Source: a virus. From it: a DNA stretch of 46,611 nucleotides. How positions within the stretch are numbered: position 1 is the stretch's first letter; every line of letters starts with the position of its first letter. The notes under the pieces were generated by a model. That model had not been told where the DNA came from. It saw only the letters and a program-made list of their open reading frames with translations, and made no database searches. The translations under genes and the position numbers were made by a program. This document shows positions 1 to 46,611 of the stretch, one piece after another. The DNA lies in IMG/VR virus record IMGVR_UViG_3300030107_006213, positions 1 through 46,611 of that record; one strand, given 5' to 3'.

Positions 1-129
1 ACTAACAAGGTCTTGAGTAGGTTGCATAGTCTCTTGTATTTTACTAACATCAAGTTGCTCTGGCTTTGCTTGATTAGAAGCACCTGAAGCAAGAGCTGTT
101 CCTAGTAAAGCTGAAAAGAAAGGTCCCAT
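1..129 (-). CDS. N-terminal part of giant virion protein (runs off window edge)
   Basis: The ATG at 129 follows a good ribosome site (AAGGAG, 8-9 nt upstream). It opens a frame of exactly 43 codons that reaches position 1 without a stop. The product begins MGPFFSALLGTALASGASNQ, a short hydrophobic Gly/Ala-rich segment followed by a polar linker, as in N-termini of phage internal or ejection proteins. The codon boundary falls exactly at base 1. If the genome is circular the frame continues with no stop at base 46611 into the minus-strand gene 41122..46611, giving 1872 residues in all. Start and frame are seen directly; the circular join is inferred. Confidence 0.7.
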   Translation of the reverse strand, partial: MGPFFSALLGTALASGASNQAKPEQLDVSKIQETMQPTQDLVS

Positions 130-191
130 TGTATATATATCTCCTTAGTTTTTATCGTTATAATTTACACATACTATACTATTAAAACAAG

Positions 192-344
192 CTATTTTGA
201 CTTATTAGCTTTATTATCCTTAGTTTTTTCTTCTGCTTCTTTCTCAGCAGTTAAAAACTCTATGATTCCTTGACACTTAATATAAGCTTGTTCAAGCCTC
301 TTTAAATTATTTGTCAAATCTTCTATCTTTTTATCATAATCCAT
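192..344 (-). CDS. Small coiled-coil protein, 50 aa
   Basis: This 50-residue ORF begins MDYDKKIEDLTNNLKRLEQA and ends in a Lys/Glu-rich tail. The heptad-like spacing of I, L and L residues suggests one helix or coiled coil. Its ATG overlaps the stop of the preceding gene as TAATG, the coupling used throughout the late block. The family is not recognised. It lies between the structural genes and the giant virion protein, so a small virion or assembly accessory role is an inference from position only. Confidence 0.65.
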   Translation of the reverse strand: MDYDKKIEDLTNNLKRLEQAYIKCQGIIEFLTAEKEAEEKTKDNKANKSK

Positions 345-580
345 TATTTAACCTCTTTTATTTCTTTTAAAATACTGCTTAATATATCATTCTTAGCCTT
401 TTCACAGCAACTAATATATTTACTATCATCATAGTAACCCTCAAATGCCCATCCTTTAGTTCCTACAAAACTATTATCTTTAGGTAGTTTTTCTAATTCA
501 CTTGTATTATCTGTGTAATAATCGAATGATATATCTTTCTTTTTATACTTCTTAATGATATTTAATACTTTGTCAAGCAT
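344..580 (-). CDS. Hypothetical protein, 78 aa
   Basis: The family is not recognised. The 78-residue product is charged: a Lys-rich N-terminus (VLNIIKKYKKKDISFDYY), an aromatic middle (GWAFEGYYDD) and a Lys/Glu helix at the C-terminus. There is no signal peptide or membrane segment. Its start overlaps the stop of the 685-residue structural gene (TAATG) and its stop overlaps the next start, so it is co-transcribed and probably translationally coupled in the late operon. Confidence 0.65.
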   Translation of the reverse strand: MLDKVLNIIKKYKKKDISFDYYTDNTSELEKLPKDNSFVGTKGWAFEGYYDDSKYISCCEKAKNDILSSILKEIKEVK

Positions 581-2637
581 TAGAAATTAGTCCCAAAAAA
601 TACTGCATTTTCAGTTGGTGTTGCTGGAGCTGCTCCTGTTGTATACTCTATATAAGGTAATAAAGAGGAGGTCGAAATATTAGCACCATAAGATTTAAAT
701 TCACGACCATGTTCTTTATTAAGAGAGCTAAGACCATGTGGGTTGTAGCTATTATCATAATATTCTTCTTTTTCCACAATCCCAAATTCAAAAGAACTAT
801 TGTTTTTTAAATCATTTCTAGCATCTGAATTTAATGTAATATCTTGCTCTGTTGGAGTACTATCAGTGCAAACATGCTCTGCTGAATATTCCGTAACATC
901 ATCTGCATCCCAACTTGGTGTATGCCCTACAAAATCATTCCAGTTACCTGAAACATTATTGTCTGTAAGACTTGATTTTAAAAGTATAATATGAATATCG
1001 CTTGGATAACCTGTACTTGTACCTGTATTTACATATTTGCCTGTTATTTTAAATGTTGCGCTTGTAACTGTATCGGTTATACCCGATGAATTAAAAACAA
1101 GAAAATTCTGATAGAGATTACAAGCAGTGTTTGTAACAGGAAGACCAAACTGACCACTAGATGTAAATGAGTAAGTATTTAACATTCCGCAAGTTCTTGA
1201 GGTTGCTGTTGTTGATTTTGCAAATACAGGAATTGCATTGTTAGCAGTTGAAGCATTTCTTGCCTGAGTAATAAAGCTTGAAGTGTATTCATTTGATGTC
1301 GAATTAAGAACAGTAGGTTGACGATAAACATAATAACTATCCTCAGTAGTCCCTGCTGCCAAATCTGCATCAATATATTTTATATTATATGAGTTTCTTA
1401 AATATCCATTTATTGAAAAGTATTTAGTGTATCTATAGCTTCCATCATCATTTTGTTTTAATGAATGGGTTGTTTCTAATTCTTGTAATTGGCTATAATC
1501 CTTGTCAAACAAGCTAGGAAGATTTATATAGAATAACTCATTACTTACTTTAAAAACAAATTTATTATTAATTGGTTCATAATAGTTACTATCAACTTCA
1601 ATAGATAAATTTTTACCAAAAACATTATTTATATCGCTGCAAAATTGTTCTAAGCTAATATCTAAAAACGAGGTGTCTTCGAAATTCTTTCTTTTAAATA
1701 ATGTTTTAATCTCATCAGGTATATCATTAGTATTAATAAATCCAAAAAATACATTATCATGTATGATATAGCCAATAACCTTTTTCCCATCTTTTGTAAG
1801 ATATTTTCCACTACCACCATCATCAAAATCCTCCAATCCATATATATTACACAATTTATTTATAATTATATCACCATAATTATCTACATTATAAGATTGA
1901 ATAGTAAATATTATAGAATTTTTATAATAAACAGCACTACCATTAGGATACATATCTTCATTTATTATGTAATTGCTTAAATTAGAATCTCCAAATTCTT
2001 CTTCTAAACTATATTCTCCTGTTGTGATATAATCATCAGTTATTTTGCCAATATGACAATCAAAGTAAGGAATATCCCTATTTAAGCGATTATATGTGTT
2101 ATGCATACCAAGAGTCGTATTTCCATTATTTTCGCCTATATTAGTCAAATTAAAGCCAAAATCATCCCTTATAGATGTTGTGCTTGAATATTTTGAGTTT
2201 TGAATTTCTAAACCTGTATTATGTATATCAAATTCAACTTTAAAATCATTAAAACTCTTATTGACCTTGACTAATTGATTTACTCTTGAAGCACTTAATT
2301 TAATTTCTAAATCAGTTTCTACATTAAAATCTTGTGATTCTCCATCTAATTCTACATTAATTAAACTAAACTCTAATTGCTGGGTTCCTTCATGTTGATT
2401 ATTATCAGGTCTGATACCAACTACTTTATAAGGGTTGTTACCTTTTCGCTTTCCTACACTAACAATGCCTTTATCCATTAAAGATATATCTCCAATAGTA
2501 GATGTTGTATCCCTAAAAGTCAAGTCAATATCATCAAATGTTCCATCAGGTTTTTTATACCACAGAGGCCCAGCTTTTGAATAAAGCCTATAAGTTGTAT
2601 CATCTACTTGACAGCTTGTTCTACTTAGAGGTTTCAT
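580..2637 (-). CDS. Virion structural protein, probably tail/receptor-binding, 685 aa
   Basis: The product is 685 residues, rich in Asn, Ser, Thr, Tyr and Gly, with no transmembrane segment, as is usual for beta-rich phage tail proteins. The first 35 residues (LYSKAGPLWYKKPDGTFDDI) look like a small structural motif seen in tail-associated proteins. The C-terminal 200 residues hold a jelly-roll-like stretch (SATFKITGKYVN, then ITLNSDARNDLKNN) reminiscent of DNRLRE/carbohydrate-binding modules, inferred from pattern only. It follows the 1264-residue fibre and precedes the giant virion protein, consistent with distal tail or adhesin function. Exact role unknown. Confidence 0.75.
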   Translation of the reverse strand: MKPLSRTSCQVDDTTYRLYSKAGPLWYKKPDGTFDDIDLTFRDTTSTIGDISLMDKGIVSVGKRKGNNPYKVVGIRPDNNQHEGTQQLEFSLINVELDGESQDFNVETDLEIKLSASRVNQLVKVNKSFNDFKVEFDIHNTGLEIQNSKYSSTTSIRDDFGFNLTNIGENNGNTTLGMHNTYNRLNRDIPYFDCHIGKITDDYITTGEYSLEEEFGDSNLSNYIINEDMYPNGSAVYYKNSIIFTIQSYNVDNYGDIIINKLCNIYGLEDFDDGGSGKYLTKDGKKVIGYIIHDNVFFGFINTNDIPDEIKTLFKRKNFEDTSFLDISLEQFCSDINNVFGKNLSIEVDSNYYEPINNKFVFKVSNELFYINLPSLFDKDYSQLQELETTHSLKQNDDGSYRYTKYFSINGYLRNSYNIKYIDADLAAGTTEDSYYVYRQPTVLNSTSNEYTSSFITQARNASTANNAIPVFAKSTTATSRTCGMLNTYSFTSSGQFGLPVTNTACNLYQNFLVFNSSGITDTVTSATFKITGKYVNTGTSTGYPSDIHIILLKSSLTDNNVSGNWNDFVGHTPSWDADDVTEYSAEHVCTDSTPTEQDITLNSDARNDLKNNSSFEFGIVEKEEYYDNSYNPHGLSSLNKEHGREFKSYGANISTSSLLPYIEYTTGAAPATPTENAVFFGTNF

Positions 2638-2725
2638 TCTTAAAGTATTTCTTATATTCTTTTATGTCTTGTTGCCAGAATTTTAAAGACTTCTTTAATA
2701 TTTTATTGTATTGCCTATTATTCAT
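2621..2725 (-). CDS. Tiny basic protein, 34 aa
   Basis: A 34-residue ORF (MNNRQYNKILKKSLKFWQQD, then Lys-rich) fills the gap between the 1264- and 685-residue genes. Its ATG overlaps the upstream stop as TAATG, and its end overlaps the downstream start by 17 nt. The coupling fits the operon, but the ORF is short enough to be chance. No family recognised; a single amphipathic basic helix is the only visible feature. Confidence 0.45.
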   Translation of the reverse strand: MNNRQYNKILKKSLKFWQQDIKEYKKYFKNETSK

Positions 2726-5700
2726 TAGAAATCTAAACTTGCTACACCATAGGCTTTATGATTATCATTATCCCAATAAAAAGATATTATATCTAATTTA
2801 TTAGCAGTTGTTGTTAATGTTGGAGCAGAACCTCCTGCCCAAACTACTGTTGATTCATTACCATCAGCTTGGTCAAATGTCTTCCAAGCATTTACTAATC
2901 TGCTTCCAACTCCATCTTGCTTTAAAAGTAATGTGCAATTGCAGGAAACATCAGGAAAATATAAATTCATATCAGCTATATTTCCAGAACCAAAAGTAAC
3001 AAAAGCCTTATTTCCATAGTCATTAAAATTAACATTAGTATCTGAAGCATTATAAGTCGGTTCAAATTGCGTAAACCCAGCAGCAGAAGTTCCCATGTTA
3101 ACTTTATTTCCAGTTGTATCTTCTGTTAAATCTAATACAGTATCTCCTCCTACTGTAAATCTTAAATTATCAGCAGATGATTCAGATATATGTGTTCCTG
3201 CTAATCCTCCACCATCAAAGTATAAAGGAGTTCCTGATGAAATCATAATACCAGTAGAGCAATTAGTAAACTCAAATGAGCCTGCGCTTCCTGCTTCAGT
3301 GACAGCTAGCATACTTTGACCACCAACTGTAATATTGAGTACATCAGAAGATGATTCTGCTATTGATGTGTCACCTGCGCCTAATATTAATTTACCAGCT
3401 CCTGCTATTGATAGGTCAGTTCCATCGAAAGTTAAATTAGCCTCACCTGCTAAAGCATTTGCTCCTGTTACTGTAGCAATAGTATTATCTGTAGACCCAG
3501 ATAAAGTAACATCACTTGAACCAGTACCAGCTCCTATATAGCTTCTTAAATTAGCACCTGTAACATATTTAACTGTTCCACTATCTGACATAAGAAATTT
3601 GTCTGTGTCGCTTCCAACTTGAGAAATATTGGTAATATTTAACCCACTAGCGCTAATATTACCTAAATTATCATCAGAATTTTCAAATACTATAGCTGAA
3701 CCAGCAGCACATGTCAACATTACATCCATCTGAGTATATACTGCAAACTCTCCATCAACATTAAAAGTCATATGAGCTGTAGAGCCACCCCCATCTTCTA
3801 CTGTAGTAAATGTAGTTGCACCATCTTCAAATGTTTTTATAGTAAAACAATCTGCTGTATTAGCAGAGCTAACTATTTTTATATCTGTAGAGCCATCATC
3901 AGTATTTAACAATAAGCCAGTTTGAGAACCTGTATCTCCACCTGTAATTGTTAAATCATATCCTATTTGTGTAGTATCTCCTGTTTCTGTATCTCCTGTT
4001 AAAACTGCTTTTATTCCAGTATTATCTATGCCACTTGCAGCTGAATGACTACCTGCTTCTGCATTCATAGCTAAATTAATACCAAAACTATTTGTATTGC
4101 CACCTGTCCCATTAGCTCCTGTGAAATCAAAATCTATATCTAAACCATAATTAGTAACTGTTTGACCTGCACTTGGATTTCCTGAGAAATCTAAATCAAT
4201 TTTTTGACCATAATTAGAGGATGTTGTATTAGTAGATGAAGTTTTTTCAATATTTAAAGTATTTGCCATACTAGTTTCTTTATTATCTTTAAACCTTATT
4301 ACTTCATTTCCATCGTATTGTTTAATAACTAAATCTTTTGCATCAACTTTTTGTTGTATAACCCCATCTCCACTATTTTCATTAGTAAAATCTATTTGTC
4401 CTGTCGCTCCACCCCATTTCATACTAATTTGGTCACCATCTGCGTCAAGTGTAATATCTCCATCTACATCAATTGCCAAATGAGCTGCTGCACCTGCATC
4501 ATCTACTGTTGATATAGTAGTTTCTCCATTAGCAGTTACTTTTATTTCAAAATAATCATCTCCATCATAACTACTTCCTTCTTGTAATCTCATTGTAACT
4601 GCTTGTGTAGAATTTCCTCTTGCAAGCCAAGCCCATGTATTACCATCTCCTTGTTGAAAGTATGTCGCAGAACCATTACTATTTGCAGTGTCAAGATAAA
4701 TTGCATTTGTAGCATTTAACCTTATATGTCCTGATGTTGTATCTGTTATAAGATGAACATCACCATCAGCTTCTATCATAATATCTCCACCAACTCCTCC
4801 ATCATCTAGTGTATTTATATATAAATCGCCTGTATCTTTTACTGAAAATGTAGCATAATCACCTGTATCATCTGCTGCAAAAAGCCTCATATGATAATCA
4901 GAAGTTCCATCAGGAACAGTAATATTTAATCCTTGATTTTTATCAGAACCACTTACATTTATATCCATACCTGTTGATGTGTGTGTTCCACTTGTAGCTC
5001 CAACAATGTCTACATCTAATCCTATTGCAGATGAAGTTCCTAAACTTGCTGTATTAACATCTAAATCTATACCTATATCATTATGAGCATTAGTACCTGA
5101 ACTTGCAACTGTTCTATCATAATCTATCCAAAGTCCTTTTGAATCTTCTGCTGCTGTGGTAGCAGGTTGGTCAGCATCTATTTTTAAAGCTGCAGTTGCT
5201 CCAAAATCCGATACTTCCATTATATCTGCTGCATTATTTGTTAAATAATCAGTGGGTGCAGTCGGAGTTGCCCATGTACCATCTTTTTTTAAGAATGTAG
5301 TACCACTACCACCTCCTAAATTAGAAAGAGCAGCTCCACTTGATAGTGCAAAAGTTACAGTATCAGTTGAGGATACTGTTGTATCAATTCCTGTACCACC
5401 TGTTAATTGGAGTGTATTTCCATGAGCTATTGTTTCTGCAGTTCCTGAGTCTGCATCAACATTAAAAGTGGTGAGTTGATTAGTATTAGTATAATTAGAA
5501 GAATGTATAGTCCCTGCACTAGCACTTGTCCAATCTATATGCTCATCAGCATCATAGCCTGTTAAACTATTATGATTAACAGCTGTAGCTCCTGTAGCAT
5601 CGTAATTTAAACTACCATCTGCATTTGTTGTAATTCTACTATTTAACCAAGCATCGCTAGTAGATGCTCCTGTTCCTCCATTTGCAATTGCTAAGTCTGT

Positions 5701-6519
5701 ACCACTCCAATCCCCATTATTAATAGCAAGTGTACCACCTAATGTAAGATTACCTGATGATGTTACAGTACCTGTTAATGTTAATCCATTAACTGTACCT
5801 GTTCCACCAACTGAAGTAACGGTACCTGCATTTGCTGTAGCTCCATCTGCTACATTTAAAATTGCCAAAGCATCGCTTTTACTTAAAACCTCTACATCTC
5901 CTGTGCTTGAAGTTGTTCTTCCTAAAAAACTATCTGTAGCTATATGAGCAAGTTCTGCTAAGGCTACGCCTTCATCTTTTATAGTTACAGTACCTGATGA
6001 TACTGCGAAATTATTAGAACTAAATATAGCTATTCCTTTATTAGATGTAGATGCATCCACTCCTGATATAGTTACTTTATCGGTAGCTCCAACTACTGTA
6101 TCTATACCTTCTCCTCCTTCAATAGTCAAAGTATTTGTATTTGATATAGTCTGGTCGGAACCACTATCTGCAGTTAAAGTGAACTCAGATGTTCCTCCTG
6201 CTACATAATTACCTGTGTGTATATTTGTAGAGCCTTGGTCAGTAGTCCAATCAATATGCTCATTAGCTACAAAATTAGTCATAGAATCATGGTCGAATAT
6301 TGGACTTTGCCAACCTTCAGCACTTCTAACCTTAAATGTATATGTTTTGTCTGGATTTTTAATTATCTTGACATCACCAGTTTTCCCCTGTGAGTCTTCT
6401 ATGTTTGTTTCAGCGGGTGAGTTAACTGATTCAGATAAAAGGTTTAATTCTTTTTCTATTTCTTGAAGAGATTTTTGAACATCTCCAAATGATAATATTT
6501 TAGTATTTATTCTAGCCAT
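2725..6519 (-). CDS. Tail fibre-like protein with repeats, 1264 aa
   Basis: A long Ser/Thr/Gly/Asp-rich protein with low-complexity internal repeats typical of trimeric phage fibres. Residues 1-40 are a helical, coiled-coil-like segment (VQKSLQEIEKELNLLSESV) suited to trimerisation or attachment. Repeated motifs follow, such as EHIDWT (seen at least twice), ANGGTGAST, and several GD(I/V)-type and DDGG-type repeats (DDGGVGGDI, EDGGGSTAH). The C-terminus (AYGVASLDF) ends in a compact domain. These features match fibres of uncultured marine phages. Neighbours are the 2595-residue tail protein and the 685-residue structural protein. Receptor unknown. Confidence 0.8.
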   Translation of the reverse strand: MARINTKILSFGDVQKSLQEIEKELNLLSESVNSPAETNIEDSQGKTGDVKIIKNPDKTYTFKVRSAEGWQSPIFDHDSMTNFVANEHIDWTTDQGSTNIHTGNYVAGGTSEFTLTADSGSDQTISNTNTLTIEGGEGIDTVVGATDKVTISGVDASTSNKGIAIFSSNNFAVSSGTVTIKDEGVALAELAHIATDSFLGRTTSSTGDVEVLSKSDALAILNVADGATANAGTVTSVGGTGTVNGLTLTGTVTSSGNLTLGGTLAINNGDWSGTDLAIANGGTGASTSDAWLNSRITTNADGSLNYDATGATAVNHNSLTGYDADEHIDWTSASAGTIHSSNYTNTNQLTTFNVDADSGTAETIAHGNTLQLTGGTGIDTTVSSTDTVTFALSSGAALSNLGGGSGTTFLKKDGTWATPTAPTDYLTNNAADIMEVSDFGATAALKIDADQPATTAAEDSKGLWIDYDRTVASSGTNAHNDIGIDLDVNTASLGTSSAIGLDVDIVGATSGTHTSTGMDINVSGSDKNQGLNITVPDGTSDYHMRLFAADDTGDYATFSVKDTGDLYINTLDDGGVGGDIMIEADGDVHLITDTTSGHIRLNATNAIYLDTANSNGSATYFQQGDGNTWAWLARGNSTQAVTMRLQEGSSYDGDDYFEIKVTANGETTISTVDDAGAAAHLAIDVDGDITLDADGDQISMKWGGATGQIDFTNENSGDGVIQQKVDAKDLVIKQYDGNEVIRFKDNKETSMANTLNIEKTSSTNTTSSNYGQKIDLDFSGNPSAGQTVTNYGLDIDFDFTGANGTGGNTNSFGINLAMNAEAGSHSAASGIDNTGIKAVLTGDTETGDTTQIGYDLTITGGDTGSQTGLLLNTDDGSTDIKIVSSANTADCFTIKTFEDGATTFTTVEDGGGSTAHMTFNVDGEFAVYTQMDVMLTCAAGSAIVFENSDDNLGNISASGLNITNISQVGSDTDKFLMSDSGTVKYVTGANLRSYIGAGTGSSDVTLSGSTDNTIATVTGANALAGEANLTFDGTDLSIAGAGKLILGAGDTSIAESSSDVLNITVGGQSMLAVTEAGSAGSFEFTNCSTGIMISSGTPLYFDGGGLAGTHISESSADNLRFTVGGDTVLDLTEDTTGNKVNMGTSAAGFTQFEPTYNASDTNVNFNDYGNKAFVTFGSGNIADMNLYFPDVSCNCTLLLKQDGVGSRLVNAWKTFDQADGNESTVVWAGGSAPTLTTTANKLDIISFYWDNDNHKAYGVASLDF

Positions 6520-9500
6520 TACTTAGTGCTTTTTCTTCTAAATATTATACCAACAGAATCTAATGTATCTGTCATTTCTTCTAACTTAAATTGCATCCAC
6601 CTTCCTTTTTTATTACTACCTGATAGTTTATAATCAGAATGGTCGTTAGAAACAGCAGTATAAGTATTATCGCTATTTGATATAGCTCCTTCACTTGTAA
6701 CTACTAAAAGTCTATTACTGCTCTCTTTATTGCTTCCAGATAAATTTAAGTTATTTGTTACTCCATTTAATTTAATCTTATTAAATACTTTTACTATAGA
6801 ATCTTCTCCCATAGTAATCTTTTTACTAACCCATGTCCAATACCTCTTAGATGAGCCTCCTCTATACTGATATATAGTATTATCGATAGGTATACAAACA
6901 TTACTATTAGTGTCAATAAAAGGTTTGCCTATTGTAGAATCCTCTGATAATTCCCATAAATCCCATCTTTGCTTAGTTATATTATAAGACCAGCAAAATG
7001 ATTTCCTAACAGATACTATATCTTTACTGCTCAAAGTTCCTTTATTTATATTATCATTAGTTTGAGATATAAACAAAGCACAATTAGAGTCAGAATCATA
7101 GGTTACATATACATTTGGATTATTAGAACCTCTAACTAGATTATTCCAAGAAAGGTCTCTAACATTATCAGAGCATTCAAATTCACTATAAAAGTCTGTA
7201 TCAGTGCCACCTGCTTGTGATATTTTGTCAGATATTTTTACAGGAGCTTGACCATTATGCATATAGGCTCCATTTAAATCAGCGAAAAACATACCATATT
7301 CGGTGACAATTACACTATTTTGATTTATACATCCAACTCCTTCAAAAACATCCTCTATTGATAGGTTTTCGGGATTTATTCGGTATATATTACTATTGTC
7401 AAATGCATACAATCTTCCATTGAAGTTAGCTAAAGCAGTAGGTTTTGACTTAAGGACTAAGAAATCGTTAGCATAATCAAATATACTAAACATACCAGGT
7501 TTAGACCTAAATATCATATTTGAAGCTTTTTTAATTCTATTATGGTTGCAATCACCAACAAATAAATATCCAGATACTTCCTCAGATATTCCATACTTAA
7601 TCTTTATAGTATCTAAAACTTCTGACAATCCTGTTCTAGCTTCATAAGTAGCTCCTAAAGTACCATTATCCATTATTTGTCTAGAGTATTTACCTTCATC
7701 AAGAACCCATCCAGTATCTGTTCTTACCTCTTTGACTAAGCTATACAAATCATTAACACCGTTTCTTCTATATAGACAAACATGTGTTAATCTCTTGCTA
7801 TGGTCTTTTAAAGTTATTGTAATATTCATCTTAGGATAAGTATCTATTTCTAGTTCTTTTTCCCATAAAGAGTTACTTAAAGGGCCTTCTTGGTAACCAT
7901 CATATATTAAAGATATTTTATATTGATATTTTGTATTCTTTAAAAAATAATCACCAGAACCACTAATCCCAGAAGGCTCTATAGAAACATTCTCTTCTAA
8001 AGCACTTAAATAAACATTTCCCTCTTCTGCAGTACTTAAATCATTTCTAATTATATTACTTTTAGTATTACCTCTATCCCAATTGTTTAGCCCACTTCTT
8101 AATTCTCCTATTCTACCTTTACCGCTTGTTTCTGCAACTATTAATTCCCATTGATTAGTATATGCTGTTCCACTTGAATTAGTAGAATCAGTATTTGTAA
8201 TATCAAAAGTAGTAGTTCCATTATCAGCTTTGATTATATAGTTCCCATCCTGGTCTGCATCTCCACTGTCAAATGTTACACTATCTCCAACATCAAATAA
8301 ATGATTAGCAGATGCAGTTAAGGTTATATCATCAGAGTTATCTGCAACTGAACTTATTGTAGCTGTTTTAGCTTTTCTTGTATCAAGACCACCAAATGTA
8401 GACTTTATGATAGGGTTGCTTGATTGTATATATAAGGGGTTAGATATAGAATTTATTTCTTCTTTATTAATTTCAGATATAGTCTTTAAAAGAGCTGTAG
8501 AAGAGGTTAATCCAGAGCCTGTAGTAGTATAAGTAAAGGTCTTAGGACCAGTTACTGTTATAGAGTAAACACCTTCATAACCTTCTACTATAACAGTACC
8601 AGAATGACCAGTATTATAAATATAAACTTTATCATTTGTAGATAAATTATGATTATAACCCGTAGTGCCTGTAGCTGTAGTACCAGAAGAAGTTAATTCT
8701 ATAGTTACGCTATTATTAAAATTAGATTGTAATTTATATATATCTTTATCGATTATAGGGTCTGTCATACCAAGAGTTCCTATGCCATGAGACTCCTCAA
8801 GAGTATTACCAACTTTTCCTCCTAATAATCTAACTGGTGCAGTTGCAGCGACATGAGGAGAAGTTATATATATTCTATCACCTTGAGCAGGTTCATGACC
8901 AAAAGGATAATTAACAAATACATAAATATCATCGCTATCAGCTGCTGAAACTCCTGCTTGTATAGTTTTACTCCAAACTATTTGTCTTGTTTGTTGAATA
9001 TTTGTAGCATTATCTACAACAGTTATGCACATTCCTGAAAAAGCGTTTGTATTTCTCCATTTTGAATCTGATTTAAATAAGTCATCATTTAAACTTCCTG
9101 TGCCTGTTCCTGGTAATATAATATAAGGATGCAAATGAGCAGAAGGATAATCATTACTATCTACATGAACATAAGGAGTCGCTGGTAATGTAGCTGTTAA
9201 ATAAACATCCCACGCTTCTGCTTGAGCAGTTTGACTTTGTATTCCAGGACTAGTATAGGTAAACTCATCATCATCATTTAGAGAACCTAAACAACTTCCT
9301 TTATCTGGGAAAACATTGTTTAAATCACATATATAAATAGATGAATATATTTGACCATCAGAACTTTCATCTTCCTGAGGAGAAGATATAAATAATCTAC
9401 TTGCAAAGTTATTATTAACAGCTGTATTGTTAACATGGTAATGTAAATTAGAGCCATTTTTCACATGATAATTAGCATCGCAATAAGAAGGCATATCAAC

Positions 9501-12500
9501 AGATATGTTATTTCCTATTATTAAATCTTCGAATGTATTCTCATGTGTATCAAAAGGTCTAAGCATAACACCAGCTCTATAATTTAATTTATCAAGTTTA
9601 TTTATAAATCCTGGATATAAACCATCTGTTAAACTTGAACCATCTGTTAAACTTACATCTCTTCCTAGACCTGTAAATGTAGGAGTTGTATAGAATGTTT
9701 TAACATAATTTCCTGGAAAATTTAATGCTAAATTATCTTCATCATAAGTCATATCCGTAAAAACACTACCATTATCAGGATTTTCAGTATCAAAAGCCCA
9801 ATGATAAGCCTGACTATTAATTTCAGGAAAAATAGAACCACAATTACCTTGCCCTGAAAAAGTTGTATCATTATGTTGCTTAGCTAAAGTCATTGGGTAT
9901 ATAACTGCGTCATGAACACTTGCATTAAATAAAACAGGAACAACAAATTCATCACTATCAATAATTTTAACAATATAAGTTGCTCCATAATTAGCATCAT
10001 CTATATAAATAGGGTCACCTGCTTGAAGATTAGCTGTTGTTTCGCCAGATACTAATTGAATTTTTGTTGCTTTATCAGTAGAAACACTACTGTCTGGTAT
10101 ATCATATGCTGCAGAACCACTAGCATGAGCAGTTAAGCTACTCTCCATTTGCATATCTCCAAAATGAACATCAGGACAGATAGCTATAAATTTTTCAAAT
10201 TGAATTAATTCTGGAGTATCTTGAGCATGACCGCCTTCAAAGGTAGCTGGACCACCAGGACTAAAATCTGCAGCAGCTTGTTGAAAATACTGATTATCAT
10301 CTTTAAAGCATACGCCATGATTTCTTATCCAAGAAACATCAGAGCCTCCAATTATTCCAACACAATGAGCTGTAATTCTTCTGTGCTTTTCACCATAAGG
10401 TCCCATTTTTCTATTATCAACAGTATCAGGCAGTGTAGTTGTACTAGGCATAATTATACCAGTTCCATCTATAACTCCATCTTTGTCATTGTCTGACATA
10501 GGAAAAAGACCATATTTAGCTATTTTTATTTTAGGAAGTATTGGAGGATATTCTACTGCTCCATTTTCAACAACCATTTCTTTATCCATGTAAAAACCAA
10601 CATTATATCCAAAATTATATCTACTATAAATACTTCCTTCTAATCCTCCTTCTAAATTATCTAAAATAGCATTTCCATTACCTTTAAACCAAGGAAAATT
10701 TAAAGGTTGTATTTTTTCCATTTTTCTTTCTCCGCCAACATTTGAATAGTCTATTGAATAGAACCTATTTTGATGAAGAATAGCCCCTGGATAACCTTTA
10801 AATTCAGGTTGTTCTCCTCCGAATTCATTCTCAAATGTTACAGGCAAATCTCCTTCTACAGAAGTTAAAGGAGGAGTTCTATCAGCCATAAACAAAGTAT
10901 CTCCACCATCAGTATTTGTTTCATTTGTCAAACCACAAAACAGAAATCTATCACCTGATGTGAATGATTCGTCATCTCCATGATGAGATTGAACCCATAG
11001 TCTTGTATCAAAGTGGTCAGGTTCATTATGATTACTATTAGTAGCTGCATGAATAAATAATTCATTAGGACCTTTTGTTTCAACTATATCACTAAGTTTT
11101 CCTGCATAAGATATTGTAGGGCTAGTCTCATCTGCAGTACCTCCAAATATACCAACTCCACTAGCAATATCTCCGTCTGTTCTCTCGTTACTCCATTTAA
11201 AAGATTTAAAAGCTAATGTCATAGGTCCATATTCTGTTGTATAAGAAGACTGCCATTCATCATATTTTAACTGAACATCTACAACTAATACAGAATCACT
11301 ATTTGCAGATAAAGCATATATTCTTCCTCCATTAGTAGCAGCTGTCCCACTTGATGCTTCTTTAGCATAATATGTGCATATAGATTGCACAGGTATTGAT
11401 AAGGGTTGACTTCTTTCTATAGTTCCTGCAACATAGTCTGTATCTACACTTAAATCTGATTTAATTCTTGAATCTGGAGTTATTCTATATATAGAGTTTT
11501 CACCTTCTTTGCAAGCGTAGTAATAATAAGGTCTATAACATATTTTACCTGTATTACCGTCTCTATTACCATCATCTTGTAAAAAGTTATTATTAGAAGG
11601 ATTTTTATCAAGCTGAGTTCTTCTTTTGCATACAACAGAATTAGCATCAGGAGTACTAGTAACTACCCAAACTCCTTCTCCTTCCCATGTATGACTAGCA
11701 TCTCCCCATTCTCTAATAACTATATTATCTCCAGCATTCATAGAATGTGCTGTATGGGTAATATCTAAAGTTGAAGCACTATTATCCCAAGTAGCAGATA
11801 AGTATTCATGTTCTCCAGCTAAACATATTTTAGTGAAAGAAGAGGCGCTTATTTTATCATAATTATGAACAGTATCTTCATCTTGATATAATACATTTGT
11901 ATTATCTATACCAAATAACTTGTGATTCAAATAACCAACCCACTGAGGAGGAGAATCTGTATTACCACCTCCAAAACCTATATGGACCTCTCTATTTCTA
12001 GAAACCATAGATACATTTCCAGATGAATAAATAGTAGTTGCAGCTAAATCAGATGATAGAATGTCAGAATTAGTTGTATGGGTATTAGGATTACCTTTGC
12101 TTGAAAAACCAGTTATAACGCTTATACTCTTTTTTATATTATCGTATATTACTAAATCTTGAGAACCTGAATTATTTATTTGACCAGTGATACTTACTTT
12201 TGATTCATCCTGAACATAAGGATATATCAAAGTATCTTCATTTAAAGTAATTACATCTATCAATACATTACTAGCTTCTTTTCCTCTTGAAGAAAGCTCT
12301 ATTTTTAAATCAGTAGTTATACTTACATTTGAAGGTATTGTAAATTTAAGAACAAACTTTCTCCACTTATCATCTAATTTATTTGAATTACCTGCATTAT
12401 CTGAATATGCATTATCTAAAGACTCAAATCCAATCCATCTATCTTCTTGTGATATTGTTTTATTATCAGTGTCTTCAATTCCATTTTTAATATCATTATT

Positions 12501-14306
12501 AGCAGCAATCCATTCACCATCTGATGAGATATAACCTCCGTTTATAGATAAAGCTAAAGCTCCTCTTGCTCCTGCTAAAGTAGAACCACTAGATGTGTTT
12601 CCTTTTGCATAAAAAGATAACTTATAACTTTGTCCTGATTTTATATTATCTTTAGGTATACTTTGAGTTATTAAATGATTTTTACATTTTTGAGGATAAA
12701 CACTTCCACCAGCTGTTATTGCAACAGGAGTTGTGCCAAATATTCCTCTTTGAACATTAACTATGTTTGAATCAATAGACAAAACTTTCATATATTCTGT
12801 AGCAGCATCAAGCTCAGTATCGGAATCTGCAATAAAAGCTATTATATCTCCTGATGAAAAATAAGTTTCCATACTCCTGTTAAATTGTAATTTATTATCA
12901 TTTGGGTCACTAGTTATACTGGTAGTTAAAGCTTTTGATATTGCAGCGTATTCAGATGTTAATATAATAAAAGGAACTCCAGACTGAAAAGGATAATAAA
13001 AAGCAGAAGCATCAGCAGTTTCCCAGGGCTGTGTTTCATCCCATAAACCTCCACTTACACCGCCTGTTATTGCAATCTTTGTGCTTGTTTGATTTGAATA
13101 AGAATTATTAGTCATAGCTTGATGAAGCCAATCATTAACTTTATAGTTTGAACTTGCTCCTGGAGTAATCGTATTATCTGAAACTACATGAAAAAAAGAG
13201 TAATTTTTAATCATATTACATTCAGTATAAACAGTATCAGAACTTTCTGTTTCTTGCACTGGAGCTGTATCTACAGTGAGAGTAGTATCTCCTCCAGATT
13301 CTACCTTTTTTAATATTTTAAAACTTTTACCATTATTTGAAGAAGCTGCCGAATGATACATTGTAATAGTATCTCCTTCATTAAAACTTAAAGAAGTTAC
13401 ATTGGCAAATGTAATTGTTTTATCTGTAGCATTGTAAGATATTGTCTGACTAGCGCTAGCAGTATTTATTTTTCCATTTTTCTTTATCTCTCCAGACGAA
13501 CACTTTGTCATATATTGACCATGTCCACCAATATTATTACCAGAATAATCACTCCAACCATTAAGTAGACAAGTACCCATCTTAGTTTCAGCTTGACTAC
13601 CACTTGCAACAGCAGTAATTCTATTCATGTAAAATTCATATTCAGTATCAGTAGCTAATGTTGTTGTTTGTGTTCCAAAGCATCTTCTTTTTACATATAT
13701 ATTATTATTAGTACTATCAATACTTAGAACTTTTATTATTTCGAAATTTGCTCTACCTGTAAAAGAAGAGCCTGATGCACAAAAAGATATATAATCATTT
13801 TTTTGTATATTGGCTACTTTAACAAAATCATCTGAACCACTAGACATATCATTACCAGTAGCATGGTATGGAATAACTCCATCATCTTTGCCTAAAGCAG
13901 AAGTAGGTTGAAAAGTTAAAGCTGATACTCTTTCAAAATGAGGTTCTATATCTCTTATTAACAAAGTCTCTATAACACCTTTAGTTCCCATAAACCTAAT
14001 TCTAGATGTAGATTTATCTTGAAAAATACTAATATCATCAAGTCTAACTCTAGGGAAATTAGCTCCAGAACTATCCTCGCTATTTAAATCTAAAGAACCC
14101 CAAGTAACAGCATCATCCATTGTTGTAAAATTATCATTAGATACATATAAAAGTTTGTCTGTTTTTATAGCATCTAATATTCCATTTTCTGAGTTTGGAT
14201 TTATATTTAAAGAAAAAGAAGGAGTATCTGCAGGTATATCTCTTTCAGATATATTAGATACTGTTCCAGAAGTAAAATTCTTTATTTCCTTTAATTGTCT
14301 AGGCAT
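6519..14306 (-). CDS. Giant tail protein with propeller-like C-terminal region, 2595 aa
   Basis: This is the largest gene wholly inside the window. The protein is Ser/Thr/Asp/Asn-rich, with no membrane segments and a polar N-terminus (MPRQLKEIKNFTSGTVSNIS). The last 600 or so residues hold repeated 'gRLYAFDNSNIYRINPENL' and 'YGMFFADLNGAYMHNGQ' type blades with the motif LYRRNG, as in beta-propeller tail-hub or needle-associated proteins of short-tailed phages. The middle contains a D-rich loop (DNDKDGVIDGTG) that may bind calcium. No tape-measure gene exists in the window, so a short tail is likely and this protein probably builds much of it. Function inferred. Confidence 0.75.
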   Translation of the reverse strand: MPRQLKEIKNFTSGTVSNISERDIPADTPSFSLNINPNSENGILDAIKTDKLLYVSNDNFTTMDDAVTWGSLDLNSEDSSGANFPRVRLDDISIFQDKSTSRIRFMGTKGVIETLLIRDIEPHFERVSALTFQPTSALGKDDGVIPYHATGNDMSSGSDDFVKVANIQKNDYISFCASGSSFTGRANFEIIKVLSIDSTNNNIYVKRRCFGTQTTTLATDTEYEFYMNRITAVASGSQAETKMGTCLLNGWSDYSGNNIGGHGQYMTKCSSGEIKKNGKINTASASQTISYNATDKTITFANVTSLSFNEGDTITMYHSAASSNNGKSFKILKKVESGGDTTLTVDTAPVQETESSDTVYTECNMIKNYSFFHVVSDNTITPGASSNYKVNDWLHQAMTNNSYSNQTSTKIAITGGVSGGLWDETQPWETADASAFYYPFQSGVPFIILTSEYAAISKALTTSITSDPNDNKLQFNRSMETYFSSGDIIAFIADSDTELDAATEYMKVLSIDSNIVNVQRGIFGTTPVAITAGGSVYPQKCKNHLITQSIPKDNIKSGQSYKLSFYAKGNTSSGSTLAGARGALALSINGGYISSDGEWIAANNDIKNGIEDTDNKTISQEDRWIGFESLDNAYSDNAGNSNKLDDKWRKFVLKFTIPSNVSITTDLKIELSSRGKEASNVLIDVITLNEDTLIYPYVQDESKVSITGQINNSGSQDLVIYDNIKKSISVITGFSSKGNPNTHTTNSDILSSDLAATTIYSSGNVSMVSRNREVHIGFGGGNTDSPPQWVGYLNHKLFGIDNTNVLYQDEDTVHNYDKISASSFTKICLAGEHEYLSATWDNSASTLDITHTAHSMNAGDNIVIREWGDASHTWEGEGVWVVTSTPDANSVVCKRRTQLDKNPSNNNFLQDDGNRDGNTGKICYRPYYYYACKEGENSIYRITPDSRIKSDLSVDTDYVAGTIERSQPLSIPVQSICTYYAKEASSGTAATNGGRIYALSANSDSVLVVDVQLKYDEWQSSYTTEYGPMTLAFKSFKWSNERTDGDIASGVGIFGGTADETSPTISYAGKLSDIVETKGPNELFIHAATNSNHNEPDHFDTRLWVQSHHGDDESFTSGDRFLFCGLTNETNTDGGDTLFMADRTPPLTSVEGDLPVTFENEFGGEQPEFKGYPGAILHQNRFYSIDYSNVGGERKMEKIQPLNFPWFKGNGNAILDNLEGGLEGSIYSRYNFGYNVGFYMDKEMVVENGAVEYPPILPKIKIAKYGLFPMSDNDKDGVIDGTGIIMPSTTTLPDTVDNRKMGPYGEKHRRITAHCVGIIGGSDVSWIRNHGVCFKDDNQYFQQAAADFSPGGPATFEGGHAQDTPELIQFEKFIAICPDVHFGDMQMESSLTAHASGSAAYDIPDSSVSTDKATKIQLVSGETTANLQAGDPIYIDDANYGATYIVKIIDSDEFVVPVLFNASVHDAVIYPMTLAKQHNDTTFSGQGNCGSIFPEINSQAYHWAFDTENPDNGSVFTDMTYDEDNLALNFPGNYVKTFYTTPTFTGLGRDVSLTDGSSLTDGLYPGFINKLDKLNYRAGVMLRPFDTHENTFEDLIIGNNISVDMPSYCDANYHVKNGSNLHYHVNNTAVNNNFASRLFISSPQEDESSDGQIYSSIYICDLNNVFPDKGSCLGSLNDDDEFTYTSPGIQSQTAQAEAWDVYLTATLPATPYVHVDSNDYPSAHLHPYIILPGTGTGSLNDDLFKSDSKWRNTNAFSGMCITVVDNATNIQQTRQIVWSKTIQAGVSAADSDDIYVFVNYPFGHEPAQGDRIYITSPHVAATAPVRLLGGKVGNTLEESHGIGTLGMTDPIIDKDIYKLQSNFNNSVTIELTSSGTTATGTTGYNHNLSTNDKVYIYNTGHSGTVIVEGYEGVYSITVTGPKTFTYTTTGSGLTSSTALLKTISEINKEEINSISNPLYIQSSNPIIKSTFGGLDTRKAKTATISSVADNSDDITLTASANHLFDVGDSVTFDSGDADQDGNYIIKADNGTTTFDITNTDSTNSSGTAYTNQWELIVAETSGKGRIGELRSGLNNWDRGNTKSNIIRNDLSTAEEGNVYLSALEENVSIEPSGISGSGDYFLKNTKYQYKISLIYDGYQEGPLSNSLWEKELEIDTYPKMNITITLKDHSKRLTHVCLYRRNGVNDLYSLVKEVRTDTGWVLDEGKYSRQIMDNGTLGATYEARTGLSEVLDTIKIKYGISEEVSGYLFVGDCNHNRIKKASNMIFRSKPGMFSIFDYANDFLVLKSKPTALANFNGRLYAFDNSNIYRINPENLSIEDVFEGVGCINQNSVIVTEYGMFFADLNGAYMHNGQAPVKISDKISQAGGTDTDFYSEFECSDNVRDLSWNNLVRGSNNPNVYVTYDSDSNCALFISQTNDNINKGTLSSKDIVSVRKSFCWSYNITKQRWDLWELSEDSTIGKPFIDTNSNVCIPIDNTIYQYRGGSSKRYWTWVSKKITMGEDSIVKVFNKIKLNGVTNNLNLSGSNKESSNRLLVVTSEGAISNSDNTYTAVSNDHSDYKLSGSNKKGRWMQFKLEEMTDTLDSVGIIFRRKSTK

Positions 14307-14376
14307 TTATCTCCCATTCTACTTTTTCAGAAGATGTCCAATAGTCTTCTGGTATTGTTATATTATATATTTCCAT
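14299..14376 (-). CDS. Possible micro-protein, 25 aa
   Basis: A 25-codon ORF (MEIYNITIPEDYWTSSEKVE, then WEINA) bridges the phosphoesterase end and the 2595-residue gene start, overlapping both. Its position is typical of this densely overlapped operon and its composition is protein-like. Its length gives little statistical support and it could be a leader that couples translation of the giant gene. Confidence 0.3.
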   Translation of the reverse strand: MEIYNITIPEDYWTSSEKVEWEINA

Positions 14377-15145
14377 CTAGCAATTTTCCCCATACTGTTG
14401 TTCTACCATCTATTATTTGCACTATATCTACAGTAAATCTTCCTCCGTAATAATAATCTACTATAGCAAAAGCATGTGCCCACTTATGTTGTCTGCCTCC
14501 TAACCATTGATTCTTTTCAGCAGACATATCTTTTAAACATCCAAGTGACCAAGCTGATTTAGGTCCGTCCATAAAGGTAACACTATCTTGTTGCAGGGAA
14601 TGATGATGACCATACATTATATTGGCACCTAACTTCCTAAGATGATTCGCTGCGTGGTATTGACCACCAAAATGGTGCCCATGATAAAAATAGAGCTTTC
14701 CTATTTTAAGGTACTTCCCAGGCGGGTGATATTTGTACCCTCTCTCTTTGAATCTACATACTTTTTCAAAGCGATAGTCTAGATAAGGATGCTCTTCTAC
14801 GAATCTATCTAACCATTCATCATGATTCCCTGCACATATGTGTCTTTCTTTACAATTGACTTTGTCCAAAGATTCATCTATTATGTCAAGTAACTCATTA
14901 ACGCCTTTTATATCTTCATCAACTTTAGGCATTATGTACTCTAAAGGTGGTTTTTTCTTGCGTTTCCACTGCCAGTGGGATACACTACCAAACTCACCTA
15001 AATCTCCCAAATCTACATAGATTTCGGGCTTTACAAGCTCTATTGCTTGTTTTACTACATTTATCGCTGCCTTATCGTGTATAGGCGCGTGTTTATCTGG
15101 AGTGATGATTGCTCTTTTAATCACCCCTTTTTTAGTTTTCTTCAT
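14363..15145 (-). CDS. Calcineurin-like metallophosphoesterase, 260 aa
   Basis: The five metal-binding blocks of the metallophosphatase superfamily are visible: PDKH (D17, H19), GDLG (D48), GNHDE (106-110), HGHH (155-158) and GHHH (179-182). These should build a di-metal phosphodiesterase or phosphatase site. The length fits single-domain phage members. It lies between the zinc-ribbon gene and the giant tail gene, so it is expressed late. Phage relatives are known, but their substrate (nucleic acid ends, nucleotides or other phosphoesters) is generally unclear. There is no signal peptide. Confidence 0.88.
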   Translation of the reverse strand: MKKTKKGVIKRAIITPDKHAPIHDKAAINVVKQAIELVKPEIYVDLGDLGEFGSVSHWQWKRKKKPPLEYIMPKVDEDIKGVNELLDIIDESLDKVNCKERHICAGNHDEWLDRFVEEHPYLDYRFEKVCRFKERGYKYHPPGKYLKIGKLYFYHGHHFGGQYHAANHLRKLGANIMYGHHHSLQQDSVTFMDGPKSAWSLGCLKDMSAEKNQWLGGRQHKWAHAFAIVDYYYGGRFTVDIVQIIDGRTTVWGKLLDGNI

Positions 15146-15159
15146 TTATCAAAAAACTC

Positions 15160-15486
15160 CTAGTTAAATTTACTCCTAGGAATGTAACCCCAATCATTAG
15201 AATTTGTCCAACAATATTTGGCGTTCTGTAATTCAATCTCTGTTTTATCAGCTGTGTATTTCAAAAACATCTCATCACAATCTTCGCATTCCCAGAGAAG
15301 GACTCCATTTTGAGCCCCCATTATTTCAACCCCTACTATTGATTCGCAACCACAGTTAGGACAATGGTTTGGATTCTTTTTGTAGATTTGATTTTGATTA
15401 TTTACTAATTTATTAAGCAAATTACCTTTAACCCTATCTACTAAATCAACTACTAATACCATTCTAGTTGAAAGTTCTTTTATCAT
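15160..15486 (-). CDS. Zinc-ribbon protein, 108 aa
   Basis: Two CxxC knuckles, CPNC at 42-45 and CEDC at 67-70, are separated by about 21 residues and frame a short beta stretch (GVLLWE). This is the layout of a zinc ribbon. The N-terminal 35 residues form a helix (DLVDRVKGNLLNKLVNNQNQ). Zinc ribbons of this kind bind nucleic acid or support protein contacts; the partner cannot be read from the sequence. The gene is in the late block, 14 nt from the phosphoesterase start. Confidence 0.75.
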   Translation of the reverse strand: MIKELSTRMVLVVDLVDRVKGNLLNKLVNNQNQIYKKNPNHCPNCGCESIVGVEIMGAQNGVLLWECEDCDEMFLKYTADKTEIELQNAKYCWTNSNDWGYIPRSKFN

Positions 15487-15487
15487 T

Positions 15488-15640
15488 TTAGCTTAAACGG
15501 TTCTTAACTTGAGCCCAAAGTTTATCATCAAGTTTGTTAGAACTTTTAGATACCAAATAATCTCCTAAAGCAACAACGACAGATTTAATCATCTCTTCGC
15601 TGAAAATACTTTTAAGTACACTGATTATTATTGCTTTCAT
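15488..15640 (-). CDS. Small hypothetical protein, 50 aa
   Basis: A 50-residue ORF (MKAIIISVLKSIFSEEMIKS, then VVVALGDYLVSKSSNKL) with ribosome site AAAGGAG 5 nt before the ATG. It overlaps the previous gene as ATGA. The N-terminal 30 residues are an amphipathic to hydrophobic helix but not a clear membrane span. No family recognised. It belongs to a run of micro-genes between the MscS-like gene and the zinc-ribbon gene, a plausible place for lysis or membrane accessory functions. Confidence 0.6.
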   Translation of the reverse strand: MKAIIISVLKSIFSEEMIKSVVVALGDYLVSKSSNKLDDKLWAQVKNRLS

Positions 15641-15771
15641 TTATTCTCCTTTATTTTCTTATTACAATTTTCACATCTAACAAACTTTCTAGGTGGATGT
15701 GAATTTTCTTCAAGTTTAGCTAGCCTTAATTTAATGTCAACAAGCTCTAATTCAAATTCTTTTTTCCACAT
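15637..15771 (-). CDS. Small coiled-coil/CxxC protein, 44 aa
   Basis: The ATG start gives 44 residues: a Glu/Lys/Leu-rich helix (KKEFELELVDIKLRLAKLEE) and then a CENC half-knuckle (C33, C36) near the C-terminus. A GTG five codons upstream (GTGGGCATAGAAGAT) could extend it. A helix plus a single CxxC suggests a dimer sharing a metal site, which is inference. It ends with an ATGA overlap into the 50-residue gene. Confidence 0.55.
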   Translation of the reverse strand: MWKKEFELELVDIKLRLAKLEENSHPPRKFVRCENCNKKIKENK

Positions 15772-15776
15772 ATCTT

Positions 15777-15896
15777 CTATGCCCACGGCTCATCATCATC
15801 AAAATATATTTCAAATAATTCCCATTTTCCAAGCCACCAGATACCTCCGAAAAAGACTATAGCAAAGCCTAATATGAAGTATCCAAGTGCCGCCAT
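15777..15896 (-). CDS. Small single-span membrane protein, 39 aa
   Basis: The 39-residue product has one clear membrane segment (residues 3-23, ALGYFILGFAIVFFGGIWWL) and an acidic C-terminal tail with DDDE. The start is coupled to the previous stop as TGATG. Size and topology are those of a small holin, antiholin or other membrane effector. No sequence family is recognised, so lysis function is only a positional guess. Confidence 0.6.
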   Translation of the reverse strand: MAALGYFILGFAIVFFGGIWWLGKWELFEIYFDDDEPWA

Positions 15897-16072
15897 CACT
15901 CGCCTTTCATTTTTCCATATATTGTCATTATGCCAATTACAATAGCAATTGATAATGATGTAAATGTTAGTAATGGATTAAATAAGTTGGCGTAACTTAT
16001 AATTGTAGACAAACAAGTCCAGCTAATGCCTATTTCTGGATAGTTTGCTAAAACTCTTAATGTATCTTTCAT
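15896..16072 (-). CDS. Small membrane protein, possible holin, 58 aa
   Basis: The 58-residue product has hydrophobic stretches at about 14-27 and 33-52 (PLLTFTSLSIAIVIGIMTIY) and a short charged tail (GKMKGE). Two spans with a charged C-terminus fit a class II holin topology. The ATG used overlaps the stop of the MscS-like gene (ATGA); an ATG 4 nt upstream leads to only 17 codons. No dedicated lysis cassette exists elsewhere in the window. The lysozyme-like gene is 11 kb away in the same transcript, so holin assignment is tentative. Confidence 0.55.
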   Translation of the reverse strand: MKDTLRVLANYPEIGISWTCLSTIISYANLFNPLLTFTSLSIAIVIGIMTIYGKMKGE

Positions 16073-16449
16073 TCATCCTCGCAATCATCCCATTTGGACA
16101 AATCCAACATAGGTAGTGGTTTTTCTATTATATGACTCTTTAACTGTCCGTTTTGTATAGCTACCTTGTTGCCACCTTTTATATAAGGCTTACCTTTAGC
16201 ACAGCCTACTGAGTAAACAAATAGTATTGTTTTCCATAGACCTACACGCACAACACGAGCAGGTTTTCCATCAAAATGTATAACATCGTCTGTATTTAAA
16301 TCATTACCAAGAAATATCTTTAAACCTTCTACAGCTGATTCTATTGTTGATTTAAATATAAATAAAAAGGAACCTCCTATTATAAGGTAAGCATAATCCC
16401 CTAAAACACTTTTGACATAATCTTCCATTTTAACTGATTGTATCCCCAT
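16069..16449 (-). CDS. MscS-like beta-domain membrane protein, 126 aa
   Basis: A single hydrophobic span (about 19-32, YAYLIIGGSFLFIF) is followed by a segment laid out like the beta domain after the pore helix of small mechanosensitive channels: FLGNDLNTDDVIHFDGKPAR, then VVRVGLWKTILF and NKVAIQNGQLKS. In MscS these correspond to the 'GD.I...G..G.V..I..R.T' and 'V.IPN..L' blocks. It is much shorter than MscS (about 286 residues) and lacks the N-terminal spans and the C-terminal vestibule. Possible roles are membrane gating at lysis or during DNA entry, both inferred. Confidence 0.55.
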   Translation of the reverse strand: MGIQSVKMEDYVKSVLGDYAYLIIGGSFLFIFKSTIESAVEGLKIFLGNDLNTDDVIHFDGKPARVVRVGLWKTILFVYSVGCAKGKPYIKGGNKVAIQNGQLKSHIIEKPLPMLDLSKWDDCEDE

Positions 16450-16458
16450 AATTAAATA

Positions 16459-16872
16459 TTAAAAATCTTGTGGTATAATTCTCCCCGTTGAAACTATTTG
16501 CCCTTTACTAAATTTTTTTGCTCTTTTTATATCTCTTTCATATAATTGGTCAAAGTACTGTGCGCTTTGCAAATCTTTATTTCTAGGGTCTTGATAGCCC
16601 ATTGCTATAACTTTATTAACTATAGTTTTATGATATTTTGATTCTATTTTATGCCATTCGCTACCAATTCCTGTTAAGTCTCCATCACATATCACACTAT
16701 TATATCTAACAGTTAGAGCTTCAGTAACTGCTTTCCATTCATCAGTTATACCATCTACAGTTCTAGAAGTTTTTTCTACAATACCTAATTGCATACCTAC
16801 TTTGTAAATGCCAAATTTCTCAGTAGTAGATGTGTTGTCAACAAACCATGCTCTTTTTATATTTTTAGCCAT
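16459..16872 (-). CDS. Neck/tail-completion-like hypothetical, 137 aa
   Basis: No family is recognised with certainty. The 137-residue product contains 'GIYKVGMQLGIVEK' and 'VRYNSVICDGDLTGIGSEWH', then a charged helical C-terminal half (YFDQLYERDIKRAKKFSKGQ). It follows two adaptor-like genes and is coupled to the preceding gene (TAATG), in the position where head-to-tail completion proteins are encoded. Structural role is inferred from order only. Confidence 0.6.
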   Translation of the reverse strand: MAKNIKRAWFVDNTSTTEKFGIYKVGMQLGIVEKTSRTVDGITDEWKAVTEALTVRYNSVICDGDLTGIGSEWHKIESKYHKTIVNKVIAMGYQDPRNKDLQSAQYFDQLYERDIKRAKKFSKGQIVSTGRIIPQDF

Positions 16873-17522
16873 TATACTGAATCCTTTATATTTAAAACTC
16901 CTTGCAACCTAGGAGCTTTTATTTCACTACCTAAGTCGCCTATCCATACATCTATTATTTTTAATACATCATAAACTTTATATAATGAAACAGAATCTAT
17001 AGAACCTGCAAATACATTGTCTTTTACAAACTGAATAGGAATAGTTCCATTTCCAGCTACTATATGCTCAGTATATCTTCCAGATGAATTTCTAGTCATG
17101 CCACTATGTCCATTTAAAAGAAGAGGATAAATTGTCCCAGCAGTTCTTGTTAGTTTATATTTAAGCATGTAAACTGCTCCTGGAATAAGAGGATATGCAA
17201 TGTTATCAGAACTTTGCACTAAAGTAGAAGCACTTCCAGCTGTAGCAGCGGCTACTCCGCTACTACTATCGTTAACTGTCCAGCCAGTACCTGCTACCCA
17301 TTTAGTAGCATCATTAAAAGAACCATCAGTTATATGGTTTACACCGCTTGGTATAGAATATAATAATTGATTTGCAGTTGTAGTAAATGTAGATTGAACT
17401 TTAACAATTTCTGTATCTTGGCAAAAATCATCTTTAGCTTGATTTAATAACAATAAAGCTTCTGTTTCACTTATATGGGGATGATGTTGTTGTATTAACT
17501 CTATCATTTGTTTAGCTGTCAT
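16872..17522 (-). CDS. Structural/neck protein with jelly-roll insertion, 216 aa
   Basis: The N-terminal 50 residues (MIELIQQHHPHISETEALLL) and the C-terminal 30 look like an adaptor-type helical protein with short strands. The middle (residues 60-180) resembles a carbohydrate-binding-like beta sandwich: GSFNDATKWVAGTGWTVNDS, later AYPLIPGAVYMLKYKLTRT and SIDSVSLYKV. Such 'ND...W..GTGWT' modules occur in virion proteins as decoration. The gene follows the 241-residue adaptor gene with a TAATG overlap. A surface-exposed neck protein is the likely role, inferred from order and composition. Confidence 0.65.
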   Translation of the reverse strand: MTAKQMIELIQQHHPHISETEALLLLNQAKDDFCQDTEIVKVQSTFTTTANQLLYSIPSGVNHITDGSFNDATKWVAGTGWTVNDSSSGVAAATAGSASTLVQSSDNIAYPLIPGAVYMLKYKLTRTAGTIYPLLLNGHSGMTRNSSGRYTEHIVAGNGTIPIQFVKDNVFAGSIDSVSLYKVYDVLKIIDVWIGDLGSEIKAPRLQGVLNIKDSV

Positions 17523-18247
17523 TATTCTCCCTCTGGTTTTTTCTGACCTGTATATCTTTGCATTTCTGAAAGAAAATCTTTTTCTAATAATTGCATTTGA
17601 CTAGTTATCATTTGCATAAGTTCTATGTCTTCTTCATTTTGAACTTGATTGCTTATATAAGCTTTAAGTATATTAACACTACTTTTTAAAGCTATAGCAT
17701 GTATTAAATTTGAAGGAAGATACAAAGTTGTATTTACAGTAGCTTGAGTAATAGAGGTAGAATCAGTCCCATTGGCTATGTAACTAAAATACCAAATTCT
17801 ACCTTTTTCATCGCTAGTAGGTTCAGGTAATATTTTAATAGTAGCAGCTCCTGCATTTTCTGTATCATGATGATATATTGGACTATGTGCTGTTGCTTTA
17901 TATATACTACCACTATCTCCTGCTACAGCAAACCCTCTTCTATCAACACCTAAACATTCCCTTTCTATGCTTTCAGGAGGAGTACTTATCGTACTATTGT
18001 ATTTATACTCAGTATCAAAATCTGCCCTTGTAACTTTTAGTATCTTTCTATCTTCTACAAGCCATTCAGATGCAGATGTAAGGACTCCAGGAGTTTTAGA
18101 ATATTTGACAAGCACTTCAATGGGAAGCATATCTGCTATTTCATTTATAGCAGCATTAATTAAATCACCTTCATAATCAACATCAGTACTATATATAGCT
18201 CCTATTAAGTCTGTAATTCTTTGTCCTAAATTTCCACCTTGTGCCAT
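17522..18247 (-). CDS. Head-tail adaptor-like protein, 241 aa
   Basis: The protein is 241 residues, with an N-terminal helix pair (QRITDLIGAIYSTDVDYEGD, then LINAAINEIADMLPIEVLVK) and a C-terminal helical segment (EDIELMQMITSQMQLLEKDF) around a beta-rich core. This is the general build of short-tailed phage adaptor/neck proteins that ring the portal. Position supports this: it follows the capsid genes and precedes the tail genes. No diagnostic motif is visible, so the family assignment is moderate. Confidence 0.65.
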   Translation of the reverse strand: MAQGGNLGQRITDLIGAIYSTDVDYEGDLINAAINEIADMLPIEVLVKYSKTPGVLTSASEWLVEDRKILKVTRADFDTEYKYNSTISTPPESIERECLGVDRRGFAVAGDSGSIYKATAHSPIYHHDTENAGAATIKILPEPTSDEKGRIWYFSYIANGTDSTSITQATVNTTLYLPSNLIHAIALKSSVNILKAYISNQVQNEEDIELMQMITSQMQLLEKDFLSEMQRYTGQKKPEGE

Positions 18248-18360
18248 TATTTACCTTTTTTCTTATTCTTTAAATTTAACTTTCTTCTAGTATTAGGCTT
18301 TTGTCCATGCCATGGATTGCCTATACTTCCAGAAAATATTGTTGCTAATTTTTTAGCCAT
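18247..18360 (-). CDS. Tiny basic protein, 37 aa
   Basis: A 37-residue, strongly basic product (MAKKLATIFSGSIGNPWHGQ, then KPNTRRKLNLKNKKKGK). Both ends are coupled to neighbours by TAATG overlaps, which supports real translation. Its Lys/Arg-rich tail suggests contact with DNA or RNA, or with an acidic capsid face. No family recognised. Confidence 0.6.
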   Translation of the reverse strand: MAKKLATIFSGSIGNPWHGQKPNTRRKLNLKNKKKGK

Positions 18361-18926
18361 TAATACTCTATATGTAAAACAAGCTGTATAAGCTTTGAAG
18401 TAGCAAAAGTAGGTGTTCCCGAATTAAGAACTCCTGATACATATACGCTTGTACTATCACTAGATGCTTGTAATAAAATAGGCTCTACAGACTCATTCTC
18501 ATCTGATAACGACATACATTTATTTACATAAACATTATCTAAATCTGACGACAAAGCTACGCTTTGAATATGCCTTAATACACCATTTAAATTGTTTGCT
18601 CTAAAATTATCAGCTGAAATACCAGCACTAGCATGCCTTACTCCTAATTCATTAGTATTTTTTTCCATAAAAAATAAGTCCACTCCAAAAGTATCTTTAT
18701 CATTATCTATTAAATAACAATGAGTAAGCTTAGAGCAACCACCAACTTCTTTTACTGCATTTTCAATTTCTGTAAATTCAAATAAAACATCACCATCAGC
18801 ATATGCACTAGCTGCTGTTAATGTAGGAGTTATCCTTATAATTTTGCGCTTACCAGTGGATATAGAACTTCCAGCACTATTAGCTGCAACTGATATACCT
18901 GCATTTGTTATTGTTAAATCACTCAT
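18360..18926 (-). CDS. Hypothetical virion protein, 188 aa
   Basis: The 188-residue product is beta-rich and polar, with no membrane segment. It starts MSDLTITNAGISVAANSAGS and contains 'GVDLFFMEKNTNELGV' and 'PILLQASSDSTSVYVSGVLN'. A ribosome site (AAAGGAGAG) lies 5 nt upstream. It is in the head gene cluster, two genes after the major capsid protein, where decoration or head-completion proteins are encoded. This kind of small beta protein is common in marine phages, but its role is not established. Confidence 0.65.
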   Translation of the reverse strand: MSDLTITNAGISVAANSAGSSISTGKRKIIRITPTLTAASAYADGDVLFEFTEIENAVKEVGGCSKLTHCYLIDNDKDTFGVDLFFMEKNTNELGVRHASAGISADNFRANNLNGVLRHIQSVALSSDLDNVYVNKCMSLSDENESVEPILLQASSDSTSVYVSGVLNSGTPTFATSKLIQLVLHIEY

Positions 18927-18950
18927 TTCTCTCCTTTAAAATTTGTGTAA

Positions 18951-18969
18951 ATGGGGCACAAGGCCCCAT
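18951..18969. other. GC-rich hairpin between head genes
   Basis: ATGGGGC and GCCCCAT form a perfect 7-bp stem around a 5-nt loop in the 64-bp gap between two head genes. There is no clear U-run on the minus-strand side, so it may attenuate or stabilise the transcript rather than terminate it. Confidence 0.5.
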
Positions 18970-18990
18970 CTACGATTGTTAAACTAACCA

Positions 18991-19455
18991 CTATGATGGG
19001 TCAGCACCTACACCACCAATTGATAAATCAGCTTGTGCTCCATCTGCTTGTGAAACAATCACTCTAAAGTGATTTGAACTTTCATCAGCAGCTGAAACTA
19101 AAGCTATTTTAAAAAATGGGTAAGGATATAATGCCAAGTTAACTGTTCCTCCAGTATAACCATTTGCATTACTTCCAGTACCATATGCTGTAGCAACATC
19201 ATCTGCAACCTTAACATATGTACCACCTTCAGTATTACAAGCATATAAATCTACAACAATTGCTCCGCTAGAAGCGTCATCAATTTCTGTAGTTACACTT
19301 ATAGTATTTAAGGATACATGCGTACCTACTTTAATTGCATCAGAATAAGCAGCTCCAGTATCAGCTAAAGCTGTACCATTTGCATCTAAAGTAGTTCCTA
19401 AGTCAAGGTTATACATTCTTTTGACACCACCTACACTATCTTCTGTCCAAGCCAT
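18991..19455 (-). CDS. Small head protein, possible decoration protein, 154 aa
   Basis: The 154-residue product is encoded immediately after the major capsid protein, the usual place for capsid decoration or stabilisation proteins. The sequence is beta-rich and polar (GTHVSLNTISVTTEIDDASS, then YPYPFFKIALVSAADESSNH), typical of a small beta-barrel surface protein. No motif proves the role. The 14-nt spacing from the capsid gene and the hairpin after it suggest a high-abundance transcript segment. Confidence 0.65.
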   Translation of the reverse strand: MAWTEDSVGGVKRMYNLDLGTTLDANGTALADTGAAYSDAIKVGTHVSLNTISVTTEIDDASSGAIVVDLYACNTEGGTYVKVADDVATAYGTGSNANGYTGGTVNLALYPYPFFKIALVSAADESSNHFRVIVSQADGAQADLSIGGVGADPS

Positions 19456-19468
19456 TATCTACCTCCCC

Positions 19469-20875
19469 TTAAGAAAACTTAAGAATTGCGTGAGTTTCAG
19501 GAAGACTAATTTCCAAGCCAGCTTCAGTGATGATTTGGTCTTGTCTACCATCAACGCCGTTGTCTTGTACATTAGTTTCAATAAAGGTGTCTCGACTAAC
19601 ACCATTACCCACAAGTGGTCTGTAAGCTACATTTTTCATATCTACAGCTATTGCATAATCTTCCCATGGTCCTCTTAATAGAGGTTCAGAAACAAAATGT
19701 AAATTACCAAATATAGTATTTACCATTGTTACTGTATGCCCGAAAGCACCAGGAACAGATTGTACATCTAGTCTGTATTGAGATGAACCTACAGAATTAT
19801 TTAGAAAACTTCCATTTCCTAGTTTGTTTAAGTAAGTAATAACTTTTCTTGAAGCCAATACTAATTTATCACCACTATTACCAGATTCAGGAGCAAAGAA
19901 ATCTTCCATTGCATCTAAGAAAGCATCATAACCAGATGAAGCATAAGACATGTTATAAATTTTGCCATATGATTCAGTATAAGGTAAAATACCCCAAGAA
20001 GTTCTGTAAGATGCAGCAGCATCGCCACTACCATCTACACCTAACTCATTAGAAGAACTTCCTGTACTAAATAACATAGCTTGTTCTATATCCATCTTAT
20101 GTTCCATAAGTTTATCTTGCCAAATTCTTTGAAACTCATTAGCAATACCTCTATACTCTGTTGCTAAAGCTGTTCCTGAAAAGATGTTCATACCAGTTTT
20201 GAATATTTGACAATATCCTTCTCTGTCATATAAAGCATCTTCCCAACCAACAGGAGAATCAGTTCCTTCAGCCCATGCGCTACCAATAACTTGACCTTTA
20301 TTACCTATAGCAAAACTTTCACCTGAACCAATTGCTTGAAGAGGTATTAAAGCTTTACCATTTATTTGAGTAATTCCAGTTGTATTAGCATCATGGTTGA
20401 TATACTTACCATCTGTTAATGTATTTGCTCTTTCTACTGTTGCAGCGTGGTCAACTTTAAATTTAAAAACTGTACCACTATCTGCCACAACTGCTACAAC
20501 AACACCTGGAACTATAAATTCGCAATGATTATTATCTGAACTTATTTTTCCATACTTGTCATACTTTGCAGTAATGTGTAAATCTTCTCCATTAGCTAAT
20601 GCTGTTCCTGCAACTTCCGCTCCAGGATTAAATACTGCATTTGCTAACTCAAAGTTCCTTCTTTGCCACTGATGTCTTTGTTCAAGAAATTTAAACACAG
20701 GGTCATTAGTAGCTTTTTTTGCCACCTTCGATAAATATACGAAGAATGGACTTTGCATTGGTGCTAATTCAGCTACTCTTTCGCCAAAATTAAACTTTCT
20801 TCTAGTGTCATTAATACTAACACCAGAATTTAGCGTATTTCCAGCTGAACCAGACCATACTGTTGCGTCTGCCAT
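19469..20875 (-). CDS. Major capsid protein, 468 aa
   Basis: Position (after portal and scaffold), length (468) and sequence support the capsid. The N-terminal region holds 'RRKFNFGERVAELAPMQSPF' and 'NDPVFKFLEQRHQWQRRNFE', a block I associate with capsid proteins of uncultured marine phages. The middle has an alpha/beta domain (FQRIWQDKLMEHKMDIEQAM). The C-terminal region (DGRQDQIITEAGLEISLPET) closes on the strands expected of an HK97-type fold. The ribosome site is weak (GGATGG). HK97 fold assignment is from the family, not proven here. Confidence 0.85.
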   Translation of the reverse strand: MADATVWSGSAGNTLNSGVSINDTRRKFNFGERVAELAPMQSPFFVYLSKVAKKATNDPVFKFLEQRHQWQRRNFELANAVFNPGAEVAGTALANGEDLHITAKYDKYGKISSDNNHCEFIVPGVVVAVVADSGTVFKFKVDHAATVERANTLTDGKYINHDANTTGITQINGKALIPLQAIGSGESFAIGNKGQVIGSAWAEGTDSPVGWEDALYDREGYCQIFKTGMNIFSGTALATEYRGIANEFQRIWQDKLMEHKMDIEQAMLFSTGSSSNELGVDGSGDAAASYRTSWGILPYTESYGKIYNMSYASSGYDAFLDAMEDFFAPESGNSGDKLVLASRKVITYLNKLGNGSFLNNSVGSSQYRLDVQSVPGAFGHTVTMVNTIFGNLHFVSEPLLRGPWEDYAIAVDMKNVAYRPLVGNGVSRDTFIETNVQDNGVDGRQDQIITEAGLEISLPETHAILKFS

Positions 20876-20945
20876 TTGTTTCCATCCTTATTTATGCCCA
20901 TCTTCAACTGCCTTGTTAGACCTTCGGGTAGGGCGGTTTATTGAA

Positions 20946-21878
20946 CTATTTCCAAGGGTTTTTACTATTAAAATTCCCTATTAAGTTATCCATAATTTTA
21001 TCTTCCATTGTTCTTGAATCAGCATTAGATTGTCCAGAAGGCATTACTCCCATAGGAGATGGTACTTGCTGTGCATTCTTTGTCTGTTGAAAAGAAGCAG
21101 AAGGTTCTGCAGGCGCATTATTTTGCGGTGCTGCTCCTCCTTGTTGCATTCTATACAATTGAACTAAATTATCGATATTAATCGAATTAGGGTCTGACAT
21201 TCTAGTCATGAAATCATTAGCTTCGTTTTCATTCATACCATGATGTCCCATTACATGGGATTTAATATTAGCTGTTTGTTCAGCCTGCATTTGAGCAGCT
21301 TCTTGTCTTTTAGCAGCTTCAATTCTATCATTTTCCATTTTATTGAATTTATCTTCAATAAGAGCTGTTTGGTATTGAGATTTTAACGAATTATATTCAT
21401 TCATATCATCACGCCAGCTTTCTAACTCATTTAAATACCTAGCACTTTCACTATTAGGGTCAGCATAAGCTTCCTCTCTATTGAATGTTCTAGGTTGTTG
21501 TGGTCTATCTGGAGCTGCGGGAAATTCTTCAACAGTAGGCTCAGGCTCAGCAATCTGCTGTTGTTGAACAGGGACTTGCTGTTGTTTAATAGATTCTAGC
21601 TCGTTTTTATACTTATCAGCTTGTGACTGCCAGTATTGAAATCGAGTTTCATCATTATTAGACTGAACTGGTTGATTTTCTTCCACATTATTACTTACTT
21701 CAGGTTGTCCAGTTTCTACTGGAGCTGTTTCAGTATTTCCTTCATTTCCACTAGTAAAAGCACTCGAAACATCATTAGAGCCCTCTGTGTTTCCAAAAAC
21801 AGCTTCTTCTAAAGAAGTATATGTTTCTTCATTTGAACTTTCTTGAGGGGTGTCTACTTGTATATTATCTTGTGTCAT
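20946..21878 (-). CDS. Scaffolding-like protein, 310 aa
   Basis: The protein is acidic and Gln/Asn/Glu/Pro-rich, with a long central coiled coil (RYLNELESWRDDMNEYNSLK, then FNKMENDRIEAAKRQEAAQM) flanked by disordered arms. This composition and the slot between portal and capsid are typical of phage scaffold proteins, which guide procapsid assembly and leave before maturation. The C-terminus (MDNLIGNFNSKNPWK) is basic and aromatic, as in scaffold tails that contact capsid protein. Its start overlaps the portal stop (TAATG). Confidence 0.75.
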   Translation of the reverse strand: MTQDNIQVDTPQESSNEETYTSLEEAVFGNTEGSNDVSSAFTSGNEGNTETAPVETGQPEVSNNVEENQPVQSNNDETRFQYWQSQADKYKNELESIKQQQVPVQQQQIAEPEPTVEEFPAAPDRPQQPRTFNREEAYADPNSESARYLNELESWRDDMNEYNSLKSQYQTALIEDKFNKMENDRIEAAKRQEAAQMQAEQTANIKSHVMGHHGMNENEANDFMTRMSDPNSINIDNLVQLYRMQQGGAAPQNNAPAEPSASFQQTKNAQQVPSPMGVMPSGQSNADSRTMEDKIMDNLIGNFNSKNPWK

Positions 21879-24088
21879 TATTTCTTTCTCCTTTTAGCTG
21901 CCTCTTTGCTACCACCAGAGGGTGAGCTTAGTTGTTTTGCAGAATCTCTTATCTGCGTTTTAATGGTAGCTAAGCTGTCATCAAGTCGCTTCTCATAAAG
22001 AGTACCTGCAGCTTTAGCTTTATTGCTAACCTGGTCAAGGTCTCCTTTAAACTTCTCAACTTCAACTCTCTTCCTAAGGTTAACTGCTTCCCTATCTCTA
22101 GTTTGCATATCACCTTTAAGTCTTTTATTCTCCTCTTGAGCTTGTTGTAATGCTTGTTGTAATTTAGCAATCATATCAGTTCGTTGCATTACACCTTCCA
22201 TATCGAAAACTTCTGTTTTCTTAAGAACTTCTTCTCTGTCAATAATACCTTTTTGATATGCATCCATATAAAACTCTAATTCAGCATATCTATTAGAAGG
22301 TAATGTTGAACCAGCTACAACTATAACATCATACTTTCCTATAGTTATATCATTCATAACCTTAATTTCACCACTTTTATCATCAACAAGTCTTTTATTG
22401 ATTACATATTCAGACAAAGAATTATTAGGTTGAACTACTCTAAATATCTTCTGAGTTGTATATAGTTGTTGCATTAAAGATATAGCAATTTGCCCAACTC
22501 TAGTTAAAGCTGCTTCTATATCAGCTAACTTAGATTTCATTTTTCTTTGGCCAAATTCATCTATAGATATTGTTGCCTTATATGTTTGAGGGGCAGCTTG
22601 TGAATTACCCATCATCATTTCGTATAAACCTAAAGCATGGTCAATATCATTTTTAGCCGTTAATTCATTTTGATACAATTCATTAGGAAGAGGCGTTGGT
22701 TGAACTGGCATAGGAGCCCCATCAGTAGGGTCATATGATATTGCTACACCAGGTTGAGACCATTTCTCTTCAAAATCCTTCATATCAACACTACCTTCAG
22801 GGACTAATATCTTAGTATTAGTACTAGTAGTAGCATGAGCTATTATCAAAGAACGAGTTTTATTTATATATTCTTGCAATCCTTTAATCATTCTAACATC
22901 AGAAACAGGATATGGAGTTCTAGTATGAACATTCATAATAGGAACAAGAGGATAATTCTCTAAAGGTAAAATTCTTTCGTATAATTTTGTATTTCCCATT
23001 ATAACACACTGTTTTACTTTCTTGCTAGTAACTTTAACAACATCAATTTGACCTTGTTCCAACAAATCTGCATATGTTATTTGCTCTGCATTAACTTCAA
23101 CTTCTGGTAATTGAGCCTTTTCATCATATCCCATTGCTTGCATTTGTTGTGCTTGTTGCATCTGTTCCATCTGCTTCATTTCAACTAGTTGTTGATATAA
23201 TTTGCCTGCTTGCTCAGCATCAGTAAGTATATTTCCTTCTATAATCCAAGCTGGTCTTGACGAGTATTGTTCAAAATCTTCTTCACTTAGCAATTCTTCT
23301 TTTCCAGAAAACTTTTCAAATGTTCTATATTCCATTACATCTACTTTATAGTATCTTTCATAACCTCTTATATAGTTTTGGTTATTTAATCTACCAACAT
23401 CTTCAGGAAACTGAACTTCACCATCATCTTCTCTGCCAGTATCAGGAGCATTCCAATCTACTCTACTGCCAGATTCGTCTGCTGCATTGTCAATTGCTTT
23501 TGCATACATAGGCCAAACTTTCTTAGCCTGGTCTTTTGTAAATAATTTAGATATTATAATATTTTCAGCATCATCAAAAAACCTATGTCGACTATTAGGG
23601 TCAACATATACATCTAATGGGTCTACATCATGAAAACAAACTTCACCTTTACCCATATCCATCATAGGGTCTTGATACACATTAATGTAACCTACGCCCA
23701 TAACATAGTAGTCATCAACCGCTTGACGAATTACTGTTCTTCCATCTGATATATCATACATATATGCAAGTAAGGCACTCATTACTTGTGCCACTTTATT
23801 ATCAGAATCTTCTCTAGGAGCAGCTCTAAATGAAGGTCTATTTGCAGTTAACATAGCTTTAGCTGATTCAACTGCAGGATGAACTCTATTTATTACTATA
23901 GGAGCTTGTCCCCTTGCTTCTAAGGTTTCTCTCTGAGTCTTAGACCATTGTTTACCTAGTCTAAACTCTTTATCTTCTTTGGCTTGTTGTGCCCAGGTAT
24001 CTCTTTTACTAGAATACTTATCGAATAGGTCTAATGTCTCATCGATAATATTTTGGTTAGATTTACCTTCTTTTTTAGAATATGCCAT
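21878..24088 (-). CDS. Portal protein, P22-like, 736 aa
   Basis: The 736-residue product matches the P22-like portal build. The N-terminal region has 'DTWAQQAKEDKEFRLGKQWS' and 'RGQAPIVINRVHPAVESAKA', then 'VDPLDVYVDPNSRHRFFDDA', all characteristic blocks. The middle contains the wing and stem, and the C-terminal 120 residues are a long coiled coil (MIAKLQQALQQAQEENKRLK), as in the P22 barrel extension. It forms the dodecameric DNA channel at one vertex. It is encoded right after the large terminase. Confidence 0.9.
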   Translation of the reverse strand: MAYSKKEGKSNQNIIDETLDLFDKYSSKRDTWAQQAKEDKEFRLGKQWSKTQRETLEARGQAPIVINRVHPAVESAKAMLTANRPSFRAAPREDSDNKVAQVMSALLAYMYDISDGRTVIRQAVDDYYVMGVGYINVYQDPMMDMGKGEVCFHDVDPLDVYVDPNSRHRFFDDAENIIISKLFTKDQAKKVWPMYAKAIDNAADESGSRVDWNAPDTGREDDGEVQFPEDVGRLNNQNYIRGYERYYKVDVMEYRTFEKFSGKEELLSEEDFEQYSSRPAWIIEGNILTDAEQAGKLYQQLVEMKQMEQMQQAQQMQAMGYDEKAQLPEVEVNAEQITYADLLEQGQIDVVKVTSKKVKQCVIMGNTKLYERILPLENYPLVPIMNVHTRTPYPVSDVRMIKGLQEYINKTRSLIIAHATTSTNTKILVPEGSVDMKDFEEKWSQPGVAISYDPTDGAPMPVQPTPLPNELYQNELTAKNDIDHALGLYEMMMGNSQAAPQTYKATISIDEFGQRKMKSKLADIEAALTRVGQIAISLMQQLYTTQKIFRVVQPNNSLSEYVINKRLVDDKSGEIKVMNDITIGKYDVIVVAGSTLPSNRYAELEFYMDAYQKGIIDREEVLKKTEVFDMEGVMQRTDMIAKLQQALQQAQEENKRLKGDMQTRDREAVNLRKRVEVEKFKGDLDQVSNKAKAAGTLYEKRLDDSLATIKTQIRDSAKQLSSPSGGSKEAAKRRKK

Positions 24089-24103
24089 ATGCCTAATTTA
24101 CCA

Positions 24104-25603
24104 CTACATTGTCATCCAATCAAGACTTTTCTCTTTATTTCTCCAATCTTCTTCAGATAATTTCTTAAAATCCTTAACTCTACAAGGTTTTGCACCATCT
24201 AAAGCAGTCCAAACGGCATCCATTATATCATCATTCTTGCCTTTTGGATAAGATAAAAACTCTTGCTGAGCTTTAATATCCTCTGGTCTAAAGTAAAAAG
24301 TCCCTTTTGCAAACAATGGAACTAGTGATAATAACCTTTCTGATTTACTATTTCTAGGTTTCACACCAGATTCAAGACCTGGTATGTATAAGTTGTTTTC
24401 TCTCATCAATTCTCTAACAGCAGTTCTTAAAGCTTCTTGATAACCGACAGTTTCTACCTTTACTCTTCTAGGTCTAAACTTTTTATAAGTATCAATTATA
24501 ATATTTGGCTGTTCTGCTGGAGATATTCTATTTCTATATACATCTACTATATACTTATTATTTTCTGAATCAATCCCAATAGTAGTGATAACAAAATAGT
24601 CAGCCCTAGCAGACAAAGAGCTTGCAGGGTCAACCCCAGTATACAGCTCCACAGGTTTGATTTCTTCATTTTCTAATCCCTCATTTTTAATTAAACAATT
24701 CTGTCCGTCTATTCTCTTATAATCATAATGATGTATTTTAATCCAATCTGGCTGAAATGGTGCATCATCAGGAGATTGGGCTATATTCATGTATTCTTGA
24801 TAGAATCCATTAATATTTCCTACGGATGAAAATTCATCCTTTATGGCCAATATCCTGTCTCGGGGAAATCTTTCGGGCCATATACTCTTTTCGTCATCAT
24901 CCCAGATAGAAAACCATAATACATTCCATGCTGAGGACTCTTTAGCCCAACATAAAAAGCAATCCTCCGATATAACAGTCCCAATCATCGCTATTCTTCC
25001 TTCATCAGACAAACTAGGAATAACAGCCTCAGTCATCCATTTCCTGTTTTTAGCCCTAGCCTCTGGTGTATAAGCATTTAGCTCTGATTCAAAGTCATCT
25101 ACTATAATTAAGTTAGGTCTTGTGTCTCCTTCAATAAAACCCCTAACTCTCTGTCCTGTACCAACAGCTATCATACGAGTACCATTAGCAAGCACTATAT
25201 CTGTGTGAGTCCATCTTTTAGCTGTATTGGGTCCTAAATCTCCAAATATTTGTCTAAATTTCTCACTATGCGTTAAATGATACTTTATTCTAGATAAAAA
25301 GTTAATAGACTGAGCTTGTGACTCAGATACTATAACTATAAACAACTCGTCTGTTGTTGATTTAAAAGCCGCTTTCCATAAAGGGAATATAAGAGTAGTA
25401 ACTGTAGATTTAGCTGTACCCCTAGGAGCTGCTATAAGAACCCTGCGTTTATCATCATCTGATAAATTTGCATACACTTCATTGTGAAATGGAGGTGTAG
25501 CCTTTTTAAGTGCAGTAGGAAAACAGTGCTTTCCAAATAAAGCCATGTTGTTCCGTAGTTTTTTAAGAGCTTGTAATTGCTCATACTTTTCTTCGTAGTC
25601 CAT
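24104..25603 (-). CDS. terL: Terminase large subunit, 499 aa
   Basis: The packaging ATPase-nuclease. Walker A is AAPRGTAKST (58-67) and Walker B is LIIVDDFE (165-172) with the catalytic Glu. The C-terminal RNase H-like nuclease starts near GVDPAS (D324) and ends with the acidic pair in KGKNDDIMDAVW. The length is normal for the family. It lies directly before portal and is followed by scaffold and capsid. No intein or split is seen. Confidence 0.93.
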   Translation of the reverse strand: MDYEEKYEQLQALKKLRNNMALFGKHCFPTALKKATPPFHNEVYANLSDDDKRRVLIAAPRGTAKSTVTTLIFPLWKAAFKSTTDELFIVIVSESQAQSINFLSRIKYHLTHSEKFRQIFGDLGPNTAKRWTHTDIVLANGTRMIAVGTGQRVRGFIEGDTRPNLIIVDDFESELNAYTPEARAKNRKWMTEAVIPSLSDEGRIAMIGTVISEDCFLCWAKESSAWNVLWFSIWDDDEKSIWPERFPRDRILAIKDEFSSVGNINGFYQEYMNIAQSPDDAPFQPDWIKIHHYDYKRIDGQNCLIKNEGLENEEIKPVELYTGVDPASSLSARADYFVITTIGIDSENNKYIVDVYRNRISPAEQPNIIIDTYKKFRPRRVKVETVGYQEALRTAVRELMRENNLYIPGLESGVKPRNSKSERLLSLVPLFAKGTFYFRPEDIKAQQEFLSYPKGKNDDIMDAVWTALDGAKPCRVKDFKKLSEEDWRNKEKSLDWMTM

Positions 25604-25606
25604 TAA

Positions 25607-26044
25607 TTAGTCTATCTCCATTACCCTTTTAAATTTTCTAGGGTTCATAGGGCTCATTTTTTTTGGAAGAGTAGTTTTCATCCTATCTAATCCTCGACTC
25701 CATACTTTATGAGGATTGTAGACTTTTAAAGCTTTATTTATCTCATTAGCATTTACTATATTTGTTTTTGGGTCTAAATTTCTAAATAAATTAGGATAAC
25801 TTTTTACAGTTGTAATAGCCTTTTTTACTGCTGGTTTACGAATTCTACCAAAAAGAACTGAACTTGGCAGTCTTTTAGAAAGAATAATATCCAAAAGTGT
25901 TCCACCACGACCTGATTCAAAATTTTTGAGAAGTACTTCGCTTTTTGGAGGAGGCAATTTAGGCAACCCTTTTGATTGTTTGTTTAATAACTTTAATATC
26001 TTTGGCCCATGTATTCTAACTAATCTAAGTAAAAGAGGACTCAT
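25607..26044 (-). CDS. Hypothetical basic protein, 145 aa
   Basis: A 145-residue Lys/Arg/Pro/Leu-rich protein (HGPKILKLLNKQSKGLPKLP, then GRGGTLLDIILSKRLPSSVL). Net charge is strongly positive with no membrane segment. It sits 3 nt before the terminase start and after a run of short genes. Such basic proteins are often virion-packaged DNA-binding or head-associated factors; this is inference. Confidence 0.6.
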   Translation of the reverse strand: MSPLLLRLVRIHGPKILKLLNKQSKGLPKLPPPKSEVLLKNFESGRGGTLLDIILSKRLPSSVLFGRIRKPAVKKAITTVKSYPNLFRNLDPKTNIVNANEINKALKVYNPHKVWSRGLDRMKTTLPKKMSPMNPRKFKRVMEID

Positions 26045-26124
26045 TTATAATACTTAATATCTACTTTACCCTTAGATTTATCTTTTTGGCTATGTTTATA
26101 ACCTTTTTTCTTCTTTTTTGACAT
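26041..26124 (-). CDS. Lysine-rich micro-protein, 27 aa
   Basis: A 27-residue ORF of nearly pure basic and polar residues (MSKKKKKGYKHSQKDKSKGK). Both ends are coupled: TAATG with the gene before and ATGA with the gene after. The overlaps make it more believable than its length would. It may be a nucleic-acid-binding peptide. Confidence 0.5.
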   Translation of the reverse strand: MSKKKKKGYKHSQKDKSKGKVDIKYYK

Positions 26125-26345
26125 TATACTAATCCTTCATCTGGATTAGGCAATGACTCTTCTATCGCAGGAACCTTTTTAGGTATTTTTGTTCCTGGCT
26201 TGTAATCAGAGCCTTTTCCATCCATTTTTCTGTTAAAAGCTTTTACAGCTTTTATTACTCCTAAGCCAGGAACAGCAGCCTGTACTACGCTTTTTAAAGC
26301 TTCTTTTCCGCTAAAGTTACTTGGCTTTACTTTTGATTTATCCAT
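26124..26345 (-). CDS. Hypothetical protein, 73 aa
   Basis: No family recognised. The 73-residue product has a small hydrophobic helix rich in Ala, Val and Gly in the middle (LKSVVQAAVPGLGVIKAVKA), bordered by basic residues and a Pro-rich acidic tail. The middle could be an amphipathic membrane-active helix like those of minor virion proteins. It is coupled by TAATG at both ends. Confidence 0.6.
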   Translation of the reverse strand: MDKSKVKPSNFSGKEALKSVVQAAVPGLGVIKAVKAFNRKMDGKGSDYKPGTKIPKKVPAIEESLPNPDEGLV

Positions 26346-27094
26346 TATTCTTCCTCTTTAGTTGTAGTTCTAGTTGCAATAAGCTTATCTTCTTCTTCTC
26401 TAAGCTCATCTATTAATTTAACATTACTTGTAGCTTCTATTTGCTCTACAGTCTTAACAAGGTGTTTATCCTTCATACCATGCATATCTTGTAGATTATC
26501 GACAGCTCTCATTAAATTTGTAATATCGCCTTTATCTTTGGCTTTTTTTATAGTTTCTTCAAGTAACTCTAGAGTATATCCCTCTGTAAGCCCGTGTTCT
26601 TGAAGTAACTTTTGCAATTCATCTCTTACCATATCTTTGAATTTCTCCTTCTTCATTCTTCTCTTCCACATAACCTTTTGGTTATCACTTGGATTGTCTA
26701 GAACATGATTGATTGTTTTGTCATAATCCATAGTCTGAGCATAGACCATAGCTAAGTTTTTCATCTTTTGACCACCTGACAACACTTCCCAATGAGTTTT
26801 GCCAGATATTGTATTATTGGCTTTCCTACCAGAAGCATTAAGCTTAACGGAGCTATAATTAGGATTATAAAAAGTGTAACCATAAGGAAGCCGAATATAA
26901 ATACTAGTGGGTTTATATATAGACTTGCTGATGACTTTAGCCACATATTTATCATCGGATAAGGCGTAATCTCCCTCCTCAGCTTTTCTCCACTCTTTAT
27001 ATTCGATTTCTTTCTCATCCGCCTCTTCTTTCCTATATATCTTATAAGCAGTAGGCTTTTTATCACCTTTATGGTGTATATCTATTGTGTACAT
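26345..27094 (-). CDS. Possible terminase small subunit, 249 aa
   Basis: The N-terminal 110 residues are beta-rich and unrecognised. The C-terminal half is helical and charged: RDELQKLLQEHGLTEGYTLE, then LLEETIKKAKDKGDITNLMR and AVDNLQDMHGM, followed by an acidic coiled coil. This 'ELLEETI.KAK.KGD..NLMRAVD.L..M.GM' pattern resembles the helical oligomerisation part of phage small terminases. Position, three short genes upstream of the large terminase, agrees. There is no clear helix-turn-helix, so the assignment is tentative. Confidence 0.5.
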   Translation of the reverse strand: MYTIDIHHKGDKKPTAYKIYRKEEADEKEIEYKEWRKAEEGDYALSDDKYVAKVISKSIYKPTSIYIRLPYGYTFYNPNYSSVKLNASGRKANNTISGKTHWEVLSGGQKMKNLAMVYAQTMDYDKTINHVLDNPSDNQKVMWKRRMKKEKFKDMVRDELQKLLQEHGLTEGYTLELLEETIKKAKDKGDITNLMRAVDNLQDMHGMKDKHLVKTVEQIEATSNVKLIDELREEEDKLIATRTTTKEEE

Positions 27095-27600
27095 TATATT
27101 TTAAAAGCGTCTGAACCCTGTTCTTTTAGAACATTACTTTGTAATAACTGGTCTTTTATAAGTTCTTTATACTCAGGGTCGTCTGCACCTCTCCATTCAT
27201 CTATAAATAAGTCTAAATCTCCACCAAGTCTCTTGTACTCAGATTCCATTATCTTTTTAGATATATTCTCATACATAACCTTGTCAGTATCAGTAAAATC
27301 ACCAGTTCCGCCATAATCATATCGCTCATAACCAGGAACCATATCATCTCCGCCGTATTTAAGAAAATTACTACCTTGTGGGAGAAAAGTATTCTTTATC
27401 CAATCCAACTCTTCATCTGTAGCCCCTATATTAGCATTACCCCTTGCTATATTAGCCATCATTGAACCAGAGCCTCCAGTTAGTTGAACAGGACCAAAAG
27501 CAGATGAATCGCTCCCTCTAACCCTTGTTCTTATCCAGGGATTACTATAAGCTCCTGTTTCTGCTTTGGCTAAAGCGTTGTAAAGGTCGTTAATATTCAT
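27094..27600 (-). CDS. Lysozyme-like peptidoglycan hydrolase, 168 aa
   Basis: The N-terminal helix ends in the catalytic pattern 'ALAKAETGAY' (E14), followed by 'SSAFGPVQLTGG'. This is the ES/ET...S-x-GP-x-Q-I/L-T signature of lysozyme-like lytic transglycosylases. At 168 residues it is a single domain with no signal peptide or cell-wall-binding repeat. It lies at the start of the late block with head genes, so it could be a virion-borne murein hydrolase for entry, or the endolysin, since no other candidate is visible. Confidence 0.7.
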   Translation of the reverse strand: MNINDLYNALAKAETGAYSNPWIRTRVRGSDSSAFGPVQLTGGSGSMMANIARGNANIGATDEELDWIKNTFLPQGSNFLKYGGDDMVPGYERYDYGGTGDFTDTDKVMYENISKKIMESEYKRLGGDLDLFIDEWRGADDPEYKELIKDQLLQSNVLKEQGSDAFKI

Positions 27601-28046
27601 TAGTAAAGCTGTTTTGAAGCGCTTGCTTCAAGCCAAGGATTAGTATATGTACTTTTAGGATACTTATTCCTAGCTTTCAATAAAAGCCTTTCTTGAGCAG
27701 TAGAACCCATAGAATCATATTTATAAGGACTTGGCATAGGAGTATCTGTCATCATATCTTGAATAATCTGCAAAAGACCTCTTCTTTTGCTAGCATCCTG
27801 CATCTGCTTGCCAACTTTCTTCATATCTATGTTTCCATCTTCATCTGGCTCTGCTCCAAAAATATAACCCATCAATCCAGGGATAGTTTCTGTAAAAAGA
27901 GTCCCCATATCTTCAGGATTAGTATAATATCCCCCGCTATACAAACGCTTGTCTATCCCAAATGAATCAGTATTAGCTTTAGTTTCAGCTGCTTTAGCTC
28001 TCGCAGCTCTTCTTTTTCTTATATTATCTCCAGGTCTCCATCCCAT
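27600..28046 (-). CDS. Hypothetical protein, 148 aa
   Basis: No family recognised. The N-terminus is very basic (MGWRPGDNIRKRRAARAKAA). The middle contains a short hydrophobic turn (ETIPGLMGYIFGAEPDEDGN) and the C-terminus is Tyr/Ser-rich. It is coupled to the lysozyme-like gene by a TAATG overlap. Late expression and the basic N-terminus fit a minor virion protein, by inference. Confidence 0.55.
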   Translation of the reverse strand: MGWRPGDNIRKRRAARAKAAETKANTDSFGIDKRLYSGGYYTNPEDMGTLFTETIPGLMGYIFGAEPDEDGNIDMKKVGKQMQDASKRRGLLQIIQDMMTDTPMPSPYKYDSMGSTAQERLLLKARNKYPKSTYTNPWLEASASKQLY

Positions 28047-28047
28047 A

Positions 28048-28392
28048 TTAAAATCTCCAATCTAAGGTTAATAAAGGGTTTTTCTTATCCATTTTAAAAC
28101 CCATGTCTAATTTTCTAGTAGGCGAAAAGTTTATTTTATTCCTTAAAACATCAGCTCTTACACTATCTGGTAGTAATTTATGCAAATTAGGGTTTATAAA
28201 CCTATCTAGCAAAGACTTCCCAATAAAAGCACCAGGTACTAAAGCAGGATTATCACCAATATCAGATAATGTGTTTTTAAGTTTACCTGGGTTTTTAGCC
28301 CCTTTATACAGCAATTGAGCCCAAGCTGGGCTTACATCCTTGTTAAAGGGCATTTCCAAAGGATTTGATGTAGTTTCTGTATTATACGCCAT
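28048..28392 (-). CDS. First gene of late block, hypothetical, 114 aa
   Basis: I chose the ATG that gives MAYNTETTSNPLEMPFNKDV. A longer in-frame start at 28425 would add 11 hydrophobic residues that look like translated untranslated leader, and neither has a strong Shine-Dalgarno site. The protein has a Pro/Leu/Asn-rich core (NPALVPGAFIGKSLLDRFIN) and a basic C-terminus. It is the most upstream gene of the minus-strand transcript, next to the divergent control region. Function unknown. Confidence 0.55.
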   Translation of the reverse strand: MAYNTETTSNPLEMPFNKDVSPAWAQLLYKGAKNPGKLKNTLSDIGDNPALVPGAFIGKSLLDRFINPNLHKLLPDSVRADVLRNKINFSPTRKLDMGFKMDKKNPLLTLDWRF

Positions 28393-28516
28393 AATATACC
28401 CATAATTTAACACCAACAAACACATAATACCAAGCTTTTTATTTGTATTAGGTAGTAATCTATAGGTTCTTTTGTCTTTTAAAGAAAAAAAGCGTGTTAA
28501 GAGCTTTATTAAGCGT

Positions 28517-28538
28517 ATACTACCTATATACTACCTAT
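28517..28538. repeat. Tandem 11-bp direct repeat, operator-like
   Basis: ATACTACCTAT occurs twice head to tail with no spacer. Its core TACTACC recurs inverted at 28451-28457. Eleven base pairs is one helical turn, so a bound protein would occupy the same face twice. Immediately downstream is TATAAAAT. This fits an operator for a regulator of the divergent promoters; the binder is unknown. Confidence 0.5.
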
Positions 28539-28691
28539 GGTATAAAATAATCAAAAAAATAATATATGCAAGGGTTTTTTCGTTTTTCTTCATTTTGACA
28601 AGCATTTAGACGATTTCGTTGAAAAAAGACCCATTTTCAAAAAAATATAACAAGAATGCGTGTGTGAGATATACACACAACCCTACCCGCC

Positions 28692-28729
28692 GTTTTCAAC
28701 CGTGGTGGGGTACATAAGCGGTTGAAAAC
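28692..28729. repeat. 11-bp perfect inverted repeat
   Basis: GTTTTCAACCG (28692-28702) and CGGTTGAAAAC (28719-28729) are perfect complements around a 16-nt G-rich spacer. It lies about 90 bp before the first early gene, so it would be in the 5' leader if the early promoter is upstream, or be a protein-binding dyad if not. Confidence 0.6.
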
Positions 28730-28734
28730 CTCTC

Positions 28735-28760
28735 ATATGATGGCCGCTTCGCTATCATAT
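28735..28760. repeat. 10-bp hairpin with 6-nt loop in early leader
   Basis: ATATGATGGC (28735-28744) pairs with GCTATCATAT (28751-28760), with one G-U pair, around the loop CGCTTC. No U-run follows, so it is not a simple terminator. Together with the inverted repeat 5 nt upstream it would give two stacked hairpins before the first early gene. Confidence 0.55.
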
Positions 28761-28817
28761 TCGAGCCCTTGCTATTATTGCTTTTTATTAATTAAATAAC
28801 TATAAAGGAAAATAACT

Positions 28818-29123
28818 ATGTTTAAAGCAATAACTGAATATCTTAAAGAAAATAATATCATTGGGATTCCTAGCATATCTAAGCTTGGAAATATATCTGT
28901 TGTTATCCCTAATTACTCCCAAGACGGGGAAACTAATTACTTTGGGAGTAAGAATCCCAATGATATTCTCTCAGAATTAACGCCATTAGTTCCTGAATCT
29001 CTTTCTATTGAACTAATGCCACCTTCATATCAGTATAAGGGTCAGTCGTTAATTATAAGAGAATCATCAGATATTACTGAATTTGCATTTGATAAGTTAG
29101 AGAAGTCTCTAAATGCAAAATAA
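28818..29123 (+). CDS. First early gene, hypothetical, 101 aa
   Basis: A strong ribosome site (AAAGGAAAATAACT) precedes the ATG. The 101-residue product (MFKAITEYLKENNIIGIPSI) shows no known motif, membrane segment or signal peptide. A nested pair of perfect inverted repeats lies inside the coding sequence (28854-28967), and an intrinsic terminator follows 24 nt after the stop. The gene is therefore its own short, highly structured transcript, likely the first made after infection. Host take-over function is a guess from position. Confidence 0.7.
   Translation: MFKAITEYLKENNIIGIPSISKLGNISVVIPNYSQDGETNYFGSKNPNDILSELTPLVPESLSIELMPPSYQYKGQSLIIRESSDITEFAFDKLEKSLNAK
28854..28967 (+). repeat. Nested perfect inverted repeats inside a coding region
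   Basis: A 16-bp perfect outer stem (28854-28869 with 28952-28967) encloses a 10-bp perfect inner stem (28913-28922 with 28942-28951). The 3' arms abut with no gap, so the two helices can stack coaxially. Both lie within codons of the 101-residue gene, whose mRNA must fold or be unwound here. Such a long exact stem in coding sequence is unlikely by chance. Confidence 0.75.
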
Positions 29124-29147
29124 GTAATTTCTGAGTAGTTATAAAGA

Positions 29148-29193
29148 GTGATTGAGTTGTTAGTATATAGCGACTCAATCACATCTTTTTTTT
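29148..29193 (+). terminator. Intrinsic terminator after first early gene
   Basis: A 12-bp stem with one G-U pair (29148-29159 with 29171-29182) around an 11-nt loop is followed by eight T residues (29186-29193). This is the clearest rho-independent terminator in the window and separates the 101-residue gene from the rest of the early block. Confidence 0.85.
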
Positions 29194-29272
29194 ATATAAG
29201 TAATACATACAGCCGTTTTGTATGTTTTTAAAGATTTTTAACTAAAACAGTAAAGAAAGGTAGGATAATTAA

Positions 29273-29428
29273 ATGCCAAATAGAAAAGCTAAAGCTCGTA
29301 AGCAAGATAGAGCTAAGAAAAATGCTGCTATTAAAAAGTTTAAAAGGAATAAGGTAACTATGGTAAAGAAAGTTCACTTTAGAGATGATGGTTCGGCTTA
29401 TGACAAATGGGTTCCTAAGTCTAAATAA
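29273..29428 (+). CDS. Small basic protein, 51 aa
   Basis: A 51-residue ORF (MPNRKAKARKQDRAKKNAAI, then KKFKRNKVTMVKKVHF) with ribosome site AAAGGTAGG 7 nt before the ATG. The N-terminal 30 residues are almost entirely Lys/Arg/Ala, as in nucleic-acid-binding peptides or ribosomal-protein tails. The C-terminal DDGSAYDKWVPKSK is a separate polar end. No family recognised. Confidence 0.6.
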   Translation: MPNRKAKARKQDRAKKNAAIKKFKRNKVTMVKKVHFRDDGSAYDKWVPKSK

Positions 29429-29775
29429 TAACAGAGAGAAAGGAGTTCTCAAATAGAATAATAATCATAACATATTAGGGGGATAAGGCAATAGTCTGAT
29501 TCCCCCAAAGATTTAAAATTAGGAGGTGATAACCTCTCTAATAAAATAGTCGCCTAAGCTTGGCCGCAATAGTGGCTCTTCTAATGGGACTATTTTCTGG
29601 TGCGATAATAGATATGGTGATGATGTACACATCTTTATTGTAGGTGATAAATTAGCTTAGATGATAAGTAGTGAGGAGAAATATATGACGAAACTACTTA
29701 AACACTCTATATAAAATGAACGAAGGCTAGCCTACAGACATATCTATTACATTAAATAGCTATAAAGGAGCTTAA
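29429..29775 (+). ncRNA. Gene-free stretch with at least four consecutive hairpins
   Basis: This 347-bp interval has no convincing gene. It contains, in order: GGGGGA/TCCCCC (29478-29506); a 9-bp stem with one bulge and loop GATA (29519-29541); an 8-bp stem closing a 52-nt element with an inner GCCGC/GTGGC hairpin (29544-29595); and TAAGTAGT/ACTACTTA (29665-29700), whose loop exposes GAGGAG and an ATG (29686) that starts a 9-codon ORF. The sequence between 29600 and 29660 shows nothing clear. Roles as processing sites, small RNAs or leader-peptide control are inferred. Confidence 0.55.
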
Positions 29776-29895
29776 ATGGAACATATAGGCAAAGTTATTA
29801 AAAGAGTAATGGATAGGTGGCAACACTGTAAAAAGTGTGAAATATACTACTTAGAAGACTGTAATTGTAAAACAAAAAGAAAGGTAGGAAACTAA
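29776..29895 (+). CDS. Zinc-knuckle micro-protein, 39 aa
   Basis: A 39-residue ORF with ribosome site AAAGGAG 5 nt from the ATG. Four cysteines form CKKC (18-21) and CNC (29-31) around an aromatic strand, likely binding one zinc ion. The ends are basic. It is coupled to the next gene by TAATG. Such tiny treble-clef-like peptides are common in early phage regions and often target host proteins; no specific family recognised. Confidence 0.65.
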   Translation: MEHIGKVIKRVMDRWQHCKKCEIYYLEDCNCKTKRKVGN

Positions 29896-30032
29896 TGAAA
29901 GAATATCATTATAAATTTGGTAATCTAATATCTTTTGTAGTAGCTAAAAGTAGAGTAGATGCTATTGAAAAGATAAAAGATAATATAGGTAGAAGATTTG
30001 TTGTTAGAATCTGTAAAATAGTATCTATATAA
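29895..30032 (+). CDS. Small hypothetical protein, 45 aa
   Basis: A 45-residue ORF with a beta-alpha-beta look: MKEYHYKFGNLISFVVAKSR, then a helix (VDAIEKIKDNI) and a strand (RRFVVRICKIVSI). Coupled to the preceding zinc-knuckle gene (TAATG). Function unknown. Confidence 0.6.
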   Translation: MKEYHYKFGNLISFVVAKSRVDAIEKIKDNIGRRFVVRICKIVSI

Positions 30033-30047
30033 AGTTTAATTAATAAA

Positions 30048-30121
30048 ATTAGAGAGGTGGTTAGCACAATGTAGAACACCAGTAATTACGAGGCGAGAAG
30101 ATTTCTTGTAGCCTCTCTAAT
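30048..30121 (+). ncRNA. Structured RNA element with 10-bp closing stem
   Basis: ATTAGAGAGG (30048-30057) pairs perfectly with CCTCTCTAAT (30112-30121). Inside are TGGT/ACCA (30058-30061 with 30078-30081) and CGAGAA/TTCTTG (30094-30099 with 30103-30108). There is no ORF. The 3' arm sequence CCTCTCTAATAAA also ends the hairpin at 29519-29541, and the 12-mer TTAATAAAATTA at its 5' edge recurs before the element at 30564. This suggests related elements. Structure by eye; function unknown. Confidence 0.6.
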
Positions 30122-30144
30122 AAACCAAGAAAGGTAGGTATAGT

Positions 30145-30438
30145 ATGTTGGTAGAAATGTTTTATGGTGTATTAATGATTATGGTAGAGTTTAGTGGCGA
30201 TGATGTTCATCATTATAATATTAAAGTGAATGAATTAGCGTCTTTAAATTTTAGTCAAAGCAAAATATCGTTTGTTTATAAGGAAAGCGGTAAAGAAGAG
30301 GTGATAGATATATTTTCTGACCAAGACTATTTAGCATTTGCTAAATGGTGGAAAGATAATAAATATAAAGTTGTGGAAGCTATGGGTGAGCAAGATACAA
30401 GGTATATTCACAACAGAAATCAAGATGTTAAATTTTAA
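30145..30438 (+). CDS. Hypothetical protein, 97 aa
   Basis: The ribosome site AAAGGTAGG lies 7 nt before the ATG. The 97-residue product starts with a hydrophobic stretch (MLVEMFYGVLMIMVEFSGDD) that looks more like beta strands than a membrane anchor, then an acidic and aromatic middle (DIFSDQDYLAFAKWWKDNKY) and a polar tail. No family recognised. It is flanked by structured RNA elements on both sides. Confidence 0.6.
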   Translation: MLVEMFYGVLMIMVEFSGDDVHHYNIKVNELASLNFSQSKISFVYKESGKEEVIDIFSDQDYLAFAKWWKDNKYKVVEAMGEQDTRYIHNRNQDVKF

Positions 30439-30440
30439 TA

Positions 30441-30558
30441 ATTAATAGATGAGGTTCAAGAGTAGGTAAGTTTGAGGTAACATATAACTCTACGCAACTT
30501 GAGACGGGTGGTGGTGAGCTAAGGTGAAAGGTGAGAGTCCTTCGTGTAATCTATTAAT
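30441..30558 (+). ncRNA. 118-nt structured RNA element
   Basis: ATTAATAGAT (30441-30450) pairs perfectly with ATCTATTAAT (30549-30558). The interior is G-rich compared with its surroundings and includes possible helices TTCAAG/CTTGAG and AGAGT/ACTCT and a terminal AAGG/CCTT hairpin. No ORF of useful length exists. The closing stem begins 2 nt after the stop of the 97-residue gene. Candidate non-coding RNA or processing signal. Confidence 0.55.
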
Positions 30559-30563
30559 AAAAT

Positions 30564-30710
30564 TAAGTGAGTGTTGTGTAACCGTGAGGCCACAGAGGGT
30601 TTTTATGTATCATAAGTAAAAAGGGTTTTTGAGTGTTTGTTCATATTTCGCTCTATGTTTTCCCTTGATTTCAACTACTTATACCTTTCACCCTTGTTAG
30701 CACTCACTTA
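30564..30710 (+). ncRNA. 147-nt structured RNA element
   Basis: TAAGTGAGTG (30564-30573) pairs perfectly with CACTCACTTA (30701-30710). Nested inside are ATAAGTA/TACTTAT (30612-30618 with 30676-30682) and AAGGG/CCCTT (30621-30625 with 30662-30666), which form one extended arm. There is no ORF. It is separated from the previous element by only 5 nt, so the two make a roughly 270-nt non-coding block immediately upstream of the membrane-anchor and Ubl genes. Confidence 0.6.
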
Positions 30711-30731
30711 TAATTTGGAAAGGAGTAACAA

Positions 30732-30893
30732 ATGGAGAGTTATAATGATTATCTACTAAGCGTGGTAGATGTCTTAATTGAAAATAATATTAAATTAAGG
30801 AGTAAAAATGCAAAGAAGAACAAACCAAGCAATATTCGCAATATTAGCAATGTTGACAATATGGATAGTAATTCACACATCAAGAATAAATAA
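30732..30893 (+). CDS. Possible small protein overlapping next gene, 53 aa
   Basis: A strong ribosome site (AAAGGAGTAACAA) precedes this ATG. The first 25 residues (MESYNDYLLSVVDVLIENNI) look protein-like. The rest is read out of frame over the start of the 125-residue gene and is Asn/Lys-rich, as expected of a non-coding frame. It may be a short leader ORF whose translation couples to the membrane-protein gene. Confidence 0.4.
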   Translation: MESYNDYLLSVVDVLIENNIKLRSKNAKKNKPSNIRNISNVDNMDSNSHIKNK

Positions 30894-31185
30894 TATAGAT
30901 TCTGATGTAACAGTATTAAATAGGACATCAAACTCTATGATGAATAGATTAATAGAGCTTGAAAGTAAGGAAACAGATGAAATGTCTTATTATGATATAT
31001 ATGAAGAGCAAAACAGATATTTAAAAAGTTTTGAGAGTGACTTAACATTTAAGGAAACTTTCAAAAAAATGAGAGCAGAGTATGGTGCTGGACATATCTT
31101 TGATTGGAATGAGAGATTATTCACAACATATTATGCTGAAGAGTTAATGTTAACCAAAATAGCTAAAGAAGGGAGTAATAGATGA
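30808..31185 (+). CDS. Membrane-anchored coiled-coil protein coupled to Ubl gene, 125 aa
   Basis: Ribosome site AAGGAG precedes the ATG by 5 nt. Residues 8-22 (AIFAILAMLTIWIVI) form a membrane anchor with a short basic N-terminus (MQRRTNQ). Next comes a coiled-coil-like segment (IDSDVTVLNRTSNSMMNRLI) and a C-terminal motif FKKMRAEYGAGHIFDWNERL that resembles 'F..MR...G.G..F.W.gr.Y.T' segments seen in other phage small proteins. Its stop overlaps the Ubl start as ATGA, so the two are probably made together. It could localise the conjugation system to the membrane or be a substrate; neither is shown. Confidence 0.7.
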   Translation: MQRRTNQAIFAILAMLTIWIVIHTSRINNIDSDVTVLNRTSNSMMNRLIELESKETDEMSYYDIYEEQNRYLKSFESDLTFKETFKKMRAEYGAGHIFDWNERLFTTYYAEELMLTKIAKEGSNR

Positions 31186-31379
31186 ATATTAATCTATTAG
31201 TAAATGGCGAATTCGTTTCAAGAGATGTAACATCTACAACAGTAGGTGCATTGAGAAATGAATTAGAAATACCAGCTGATGCAAATGTAATGGTTGGTGG
31301 AACTATCAGACAAAATGATTTTGAATTGTCTGACGGTGATATTGTTGCTTATGCAAGTAATAATAAAGTAGGTGGATAA
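31182..31379 (+). CDS. Ubiquitin-like beta-grasp modifier with native Gly-Gly end, 65 aa
   Basis: The 65-residue product has the layout of a compact beta-grasp Ubl: two N-terminal strands (INLLVNGEFVSRDV), the helix (TVGALRNELEI), further strands around VMVGGTIRQN, the 'LSDGDIVAYAS' hairpin typical of MoaD/ThiS/Ubl proteins, and a flexible tail NNKVGG. It ends exactly at Gly-Gly, so no protease is needed to mature it. The start is fixed by the ATGA overlap with the membrane-anchor gene. E2-like, JAB and E1-like genes follow, which makes protein conjugation more likely than sulfur transfer. Confidence 0.82.
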   Translation: MNINLLVNGEFVSRDVTSTTVGALRNELEIPADANVMVGGTIRQNDFELSDGDIVAYASNNKVGG

Positions 31380-31397
31380 GGGTAATAATTACCCTTA
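31377..31397 (+). repeat. Palindromic hairpin over Ubl stop codon
   Basis: TAAGGGTAAT and ATTACCCTTA are perfect complements around a single A, and can form a 9-bp stem with a 3-nt loop. The 5' arm begins with the Ubl stop codon. It could protect the 3' end of a processed ubl message or limit read-through. Confidence 0.6.
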
Positions 31398-31404
31398 ATT
31401 AACT

Positions 31405-31485
31405 TTAAATGAGAGCCAATAACTGGTCCTGTAAGTCCCGAAACATAGGAATGAAGGCAAAGGAATATGTGAGGCTCTCATTTAA
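31405..31485 (+). ncRNA. Structured spacer between Ubl and E2 genes
   Basis: TTAAATGAGAGCC (31405-31417) pairs perfectly over 13 bp with GGCTCTCATTTAA (31473-31485), enclosing 55 nt with a possible TCCT/AGGA inner helix. No ORF. It ends 17 nt before the E2 ribosome site (AAAGGAG). By position it can separate ubl and E2 expression, for example as an RNase III-type cleavage site or translation control element. Confidence 0.65.
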
Positions 31486-31513
31486 TTAAACAGAGATAAA
31501 GAAAGGAGTAACC

Positions 31514-33097
31514 ATGATATTTTATAATGGTCAAGATGAAGTAACTGTAAATGAAATTGATAAATTAAAAGATTTATCACAAGAAGAGACAAACAATTTA
31601 GCATGTGGACCTCAAGACGCATTTTTCAATAAATTAGATACTGTTAATAATACATTGACAAATCTTGAAATAAAGAATTTAGATGTTAATGATAAATGGA
31701 ATTGGAAACCAGGAGCTTATAAGATAATAAGAGAATATCTTTTAAATAAGCTTCAAATAGATAAAAAATGTCAAAGTTTAACAAAGCTAATTGATAGAAC
31801 AAGGGATAATGTTAATTACACTAATTATCTTTTTAGACAAATAAGAGACATGGAAATGGAAAAAAGTGCTCTTAAAAGATTAGGAGTATTAAAGAATGTT
31901 GATATTGAGGAGTTTAAAGAAAAATGTATTGAATTTGTTAAAAGAGTAGAAGAACAATGCTTGAAAGCTTCTGAAATGACTAAAGGAAATGTTACTATTA
32001 ATACTTTTGTAAGTGATTTAGAAACAAGAGTTCCAAGAATATATTATAATATTGTATTAAATAATTTAACATTATCTATATATGATGGAGATAAAATGAT
32101 TCAAGAAATACCTTTAGGACAAATTCATATCATAATTACACAGAATCTTAGAACTAAGCTAGGAGTTAAGAATAAAGATATGTCTTTGCTTGGTGTATAT
32201 AAAGATTCTCAATTTGATGAAGCTAAATATCCTTATATTTCATCTGGTTATAGTCATACTGATTATTCAACTGTATGTTTAGATAAACATTATGATGATG
32301 TTCAAAATGCTATTTATAAAAATGATTTAGTATCTTTATCATTTGTATTAATGCAATGGGCTCAATATTATCATATAAGTCATTCTAATCCATATAATCA
32401 ACCAAGTTTACTTAAATTTGGTATGCCAGGAAATTATAGTGATGAATATTCAGCAACTCAATCAAGTTCAATGGTTAATTCAAAAAGTGATGATATTCTT
32501 AGAAATAGCTTAAAAAGATTGGATTTGAACTATATGGAATCTAATGAATATTATGTTGACTGTTTAGACTTTATTGAATGTAAATATAGAGGCCTTAATA
32601 ATCATTATTTGAGAAGAAAATCAAATGTAGAATTACAAGGAACTGATTATTACTGTAAAATGGAGTCTTTAATATTTCTATTATTAGATAATATTATGCA
32701 TGATGCTCATAAACCTAATTCAATATGGAATATAAGTGATGATTGTTCTATGATTGCTGGAGCTAGTATAAGTATAGGGAACAATAGTTATTCAGAAGAT
32801 GAACAGCAAATAACAGATATTGAAGAAACAGAAAGTGCTGTTATTTGGACTTTATTTAATTATCTTATAAATAAACCTTTCTATAATGGTTTCAAAACTA
32901 TAGATAGAGATAAAGTTATATTAGATGATATGAATCCATATGATTGTAAATATGTTTTTGAATATCTTGAAAAGAATAATCTTCTAGAAGATAAGAAAGT
33001 AGAAGAACCTACGAAAGTAAATGAGATTATAAATGATGCAGAAAAAATGAAGAAACTAATGAAACAGTGGGCGTATAGCTCAGAAAGGAGTGCGTAA
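31514..33097 (+). CDS. E2-like ubiquitin-conjugating protein, multidomain, 527 aa
   Basis: Residues 170-290 fit the E2 (UBC-like) core: strands RIYYNIVLNNLTLSIY and GQIHIIITQN, then KYPYISSG, and STVCLDKHYDDV with C255 as the likely catalytic cysteine. 'HPxI...G.ICLD' is the canonical E2 active-site block. The N-terminal 165 residues are helical (RQIRDMEMEKSALKRLGVLK) and the C-terminal 230 are unrecognised, so the protein is over three times the usual E2 length and may include a target-recognition part. Good ribosome site (AAAGGAG). The stop overlaps the JAB start as TAATG. Expected role: accept Ubl from the E1 and pass it to targets. Confidence 0.72.
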   Translation: MIFYNGQDEVTVNEIDKLKDLSQEETNNLACGPQDAFFNKLDTVNNTLTNLEIKNLDVNDKWNWKPGAYKIIREYLLNKLQIDKKCQSLTKLIDRTRDNVNYTNYLFRQIRDMEMEKSALKRLGVLKNVDIEEFKEKCIEFVKRVEEQCLKASEMTKGNVTINTFVSDLETRVPRIYYNIVLNNLTLSIYDGDKMIQEIPLGQIHIIITQNLRTKLGVKNKDMSLLGVYKDSQFDEAKYPYISSGYSHTDYSTVCLDKHYDDVQNAIYKNDLVSLSFVLMQWAQYYHISHSNPYNQPSLLKFGMPGNYSDEYSATQSSSMVNSKSDDILRNSLKRLDLNYMESNEYYVDCLDFIECKYRGLNNHYLRRKSNVELQGTDYYCKMESLIFLLLDNIMHDAHKPNSIWNISDDCSMIAGASISIGNNSYSEDEQQITDIEETESAVIWTLFNYLINKPFYNGFKTIDRDKVILDDMNPYDCKYVFEYLEKNNLLEDKKVEEPTKVNEIINDAEKMKKLMKQWAYSSERSA

Positions 33098-34005
33098 TGA
33101 ATATAGAAGATATATTCTACATATCAGAGAAAGATTGGTATACTCTTCAAGCATGGGCTACAATAGCTTATGAAGAAGATAAAAATGAAATCTCTGGTTT
33201 AATGACAGCAATACCACAAAAAGATGGTAGAATTGAAGTGGGAAATGTTGAAATACTTAAGCAGGAAAATACTGGTACTAATACTGAGCTTGACGGAGAG
33301 GCTGTTAGTGAGTATATGATGAGATATGCTATGAAATATAAAGACAAAAATATGAAGTTTGTCTGGTGGCATTCACATCATACTATGGGAGCATTTTGGA
33401 GTGGAACTGATGAGAGAGAAATAGATGCATGGAAGAATGAGAGTTATTCTTTGGCATTAGTTATCAATCTAAAAGAAGAGTATCTATTTAGAGTAAGCTT
33501 TTGGAAACATAATGGCTTACCTATGGAAAAACATATAGATACTACTCTTAACATAGAAAGAGAAAAGCCTCTTGTTAATATCACAAAGAAGATGAAGAAA
33601 GACTACAATGAGCTTTGTACATCACCTCAAATAGTAACTTACAATCAAGGTTGGACAAAACCTAATTGGGCTATTAATCAAAATACTTTTAACTTTGTTA
33701 ATGATAAGACAAGAGTAACAACAAATGTAAGAGAAGCTTATGAAGAATGTTTAGGCGAATGTGAGAAAATGCAAGAAAGCTTCTTAGATGGAACTCTTTC
33801 ATGTAAGGAATTCAAAAAGAAAGTTAAGAGTATTAATAAGGTGTGTAAAGAAAAGAAGTTTCCTTTTAATGTCAAAGAATTCAATCTCAATAAGAATGAG
33901 TTATTAAATAAATTATTAGAGCTTTTTCCTGCTGATTTGATTGAATATGAAGATAATAATGTTAAATTGGAACTTGAACCAAATGGAGGTTACTTATGGA
34001 CATAA
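33097..34005 (+). CDS. JAMM/JAB-domain deconjugating isopeptidase, 302 aa
   Basis: The complete JAMM zinc-peptidase signature is present: catalytic E31 in EISGLMTA and H92-S-H94-x7-S102-x2-D105 in WWHSHHTMGAFWSGTDE. The domain covers roughly residues 8-150. The C-terminal half (150-302) is Lys/Asn/Glu-rich and unrecognised, with a helical stretch REAYEECLGECEKMQESFLD. Because the Ubl already ends in Gly-Gly, removal of Ubl from targets is a better guess than precursor processing. The gene is coupled to E2 (TAATG) and overlaps the E1 gene by 10 nt. Confidence 0.88.
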   Translation: MNIEDIFYISEKDWYTLQAWATIAYEEDKNEISGLMTAIPQKDGRIEVGNVEILKQENTGTNTELDGEAVSEYMMRYAMKYKDKNMKFVWWHSHHTMGAFWSGTDEREIDAWKNESYSLALVINLKEEYLFRVSFWKHNGLPMEKHIDTTLNIEREKPLVNITKKMKKDYNELCTSPQIVTYNQGWTKPNWAINQNTFNFVNDKTRVTTNVREAYEECLGECEKMQESFLDGTLSCKEFKKKVKSINKVCKEKKFPFNVKEFNLNKNELLNKLLELFPADLIEYEDNNVKLELEPNGGYLWT

Positions 34006-34661
34006 ATATGAGGAGTAGAGGCCTTGTAGACAACTTAAATCAGTTCAATTATCATATATTAGGCTGCGGTGCAATAGGTAGTGCCGCAGCTACCCAATTA
34101 GTTAGAATGGGTGCAGAAAACTTCTGTTTATATGATAATGATGTAGTTGATACAGGAAATGTAGGAGTTTCACAATACACATTGTATGATGTAGGTCATA
34201 AAAAGGTTGATATGTTAAAATCTAAAATATTAGATGTTAATAATTCAGCTGAAGTAATGTGTGCTGATGAAATGTTTAGCAATTATATCTATTTGAATGA
34301 TAATGATATAATTATACTTGGTTTTGATAGCATGAAATCTAGATTAGATGCTGTTAAAGCAATAACTAGCTGGAGAGAAAGTAAACCATTACTTCTAATT
34401 GATGGAAGAATGGGAGCTGAACATTATCAACAGTATGTAATACTAAAGCCTACATTAGCAAAATACAAGGAAATATGGTATAGTGATGATGAAGGAAGCG
34501 AAGAACCTTGCAATATGAAAGCTACATCTTATTGTAGTAATATGAGTGGTAGTTTTATAGCAAATGCTGTAAGGAAAATCGTTACAGTTCAACCTTACGA
34601 AGAGTTTTTATCATTTCATTTTCCAACAATGACTATTGATAAAAATACCTTGGTAAAGTAA
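33996..34661 (+). CDS. E1/ThiF-like Ubl-activating enzyme, 221 aa
   Basis: A Rossmann-type adenylyltransferase with nucleotide loop GCGAIGS (23-29), acidic ribose contacts in YDNDVVD (D47, D49), the Lys after 'DVG' (K69/K70) and 'ILGFDSMKSR' (D111, R116), all as in MoeB/ThiF/E1 proteins. It is short (221 residues) and has only two late cysteines (C172, C180), either of which could be the thioester site. The usual NxxRQ block reads NVGVSQ, with no Arg. No CxxC zinc pair is seen. It should adenylate the Ubl C-terminus. Confidence 0.85.
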   Translation: MDINMRSRGLVDNLNQFNYHILGCGAIGSAAATQLVRMGAENFCLYDNDVVDTGNVGVSQYTLYDVGHKKVDMLKSKILDVNNSAEVMCADEMFSNYIYLNDNDIIILGFDSMKSRLDAVKAITSWRESKPLLLIDGRMGAEHYQQYVILKPTLAKYKEIWYSDDEGSEEPCNMKATSYCSNMSGSFIANAVRKIVTVQPYEEFLSFHFPTMTIDKNTLVK

Positions 34662-34678
34662 AATAAATGTTGTAATAT

Positions 34679-34716
34679 AATGGGCTGGCTGAAATATTCT
34701 AAAGAGCCAGTCCATT
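34679..34716 (+). terminator. Hairpin after conjugation operon
   Basis: A 12-bp stem with one G-U pair (34679-34690 with 34705-34716) follows the E1 stop by 17 nt. The downstream sequence is TCACTTT, not a strong U-run, so termination is partial at best. It may instead be a processing site between the conjugation and replication genes. Confidence 0.45.
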
Positions 34717-34740
34717 TCACTTTAAAATAGGAGAATAAAA

Positions 34741-35415
34741 ATGGCGTTAAAAAAAGTCAAAAGGAAAGCTGTCTCTCAGAATCCAAAAACAATGCTATTA
34801 TATGGAGCACCAAAAGTAGGTAAAACTACAGCTCTAAGTCAATTAGAAGATTGTTTAATAATTGATACAGAAAATGGTGCAAATATGGTAGATGGATACA
34901 TAGAGACTGTGTCAAATAGAGAGGAGCTCATATCTTTATTACAAGAAGCTAAGGAAGGTCATGAATATAAGTATGCTGCGATAGATACTATAGACAAAAT
35001 AGCTATATGGGCTGAAAAAGCAATATGTGAACAAGAAAATGTAACAGCAATAGCTGATTTAGCATTTGGAAAAGGCTTTGGTATGGTTAGAGAAAAAGTC
35101 TTAAATACAGTTAACATATTAAAAGAGATATTTCCTCATGTGATAATAATCGGACATAGGAAATGGGCTAAAGCTATTGTAGATAGTAAAGCTATAGTTG
35201 AGCCAGAAAGCTTAGATTTAACAGGAAAGTTAAAGAATATGCTAATGGCTGATTGTGATGCTATAGGTTATGTTTATAGGAATGAAGAGAATAGTAAATT
35301 AATGGTAACATTCCAAGCTAATGAAGCCTTAGAAGCAGGTAGTAGAAGTCCTCACTTGAGAGGCAAAGATGTCGAATTAAAATGGAATAATATATATAAA
35401 AAGGAGAGTAAATAA
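34741..35415 (+). CDS. Sak4-like RecA-fold ATPase / single-strand annealing factor, 224 aa
   Basis: Walker A is GAPKVGKTT (22-30) near the N-terminus, and a Walker B-like strand ends in YAAIDTIDK (D82). The length, the 'IIDTENGANMV' strand after the P-loop and the C-terminal 'HLRGKDVELKWNN' match the phage NTP-binding group that includes Sak4 recombinases. An SSB-like gene follows directly, the usual partner of Sak4. Role: single-strand annealing or recombination during phage replication. It follows the hairpin after the E1 gene. Confidence 0.78.
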   Translation: MALKKVKRKAVSQNPKTMLLYGAPKVGKTTALSQLEDCLIIDTENGANMVDGYIETVSNREELISLLQEAKEGHEYKYAAIDTIDKIAIWAEKAICEQENVTAIADLAFGKGFGMVREKVLNTVNILKEIFPHVIIIGHRKWAKAIVDSKAIVEPESLDLTGKLKNMLMADCDAIGYVYRNEENSKLMVTFQANEALEAGSRSPHLRGKDVELKWNNIYKKESK

Positions 35416-36011
35416 TGGCGATATTTAAACCTGAAATGAAAAGTAGTGATTTTACAAGCTTTACAGGAGTTTGTGAATTCGGTATATTAGAATTTAAAGA
35501 TAGGTCAGGAGAGTTTGATTGGGCTGACTTATTTCTTGAAGTTTTAGTAAAACAAAAAGGTAGTGATTTTGATAGAACATTACAAATCAAAGGTTCTTTT
35601 GATAAAGAGAATGGTAAAATCACTGGTGGTAGCACCTTAAAGAAAATGTATCATTTCTTTGAACAAATCGGTTGTGATGCTGGTCTAAATGTAAATGGTG
35701 GTTGGGAGACAGCTGAAGGAGAAGAAATAGAAGATATTGCAAAATATCTTAATAAACATCATGTTCATGCAAATGGAACAGATACTCCTAATCTAGATTA
35801 TTTAGGTTACTTTTATAAAGAGCAACCTAAAGTTCCAGGTGGAAAATCTTATACTAGAGTATTAGCTAGAGTATATAAGAAAAATGATGCTAATATTACT
35901 AAGCTAGAAGATGATGTTAAATGGATGAAATCTAAAGGATATTTGAAAGAGTTTATAGAAGGTGAAACTCAACAAGCTCCTACAAGTGGGAATGCTTTAG
36001 GTAATCTATAA
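35415..36011 (+). CDS. SSB-like protein, 198 aa
   Basis: A 198-residue protein with an OB-like beta core (EFGILEFKDRSGEFDWADLF, then LEVLVKQKGSDFDRTLQIKG) and a polar C-terminal tail (GETQQAPTSGNALGNL). Its place between Sak4 and the primase-helicase, with TAATG coupling on both sides, is the usual position of a phage single-strand-binding protein. The tail lacks the classical acidic DDDIPF end. Family assignment is by context and pattern. Confidence 0.65.
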   Translation: MAIFKPEMKSSDFTSFTGVCEFGILEFKDRSGEFDWADLFLEVLVKQKGSDFDRTLQIKGSFDKENGKITGGSTLKKMYHFFEQIGCDAGLNVNGGWETAEGEEIEDIAKYLNKHHVHANGTDTPNLDYLGYFYKEQPKVPGGKSYTRVLARVYKKNDANITKLEDDVKWMKSKGYLKEFIEGETQQAPTSGNALGNL

Positions 36012-37765
36012 TGTATGTCGAGATAGCTAAAGGAACTCCTGGAAACAGAGGGTATTTAATCGATAAGAATGATTTAGCAAAGTATATTGATAAGTTTCCT
36101 TTATATAGAAGTGTTTATTTATATGATGAAAACGCTTTAGAATATGTAGAGAAAACTGGTAGTTTAAAGAATTACTTTGGAGTTAGACATATCGATAAAA
36201 TACCTATTGATATTGATAAAGGAGATAATACAGATGATAAAACTTTAGATGTCTTGAGAGGTATTATTTTAGAGCTAGAGGAGGCCGATATTACGGAAGA
36301 AAGTTTCCAATGTTACTTCTCTGGCTCTGGATACCACATTGATTTAGCTGGAGGTTTGTTTAATTTCAAGCCTGGAGTAGACCTTCCTTATATTGTCAAA
36401 CAAACACTAAGGAAGTTAATACCGCATTTAGATTCATCCATATATATGCGAACTGGTATTTATAGAGTTCAGCATACTATTAACCAAAAGACAAACCTAT
36501 ATAAAATACCTTTATATAGAAATGAGGTTATGAATTTAGATGTAGCTGATATATTAAAGCTAGCTAAAGTAAATCGTGTTGACTTTGACTATCATGAATT
36601 AACAGGAGATTCAGAGTTAGAACGAACTGTTATAACAGAGGTTCCTGATGTGCAAGTCTTTAATAAAGTATCAGAACCAACCAAAATAGTTCCTTGTGTT
36701 CAATCTATGCTAAATAAAGGAGCAATCGAAGGAAATAGGCATATAACAGCTATGAGAATTATCAGTCATTTTAAAAGACATGGTATTCCTAGCCATTATG
36801 CTAAAATCATGATGCTACATTGGAATAATAAAAGCGTAGAAGAAAAGCAAGTAATGGAAATGGTAGAAAATGTTTATAACAGAAACTATAAATATGGATG
36901 TCAAGATTCGATAATGGCAGAACATTGTAAAACTCAATGTATGTTCTTTAATAAAAAGGACTATTTAATAGATGTTAAATCATCTGATGAAATGCAAGGG
37001 GAATTACACGAAAGGCTTACTACTGATTTTAGTGGTAAAACAATAGACCTTGGAAGATGTTTAGGTATTAGTAAAGAATCAGTAATATATCCAGGTGAAC
37101 TAGTAACTATATTTGGACCAACAGGTTCTAATAAAACTACTTTTGCTCAGAACCTAGCACTTGGTGTAGATTTTGTCAATAATAGAATAGTAAAAGAATG
37201 GCAAATACCTACATTATTTCTAAGTTTAGAGCTATCATCTTGGTATATGCACAGAAGACACCTACAAATAGTATCTGGAGTTTCAAAGCAAGAAGCAAAC
37301 GATAATTACGAAGAGTTATACAAAGAAAATGAGGATAGATTATCACATCTTATGGTTCAAACTATTTCTCCCACATTAGATAAAATACAAGAGAAAGTTA
37401 GAGAGTTAGAACCATCGCTAGTAATAGTAGATTATATTGATTTAGTAGACACTCCAATGGCATACAGAGGAGAATATGAAAAAATCAAATATATATCACA
37501 TGGATTGTCAAATATGGCAGTTAACAACGATATGATAGTTATCCAAATATCGCAAGTAAGTAGAGAATATAGTCGGAATGAAGTGCTTGACCTATATGCA
37601 GGTAAAGGGTCTGGAGCAATTGAAAACGCCTCTAGAAAAGTGATTGGACTTAATGGACAATCAGATTCAGCAACTAGAGCTGTTAGATTATTCAAAAACA
37701 CCGATGGAGAACTGTTTGATACTGAAGTCGAATGGACTCCTTCATTTAGATTAAGGAGAGTATAA
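36011..37765 (+). CDS. AEP primase-helicase fusion, 584 aa
   Basis: The N-terminal 220 residues hold archaeo-eukaryotic primase motifs: IPIDIDKGD (D67, D69), FSGSGYHID (103-111) and HLDSSIY (D141), followed by RTGIYRVQHTINQKT. A Cys set (C229, C297, C306, C310) suggests a zinc or Fe-S site between the domains. The C-terminal 230 residues are a DnaB/RecA-like ATPase with Walker A GPTGSNKTT (369-377) and Walker B SLVIVDY. It should prime and unwind DNA for host polymerase, since no phage polymerase is seen. Confidence 0.85.
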   Translation: MYVEIAKGTPGNRGYLIDKNDLAKYIDKFPLYRSVYLYDENALEYVEKTGSLKNYFGVRHIDKIPIDIDKGDNTDDKTLDVLRGIILELEEADITEESFQCYFSGSGYHIDLAGGLFNFKPGVDLPYIVKQTLRKLIPHLDSSIYMRTGIYRVQHTINQKTNLYKIPLYRNEVMNLDVADILKLAKVNRVDFDYHELTGDSELERTVITEVPDVQVFNKVSEPTKIVPCVQSMLNKGAIEGNRHITAMRIISHFKRHGIPSHYAKIMMLHWNNKSVEEKQVMEMVENVYNRNYKYGCQDSIMAEHCKTQCMFFNKKDYLIDVKSSDEMQGELHERLTTDFSGKTIDLGRCLGISKESVIYPGELVTIFGPTGSNKTTFAQNLALGVDFVNNRIVKEWQIPTLFLSLELSSWYMHRRHLQIVSGVSKQEANDNYEELYKENEDRLSHLMVQTISPTLDKIQEKVRELEPSLVIVDYIDLVDTPMAYRGEYEKIKYISHGLSNMAVNNDMIVIQISQVSREYSRNEVLDLYAGKGSGAIENASRKVIGLNGQSDSATRAVRLFKNTDGELFDTEVEWTPSFRLRRV

Positions 37766-37977
37766 TGGGATGGTTATTAAAAATGTTTTTGCTTGAGGAT
37801 AGATTTATCCTTATATTACTACGCTTGATAAAAATAGGTTTCGTTAGGACTAAATCAAGAAGAATGAATGGATTTAGCTTTGTATTTGGAATCTCAAAAA
37901 TAGAGTGCCAAATCAATTTGTCAAGTGTAAAAAGTGGAACAACTAAGGTAAGTGCAAATGAAGTCGGAAGAGCATAA
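37765..37977 (+). CDS. Hypothetical protein, 70 aa
   Basis: The ATG overlaps the primase-helicase stop (TAATG) and is preceded by TAAGGAG. The first 26 residues are hydrophobic and basic (MGWLLKMFLLEDRFILILLR), possibly an amphipathic membrane-seeking helix. The rest is polar. No family recognised. Its end overlaps the HNH gene start by about 20 nt. Confidence 0.55.
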   Translation: MGWLLKMFLLEDRFILILLRLIKIGFVRTKSRRMNGFSFVFGISKIECQINLSSVKSGTTKVSANEVGRA

Positions 37978-38464
37978 AAATAAGAGATACTATAAGCCAA
38001 AAAGGGGGCGAAAGTCCCCTAATAGGCTTACTGTATGGGAACAGAAATTTAGCAAAAAATTAAAGAGACATCATGGAACTTTTGCTAAAAAGACCTTTCA
38101 TAGATTAATGAAAAAATCATCTACATTAAGGTCTACATTGAAGAGAAGGAGTAAAGAATATGAGGTCGAATTTAATATATCACTTGAAGAAGTTAGAGAC
38201 CTTTTATATAGAGTTTATGGAAAGAAGTGTTGCTATTGCCATAGTAAACTTCTTGTTAGCAATATGGTATGTGACCATATTCTCCCTCTATCTTTGGGTG
38301 GTAATTCAACTCCTGATAATTTACAGATGATATGTGGTCGATGTAATACAAGAAAAGGGCCATTAACAGATAGAAATTTCAGAAGATTATTGAAATGGCT
38401 TGATAGACAGAATATAGAACTTAAAAAATATGTTCTTAGGAAAATGTCAAGCAGAGATTTTTAA
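37958..38464 (+). CDS. HNH endonuclease, 168 aa
   Basis: The C-terminal half carries an HNH site with two zinc knuckles: CCYC, then CDHILPLSLGGNSTPDNL and CGRCNTRKG. The catalytic His is in DHILPL and the Asn in NSTPDN. The N-terminal 60 residues are very basic (RYYKPKRGRKSPNRLTVWEQ). I chose ATG 37958; a GTG at 37952 is possible. A strong hairpin lies within the first codons (37993-38030). It may act in replication or packaging, or be a homing nuclease without a visible intron. Confidence 0.82.
   Translation: MKSEEHKNKRYYKPKRGRKSPNRLTVWEQKFSKKLKRHHGTFAKKTFHRLMKKSSTLRSTLKRRSKEYEVEFNISLEEVRDLLYRVYGKKCCYCHSKLLVSNMVCDHILPLSLGGNSTPDNLQMICGRCNTRKGPLTDRNFRRLLKWLDRQNIELKKYVLRKMSSRDF
37993..38030 (+). 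repeat. GAAA-tetraloop hairpin in HNH leader region
   Basis: TAAGCC (37993-37998) pairs with GGCTTA (38025-38030). After a symmetric AAAA/AATA internal loop, AGGGGGC (38003-38009) pairs with GTCCCCT (38014-38020), closing a GAAA tetraloop. This lies 15 nt after the stop of the 70-residue ORF and inside early HNH codons, and could control HNH translation or mark a processing site. Confidence 0.65.
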
Positions 38465-38478
38465 TAAAAAGCAAGTAG

Positions 38479-38556
38479 GGGACGGATACACGACAGCGGT
38501 GAGCAGCTGTAAGCTTAGAAAATAAGTCGGAATGTAATGTCAATTATATTCGTCCC
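38479..38556 (+). ncRNA. Cloverleaf-like structured RNA, 78 nt
   Basis: A closing stem GGGACG/CGTCCC (38479-38484 with 38551-38556; a seventh G-U pair is possible) encloses ACAGC/GCTGT (38493-38497 with 38506-38510), CTTA/TAAG (38514-38517 with 38523-38526) and AATGTAA/TTATATT (38531-38537 with 38544-38550). The last arm abuts the closing stem as a T-arm does in tRNA. There is no TTCAAAT-type loop or CCA. It sits between the HNH and AbrB-like genes, with no ORF. A tRNA-like or riboswitch-like fold is inferred by eye. Confidence 0.5.
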
Positions 38557-38576
38557 TGAAAAATTAAGGAGGTAAA

Positions 38577-38819
38577 ATGAAAAATAATACTAATAAAAAT
38601 TACAAAGGGTTTGTAAGGTCTACATCAAACATAGCAAGTACTACTAATAGCTATCAAGTTAATCTTCCACCTCATATATGGAAGAAGATGAAATGGAAAT
38701 TAAATCAACCTATTAGAATTATAATAGATAAAGAGAATCAATGTTTAAAATTAATAAAAGATGAAAATATTAATAAAATTGATAAAAAAAGGAGAACTAA
38801 TGGAGTGGGAAAGAAGTAA
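38577..38819 (+). CDS. AbrB/SpoVT-like small DNA-binding protein, 80 aa
   Basis: Residues 25-62 (SYQVNLPPHIWKKMKWKLNQ, then PIRIIIDKENQCLKLIKD) follow the 'v.LP..iw.kl.w..n..i.i.....n.l.i' pattern of swapped-hairpin AbrB-like DNA-binding proteins. A Lys/Arg-rich tail follows. The ribosome site AAGGAGG is strong. Such proteins act as dimeric transcription regulators; a role at the control region near 28.5 kb is possible but not shown. Confidence 0.6.
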   Translation: MKNNTNKNYKGFVRSTSNIASTTNSYQVNLPPHIWKKMKWKLNQPIRIIIDKENQCLKLIKDENINKIDKKRRTNGVGKK

Positions 38820-38958
38820 GTGTGTATTCCCTAAAATGGGAACTAAAACACATCAATTAAAAAAAGGGGAGAAAAGAGTTGACCCTGAAAAAACTAAACA
38901 AATAAAAAAAGACAGAAAGAAGAGGTTAGATGAATGGAACAAGTGGCTGAAAGGCTAA
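38800..38958 (+). CDS. Small basic protein, 52 aa
   Basis: I prefer ATG 38800, preceded by AAAGGAGAACTA, over an upstream in-frame ATG at 38761. The product (MEWERSKCVFPKMGTKTHQL) is Lys-rich with an amphipathic C-terminal helix (KKDRKKRLDEWNKWLKG). It overlaps both the AbrB-like gene and the nuclease gene by about 20-25 nt. Function unknown. Confidence 0.55.
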   Translation: MEWERSKCVFPKMGTKTHQLKKGEKRVDPEKTKQIKKDRKKRLDEWNKWLKG

Positions 38959-39350
38959 AAGAAAAGTTCACGAAAGATTATACTTCAAAATTTGATATTG
39001 ATTTAAAGTTTGGAGAAGAAGCTGAATATAGTTTGGCTCATATATTGTCTTTAGGAAAGATAGAAGTAAAGACAGAAAGAGACATCTGGAAGAGAACTGG
39101 AAATATAGTTATAGAACTAAAAAGCAGAGGTAAGTATAGTGGCCTTAGCACAACCGAAGCAGAATGGTGGGCTCACATACTATCTTATAAAGGTAAGATA
39201 GAAAGCGTTATACTTATACCTGTTAAAGACCTTAAAGAAAGAGTAAAATTACTTGTCAAACAAGAAAAAGCTACTCTTACATTAGGAGGAGATGATAATA
39301 CAAGCGAAATAGTATTAATTCCAATTAAGGAGATTCATGGAAGCTTTTAA
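38934..39350 (+). CDS. PD-(D/E)xK nuclease, resolvase-like, 138 aa
   Basis: Residues 20-65 hold a nuclease core: FDIDLKFGEEAEYSLAHIL (E28, E29), then GKIEVKTERD with the ExK pair E44/K46, and NIVIELKSRGKYSGLSTTEA. This layout is common in phage Holliday-junction resolvase-like or branch nucleases. The length (138) fits a single domain. Being next to replication and recombination genes supports a role in resolving branched DNA before packaging. Ribosome site AGAGGTTAG. Confidence 0.68.
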   Translation: MEQVAERLKEKFTKDYTSKFDIDLKFGEEAEYSLAHILSLGKIEVKTERDIWKRTGNIVIELKSRGKYSGLSTTEAEWWAHILSYKGKIESVILIPVKDLKERVKLLVKQEKATLTLGGDDNTSEIVLIPIKEIHGSF

Positions 39351-39558
39351 AAGGAATAGAAAATATGCTGGAGCTGTATTAAAAGAGGAGAAACCAGGTA
39401 GATGGGTATCAAACAAACCCTTGTTTTTGTGCGGAAACAAGGGTTTATTCCCTGTATTTAAAACAGGGGGACCTACAGGTAGATTCCCTGTAAATCATCA
39501 AGAATACGAACTTAGAAATATAAGAAAGGAGAGTTGTAATATTGAAGACAGAATATAG
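39337..39558 (+). CDS. Doubtful ORF overlapping hairpin cluster, 73 aa
   Basis: The ORF starts in the 3' end of the nuclease gene with ribosome site AAGGAG. Residues 1-25 (MEAFKRNRKYAGAVLKEEKP) look like protein. Residues 26-52 are read through three consecutive hairpins and have a repetitive look (LFPVFKTGGPTGRFPVN). It may be a real small gene with embedded structure, or a structured spacer with an open frame by chance. Confidence 0.4.
   Translation: MEAFKRNRKYAGAVLKEEKPGRWVSNKPLFLCGNKGLFPVFKTGGPTGRFPVNHQEYELRNIRKESCNIEDRI
39415..39492 (+). repeat. Three consecutive hairpins
   Basis: A perfect 12-bp stem AAACCCTTGTTT/AAACAAGGGTTT (39415-39426 with 39435-39446) has an 8-nt loop. It is followed by CCCTGT/ACAGGG (39450-39455 with 39463-39468) and TACAGG/CCTGTA (39474-39479 with 39487-39492). 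The second and third share CCTGT/ACAGG arms and could swap partners, as in a two-state switch. They lie between the nuclease gene and the next ribosome site. Confidence 0.65.
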
Positions 39559-39844
39559 TAATAATTTTCCGCCAAATGAAACAAGATTAATGCAGTATCT
39601 ATGGGATGTTCATGTTGACAGAATTTTAAAGGTTATGCTTTCGGATGGAAAATGGTATACAGTAAAAAATAACGATGGAAATAATTGGTTACAAATAACT
39701 GGATATATCGGAAATAAGCCATATTATTTTAGTTTAGGAACAGTTGAAGAATATATTGATGAAGATGGAATTGAAGTAACTAAATTGAAAAGAATATCAG
39801 GATTAGTAAATCAAATAAAGTTAATAGAAGAAGAGGTGAGCTAA
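39542..39844 (+). CDS. Hypothetical protein with TTG start, 100 aa
   Basis: The start appears to be TTG (39542), placed after AAAGGAGAGTTG. The product begins MKTEYSNNFPPNETRLMQYL and contains GKWYTVKNNDGNNWLQITGY, an aromatic beta-rich segment with a compact-domain look. The same MKTEY start occurs in the next gene. It ends in an acidic helix coupled to that gene (TAATG). Family unknown. Confidence 0.6.
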   Translation: MKTEYSNNFPPNETRLMQYLWDVHVDRILKVMLSDGKWYTVKNNDGNNWLQITGYIGNKPYYFSLGTVEEYIDEDGIEVTKLKRISGLVNQIKLIEEEVS

Positions 39845-39972
39845 TGAAAACAGAATATGACAAAAGAAGACATCTCCAAATTCAATTAGATAAAGCAAAA
39901 GAAGAAATTGCTTTTTTAAGAAAGGAGTTGGAGTTGTGCAAAGAAGCGACTATGAAAACATCGCAAAAATAA
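39844..39972 (+). CDS. Small coiled-coil protein, 42 aa
   Basis: A 42-residue ORF, MKTEYDKRRHLQIQLDKAKE, then EIAFLRKELELCKEATMK: a single charged helix with leucine heptads. The ATG overlaps the previous stop (TAATG) and its end overlaps the next GTG start by 37 nt. Role unknown; it may form a coiled coil with a neighbour product. Confidence 0.55.
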   Translation: MKTEYDKRRHLQIQLDKAKEEIAFLRKELELCKEATMKTSQK

Positions 39973-40217
39973 TAGAAGATGTAATAGGTAAAGACACAGT
40001 AGCATGTGTTAAGCTTTTAGAAGGTATAAAATTCTACTTTAATAAGAAGATGAGAGAAATCGAGATAATTAGAGCAGAAAACTCAAAACCTATATCTTTT
40101 AGTGCCTATAAGGTAAAAGAGTGGAAAAAGGAGGCAAATAGCGCCTTAAAACGCTATACAAAGAAATTGAACGATGAAATTGAAGCTGAAAAAGAGGCTT
40201 GTTCAGTTACTGGCTGA
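39936..40217 (+). CDS. Hypothetical helical protein with GTG start, 93 aa
   Basis: GTG 39936 is preceded by AAAGGAGTTGGAGTT, a strong site, and no ATG lies near. The 93-residue product is mostly helical and charged (SDYENIAKIIEDVIGKDTVA, then EVKEWKKEANSALKRYTKKL-like Lys/Glu segments). No family recognised. Confidence 0.6.
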   Translation: MQRSDYENIAKIIEDVIGKDTVACVKLLEGIKFYFNKKMREIEIIRAENSKPISFSAYKVKEWKKEANSALKRYTKKLNDEIEAEKEACSVTG

Positions 40218-40416
40218 GAATAGATTAGAAAAGTGCACAGTTTGTGGCACATACAAAAATCAGGCGGTTTACAGGTTTAGACATAGACAATTTGTGGATA
40301 CTTGGGAACCGCCTATCTTAGAGCCAATGTGTAGAAAATGTGTTTATAAAGAATGTTTCGGTAGTAAGAACTATCGGAAGGAAATGAAAGAAAGGAGTTT
40401 AGATGGCAACTTTTAA
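40174..40416 (+). CDS. Zinc-finger protein, 80 aa
   Basis: Two CxxC pairs, CTVC near residue 21 and CRKC near 53, flank a basic beta-rich segment (YRFRHRQFVDTWEPPILEPM), so one zinc-binding treble-clef or ribbon is likely. The start overlaps the preceding gene by 44 nt and a shorter start is possible, because the N-terminus (MKLKLKKRLVQLL) looks like read-through. Nucleic-acid contact is plausible, not shown. Confidence 0.55.
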   Translation: MKLKLKKRLVQLLAENRLEKCTVCGTYKNQAVYRFRHRQFVDTWEPPILEPMCRKCVYKECFGSKNYRKEMKERSLDGNF

Positions 40417-40693
40417 GAAAAAGCCAACAAATAAAGAAATGGCAAATGCTATTGTTGAAATTAACAACAGAGTTAATGAAATAGCAAATGTAGTTTACAA
40501 TCTTGATAATGTTATGGGTATGTTCATTAGAATGGAAGGAAAGTTAGAACAGTTTAATGAATACCTTAAAGAAAAAGCTAAGGAGATGCAAGATGACAAG
40601 AAAAAAGATGGAGAGCCTGATAAAGAAGATATTCAATCAGATTCAAAAGATGAGGGAAGCGGGTCAGAAGGAGTACGCAAGGAAGACAAGTAA
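40403..40693 (+). CDS. Coiled-coil protein with acidic tail, 96 aa
   Basis: Residues 12-65 form a predicted coiled coil (NAIVEINNRVNEIANVVYNL, then MEGKLEQFNEYLKEKAKEMQ). The rest is a disordered, very acidic Asp/Glu/Ser tail, possibly a DNA-mimic or SSB-tail-like segment. Ribosome site AAAGGAG 6 nt from the ATG. It overlaps the next gene by about 100 nt. Function unknown. Confidence 0.6.
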   Translation: MATFKKKPTNKEMANAIVEINNRVNEIANVVYNLDNVMGMFIRMEGKLEQFNEYLKEKAKEMQDDKKKDGEPDKEDIQSDSKDEGSGSEGVRKEDK

Positions 40694-40940
40694 CGCCTTT
40701 GCAAACTTTGAAAGAGTAGCAGACCACATAGAATGCACTAGAGAGAAAGTATTAATGGTATATCTCTTAAAGCATATAGATGGAATAAGCTCTTATGTAA
40801 ACGGACATAAATCTCAGAGAGAAGATGTTAGAGGTCGAATAACAGACGCTATTGTTTATCTTTGTCTTTTATGGGGAATGGTCGAAGACGAAAAAAGCGA
40901 GAGTAGAAACGCTAAATACTTAAGAGAGTTAAAAAAATGA
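40593..40940 (+). CDS. DUF1599/MazG-like helical protein, 115 aa
   Basis: I prefer ATG 40593, preceded by AAGGAGATGCAAG. A start at 40557 has no clear site. The core reads NAFANFERVADHIECT, then VYLLKHIDGISSYVNG, and EDVRGRITDAIVYLCLLWGM. This 'F.r.A.......KH...I......g.....D.rgRI.DaiiYl.Ll' pattern is that of small all-alpha proteins linked to nucleotide modification or MazG-type folds. The catalytic role is uncertain. It overlaps the acidic-tail gene in another frame. Confidence 0.55.
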   Translation: MTRKKMESLIKKIFNQIQKMREAGQKEYARKTSNAFANFERVADHIECTREKVLMVYLLKHIDGISSYVNGHKSQREDVRGRITDAIVYLCLLWGMVEDEKSESRNAKYLRELKK

Positions 40941-41125
40941 TTAAATGCGAAAAATGTGGTGAGTTAATAGGACATAGTGCTCCTATTTATAAAGCATCTA
41001 GAGGGTTTTTAGGTGAAGATGGGACATTTCACGAGGATGAATCAGTTATTATTCATATGGAATGTTACTATAATTACACTTATGACCCTTTTTATGCTAT
41101 AGAACAGAAAATAAAAAACAGTTAG
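40937..41125 (+). CDS. Zinc-knuckle protein, last early gene, 62 aa
   Basis: A 62-residue ORF with CEKC (4-7) near the N-terminus and HMEC downstream (H40, C43), giving a C-C-H-C metal site around a Gly-rich loop (SRGFLGEDGTFHEDES). This looks like a small treble clef. It overlaps the previous stop (ATGA). Its own stop overlaps by 4 nt the stop of the convergent minus-strand giant gene, which ends the early block. Confidence 0.65.
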   Translation: MIKCEKCGELIGHSAPIYKASRGFLGEDGTFHEDESVIIHMECYYNYTYDPFYAIEQKIKNS

Positions 41126-44100
41126 AATATATCTCCCAAACCTCTTCCTGGAGATGGTGAAACATACGATTCACCTTCTCTAATTCTTTTTGATTCTTTA
41201 GAGAATCCAGTAAGTGGAACACCAAATACTTTCTCAGGAATTCTCATAGGATTCTTGATAATAGATGTTTCAGGATGACCTACATCACGAAGCATTCTTC
41301 CAAAAGGAAATAAAGTCCATACATAATAATCAGCTAATTTTGTATAATCATCTTCAGCAAATTCTCTTATAACAGATATAGGGAATCTAGCTAATGGAGG
41401 AGTTATCATTTGAAGAGGAGCTATAGAGGAAGGATAAGTTCCAAAGAAAGCTCTCTCTTTATCTTTATCATCACCAAAAATCCACTCAGCTGTATCTTGT
41501 AGCCAGTTATAAGGTGCTGGTATTGTTTGTCCAAATAAAGAATACATAAAGACAGAACCTAAAGCCATCACAAACATATCTGCTTGCATAGTTCTTTCAA
41601 ATTTTCTCATAGCTTCAGTACCAGGTTTGAATCCATACAATTTAGCTTGTTTTCTTACATCGTTTCTAAATCTAACAGCATTCCAACTCCATAATTGAAA
41701 TCTAGAAAACATTTTACCTAAAGCTGTAGCAGCAAAAGCTGGTCTTTCAGCTGCATTATATAAAAACTGAGTAGCTTTAACTCCTTTTTTAGCAAGTTCA
41801 ATTAAAATAGGATTGTTTATATTTTTTATAGAACCACCTAATCTTTCCCAAGCCTTTATATAGTGAGCCATAAAAGCATCTCTTCTTAGGATTCGTTCAG
41901 GAACAGACATAAATTTAGCCGCTTTATTCATTATTGCTTTAGAGATTCCATATTTATTTGCCAAAGCAACCATATCTATTTTACTAATTTCTTTTAAACC
42001 TGTAGATTTATTTGCCAAATCAGTAACAAAAGCTTTAGCTCTACTTCCTGAAAAATCTTTATCTAATCCAAATTGATGTAAAGTAGCTTCTGGAACAACA
42101 CCATGAGACTCTACAAACTCCATAACTTTATCCCAACTAGTCCATTCAGGATTTATTCTTTGCAATTCTTTTAAACTTCTAGCCTTTCTAAGAGGCTCAT
42201 AACCTACAGATTGAAATGTATGCATAGTTCCACCAAATACATTATTTATAGGAGTTTTAGGGTGCGTCATTAAAGTAGCTAATTCAAATTTTGCCTCTAA
42301 ATTACTCCATCTTTGAGCATCCCAAGCAGTTTTACCTAAATAAGATTCAACAACTTTTATATCTTCTTTTGACATATTTTCAAAGTCTAGCTTACCTTTT
42401 TTCATTTTTAATTGTTTTGGAATCTTAGCAGATAAACCCATTTTATTCATAGCATTATTTACAAAATTGGCAAATCTATTATCAGCCCACCAACCATAAG
42501 GAGATGCACTTAGTTTTAATGATTTGTCATTATACATTTTATCGCTTATTATAGTAGGCATACCCATAGCTCTTTTAGCATATAAGCTCCAGAAATTTAA
42601 CCAACCTTTTACTAGCTCCCTACCTTCAGCTCTTTCTTTATCATTACCTTTTACCCATTTTTTATTCATATGCTCTCTCATTTGATGTAAAGTGTATCTA
42701 GATGTCATATTTGCTAATTGTCTAAAAGCTGTTCTAGATAAGTTTCTTATATATAAATGAGCATTTTCAACACCTACTGAGTATCCACCAGTATGATGTT
42801 CTCTTTTATGCATACTATTAAAAGTTTCATTAACATTCTCTAGTAAGAAAGAATTATTCTCTTTTTGTTTTTTCTTTTGAGCTAAATCAAGCAAAGTATC
42901 TCCAAATAAATCTCTATCCATTTTATCCATCATTTCATAATCAGCTATATCCCAATCACCATTTCTAGTTCTATATTTAAGATATATTTTCTTTTGTCTT
43001 TCTTGATATTCTTCTTGACTTAAATTCTTTCTTTCTTTTTTTAGTTCAGCTAATTCAAAATCTCTAGATTCTTTATGCTTTTTATTGCTTAGAAAATAAT
43101 GAGGAAACCAACCTTTTCTAAAATCGGTAGTAAATATCTCTAAATTAGCATATCTCTCAGCTCTTTCTGAACGATTAGGTTGATATGCTTTTCTAAGATT
43201 AAATGGGAGTTTATAATAATCATCAACAGTAATTTCAGAACCTTTCTTATATCCATATGTTTTGACATAAGATGTAGGAGGTAATAAATCAATCATCATA
43301 GACCTATTAATATGCCTCATTCCATCTATCCCTACTTTTAAACTACTTAAAATATGCTGATTATCTCCTCTTTCGTATGCTTTTTCTAGTCTTCTTAAAA
43401 ATAACTTCCAATCGTATTTAGGTTTAGTTGGATTTGGCTTATGAGCATCATACCAACCTTCTTGATACTCAGTTAAAGCTCCTTCTTCTCCTCTAGTAAG
43501 TAAATATGTGCTATTAGAAAACTCTTGCCATTTTCTAACAGCTCTTTTTAAAAGCTGATGACCAGTAAATTCTTCTCTCTCCTTACCAGAACCAATAATA
43601 TATTTCTTTGTTTTTAAAGCAGGCCAATTATGCTTTTCAACAGATTCTTTCCATTGTTTTTCATATATAGGTGATTCTGATTTATTCTGTAGTTCGTGGT
43701 ATCTCATTGCCAAATTCCATATAGCTTCACCGTCAGGTATTTGGTCCAAAAATGATATTTTATTGTTCAGTTGATTTTGTTTTGTCAAAGAAAATCCATC
43801 TTCTATTTCATGCAACCTTCCTATCATATTCCTAATAGTATCACCAAAATAAGTAGGTTTTAAGACATATCCTTCTTTAAATTTAGCTATACCATCTTCT
43901 TGAAAGAAAGCTTTAACCTTCAGCATTTTTAAATCTCTTGCCATCATATTCTTATTAACTTGTTCTGGCATACCCATAAAATCCCAACCTGAAACTTTAG
44001 CAGAGTTAACTTCGTCTATTTGTCTTTCTATTTGTTTACGAATAGTTCCTTTTCTATTCATTTCAAACCATCTATTAAGCCTTTTAAAATCCTCTATATT

Positions 44101-46611
44101 CATCTGGTTTAAGTTCTTAGTAACTATAGGGTCAATATCGGAGTATATACCTGCTACAAGTTGATTTAAATCCATTTTAGAGTAATCAGTTATTTGTTTT
44201 AAGTTATGTTCAAGCTCACTAATTACTTGTCTTTGCGTTGATGTAAGCTCTACACCTTTGTTAGACAAACCTTCATAACCAGACATATCAACTGCTTCTT
44301 TATCTATACTAAAAACATTTTCTTTAGGGTCTACTTCTTTTAATTCTTTATTAAATTGCTTTAATGCATCGCTATTTTCAACAACATCTGACATAGTTTT
44401 CTTGAAATATTTGCCTTTCAATGAAAAGAAATCTTGTATATTTTTAGGAGAAACACTTTCCGACTCATAAGCTAGTTGAGTAGTGCTAGTTTTAGAACCA
44501 TCTTCGTACAATTGGTCTTTAATCATTCTGTTAAACTCGTTATTACCAGTTAATTTGTCAAGTTTAAAAATGTTTTTTATTTTATCATGAACATTCCTGT
44601 CTCTTAAAGAGCCTATTAACAAATAATCAAACAATTTTTTACCAGCAGGAGAAAGAGATTCTTTATATTTATTTATAAAAATATCTAATTGACCCATATC
44701 TAATAATTTAGTTCTTTTTTCTTTGGAAAAATCTTTTATACTTGTTTCACCTAAAACAGCTAATTGAACTTCTCTCATTTTTTTAAAGATATGTCTTTGA
44801 GCTGGAGTCAAATCATCAAACATAGCTCCTTGAGTTCTTCTTTGAATTTGATTTAATATACTTGTCTGTTTAAATGCTTCAACATTTTTAGATATATCTT
44901 TAACCTCACTATTCTTTAAGCTCTTTGATTTAATTAAAGGCTCTATAAGCTCTAAAGTAACCATATCGTGCAAATCATCAGCCAATCTTCTATCAGCTTC
45001 TTTTAATGTATTAATAAGATAGTCTTTCATTATTTCTTTAGTTAAGTCTTTTCTCTTAACAACATTACCTTTGAAATCTTTATAAATAGGTTCTATCCCA
45101 TACCCACCATCTTTTATACTTTTTCTCAAAACTTTATCTGTAGATAAGTAAGCTTTAGAAAAGTCTTCAATAACATATGGCTCATGTAATTTTTCTTTAG
45201 ATGCAAAATAAACCTCCTTTGAAAAAGGAGTTTTTAAATATGTTCTTCCAATTAAAGGCTTTAACCAGTTAAATTTAGCAGCTTTTTCATTAGTAATATC
45301 ATATAGATTTTTAACTGCTTCTGAATTAATTCTATTAAATATACTAAAATTAAGGTCTATATTTTTTAATGTTAAAGCCATTTTAGGTAAAGCTGTATCT
45401 ATAGCATCAACATCAAATGTTTCTATTTCGTTTAATCTTTCTACTTTTTCAGCATTTGTCCAGCTTCTATCTCTGTTCCAGTTCCTGCCAAATAAAGCTT
45501 CGTTAAACCCTTTTATTTTATTGTAAGAAGATAAATCCTCATAAGTTTCAGCCTTTTCTTTTTTAGATGATTTTATTCTTTGAACCTTAAAAAATTCTGA
45601 CTCTGGTATGTCAATAAATCCTTTTTTAGTTATTTTTTGATATTTCATTTCAAAATAAGCGTTTTCCAATATCTCTCTTAAAGTGCTAATATTTTTAAGG
45701 CCTGTCATATCCATAGGGTCAGCACCATAAGCTACTAAAGCACTCGACAATAATCTTTGTCTTTCATTTGGGTTTTTAGCTGAAAGAACTTGTTTTAATA
45801 TTGTGCCATCTTGATATGATATAACTTTTATATCTTCAGACATGTTATTTGTTTTTCTTACAGAGCTCCAAGCAGCTCTCATGTTTTGAGTCATGCTAAC
45901 TATAGGAGCTAGGAAATTTCTTGATTCAACAGCTTTTTCACCTGTATAAAGCCTTACTCCTGGAAAAAACTTAGCATAAGGCACAGTTTTATCTTTACCC
46001 TGCATAATATCTATTATTTCAGGAGGTATACCCATTTCTTTTAATTCTTTTTCACCTATTAAAAGCTCATTTTTAAACATCTCTTTAACATTAGCTAACT
46101 CAGAGCCTTCTCTTTTTCTTTTAATTTCAGTTTTTAGATGCTTTAAAGGTTGCTTCAGAAGAGCGCTTTTTATTTTATCATATGCTTCTTTAGCAGTAAA
46201 TTTACCATATTTTGGTTCATATTTAACAAGATAAGCTTCAGGATTTAAAGCAAAAGTCATACCTTTTTCCCAACCTTCTGCTATCCACTGTTCATAGTCT
46301 CTTCCTAATATATATTCTTTCTTACCATTATCTTCAGGCATACTTTCTTTTAAATTTTTTATATACCTCAAGTAATCTCTGTTTAATAGTCTTCCATATT
46401 CACGACCGTTTACAGTCCCTAAGTATTTTCCTACTTCTGATTTAGTAACAGGTTTTGATTTACTTTTTGGAATAATATATTCATCTTTTTGAGCTCTAAA
46501 CATTTCTTTAAAACTCTTTTTCATACCAAAACCTTCTCCTGTTTCAGATTTTCCTCCAAAATAGACAAATGATTCATCACCATCTAAATCAGCTCCACCT
46601 TCAGCTCTTAA
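41122..46611 (-). CDS. Giant internal virion/ejection-like protein (start outside window)
   Basis: The frame is open to the window edge: upstream of the first internal Met (46524) it still reads GGADLDGDESFVYFGGKSE, a coding-like stretch, so the true start lies beyond 46611. With 1..129 joined in frame the protein has 1872 residues. It is largely helical and charged, with coiled-coil parts (DELKEVDPKENVF-like and LAELKKERKNLSQEEYQERQ). The C-terminal 250 residues have hydrophobic segments (MQADMFVMALGSVFMYSLFG) and end SPSPGRGLGDIF. Length and build suit DNA-ejection or internal core proteins of short-tailed phages, as does the lack of a tape measure. Enzymatic motifs were not found. Confidence 0.7.
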   Translation of the reverse strand, partial: LRAEGGADLDGDESFVYFGGKSETGEGFGMKKSFKEMFRAQKDEYIIPKSKSKPVTKSEVGKYLGTVNGREYGRLLNRDYLRYIKNLKESMPEDNGKKEYILGRDYEQWIAEGWEKGMTFALNPEAYLVKYEPKYGKFTAKEAYDKIKSALLKQPLKHLKTEIKRKREGSELANVKEMFKNELLIGEKELKEMGIPPEIIDIMQGKDKTVPYAKFFPGVRLYTGEKAVESRNFLAPIVSMTQNMRAAWSSVRKTNNMSEDIKVISYQDGTILKQVLSAKNPNERQRLLSSALVAYGADPMDMTGLKNISTLREILENAYFEMKYQKITKKGFIDIPESEFFKVQRIKSSKKEKAETYEDLSSYNKIKGFNEALFGRNWNRDRSWTNAEKVERLNEIETFDVDAIDTALPKMALTLKNIDLNFSIFNRINSEAVKNLYDITNEKAAKFNWLKPLIGRTYLKTPFSKEVYFASKEKLHEPYVIEDFSKAYLSTDKVLRKSIKDGGYGIEPIYKDFKGNVVKRKDLTKEIMKDYLINTLKEADRRLADDLHDMVTLELIEPLIKSKSLKNSEVKDISKNVEAFKQTSILNQIQRRTQGAMFDDLTPAQRHIFKKMREVQLAVLGETSIKDFSKEKRTKLLDMGQLDIFINKYKESLSPAGKKLFDYLLIGSLRDRNVHDKIKNIFKLDKLTGNNEFNRMIKDQLYEDGSKTSTTQLAYESESVSPKNIQDFFSLKGKYFKKTMSDVVENSDALKQFNKELKEVDPKENVFSIDKEAVDMSGYEGLSNKGVELTSTQRQVISELEHNLKQITDYSKMDLNQLVAGIYSDIDPIVTKNLNQMNIEDFKRLNRWFEMNRKGTIRKQIERQIDEVNSAKVSGWDFMGMPEQVNKNMMARDLKMLKVKAFFQEDGIAKFKEGYVLKPTYFGDTIRNMIGRLHEIEDGFSLTKQNQLNNKISFLDQIPDGEAIWNLAMRYHELQNKSESPIYEKQWKESVEKHNWPALKTKKYIIGSGKEREEFTGHQLLKRAVRKWQEFSNSTYLLTRGEEGALTEYQEGWYDAHKPNPTKPKYDWKLFLRRLEKAYERGDNQHILSSLKVGIDGMRHINRSMMIDLLPPTSYVKTYGYKKGSEITVDDYYKLPFNLRKAYQPNRSERAERYANLEIFTTDFRKGWFPHYFLSNKKHKESRDFELAELKKERKNLSQEEYQERQKKIYLKYRTRNGDWDIADYEMMDKMDRDLFGDTLLDLAQKKKQKENNSFLLENVNETFNSMHKREHHTGGYSVGVENAHLYIRNLSRTAFRQLANMTSRYTLHQMREHMNKKWVKGNDKERAEGRELVKGWLNFWSLYAKRAMGMPTIISDKMYNDKSLKLSASPYGWWADNRFANFVNNAMNKMGLSAKIPKQLKMKKGKLDFENMSKEDIKVVESYLGKTAWDAQRWSNLEAKFELATLMTHPKTPINNVFGGTMHTFQSVGYEPLRKARSLKELQRINPEWTSWDKVMEFVESHGVVPEATLHQFGLDKDFSGSRAKAFVTDLANKSTGLKEISKIDMVALANKYGISKAIMNKAAKFMSVPERILRRDAFMAHYIKAWERLGGSIKNINNPILIELAKKGVKATQFLYNAAERPAFAATALGKMFSRFQLWSWNAVRFRNDVRKQAKLYGFKPGTEAMRKFERTMQADMFVMALGSVFMYSLFGQTIPAPYNWLQDTAEWIFGDDKDKERAFFGTYPSSIAPLQMITPPLARFPISVIREFAEDDYTKLADYYVWTLFPFGRMLRDVGHPETSIIKNPMRIPEKVFGVPLTGFSKESKRIREGESYVSPSPGRGLGDIF

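Follow-up and report, generated by a model that had tools for sequence, protein, structure and literature searches.

Among prokaryotes, ubiquitin-like systems are known from bacterial defence and from plasmids, the machinery being otherwise eukaryotic. In the ISG15-like Bil (BilABCD) and Bub systems, a ubiquitin-like modifier (Ubl), an E2, a JAB protease and an E1 are encoded in one operon. BilA has two tandem Ubl domains, BilD combines inactive and active adenylation domains with a Cys domain, and BilB carries a CEHH motif, with Glu, His and His downstream of the Cys (PMC11354881). The same activities are encoded by separate genes in the PRTRC clusters, type 6d of Iyer et al. 2006 (Ubl, JAB, E1, E2 and an alpha-helical protein; PMC1779556). 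In type II CBASS, Cap2-Cap3 pairs an E1-E2 fusion with a JAB protein, without a separate Ubl. The sole phage example found in the open-access literature that we searched is the Ubl-JAB tail-assembly pair TAPI-TAPK of Lambda and T1 (PMC1779556). No complete phage-borne quartet was described in that literature, which was restricted to open-licence articles, thus a prior description cannot be excluded; ThiF, JAB and ubiquitin all go unmentioned in a survey of the crAss-like phages (PMC7886860).

The stretch of DNA analysed here as a whole (the window) corresponds to a virus record of 46.6 kb and has tailed-phage genes for a terminase (PHROG 38), a portal (PHROG 156) and a major head protein; its genome is that of a caudovirus. 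An original prediction, made without database searches, had read four adjacent genes on one of its strands as a complete ubiquitin-like conjugation module that belongs to the phage. The four genes were confirmed by their open reading frames and Shine-Dalgarno sequences, and the features of the region are as follows:

30808 to 31185, plus strand: gene for a 125-aa protein, overlapping the start of the Ubl gene; many relatives keep the same upstream neighbour, which perhaps lies outside the module
31182 to 31379, plus strand: Ubl modifier, a 65-aa beta-grasp protein with K-V-G-G at its end (ThiS, PF02597, 3e-4)
31380 to 31513, plus strand: intergenic region from the Ubl gene to the E2-like gene, with a 13-bp hairpin stem (RNA folding)
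31514 to 33097, plus strand: E2-like protein of 527 aa, with an E2/UEV-like core at about residues 128-312, the candidate catalytic Cys255 in YPYIS..TVCLD and a variable C-terminal part
31895 to 32455, plus strand: part of this gene that encodes the predicted E2/UEV-like core, residues 128-314 (AlphaFold, Foldseek)
33097 to 34005, plus strand: JAB/JAMM metalloprotease of 302 aa, a putative deconjugase or Ubl-maturing protease (PF01398; E31, H92, H94, S102, D105)
33996 to 34661, plus strand: E1-like adenylating enzyme of 221 aa, with a single ThiF domain (PF00899, 2e-19; GCGAIGS)
34741 to 37765, plus strand: downstream replication/recombination block, with Sak4-like, SSB-position and primase-helicase genes
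34741 to 35415, plus strand: Sak4-like gene, the first of this block
35415 to 36011, plus strand: SSB-position gene, called SSB in the original prediction; no family match was obtained
36011 to 37765, plus strand: primase-helicase gene, the last of this block

A Shine-Dalgarno sequence precedes each of the four module genes, as is frequent in the window (21/32 genes). The predicted coupling by overlapping starts and stops held only in part: the E2-like and JAB genes overlap, as do the JAB and E1-like genes, whereas the Ubl and E2-like genes are 134 nt apart. The hairpin in this gap is strong (-31.4 kcal/mol, z -2.97, with none of 200 shuffles equally stable), and the region gave no match in Rfam. 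Structure was not unusual by RNA folding at 30439-30731. The claim of local base composition requires a small correction, the module having 29% G+C vs 32% in the window, while the predicted position just before the Sak4, SSB and primase-helicase genes held, the SSB identity itself being without a family match.

Two features general to ubiquitin-like conjugation systems are present, a beta-grasp modifier with a C-terminal Gly and an E1 with GxGxxG and a candidate catalytic Cys. The motif of JAB/JAMM metalloproteases is present too. The E1-like protein matches Pfam ThiF and, among other PDB profiles, MccB, UBA5, Cap2 and BubCD. The JAB protein matches its Pfam family above the cut-off (4e-5), with PSMD14/RPN11 as best PDB profile match; the Ubl falls just under the cut-off of Pfam ThiS (21.8 bits, cut-off 22.5). 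Relatives were collected by an E1 search of viral contigs, which returned 225 (80 kept) and was enlarged by further searches. In the full-length relatives (43-79 per gene), Ubl G64-G65, JAB E31, H92, S93, H94, S102 and D105, and E1 GCGAIGS, D47, N55, K70, D111 and C172 are 100% conserved. The residues named in the original prediction (those of the JAB motif, E1 GCGAIGS, VC255LD and the Ubl GG) were thus all present; they are 100% conserved, for VC255LD with respect to Cys255, and so do not occur by chance. With divergent members included, the E1 CxxKxT motif, holding the candidate catalytic C172 of the window, is found in 109/109 sequences, JAMM HxHx7SxxD in 101/101 marine relatives and Ubl KxGG in 73/73 unique marine relatives; JAB E31 is present in all of 69 relatives (100%). 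The Ubl, JAB and E1-like assignments are therefore backed by profiles and by catalytic residues shown to be invariant in about 70-110 relatives each. All four genes are under purifying selection, with dN/dS well below 1 (about 0.08 for the Ubl, 0.12 for the E1, 0.15 for the JAB and 0.52 for the E2-like gene, L002 as reference). In 38/73 marine Ubls, and in the crAss Ubls described below, residues lie beyond the conserved Gly, thus a maturing protease would be needed, for which the JAB protein is the candidate. Because the window Ubl already terminates in GG, its JAB protein is more likely a deconjugase. Finally, the E1 position aligned with MoeB R73 is V58; in absence of this arginine, the ATP chemistry may differ in detail.

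Compared with the described systems, the locus has the four activities of Bil and PRTRC, as predicted, but it belongs to neither on the features tested, and membership in either was dropped. Its E1 profile matches BubCD; however, the module has one 65-aa Ubl instead of two tandem domains and one ThiF domain instead of the BilD architecture, and it is phage-borne and linked to replication. No conserved E/H/H was found shortly past C255 in 87 sequences, as CEHH would require. The PRTRC models of NCBIfam were not met (PRTRC_ThiF 29.6 bits vs a cut-off of 144.75; PRTRC_A 16.5 vs 101.8), Prok-E2_D (PF14460), which we take to be the PRTRC E2 family, matched 0/5 phage records at E <= 1, and unlike PRTRC the module was not found on plasmids. 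The E1-like protein also lacks the paired CxxC zinc motifs of ThiF and MoeB, having no CxxC at all and C24, C172 and C180 as its only conserved cysteines, and it met none of the ThiF/MoeB equivalog cut-offs of NCBIfam (74.7 vs 159, 57.9 vs 152.2 and 26.5 vs 266 bits). Cap2 is among the best E1 sequence matches and among the fold matches of the E2 core, but in CBASS E1 and E2 are fused without a separate Ubl, and no cGAS-like gene was seen at the window module. The TAPI-TAPK pair is likewise phage-borne but has no E1 or E2 and lies in a structural operon instead of a replication region.

The original prediction had considered a phage with all four parts unusual, and within this lineage this failed. 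Among 166 marine loci, all on metagenomic contigs, none with enough upstream sequence misses any of the four genes, and 101 show all four. Gene set and co-inheritance are shown by these loci, as is the order Ubl, E2-like, JAB, E1, Sak4, SSB-position, primase-helicase, which nearly all close relatives share; in a few more distant relatives, other genes lie between the E1 and the primase-helicase. When loci were fetched by the primase-helicase alone, without use of the E1, the module was present whenever upstream DNA was available. Bacterial and archaeal genomes (84,980) gave a single match, on a 3.7-kb Spirochaetia MAG contig, and a plasmid search gave no module homologues, both within the sensitivity of the scans. 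The predicted phage ownership held, given that the window is a caudovirus genome, that the relatives have the module next to replication genes and that it is essentially absent from the genomes and plasmids of bacteria: the module is owned by the phage and is a core component of a marine lineage rather than a rarity.

About 30 loci with a window-type Sak4 hold a different full quartet in the same slot, and where covered they also keep the window-type SSB and primase-helicase. This swapped quartet (L276-type) consists of a Ubl ending in NKSG, an E2-like protein, a JAB protein and an E1 with CxxKxT. Its E2-like family has the motif HPH[I/V/T]xxGxxC, with H91, P92, H93, G97 and C100 invariant in 19/19 sequences and the Cys seven residues past the second His. 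HPH...C is close to the eukaryotic E2 signature. Since the four genes were exchanged together, they likely work together.

Outside the marine lineage, relatives of the window E1 at about 30% identity were found in crAss-like phages and phages of Flavobacterium psychrophilum. Both Crassvirales (crAss001 gp79-gp76, DAC15 gp91-gp88) and Flavobacterium phages have the same order Ubl-E2-like-JAB-E1 in a replication region, in the neighbourhood of DNA primase and uracil-DNA glycosylase genes, to which nuclease and RNR genes are added in the crAss-like phages. In these quartets the E1 is annotated as 'thiamine biosynthesis protein ThiF' and the JAB protein as 'metalloprotease domain', and the annotation of Fpv1 splits the JAB gene around a reverse-strand ORF. 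In 78 contigs of this type, the quartet was found as far as each contig extends, short ends excepted, with C198 (70/70) and the Ubl Gly 100% conserved, and the marine and crAss-type JAB profiles match at E 4e-12. There are differences: the N-terminal Ubl-like stretch of the crAss Ubl ends in K-x-SG and is followed by a long C-terminal extension, the E2-like motif is YMHSH...C-[TL]-G, and downstream lie a 250-aa protein and uracil-DNA glycosylase, not Sak4-SSB. The nearest true relatives of the window module are these unrecognised crAss-like and Flavobacterium quartets, and the module as a whole is shared with both groups.

The E2 assignment was the weakest part of the prediction. No usable direct family match to the 527-aa protein was obtained in Pfam, PHROGs, NCBIfam, PADLOC or PDB profiles, and no E2 family model matches it. 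Cys255 is invariant in 87/87 relatives, divergent members included, in a protein otherwise mostly 25-40% identical between relatives. AlphaFold (AF2) gave a pLDDT of 85.9 for the full-length protein and a confident model of the core, residues 128-314 (pLDDT 90.0, pTM 0.87). With both models, the PDB structure ranked first by Foldseek was a ubiquitin-bound TSG101 UEV domain; of the 50 PDB matches listed for the core, about 20 were UEV/E2 chains or complexes (TSG101, Vps23, UbcA1, Ubc6, UbcH5B, Cap2; a few chain identities were inferred from title and length). Individually these fold matches are weak, with E at least 0.13 and TM at most 0.43. In a viral structure library, its own family aside, the match was a 435-residue protein of cr128_1 (prob 0.85, E 0.076); the crAss E2-like protein of that genome is equally long.

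Profile comparison with hhalign connected the three phage E2-like families. L276-type against window-type proteins scored 46 (prob 69-73, E 3e-5 to 5e-5), window-type with divergent members against crAss E2-like proteins scored 35, and the combined set against crAss 42. Early runs had given nothing, either with only four crAss E2 sequences or with only close marine relatives (E 0.16), and broader alignments were needed. Since only these gave a signal, they were compared with controls of four kinds: shuffled, block-shuffled, reversed and unrelated-family. Sixty column shuffles and 60 block shuffles per pair never reached the real score (at most 35 for L276-type against window-type and at most 29 for the other pairs), 18 unrelated-family comparisons scored at most 21.5, and the crAss comparison was above all controls. 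Moreover, Cys255 aligns with C100 of the L276-type family in all sequences (87/87 and 19/19). By profile, the 527-aa protein therefore has homologues in two further phage families that occupy the same slot. A jumbo-phage protein (L311) was also considered as a family member and rejected: its profile alignment with the other E2-like families was unconvincing, which left the motif alone.

The window flap reads YPYIS, with YPY in place of the HPN of E2s, and thus lacks the customary catalytic Asn; some bacterial E2-like families, too, are without standard flap residues (the His; PMC1779556). The E2-like gene is the fastest-evolving of the four, most of all past residue 312: median identity to the window is 43% in the N-terminal part, 39% in the core and 18% in the C-terminal part, a divergence that would be expected of a part choosing targets. 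All together, the AlphaFold core and the homology to the HPH...C family strengthen the E2 assignment, and the outcome named beforehand as refuting it, a 527-aa protein without an E2 fold, was not found, though on weak fold matches. The protein is likely a member of the E2 superfamily; E2 activity is inferred.

Other readings of the four genes must be weighed. In a sulfur-carrier system, a ThiS/MoaD-like Ubl would be turned into a thiocarboxylate by the E1, the JAB protein would release product or precursor, and the 527-aa protein would be a sulfur-using or scaffold enzyme, for example in tRNA or nucleotide thio-modification. ThiS and ThiF are indeed the closest Pfam/NCBIfam models, and sulfur-metabolism operons with JAB, ThiS and ThiF are known (PMC1779556). 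However, the conserved neighbourhood showed no sulfur-metabolism or rhodanese gene, the E1, with just three cysteines, has no paired zinc motifs, and the fourth protein has an E2-like core with an invariant Cys beside HP[YH]; we consider this reading unlikely. It also seems improbable that the 527-aa protein is no catalytic E2 but serves as an inactive adaptor of the UEV/RWD-like kind, while the Ubl is conjugated by an enzyme of the host or passes straight from the E1 to its target. The best fold matches are UEV domains of TSG101 and Vps23, which lack a catalytic Cys, and PolyUbl operons contain inactive E2-like domains (PMC1779556), but Cys255, crAss C198 and L276-type C100 are invariant and mutually aligned.

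Two further readings place the module in the conflict of phages with defence systems. As cargo, a Bil-like host-type defence would be aimed at rival phages: the four activities equal those of Bil, which acts on phages according to the literature. Yet the module is found in all checkable relatives within the replication operon, as a core and not a cargo element, no bacterial or plasmid homologues of it were found beyond one short contig, and its single-domain E1 and single Ubl do not meet the Bil architecture. This is the least credible of the alternatives and was dropped. As a counter-defence decoy, which is itself an inference, E1, E2 and Ubl would interfere with conjugation by host Bil or type II CBASS, either poisoning or out-competing it, while the JAB enzyme strips host conjugates. 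The E1 profile also matches Cap2 and BubCD, and the E2-like protein is encoded by the fastest-evolving gene; against this, a module found universally next to replication genes is more easily reconciled with a core role than with an arms-race addition, and we doubt the decoy reading.

The reading that we prefer, and consider likely, is a phage-specific ubiquitin-like conjugation and deconjugation system expressed with DNA-replication genes, in which conjugation, every chemical step and the target are inferred. The JAB protease would trim the Ubl precursor to its Gly-Gly end where needed. The single-domain E1 would then adenylate the Ubl Gly with ATP and take the Ubl as a C172 thioester in the manner of UBA5; C172 lies past the adenylation core, in what is, as inferred from the alignment, the region of the UBA5-type catalytic Cys. 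The Ubl would pass to Cys255 of the E2-like protein, which would attach it, through an amine, to a replication protein of the phage or to a protein of the host, the choice probably being made by its fast-evolving C-terminal part, and the JAB enzyme would be able to remove it. As the neighbourhood is constant (recombination and replication genes, or in crAss-like phages primase, uracil-DNA glycosylase, nuclease and RNR), the target may lie in phage DNA replication or be a host factor encountered at that stage. Against conjugation stand the lack of biochemistry and of a known target, the weak Foldseek matches, the YPY flap and the missing counterpart of MoeB R73, and with ThiF and MoeB as the nearest profile families of the E1, sulfur transfer cannot be ruled out. 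Protein modification, its target and competition with host Bil, all raised in the original prediction, remain inference only.

Phages thus own a whole kit of this sort among their replication genes, and two broad groups have retained it, the crAss-like gut phages and a marine lineage. Its E2-like families escape current profile libraries, and they bear on the early history of ubiquitin. Experimental access is direct, because crAss001 and DAC15, a phage of B. thetaiotaomicron, carry the same quartet and have cultured Bacteroides hosts in the laboratory. A bolder reading, towards which we lean only slightly, is that a phage-specific E1-E2-Ubl-JAB set, fixed in the replication operon, serves several distantly related phage groups (the marine lineage, Crassvirales, Flavobacterium phages and possibly jumbo phages) during infection for tagging a protein of the replisome or of the host. 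If so, it would be a complete viral ubiquitin-like system, until now annotated as thiamine biosynthesis. The results suggest that protein tagging is a regular element of phage infection.

The slot that holds the quartet (Ubl, E2-like, JAB and E1-like genes) in the window is occupied by a different quartet in related phages, the L276-type loci, whose E2-like protein carries a near-canonical HPH..G..C motif. The features discussed here are as follows.

Features of the window and of related phage loci
L276:1818-5422, also L283-L310: alternative Ubl/E2/JAB/E1 quartet, same slot and same phage backbone as the window
L311:1736-5612: possible Ubl-E2-E1 triad without JAB, Xanthomonas jumbo phage PhiXhv-12
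Window 31380-31513: 13-bp hairpin between the Ubl and E2-like genes (z -2.97)
Window 6519-14306, minus strand: very large ORF, 2595 aa
Window 41122-46524, minus strand: very large ORF, 1800 aa

Three genes of PhiXhv-12, adjoined by topoisomerase genes, could form a Ubl-E2-E1 set lacking JAB: the candidates are a protein ending in ..KASGG (Ubl), a Cys-rich 892-aa protein with the motif IHPHM...GSLCLG (E2) and a ThiF protein (E1). Homology of the 892-aa protein to other E2-like families was not confirmed by profile comparison. Erwinia phage Ep032 encodes an E1 resembling that of PhiXhv-12.

Among phages sharing the gene order Ubl-E2-like-JAB-E1, crAss-like phage cr126_1 has a Ubl-position protein (L090:1290-2213) in which the Ubl part is followed by the C-terminal domain of ribosomal protein L7/L12 (5e-12 in Pfam). 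Directly after E1, the crAss-like phages read encode a ~250-aa protein of unknown function without Pfam match (L086:6642-7454 and equivalents). In Flavobacterium phage Fpv1 (L087:3653-5945), a reverse-strand ORF (4169-4918) apparently interrupts the JAB gene, and might be an intron or homing insert separating two halves of the JAB domain.

In most relatives of the 527-aa E2-like protein, four Cys are conserved (86-100%) at residues ~325-362 (window 32486-32599) and probably form a zinc site; the window copy retains this cluster only in part. Upstream of its gene, the intergenic hairpin may adjust expression of the modifier versus the enzyme.
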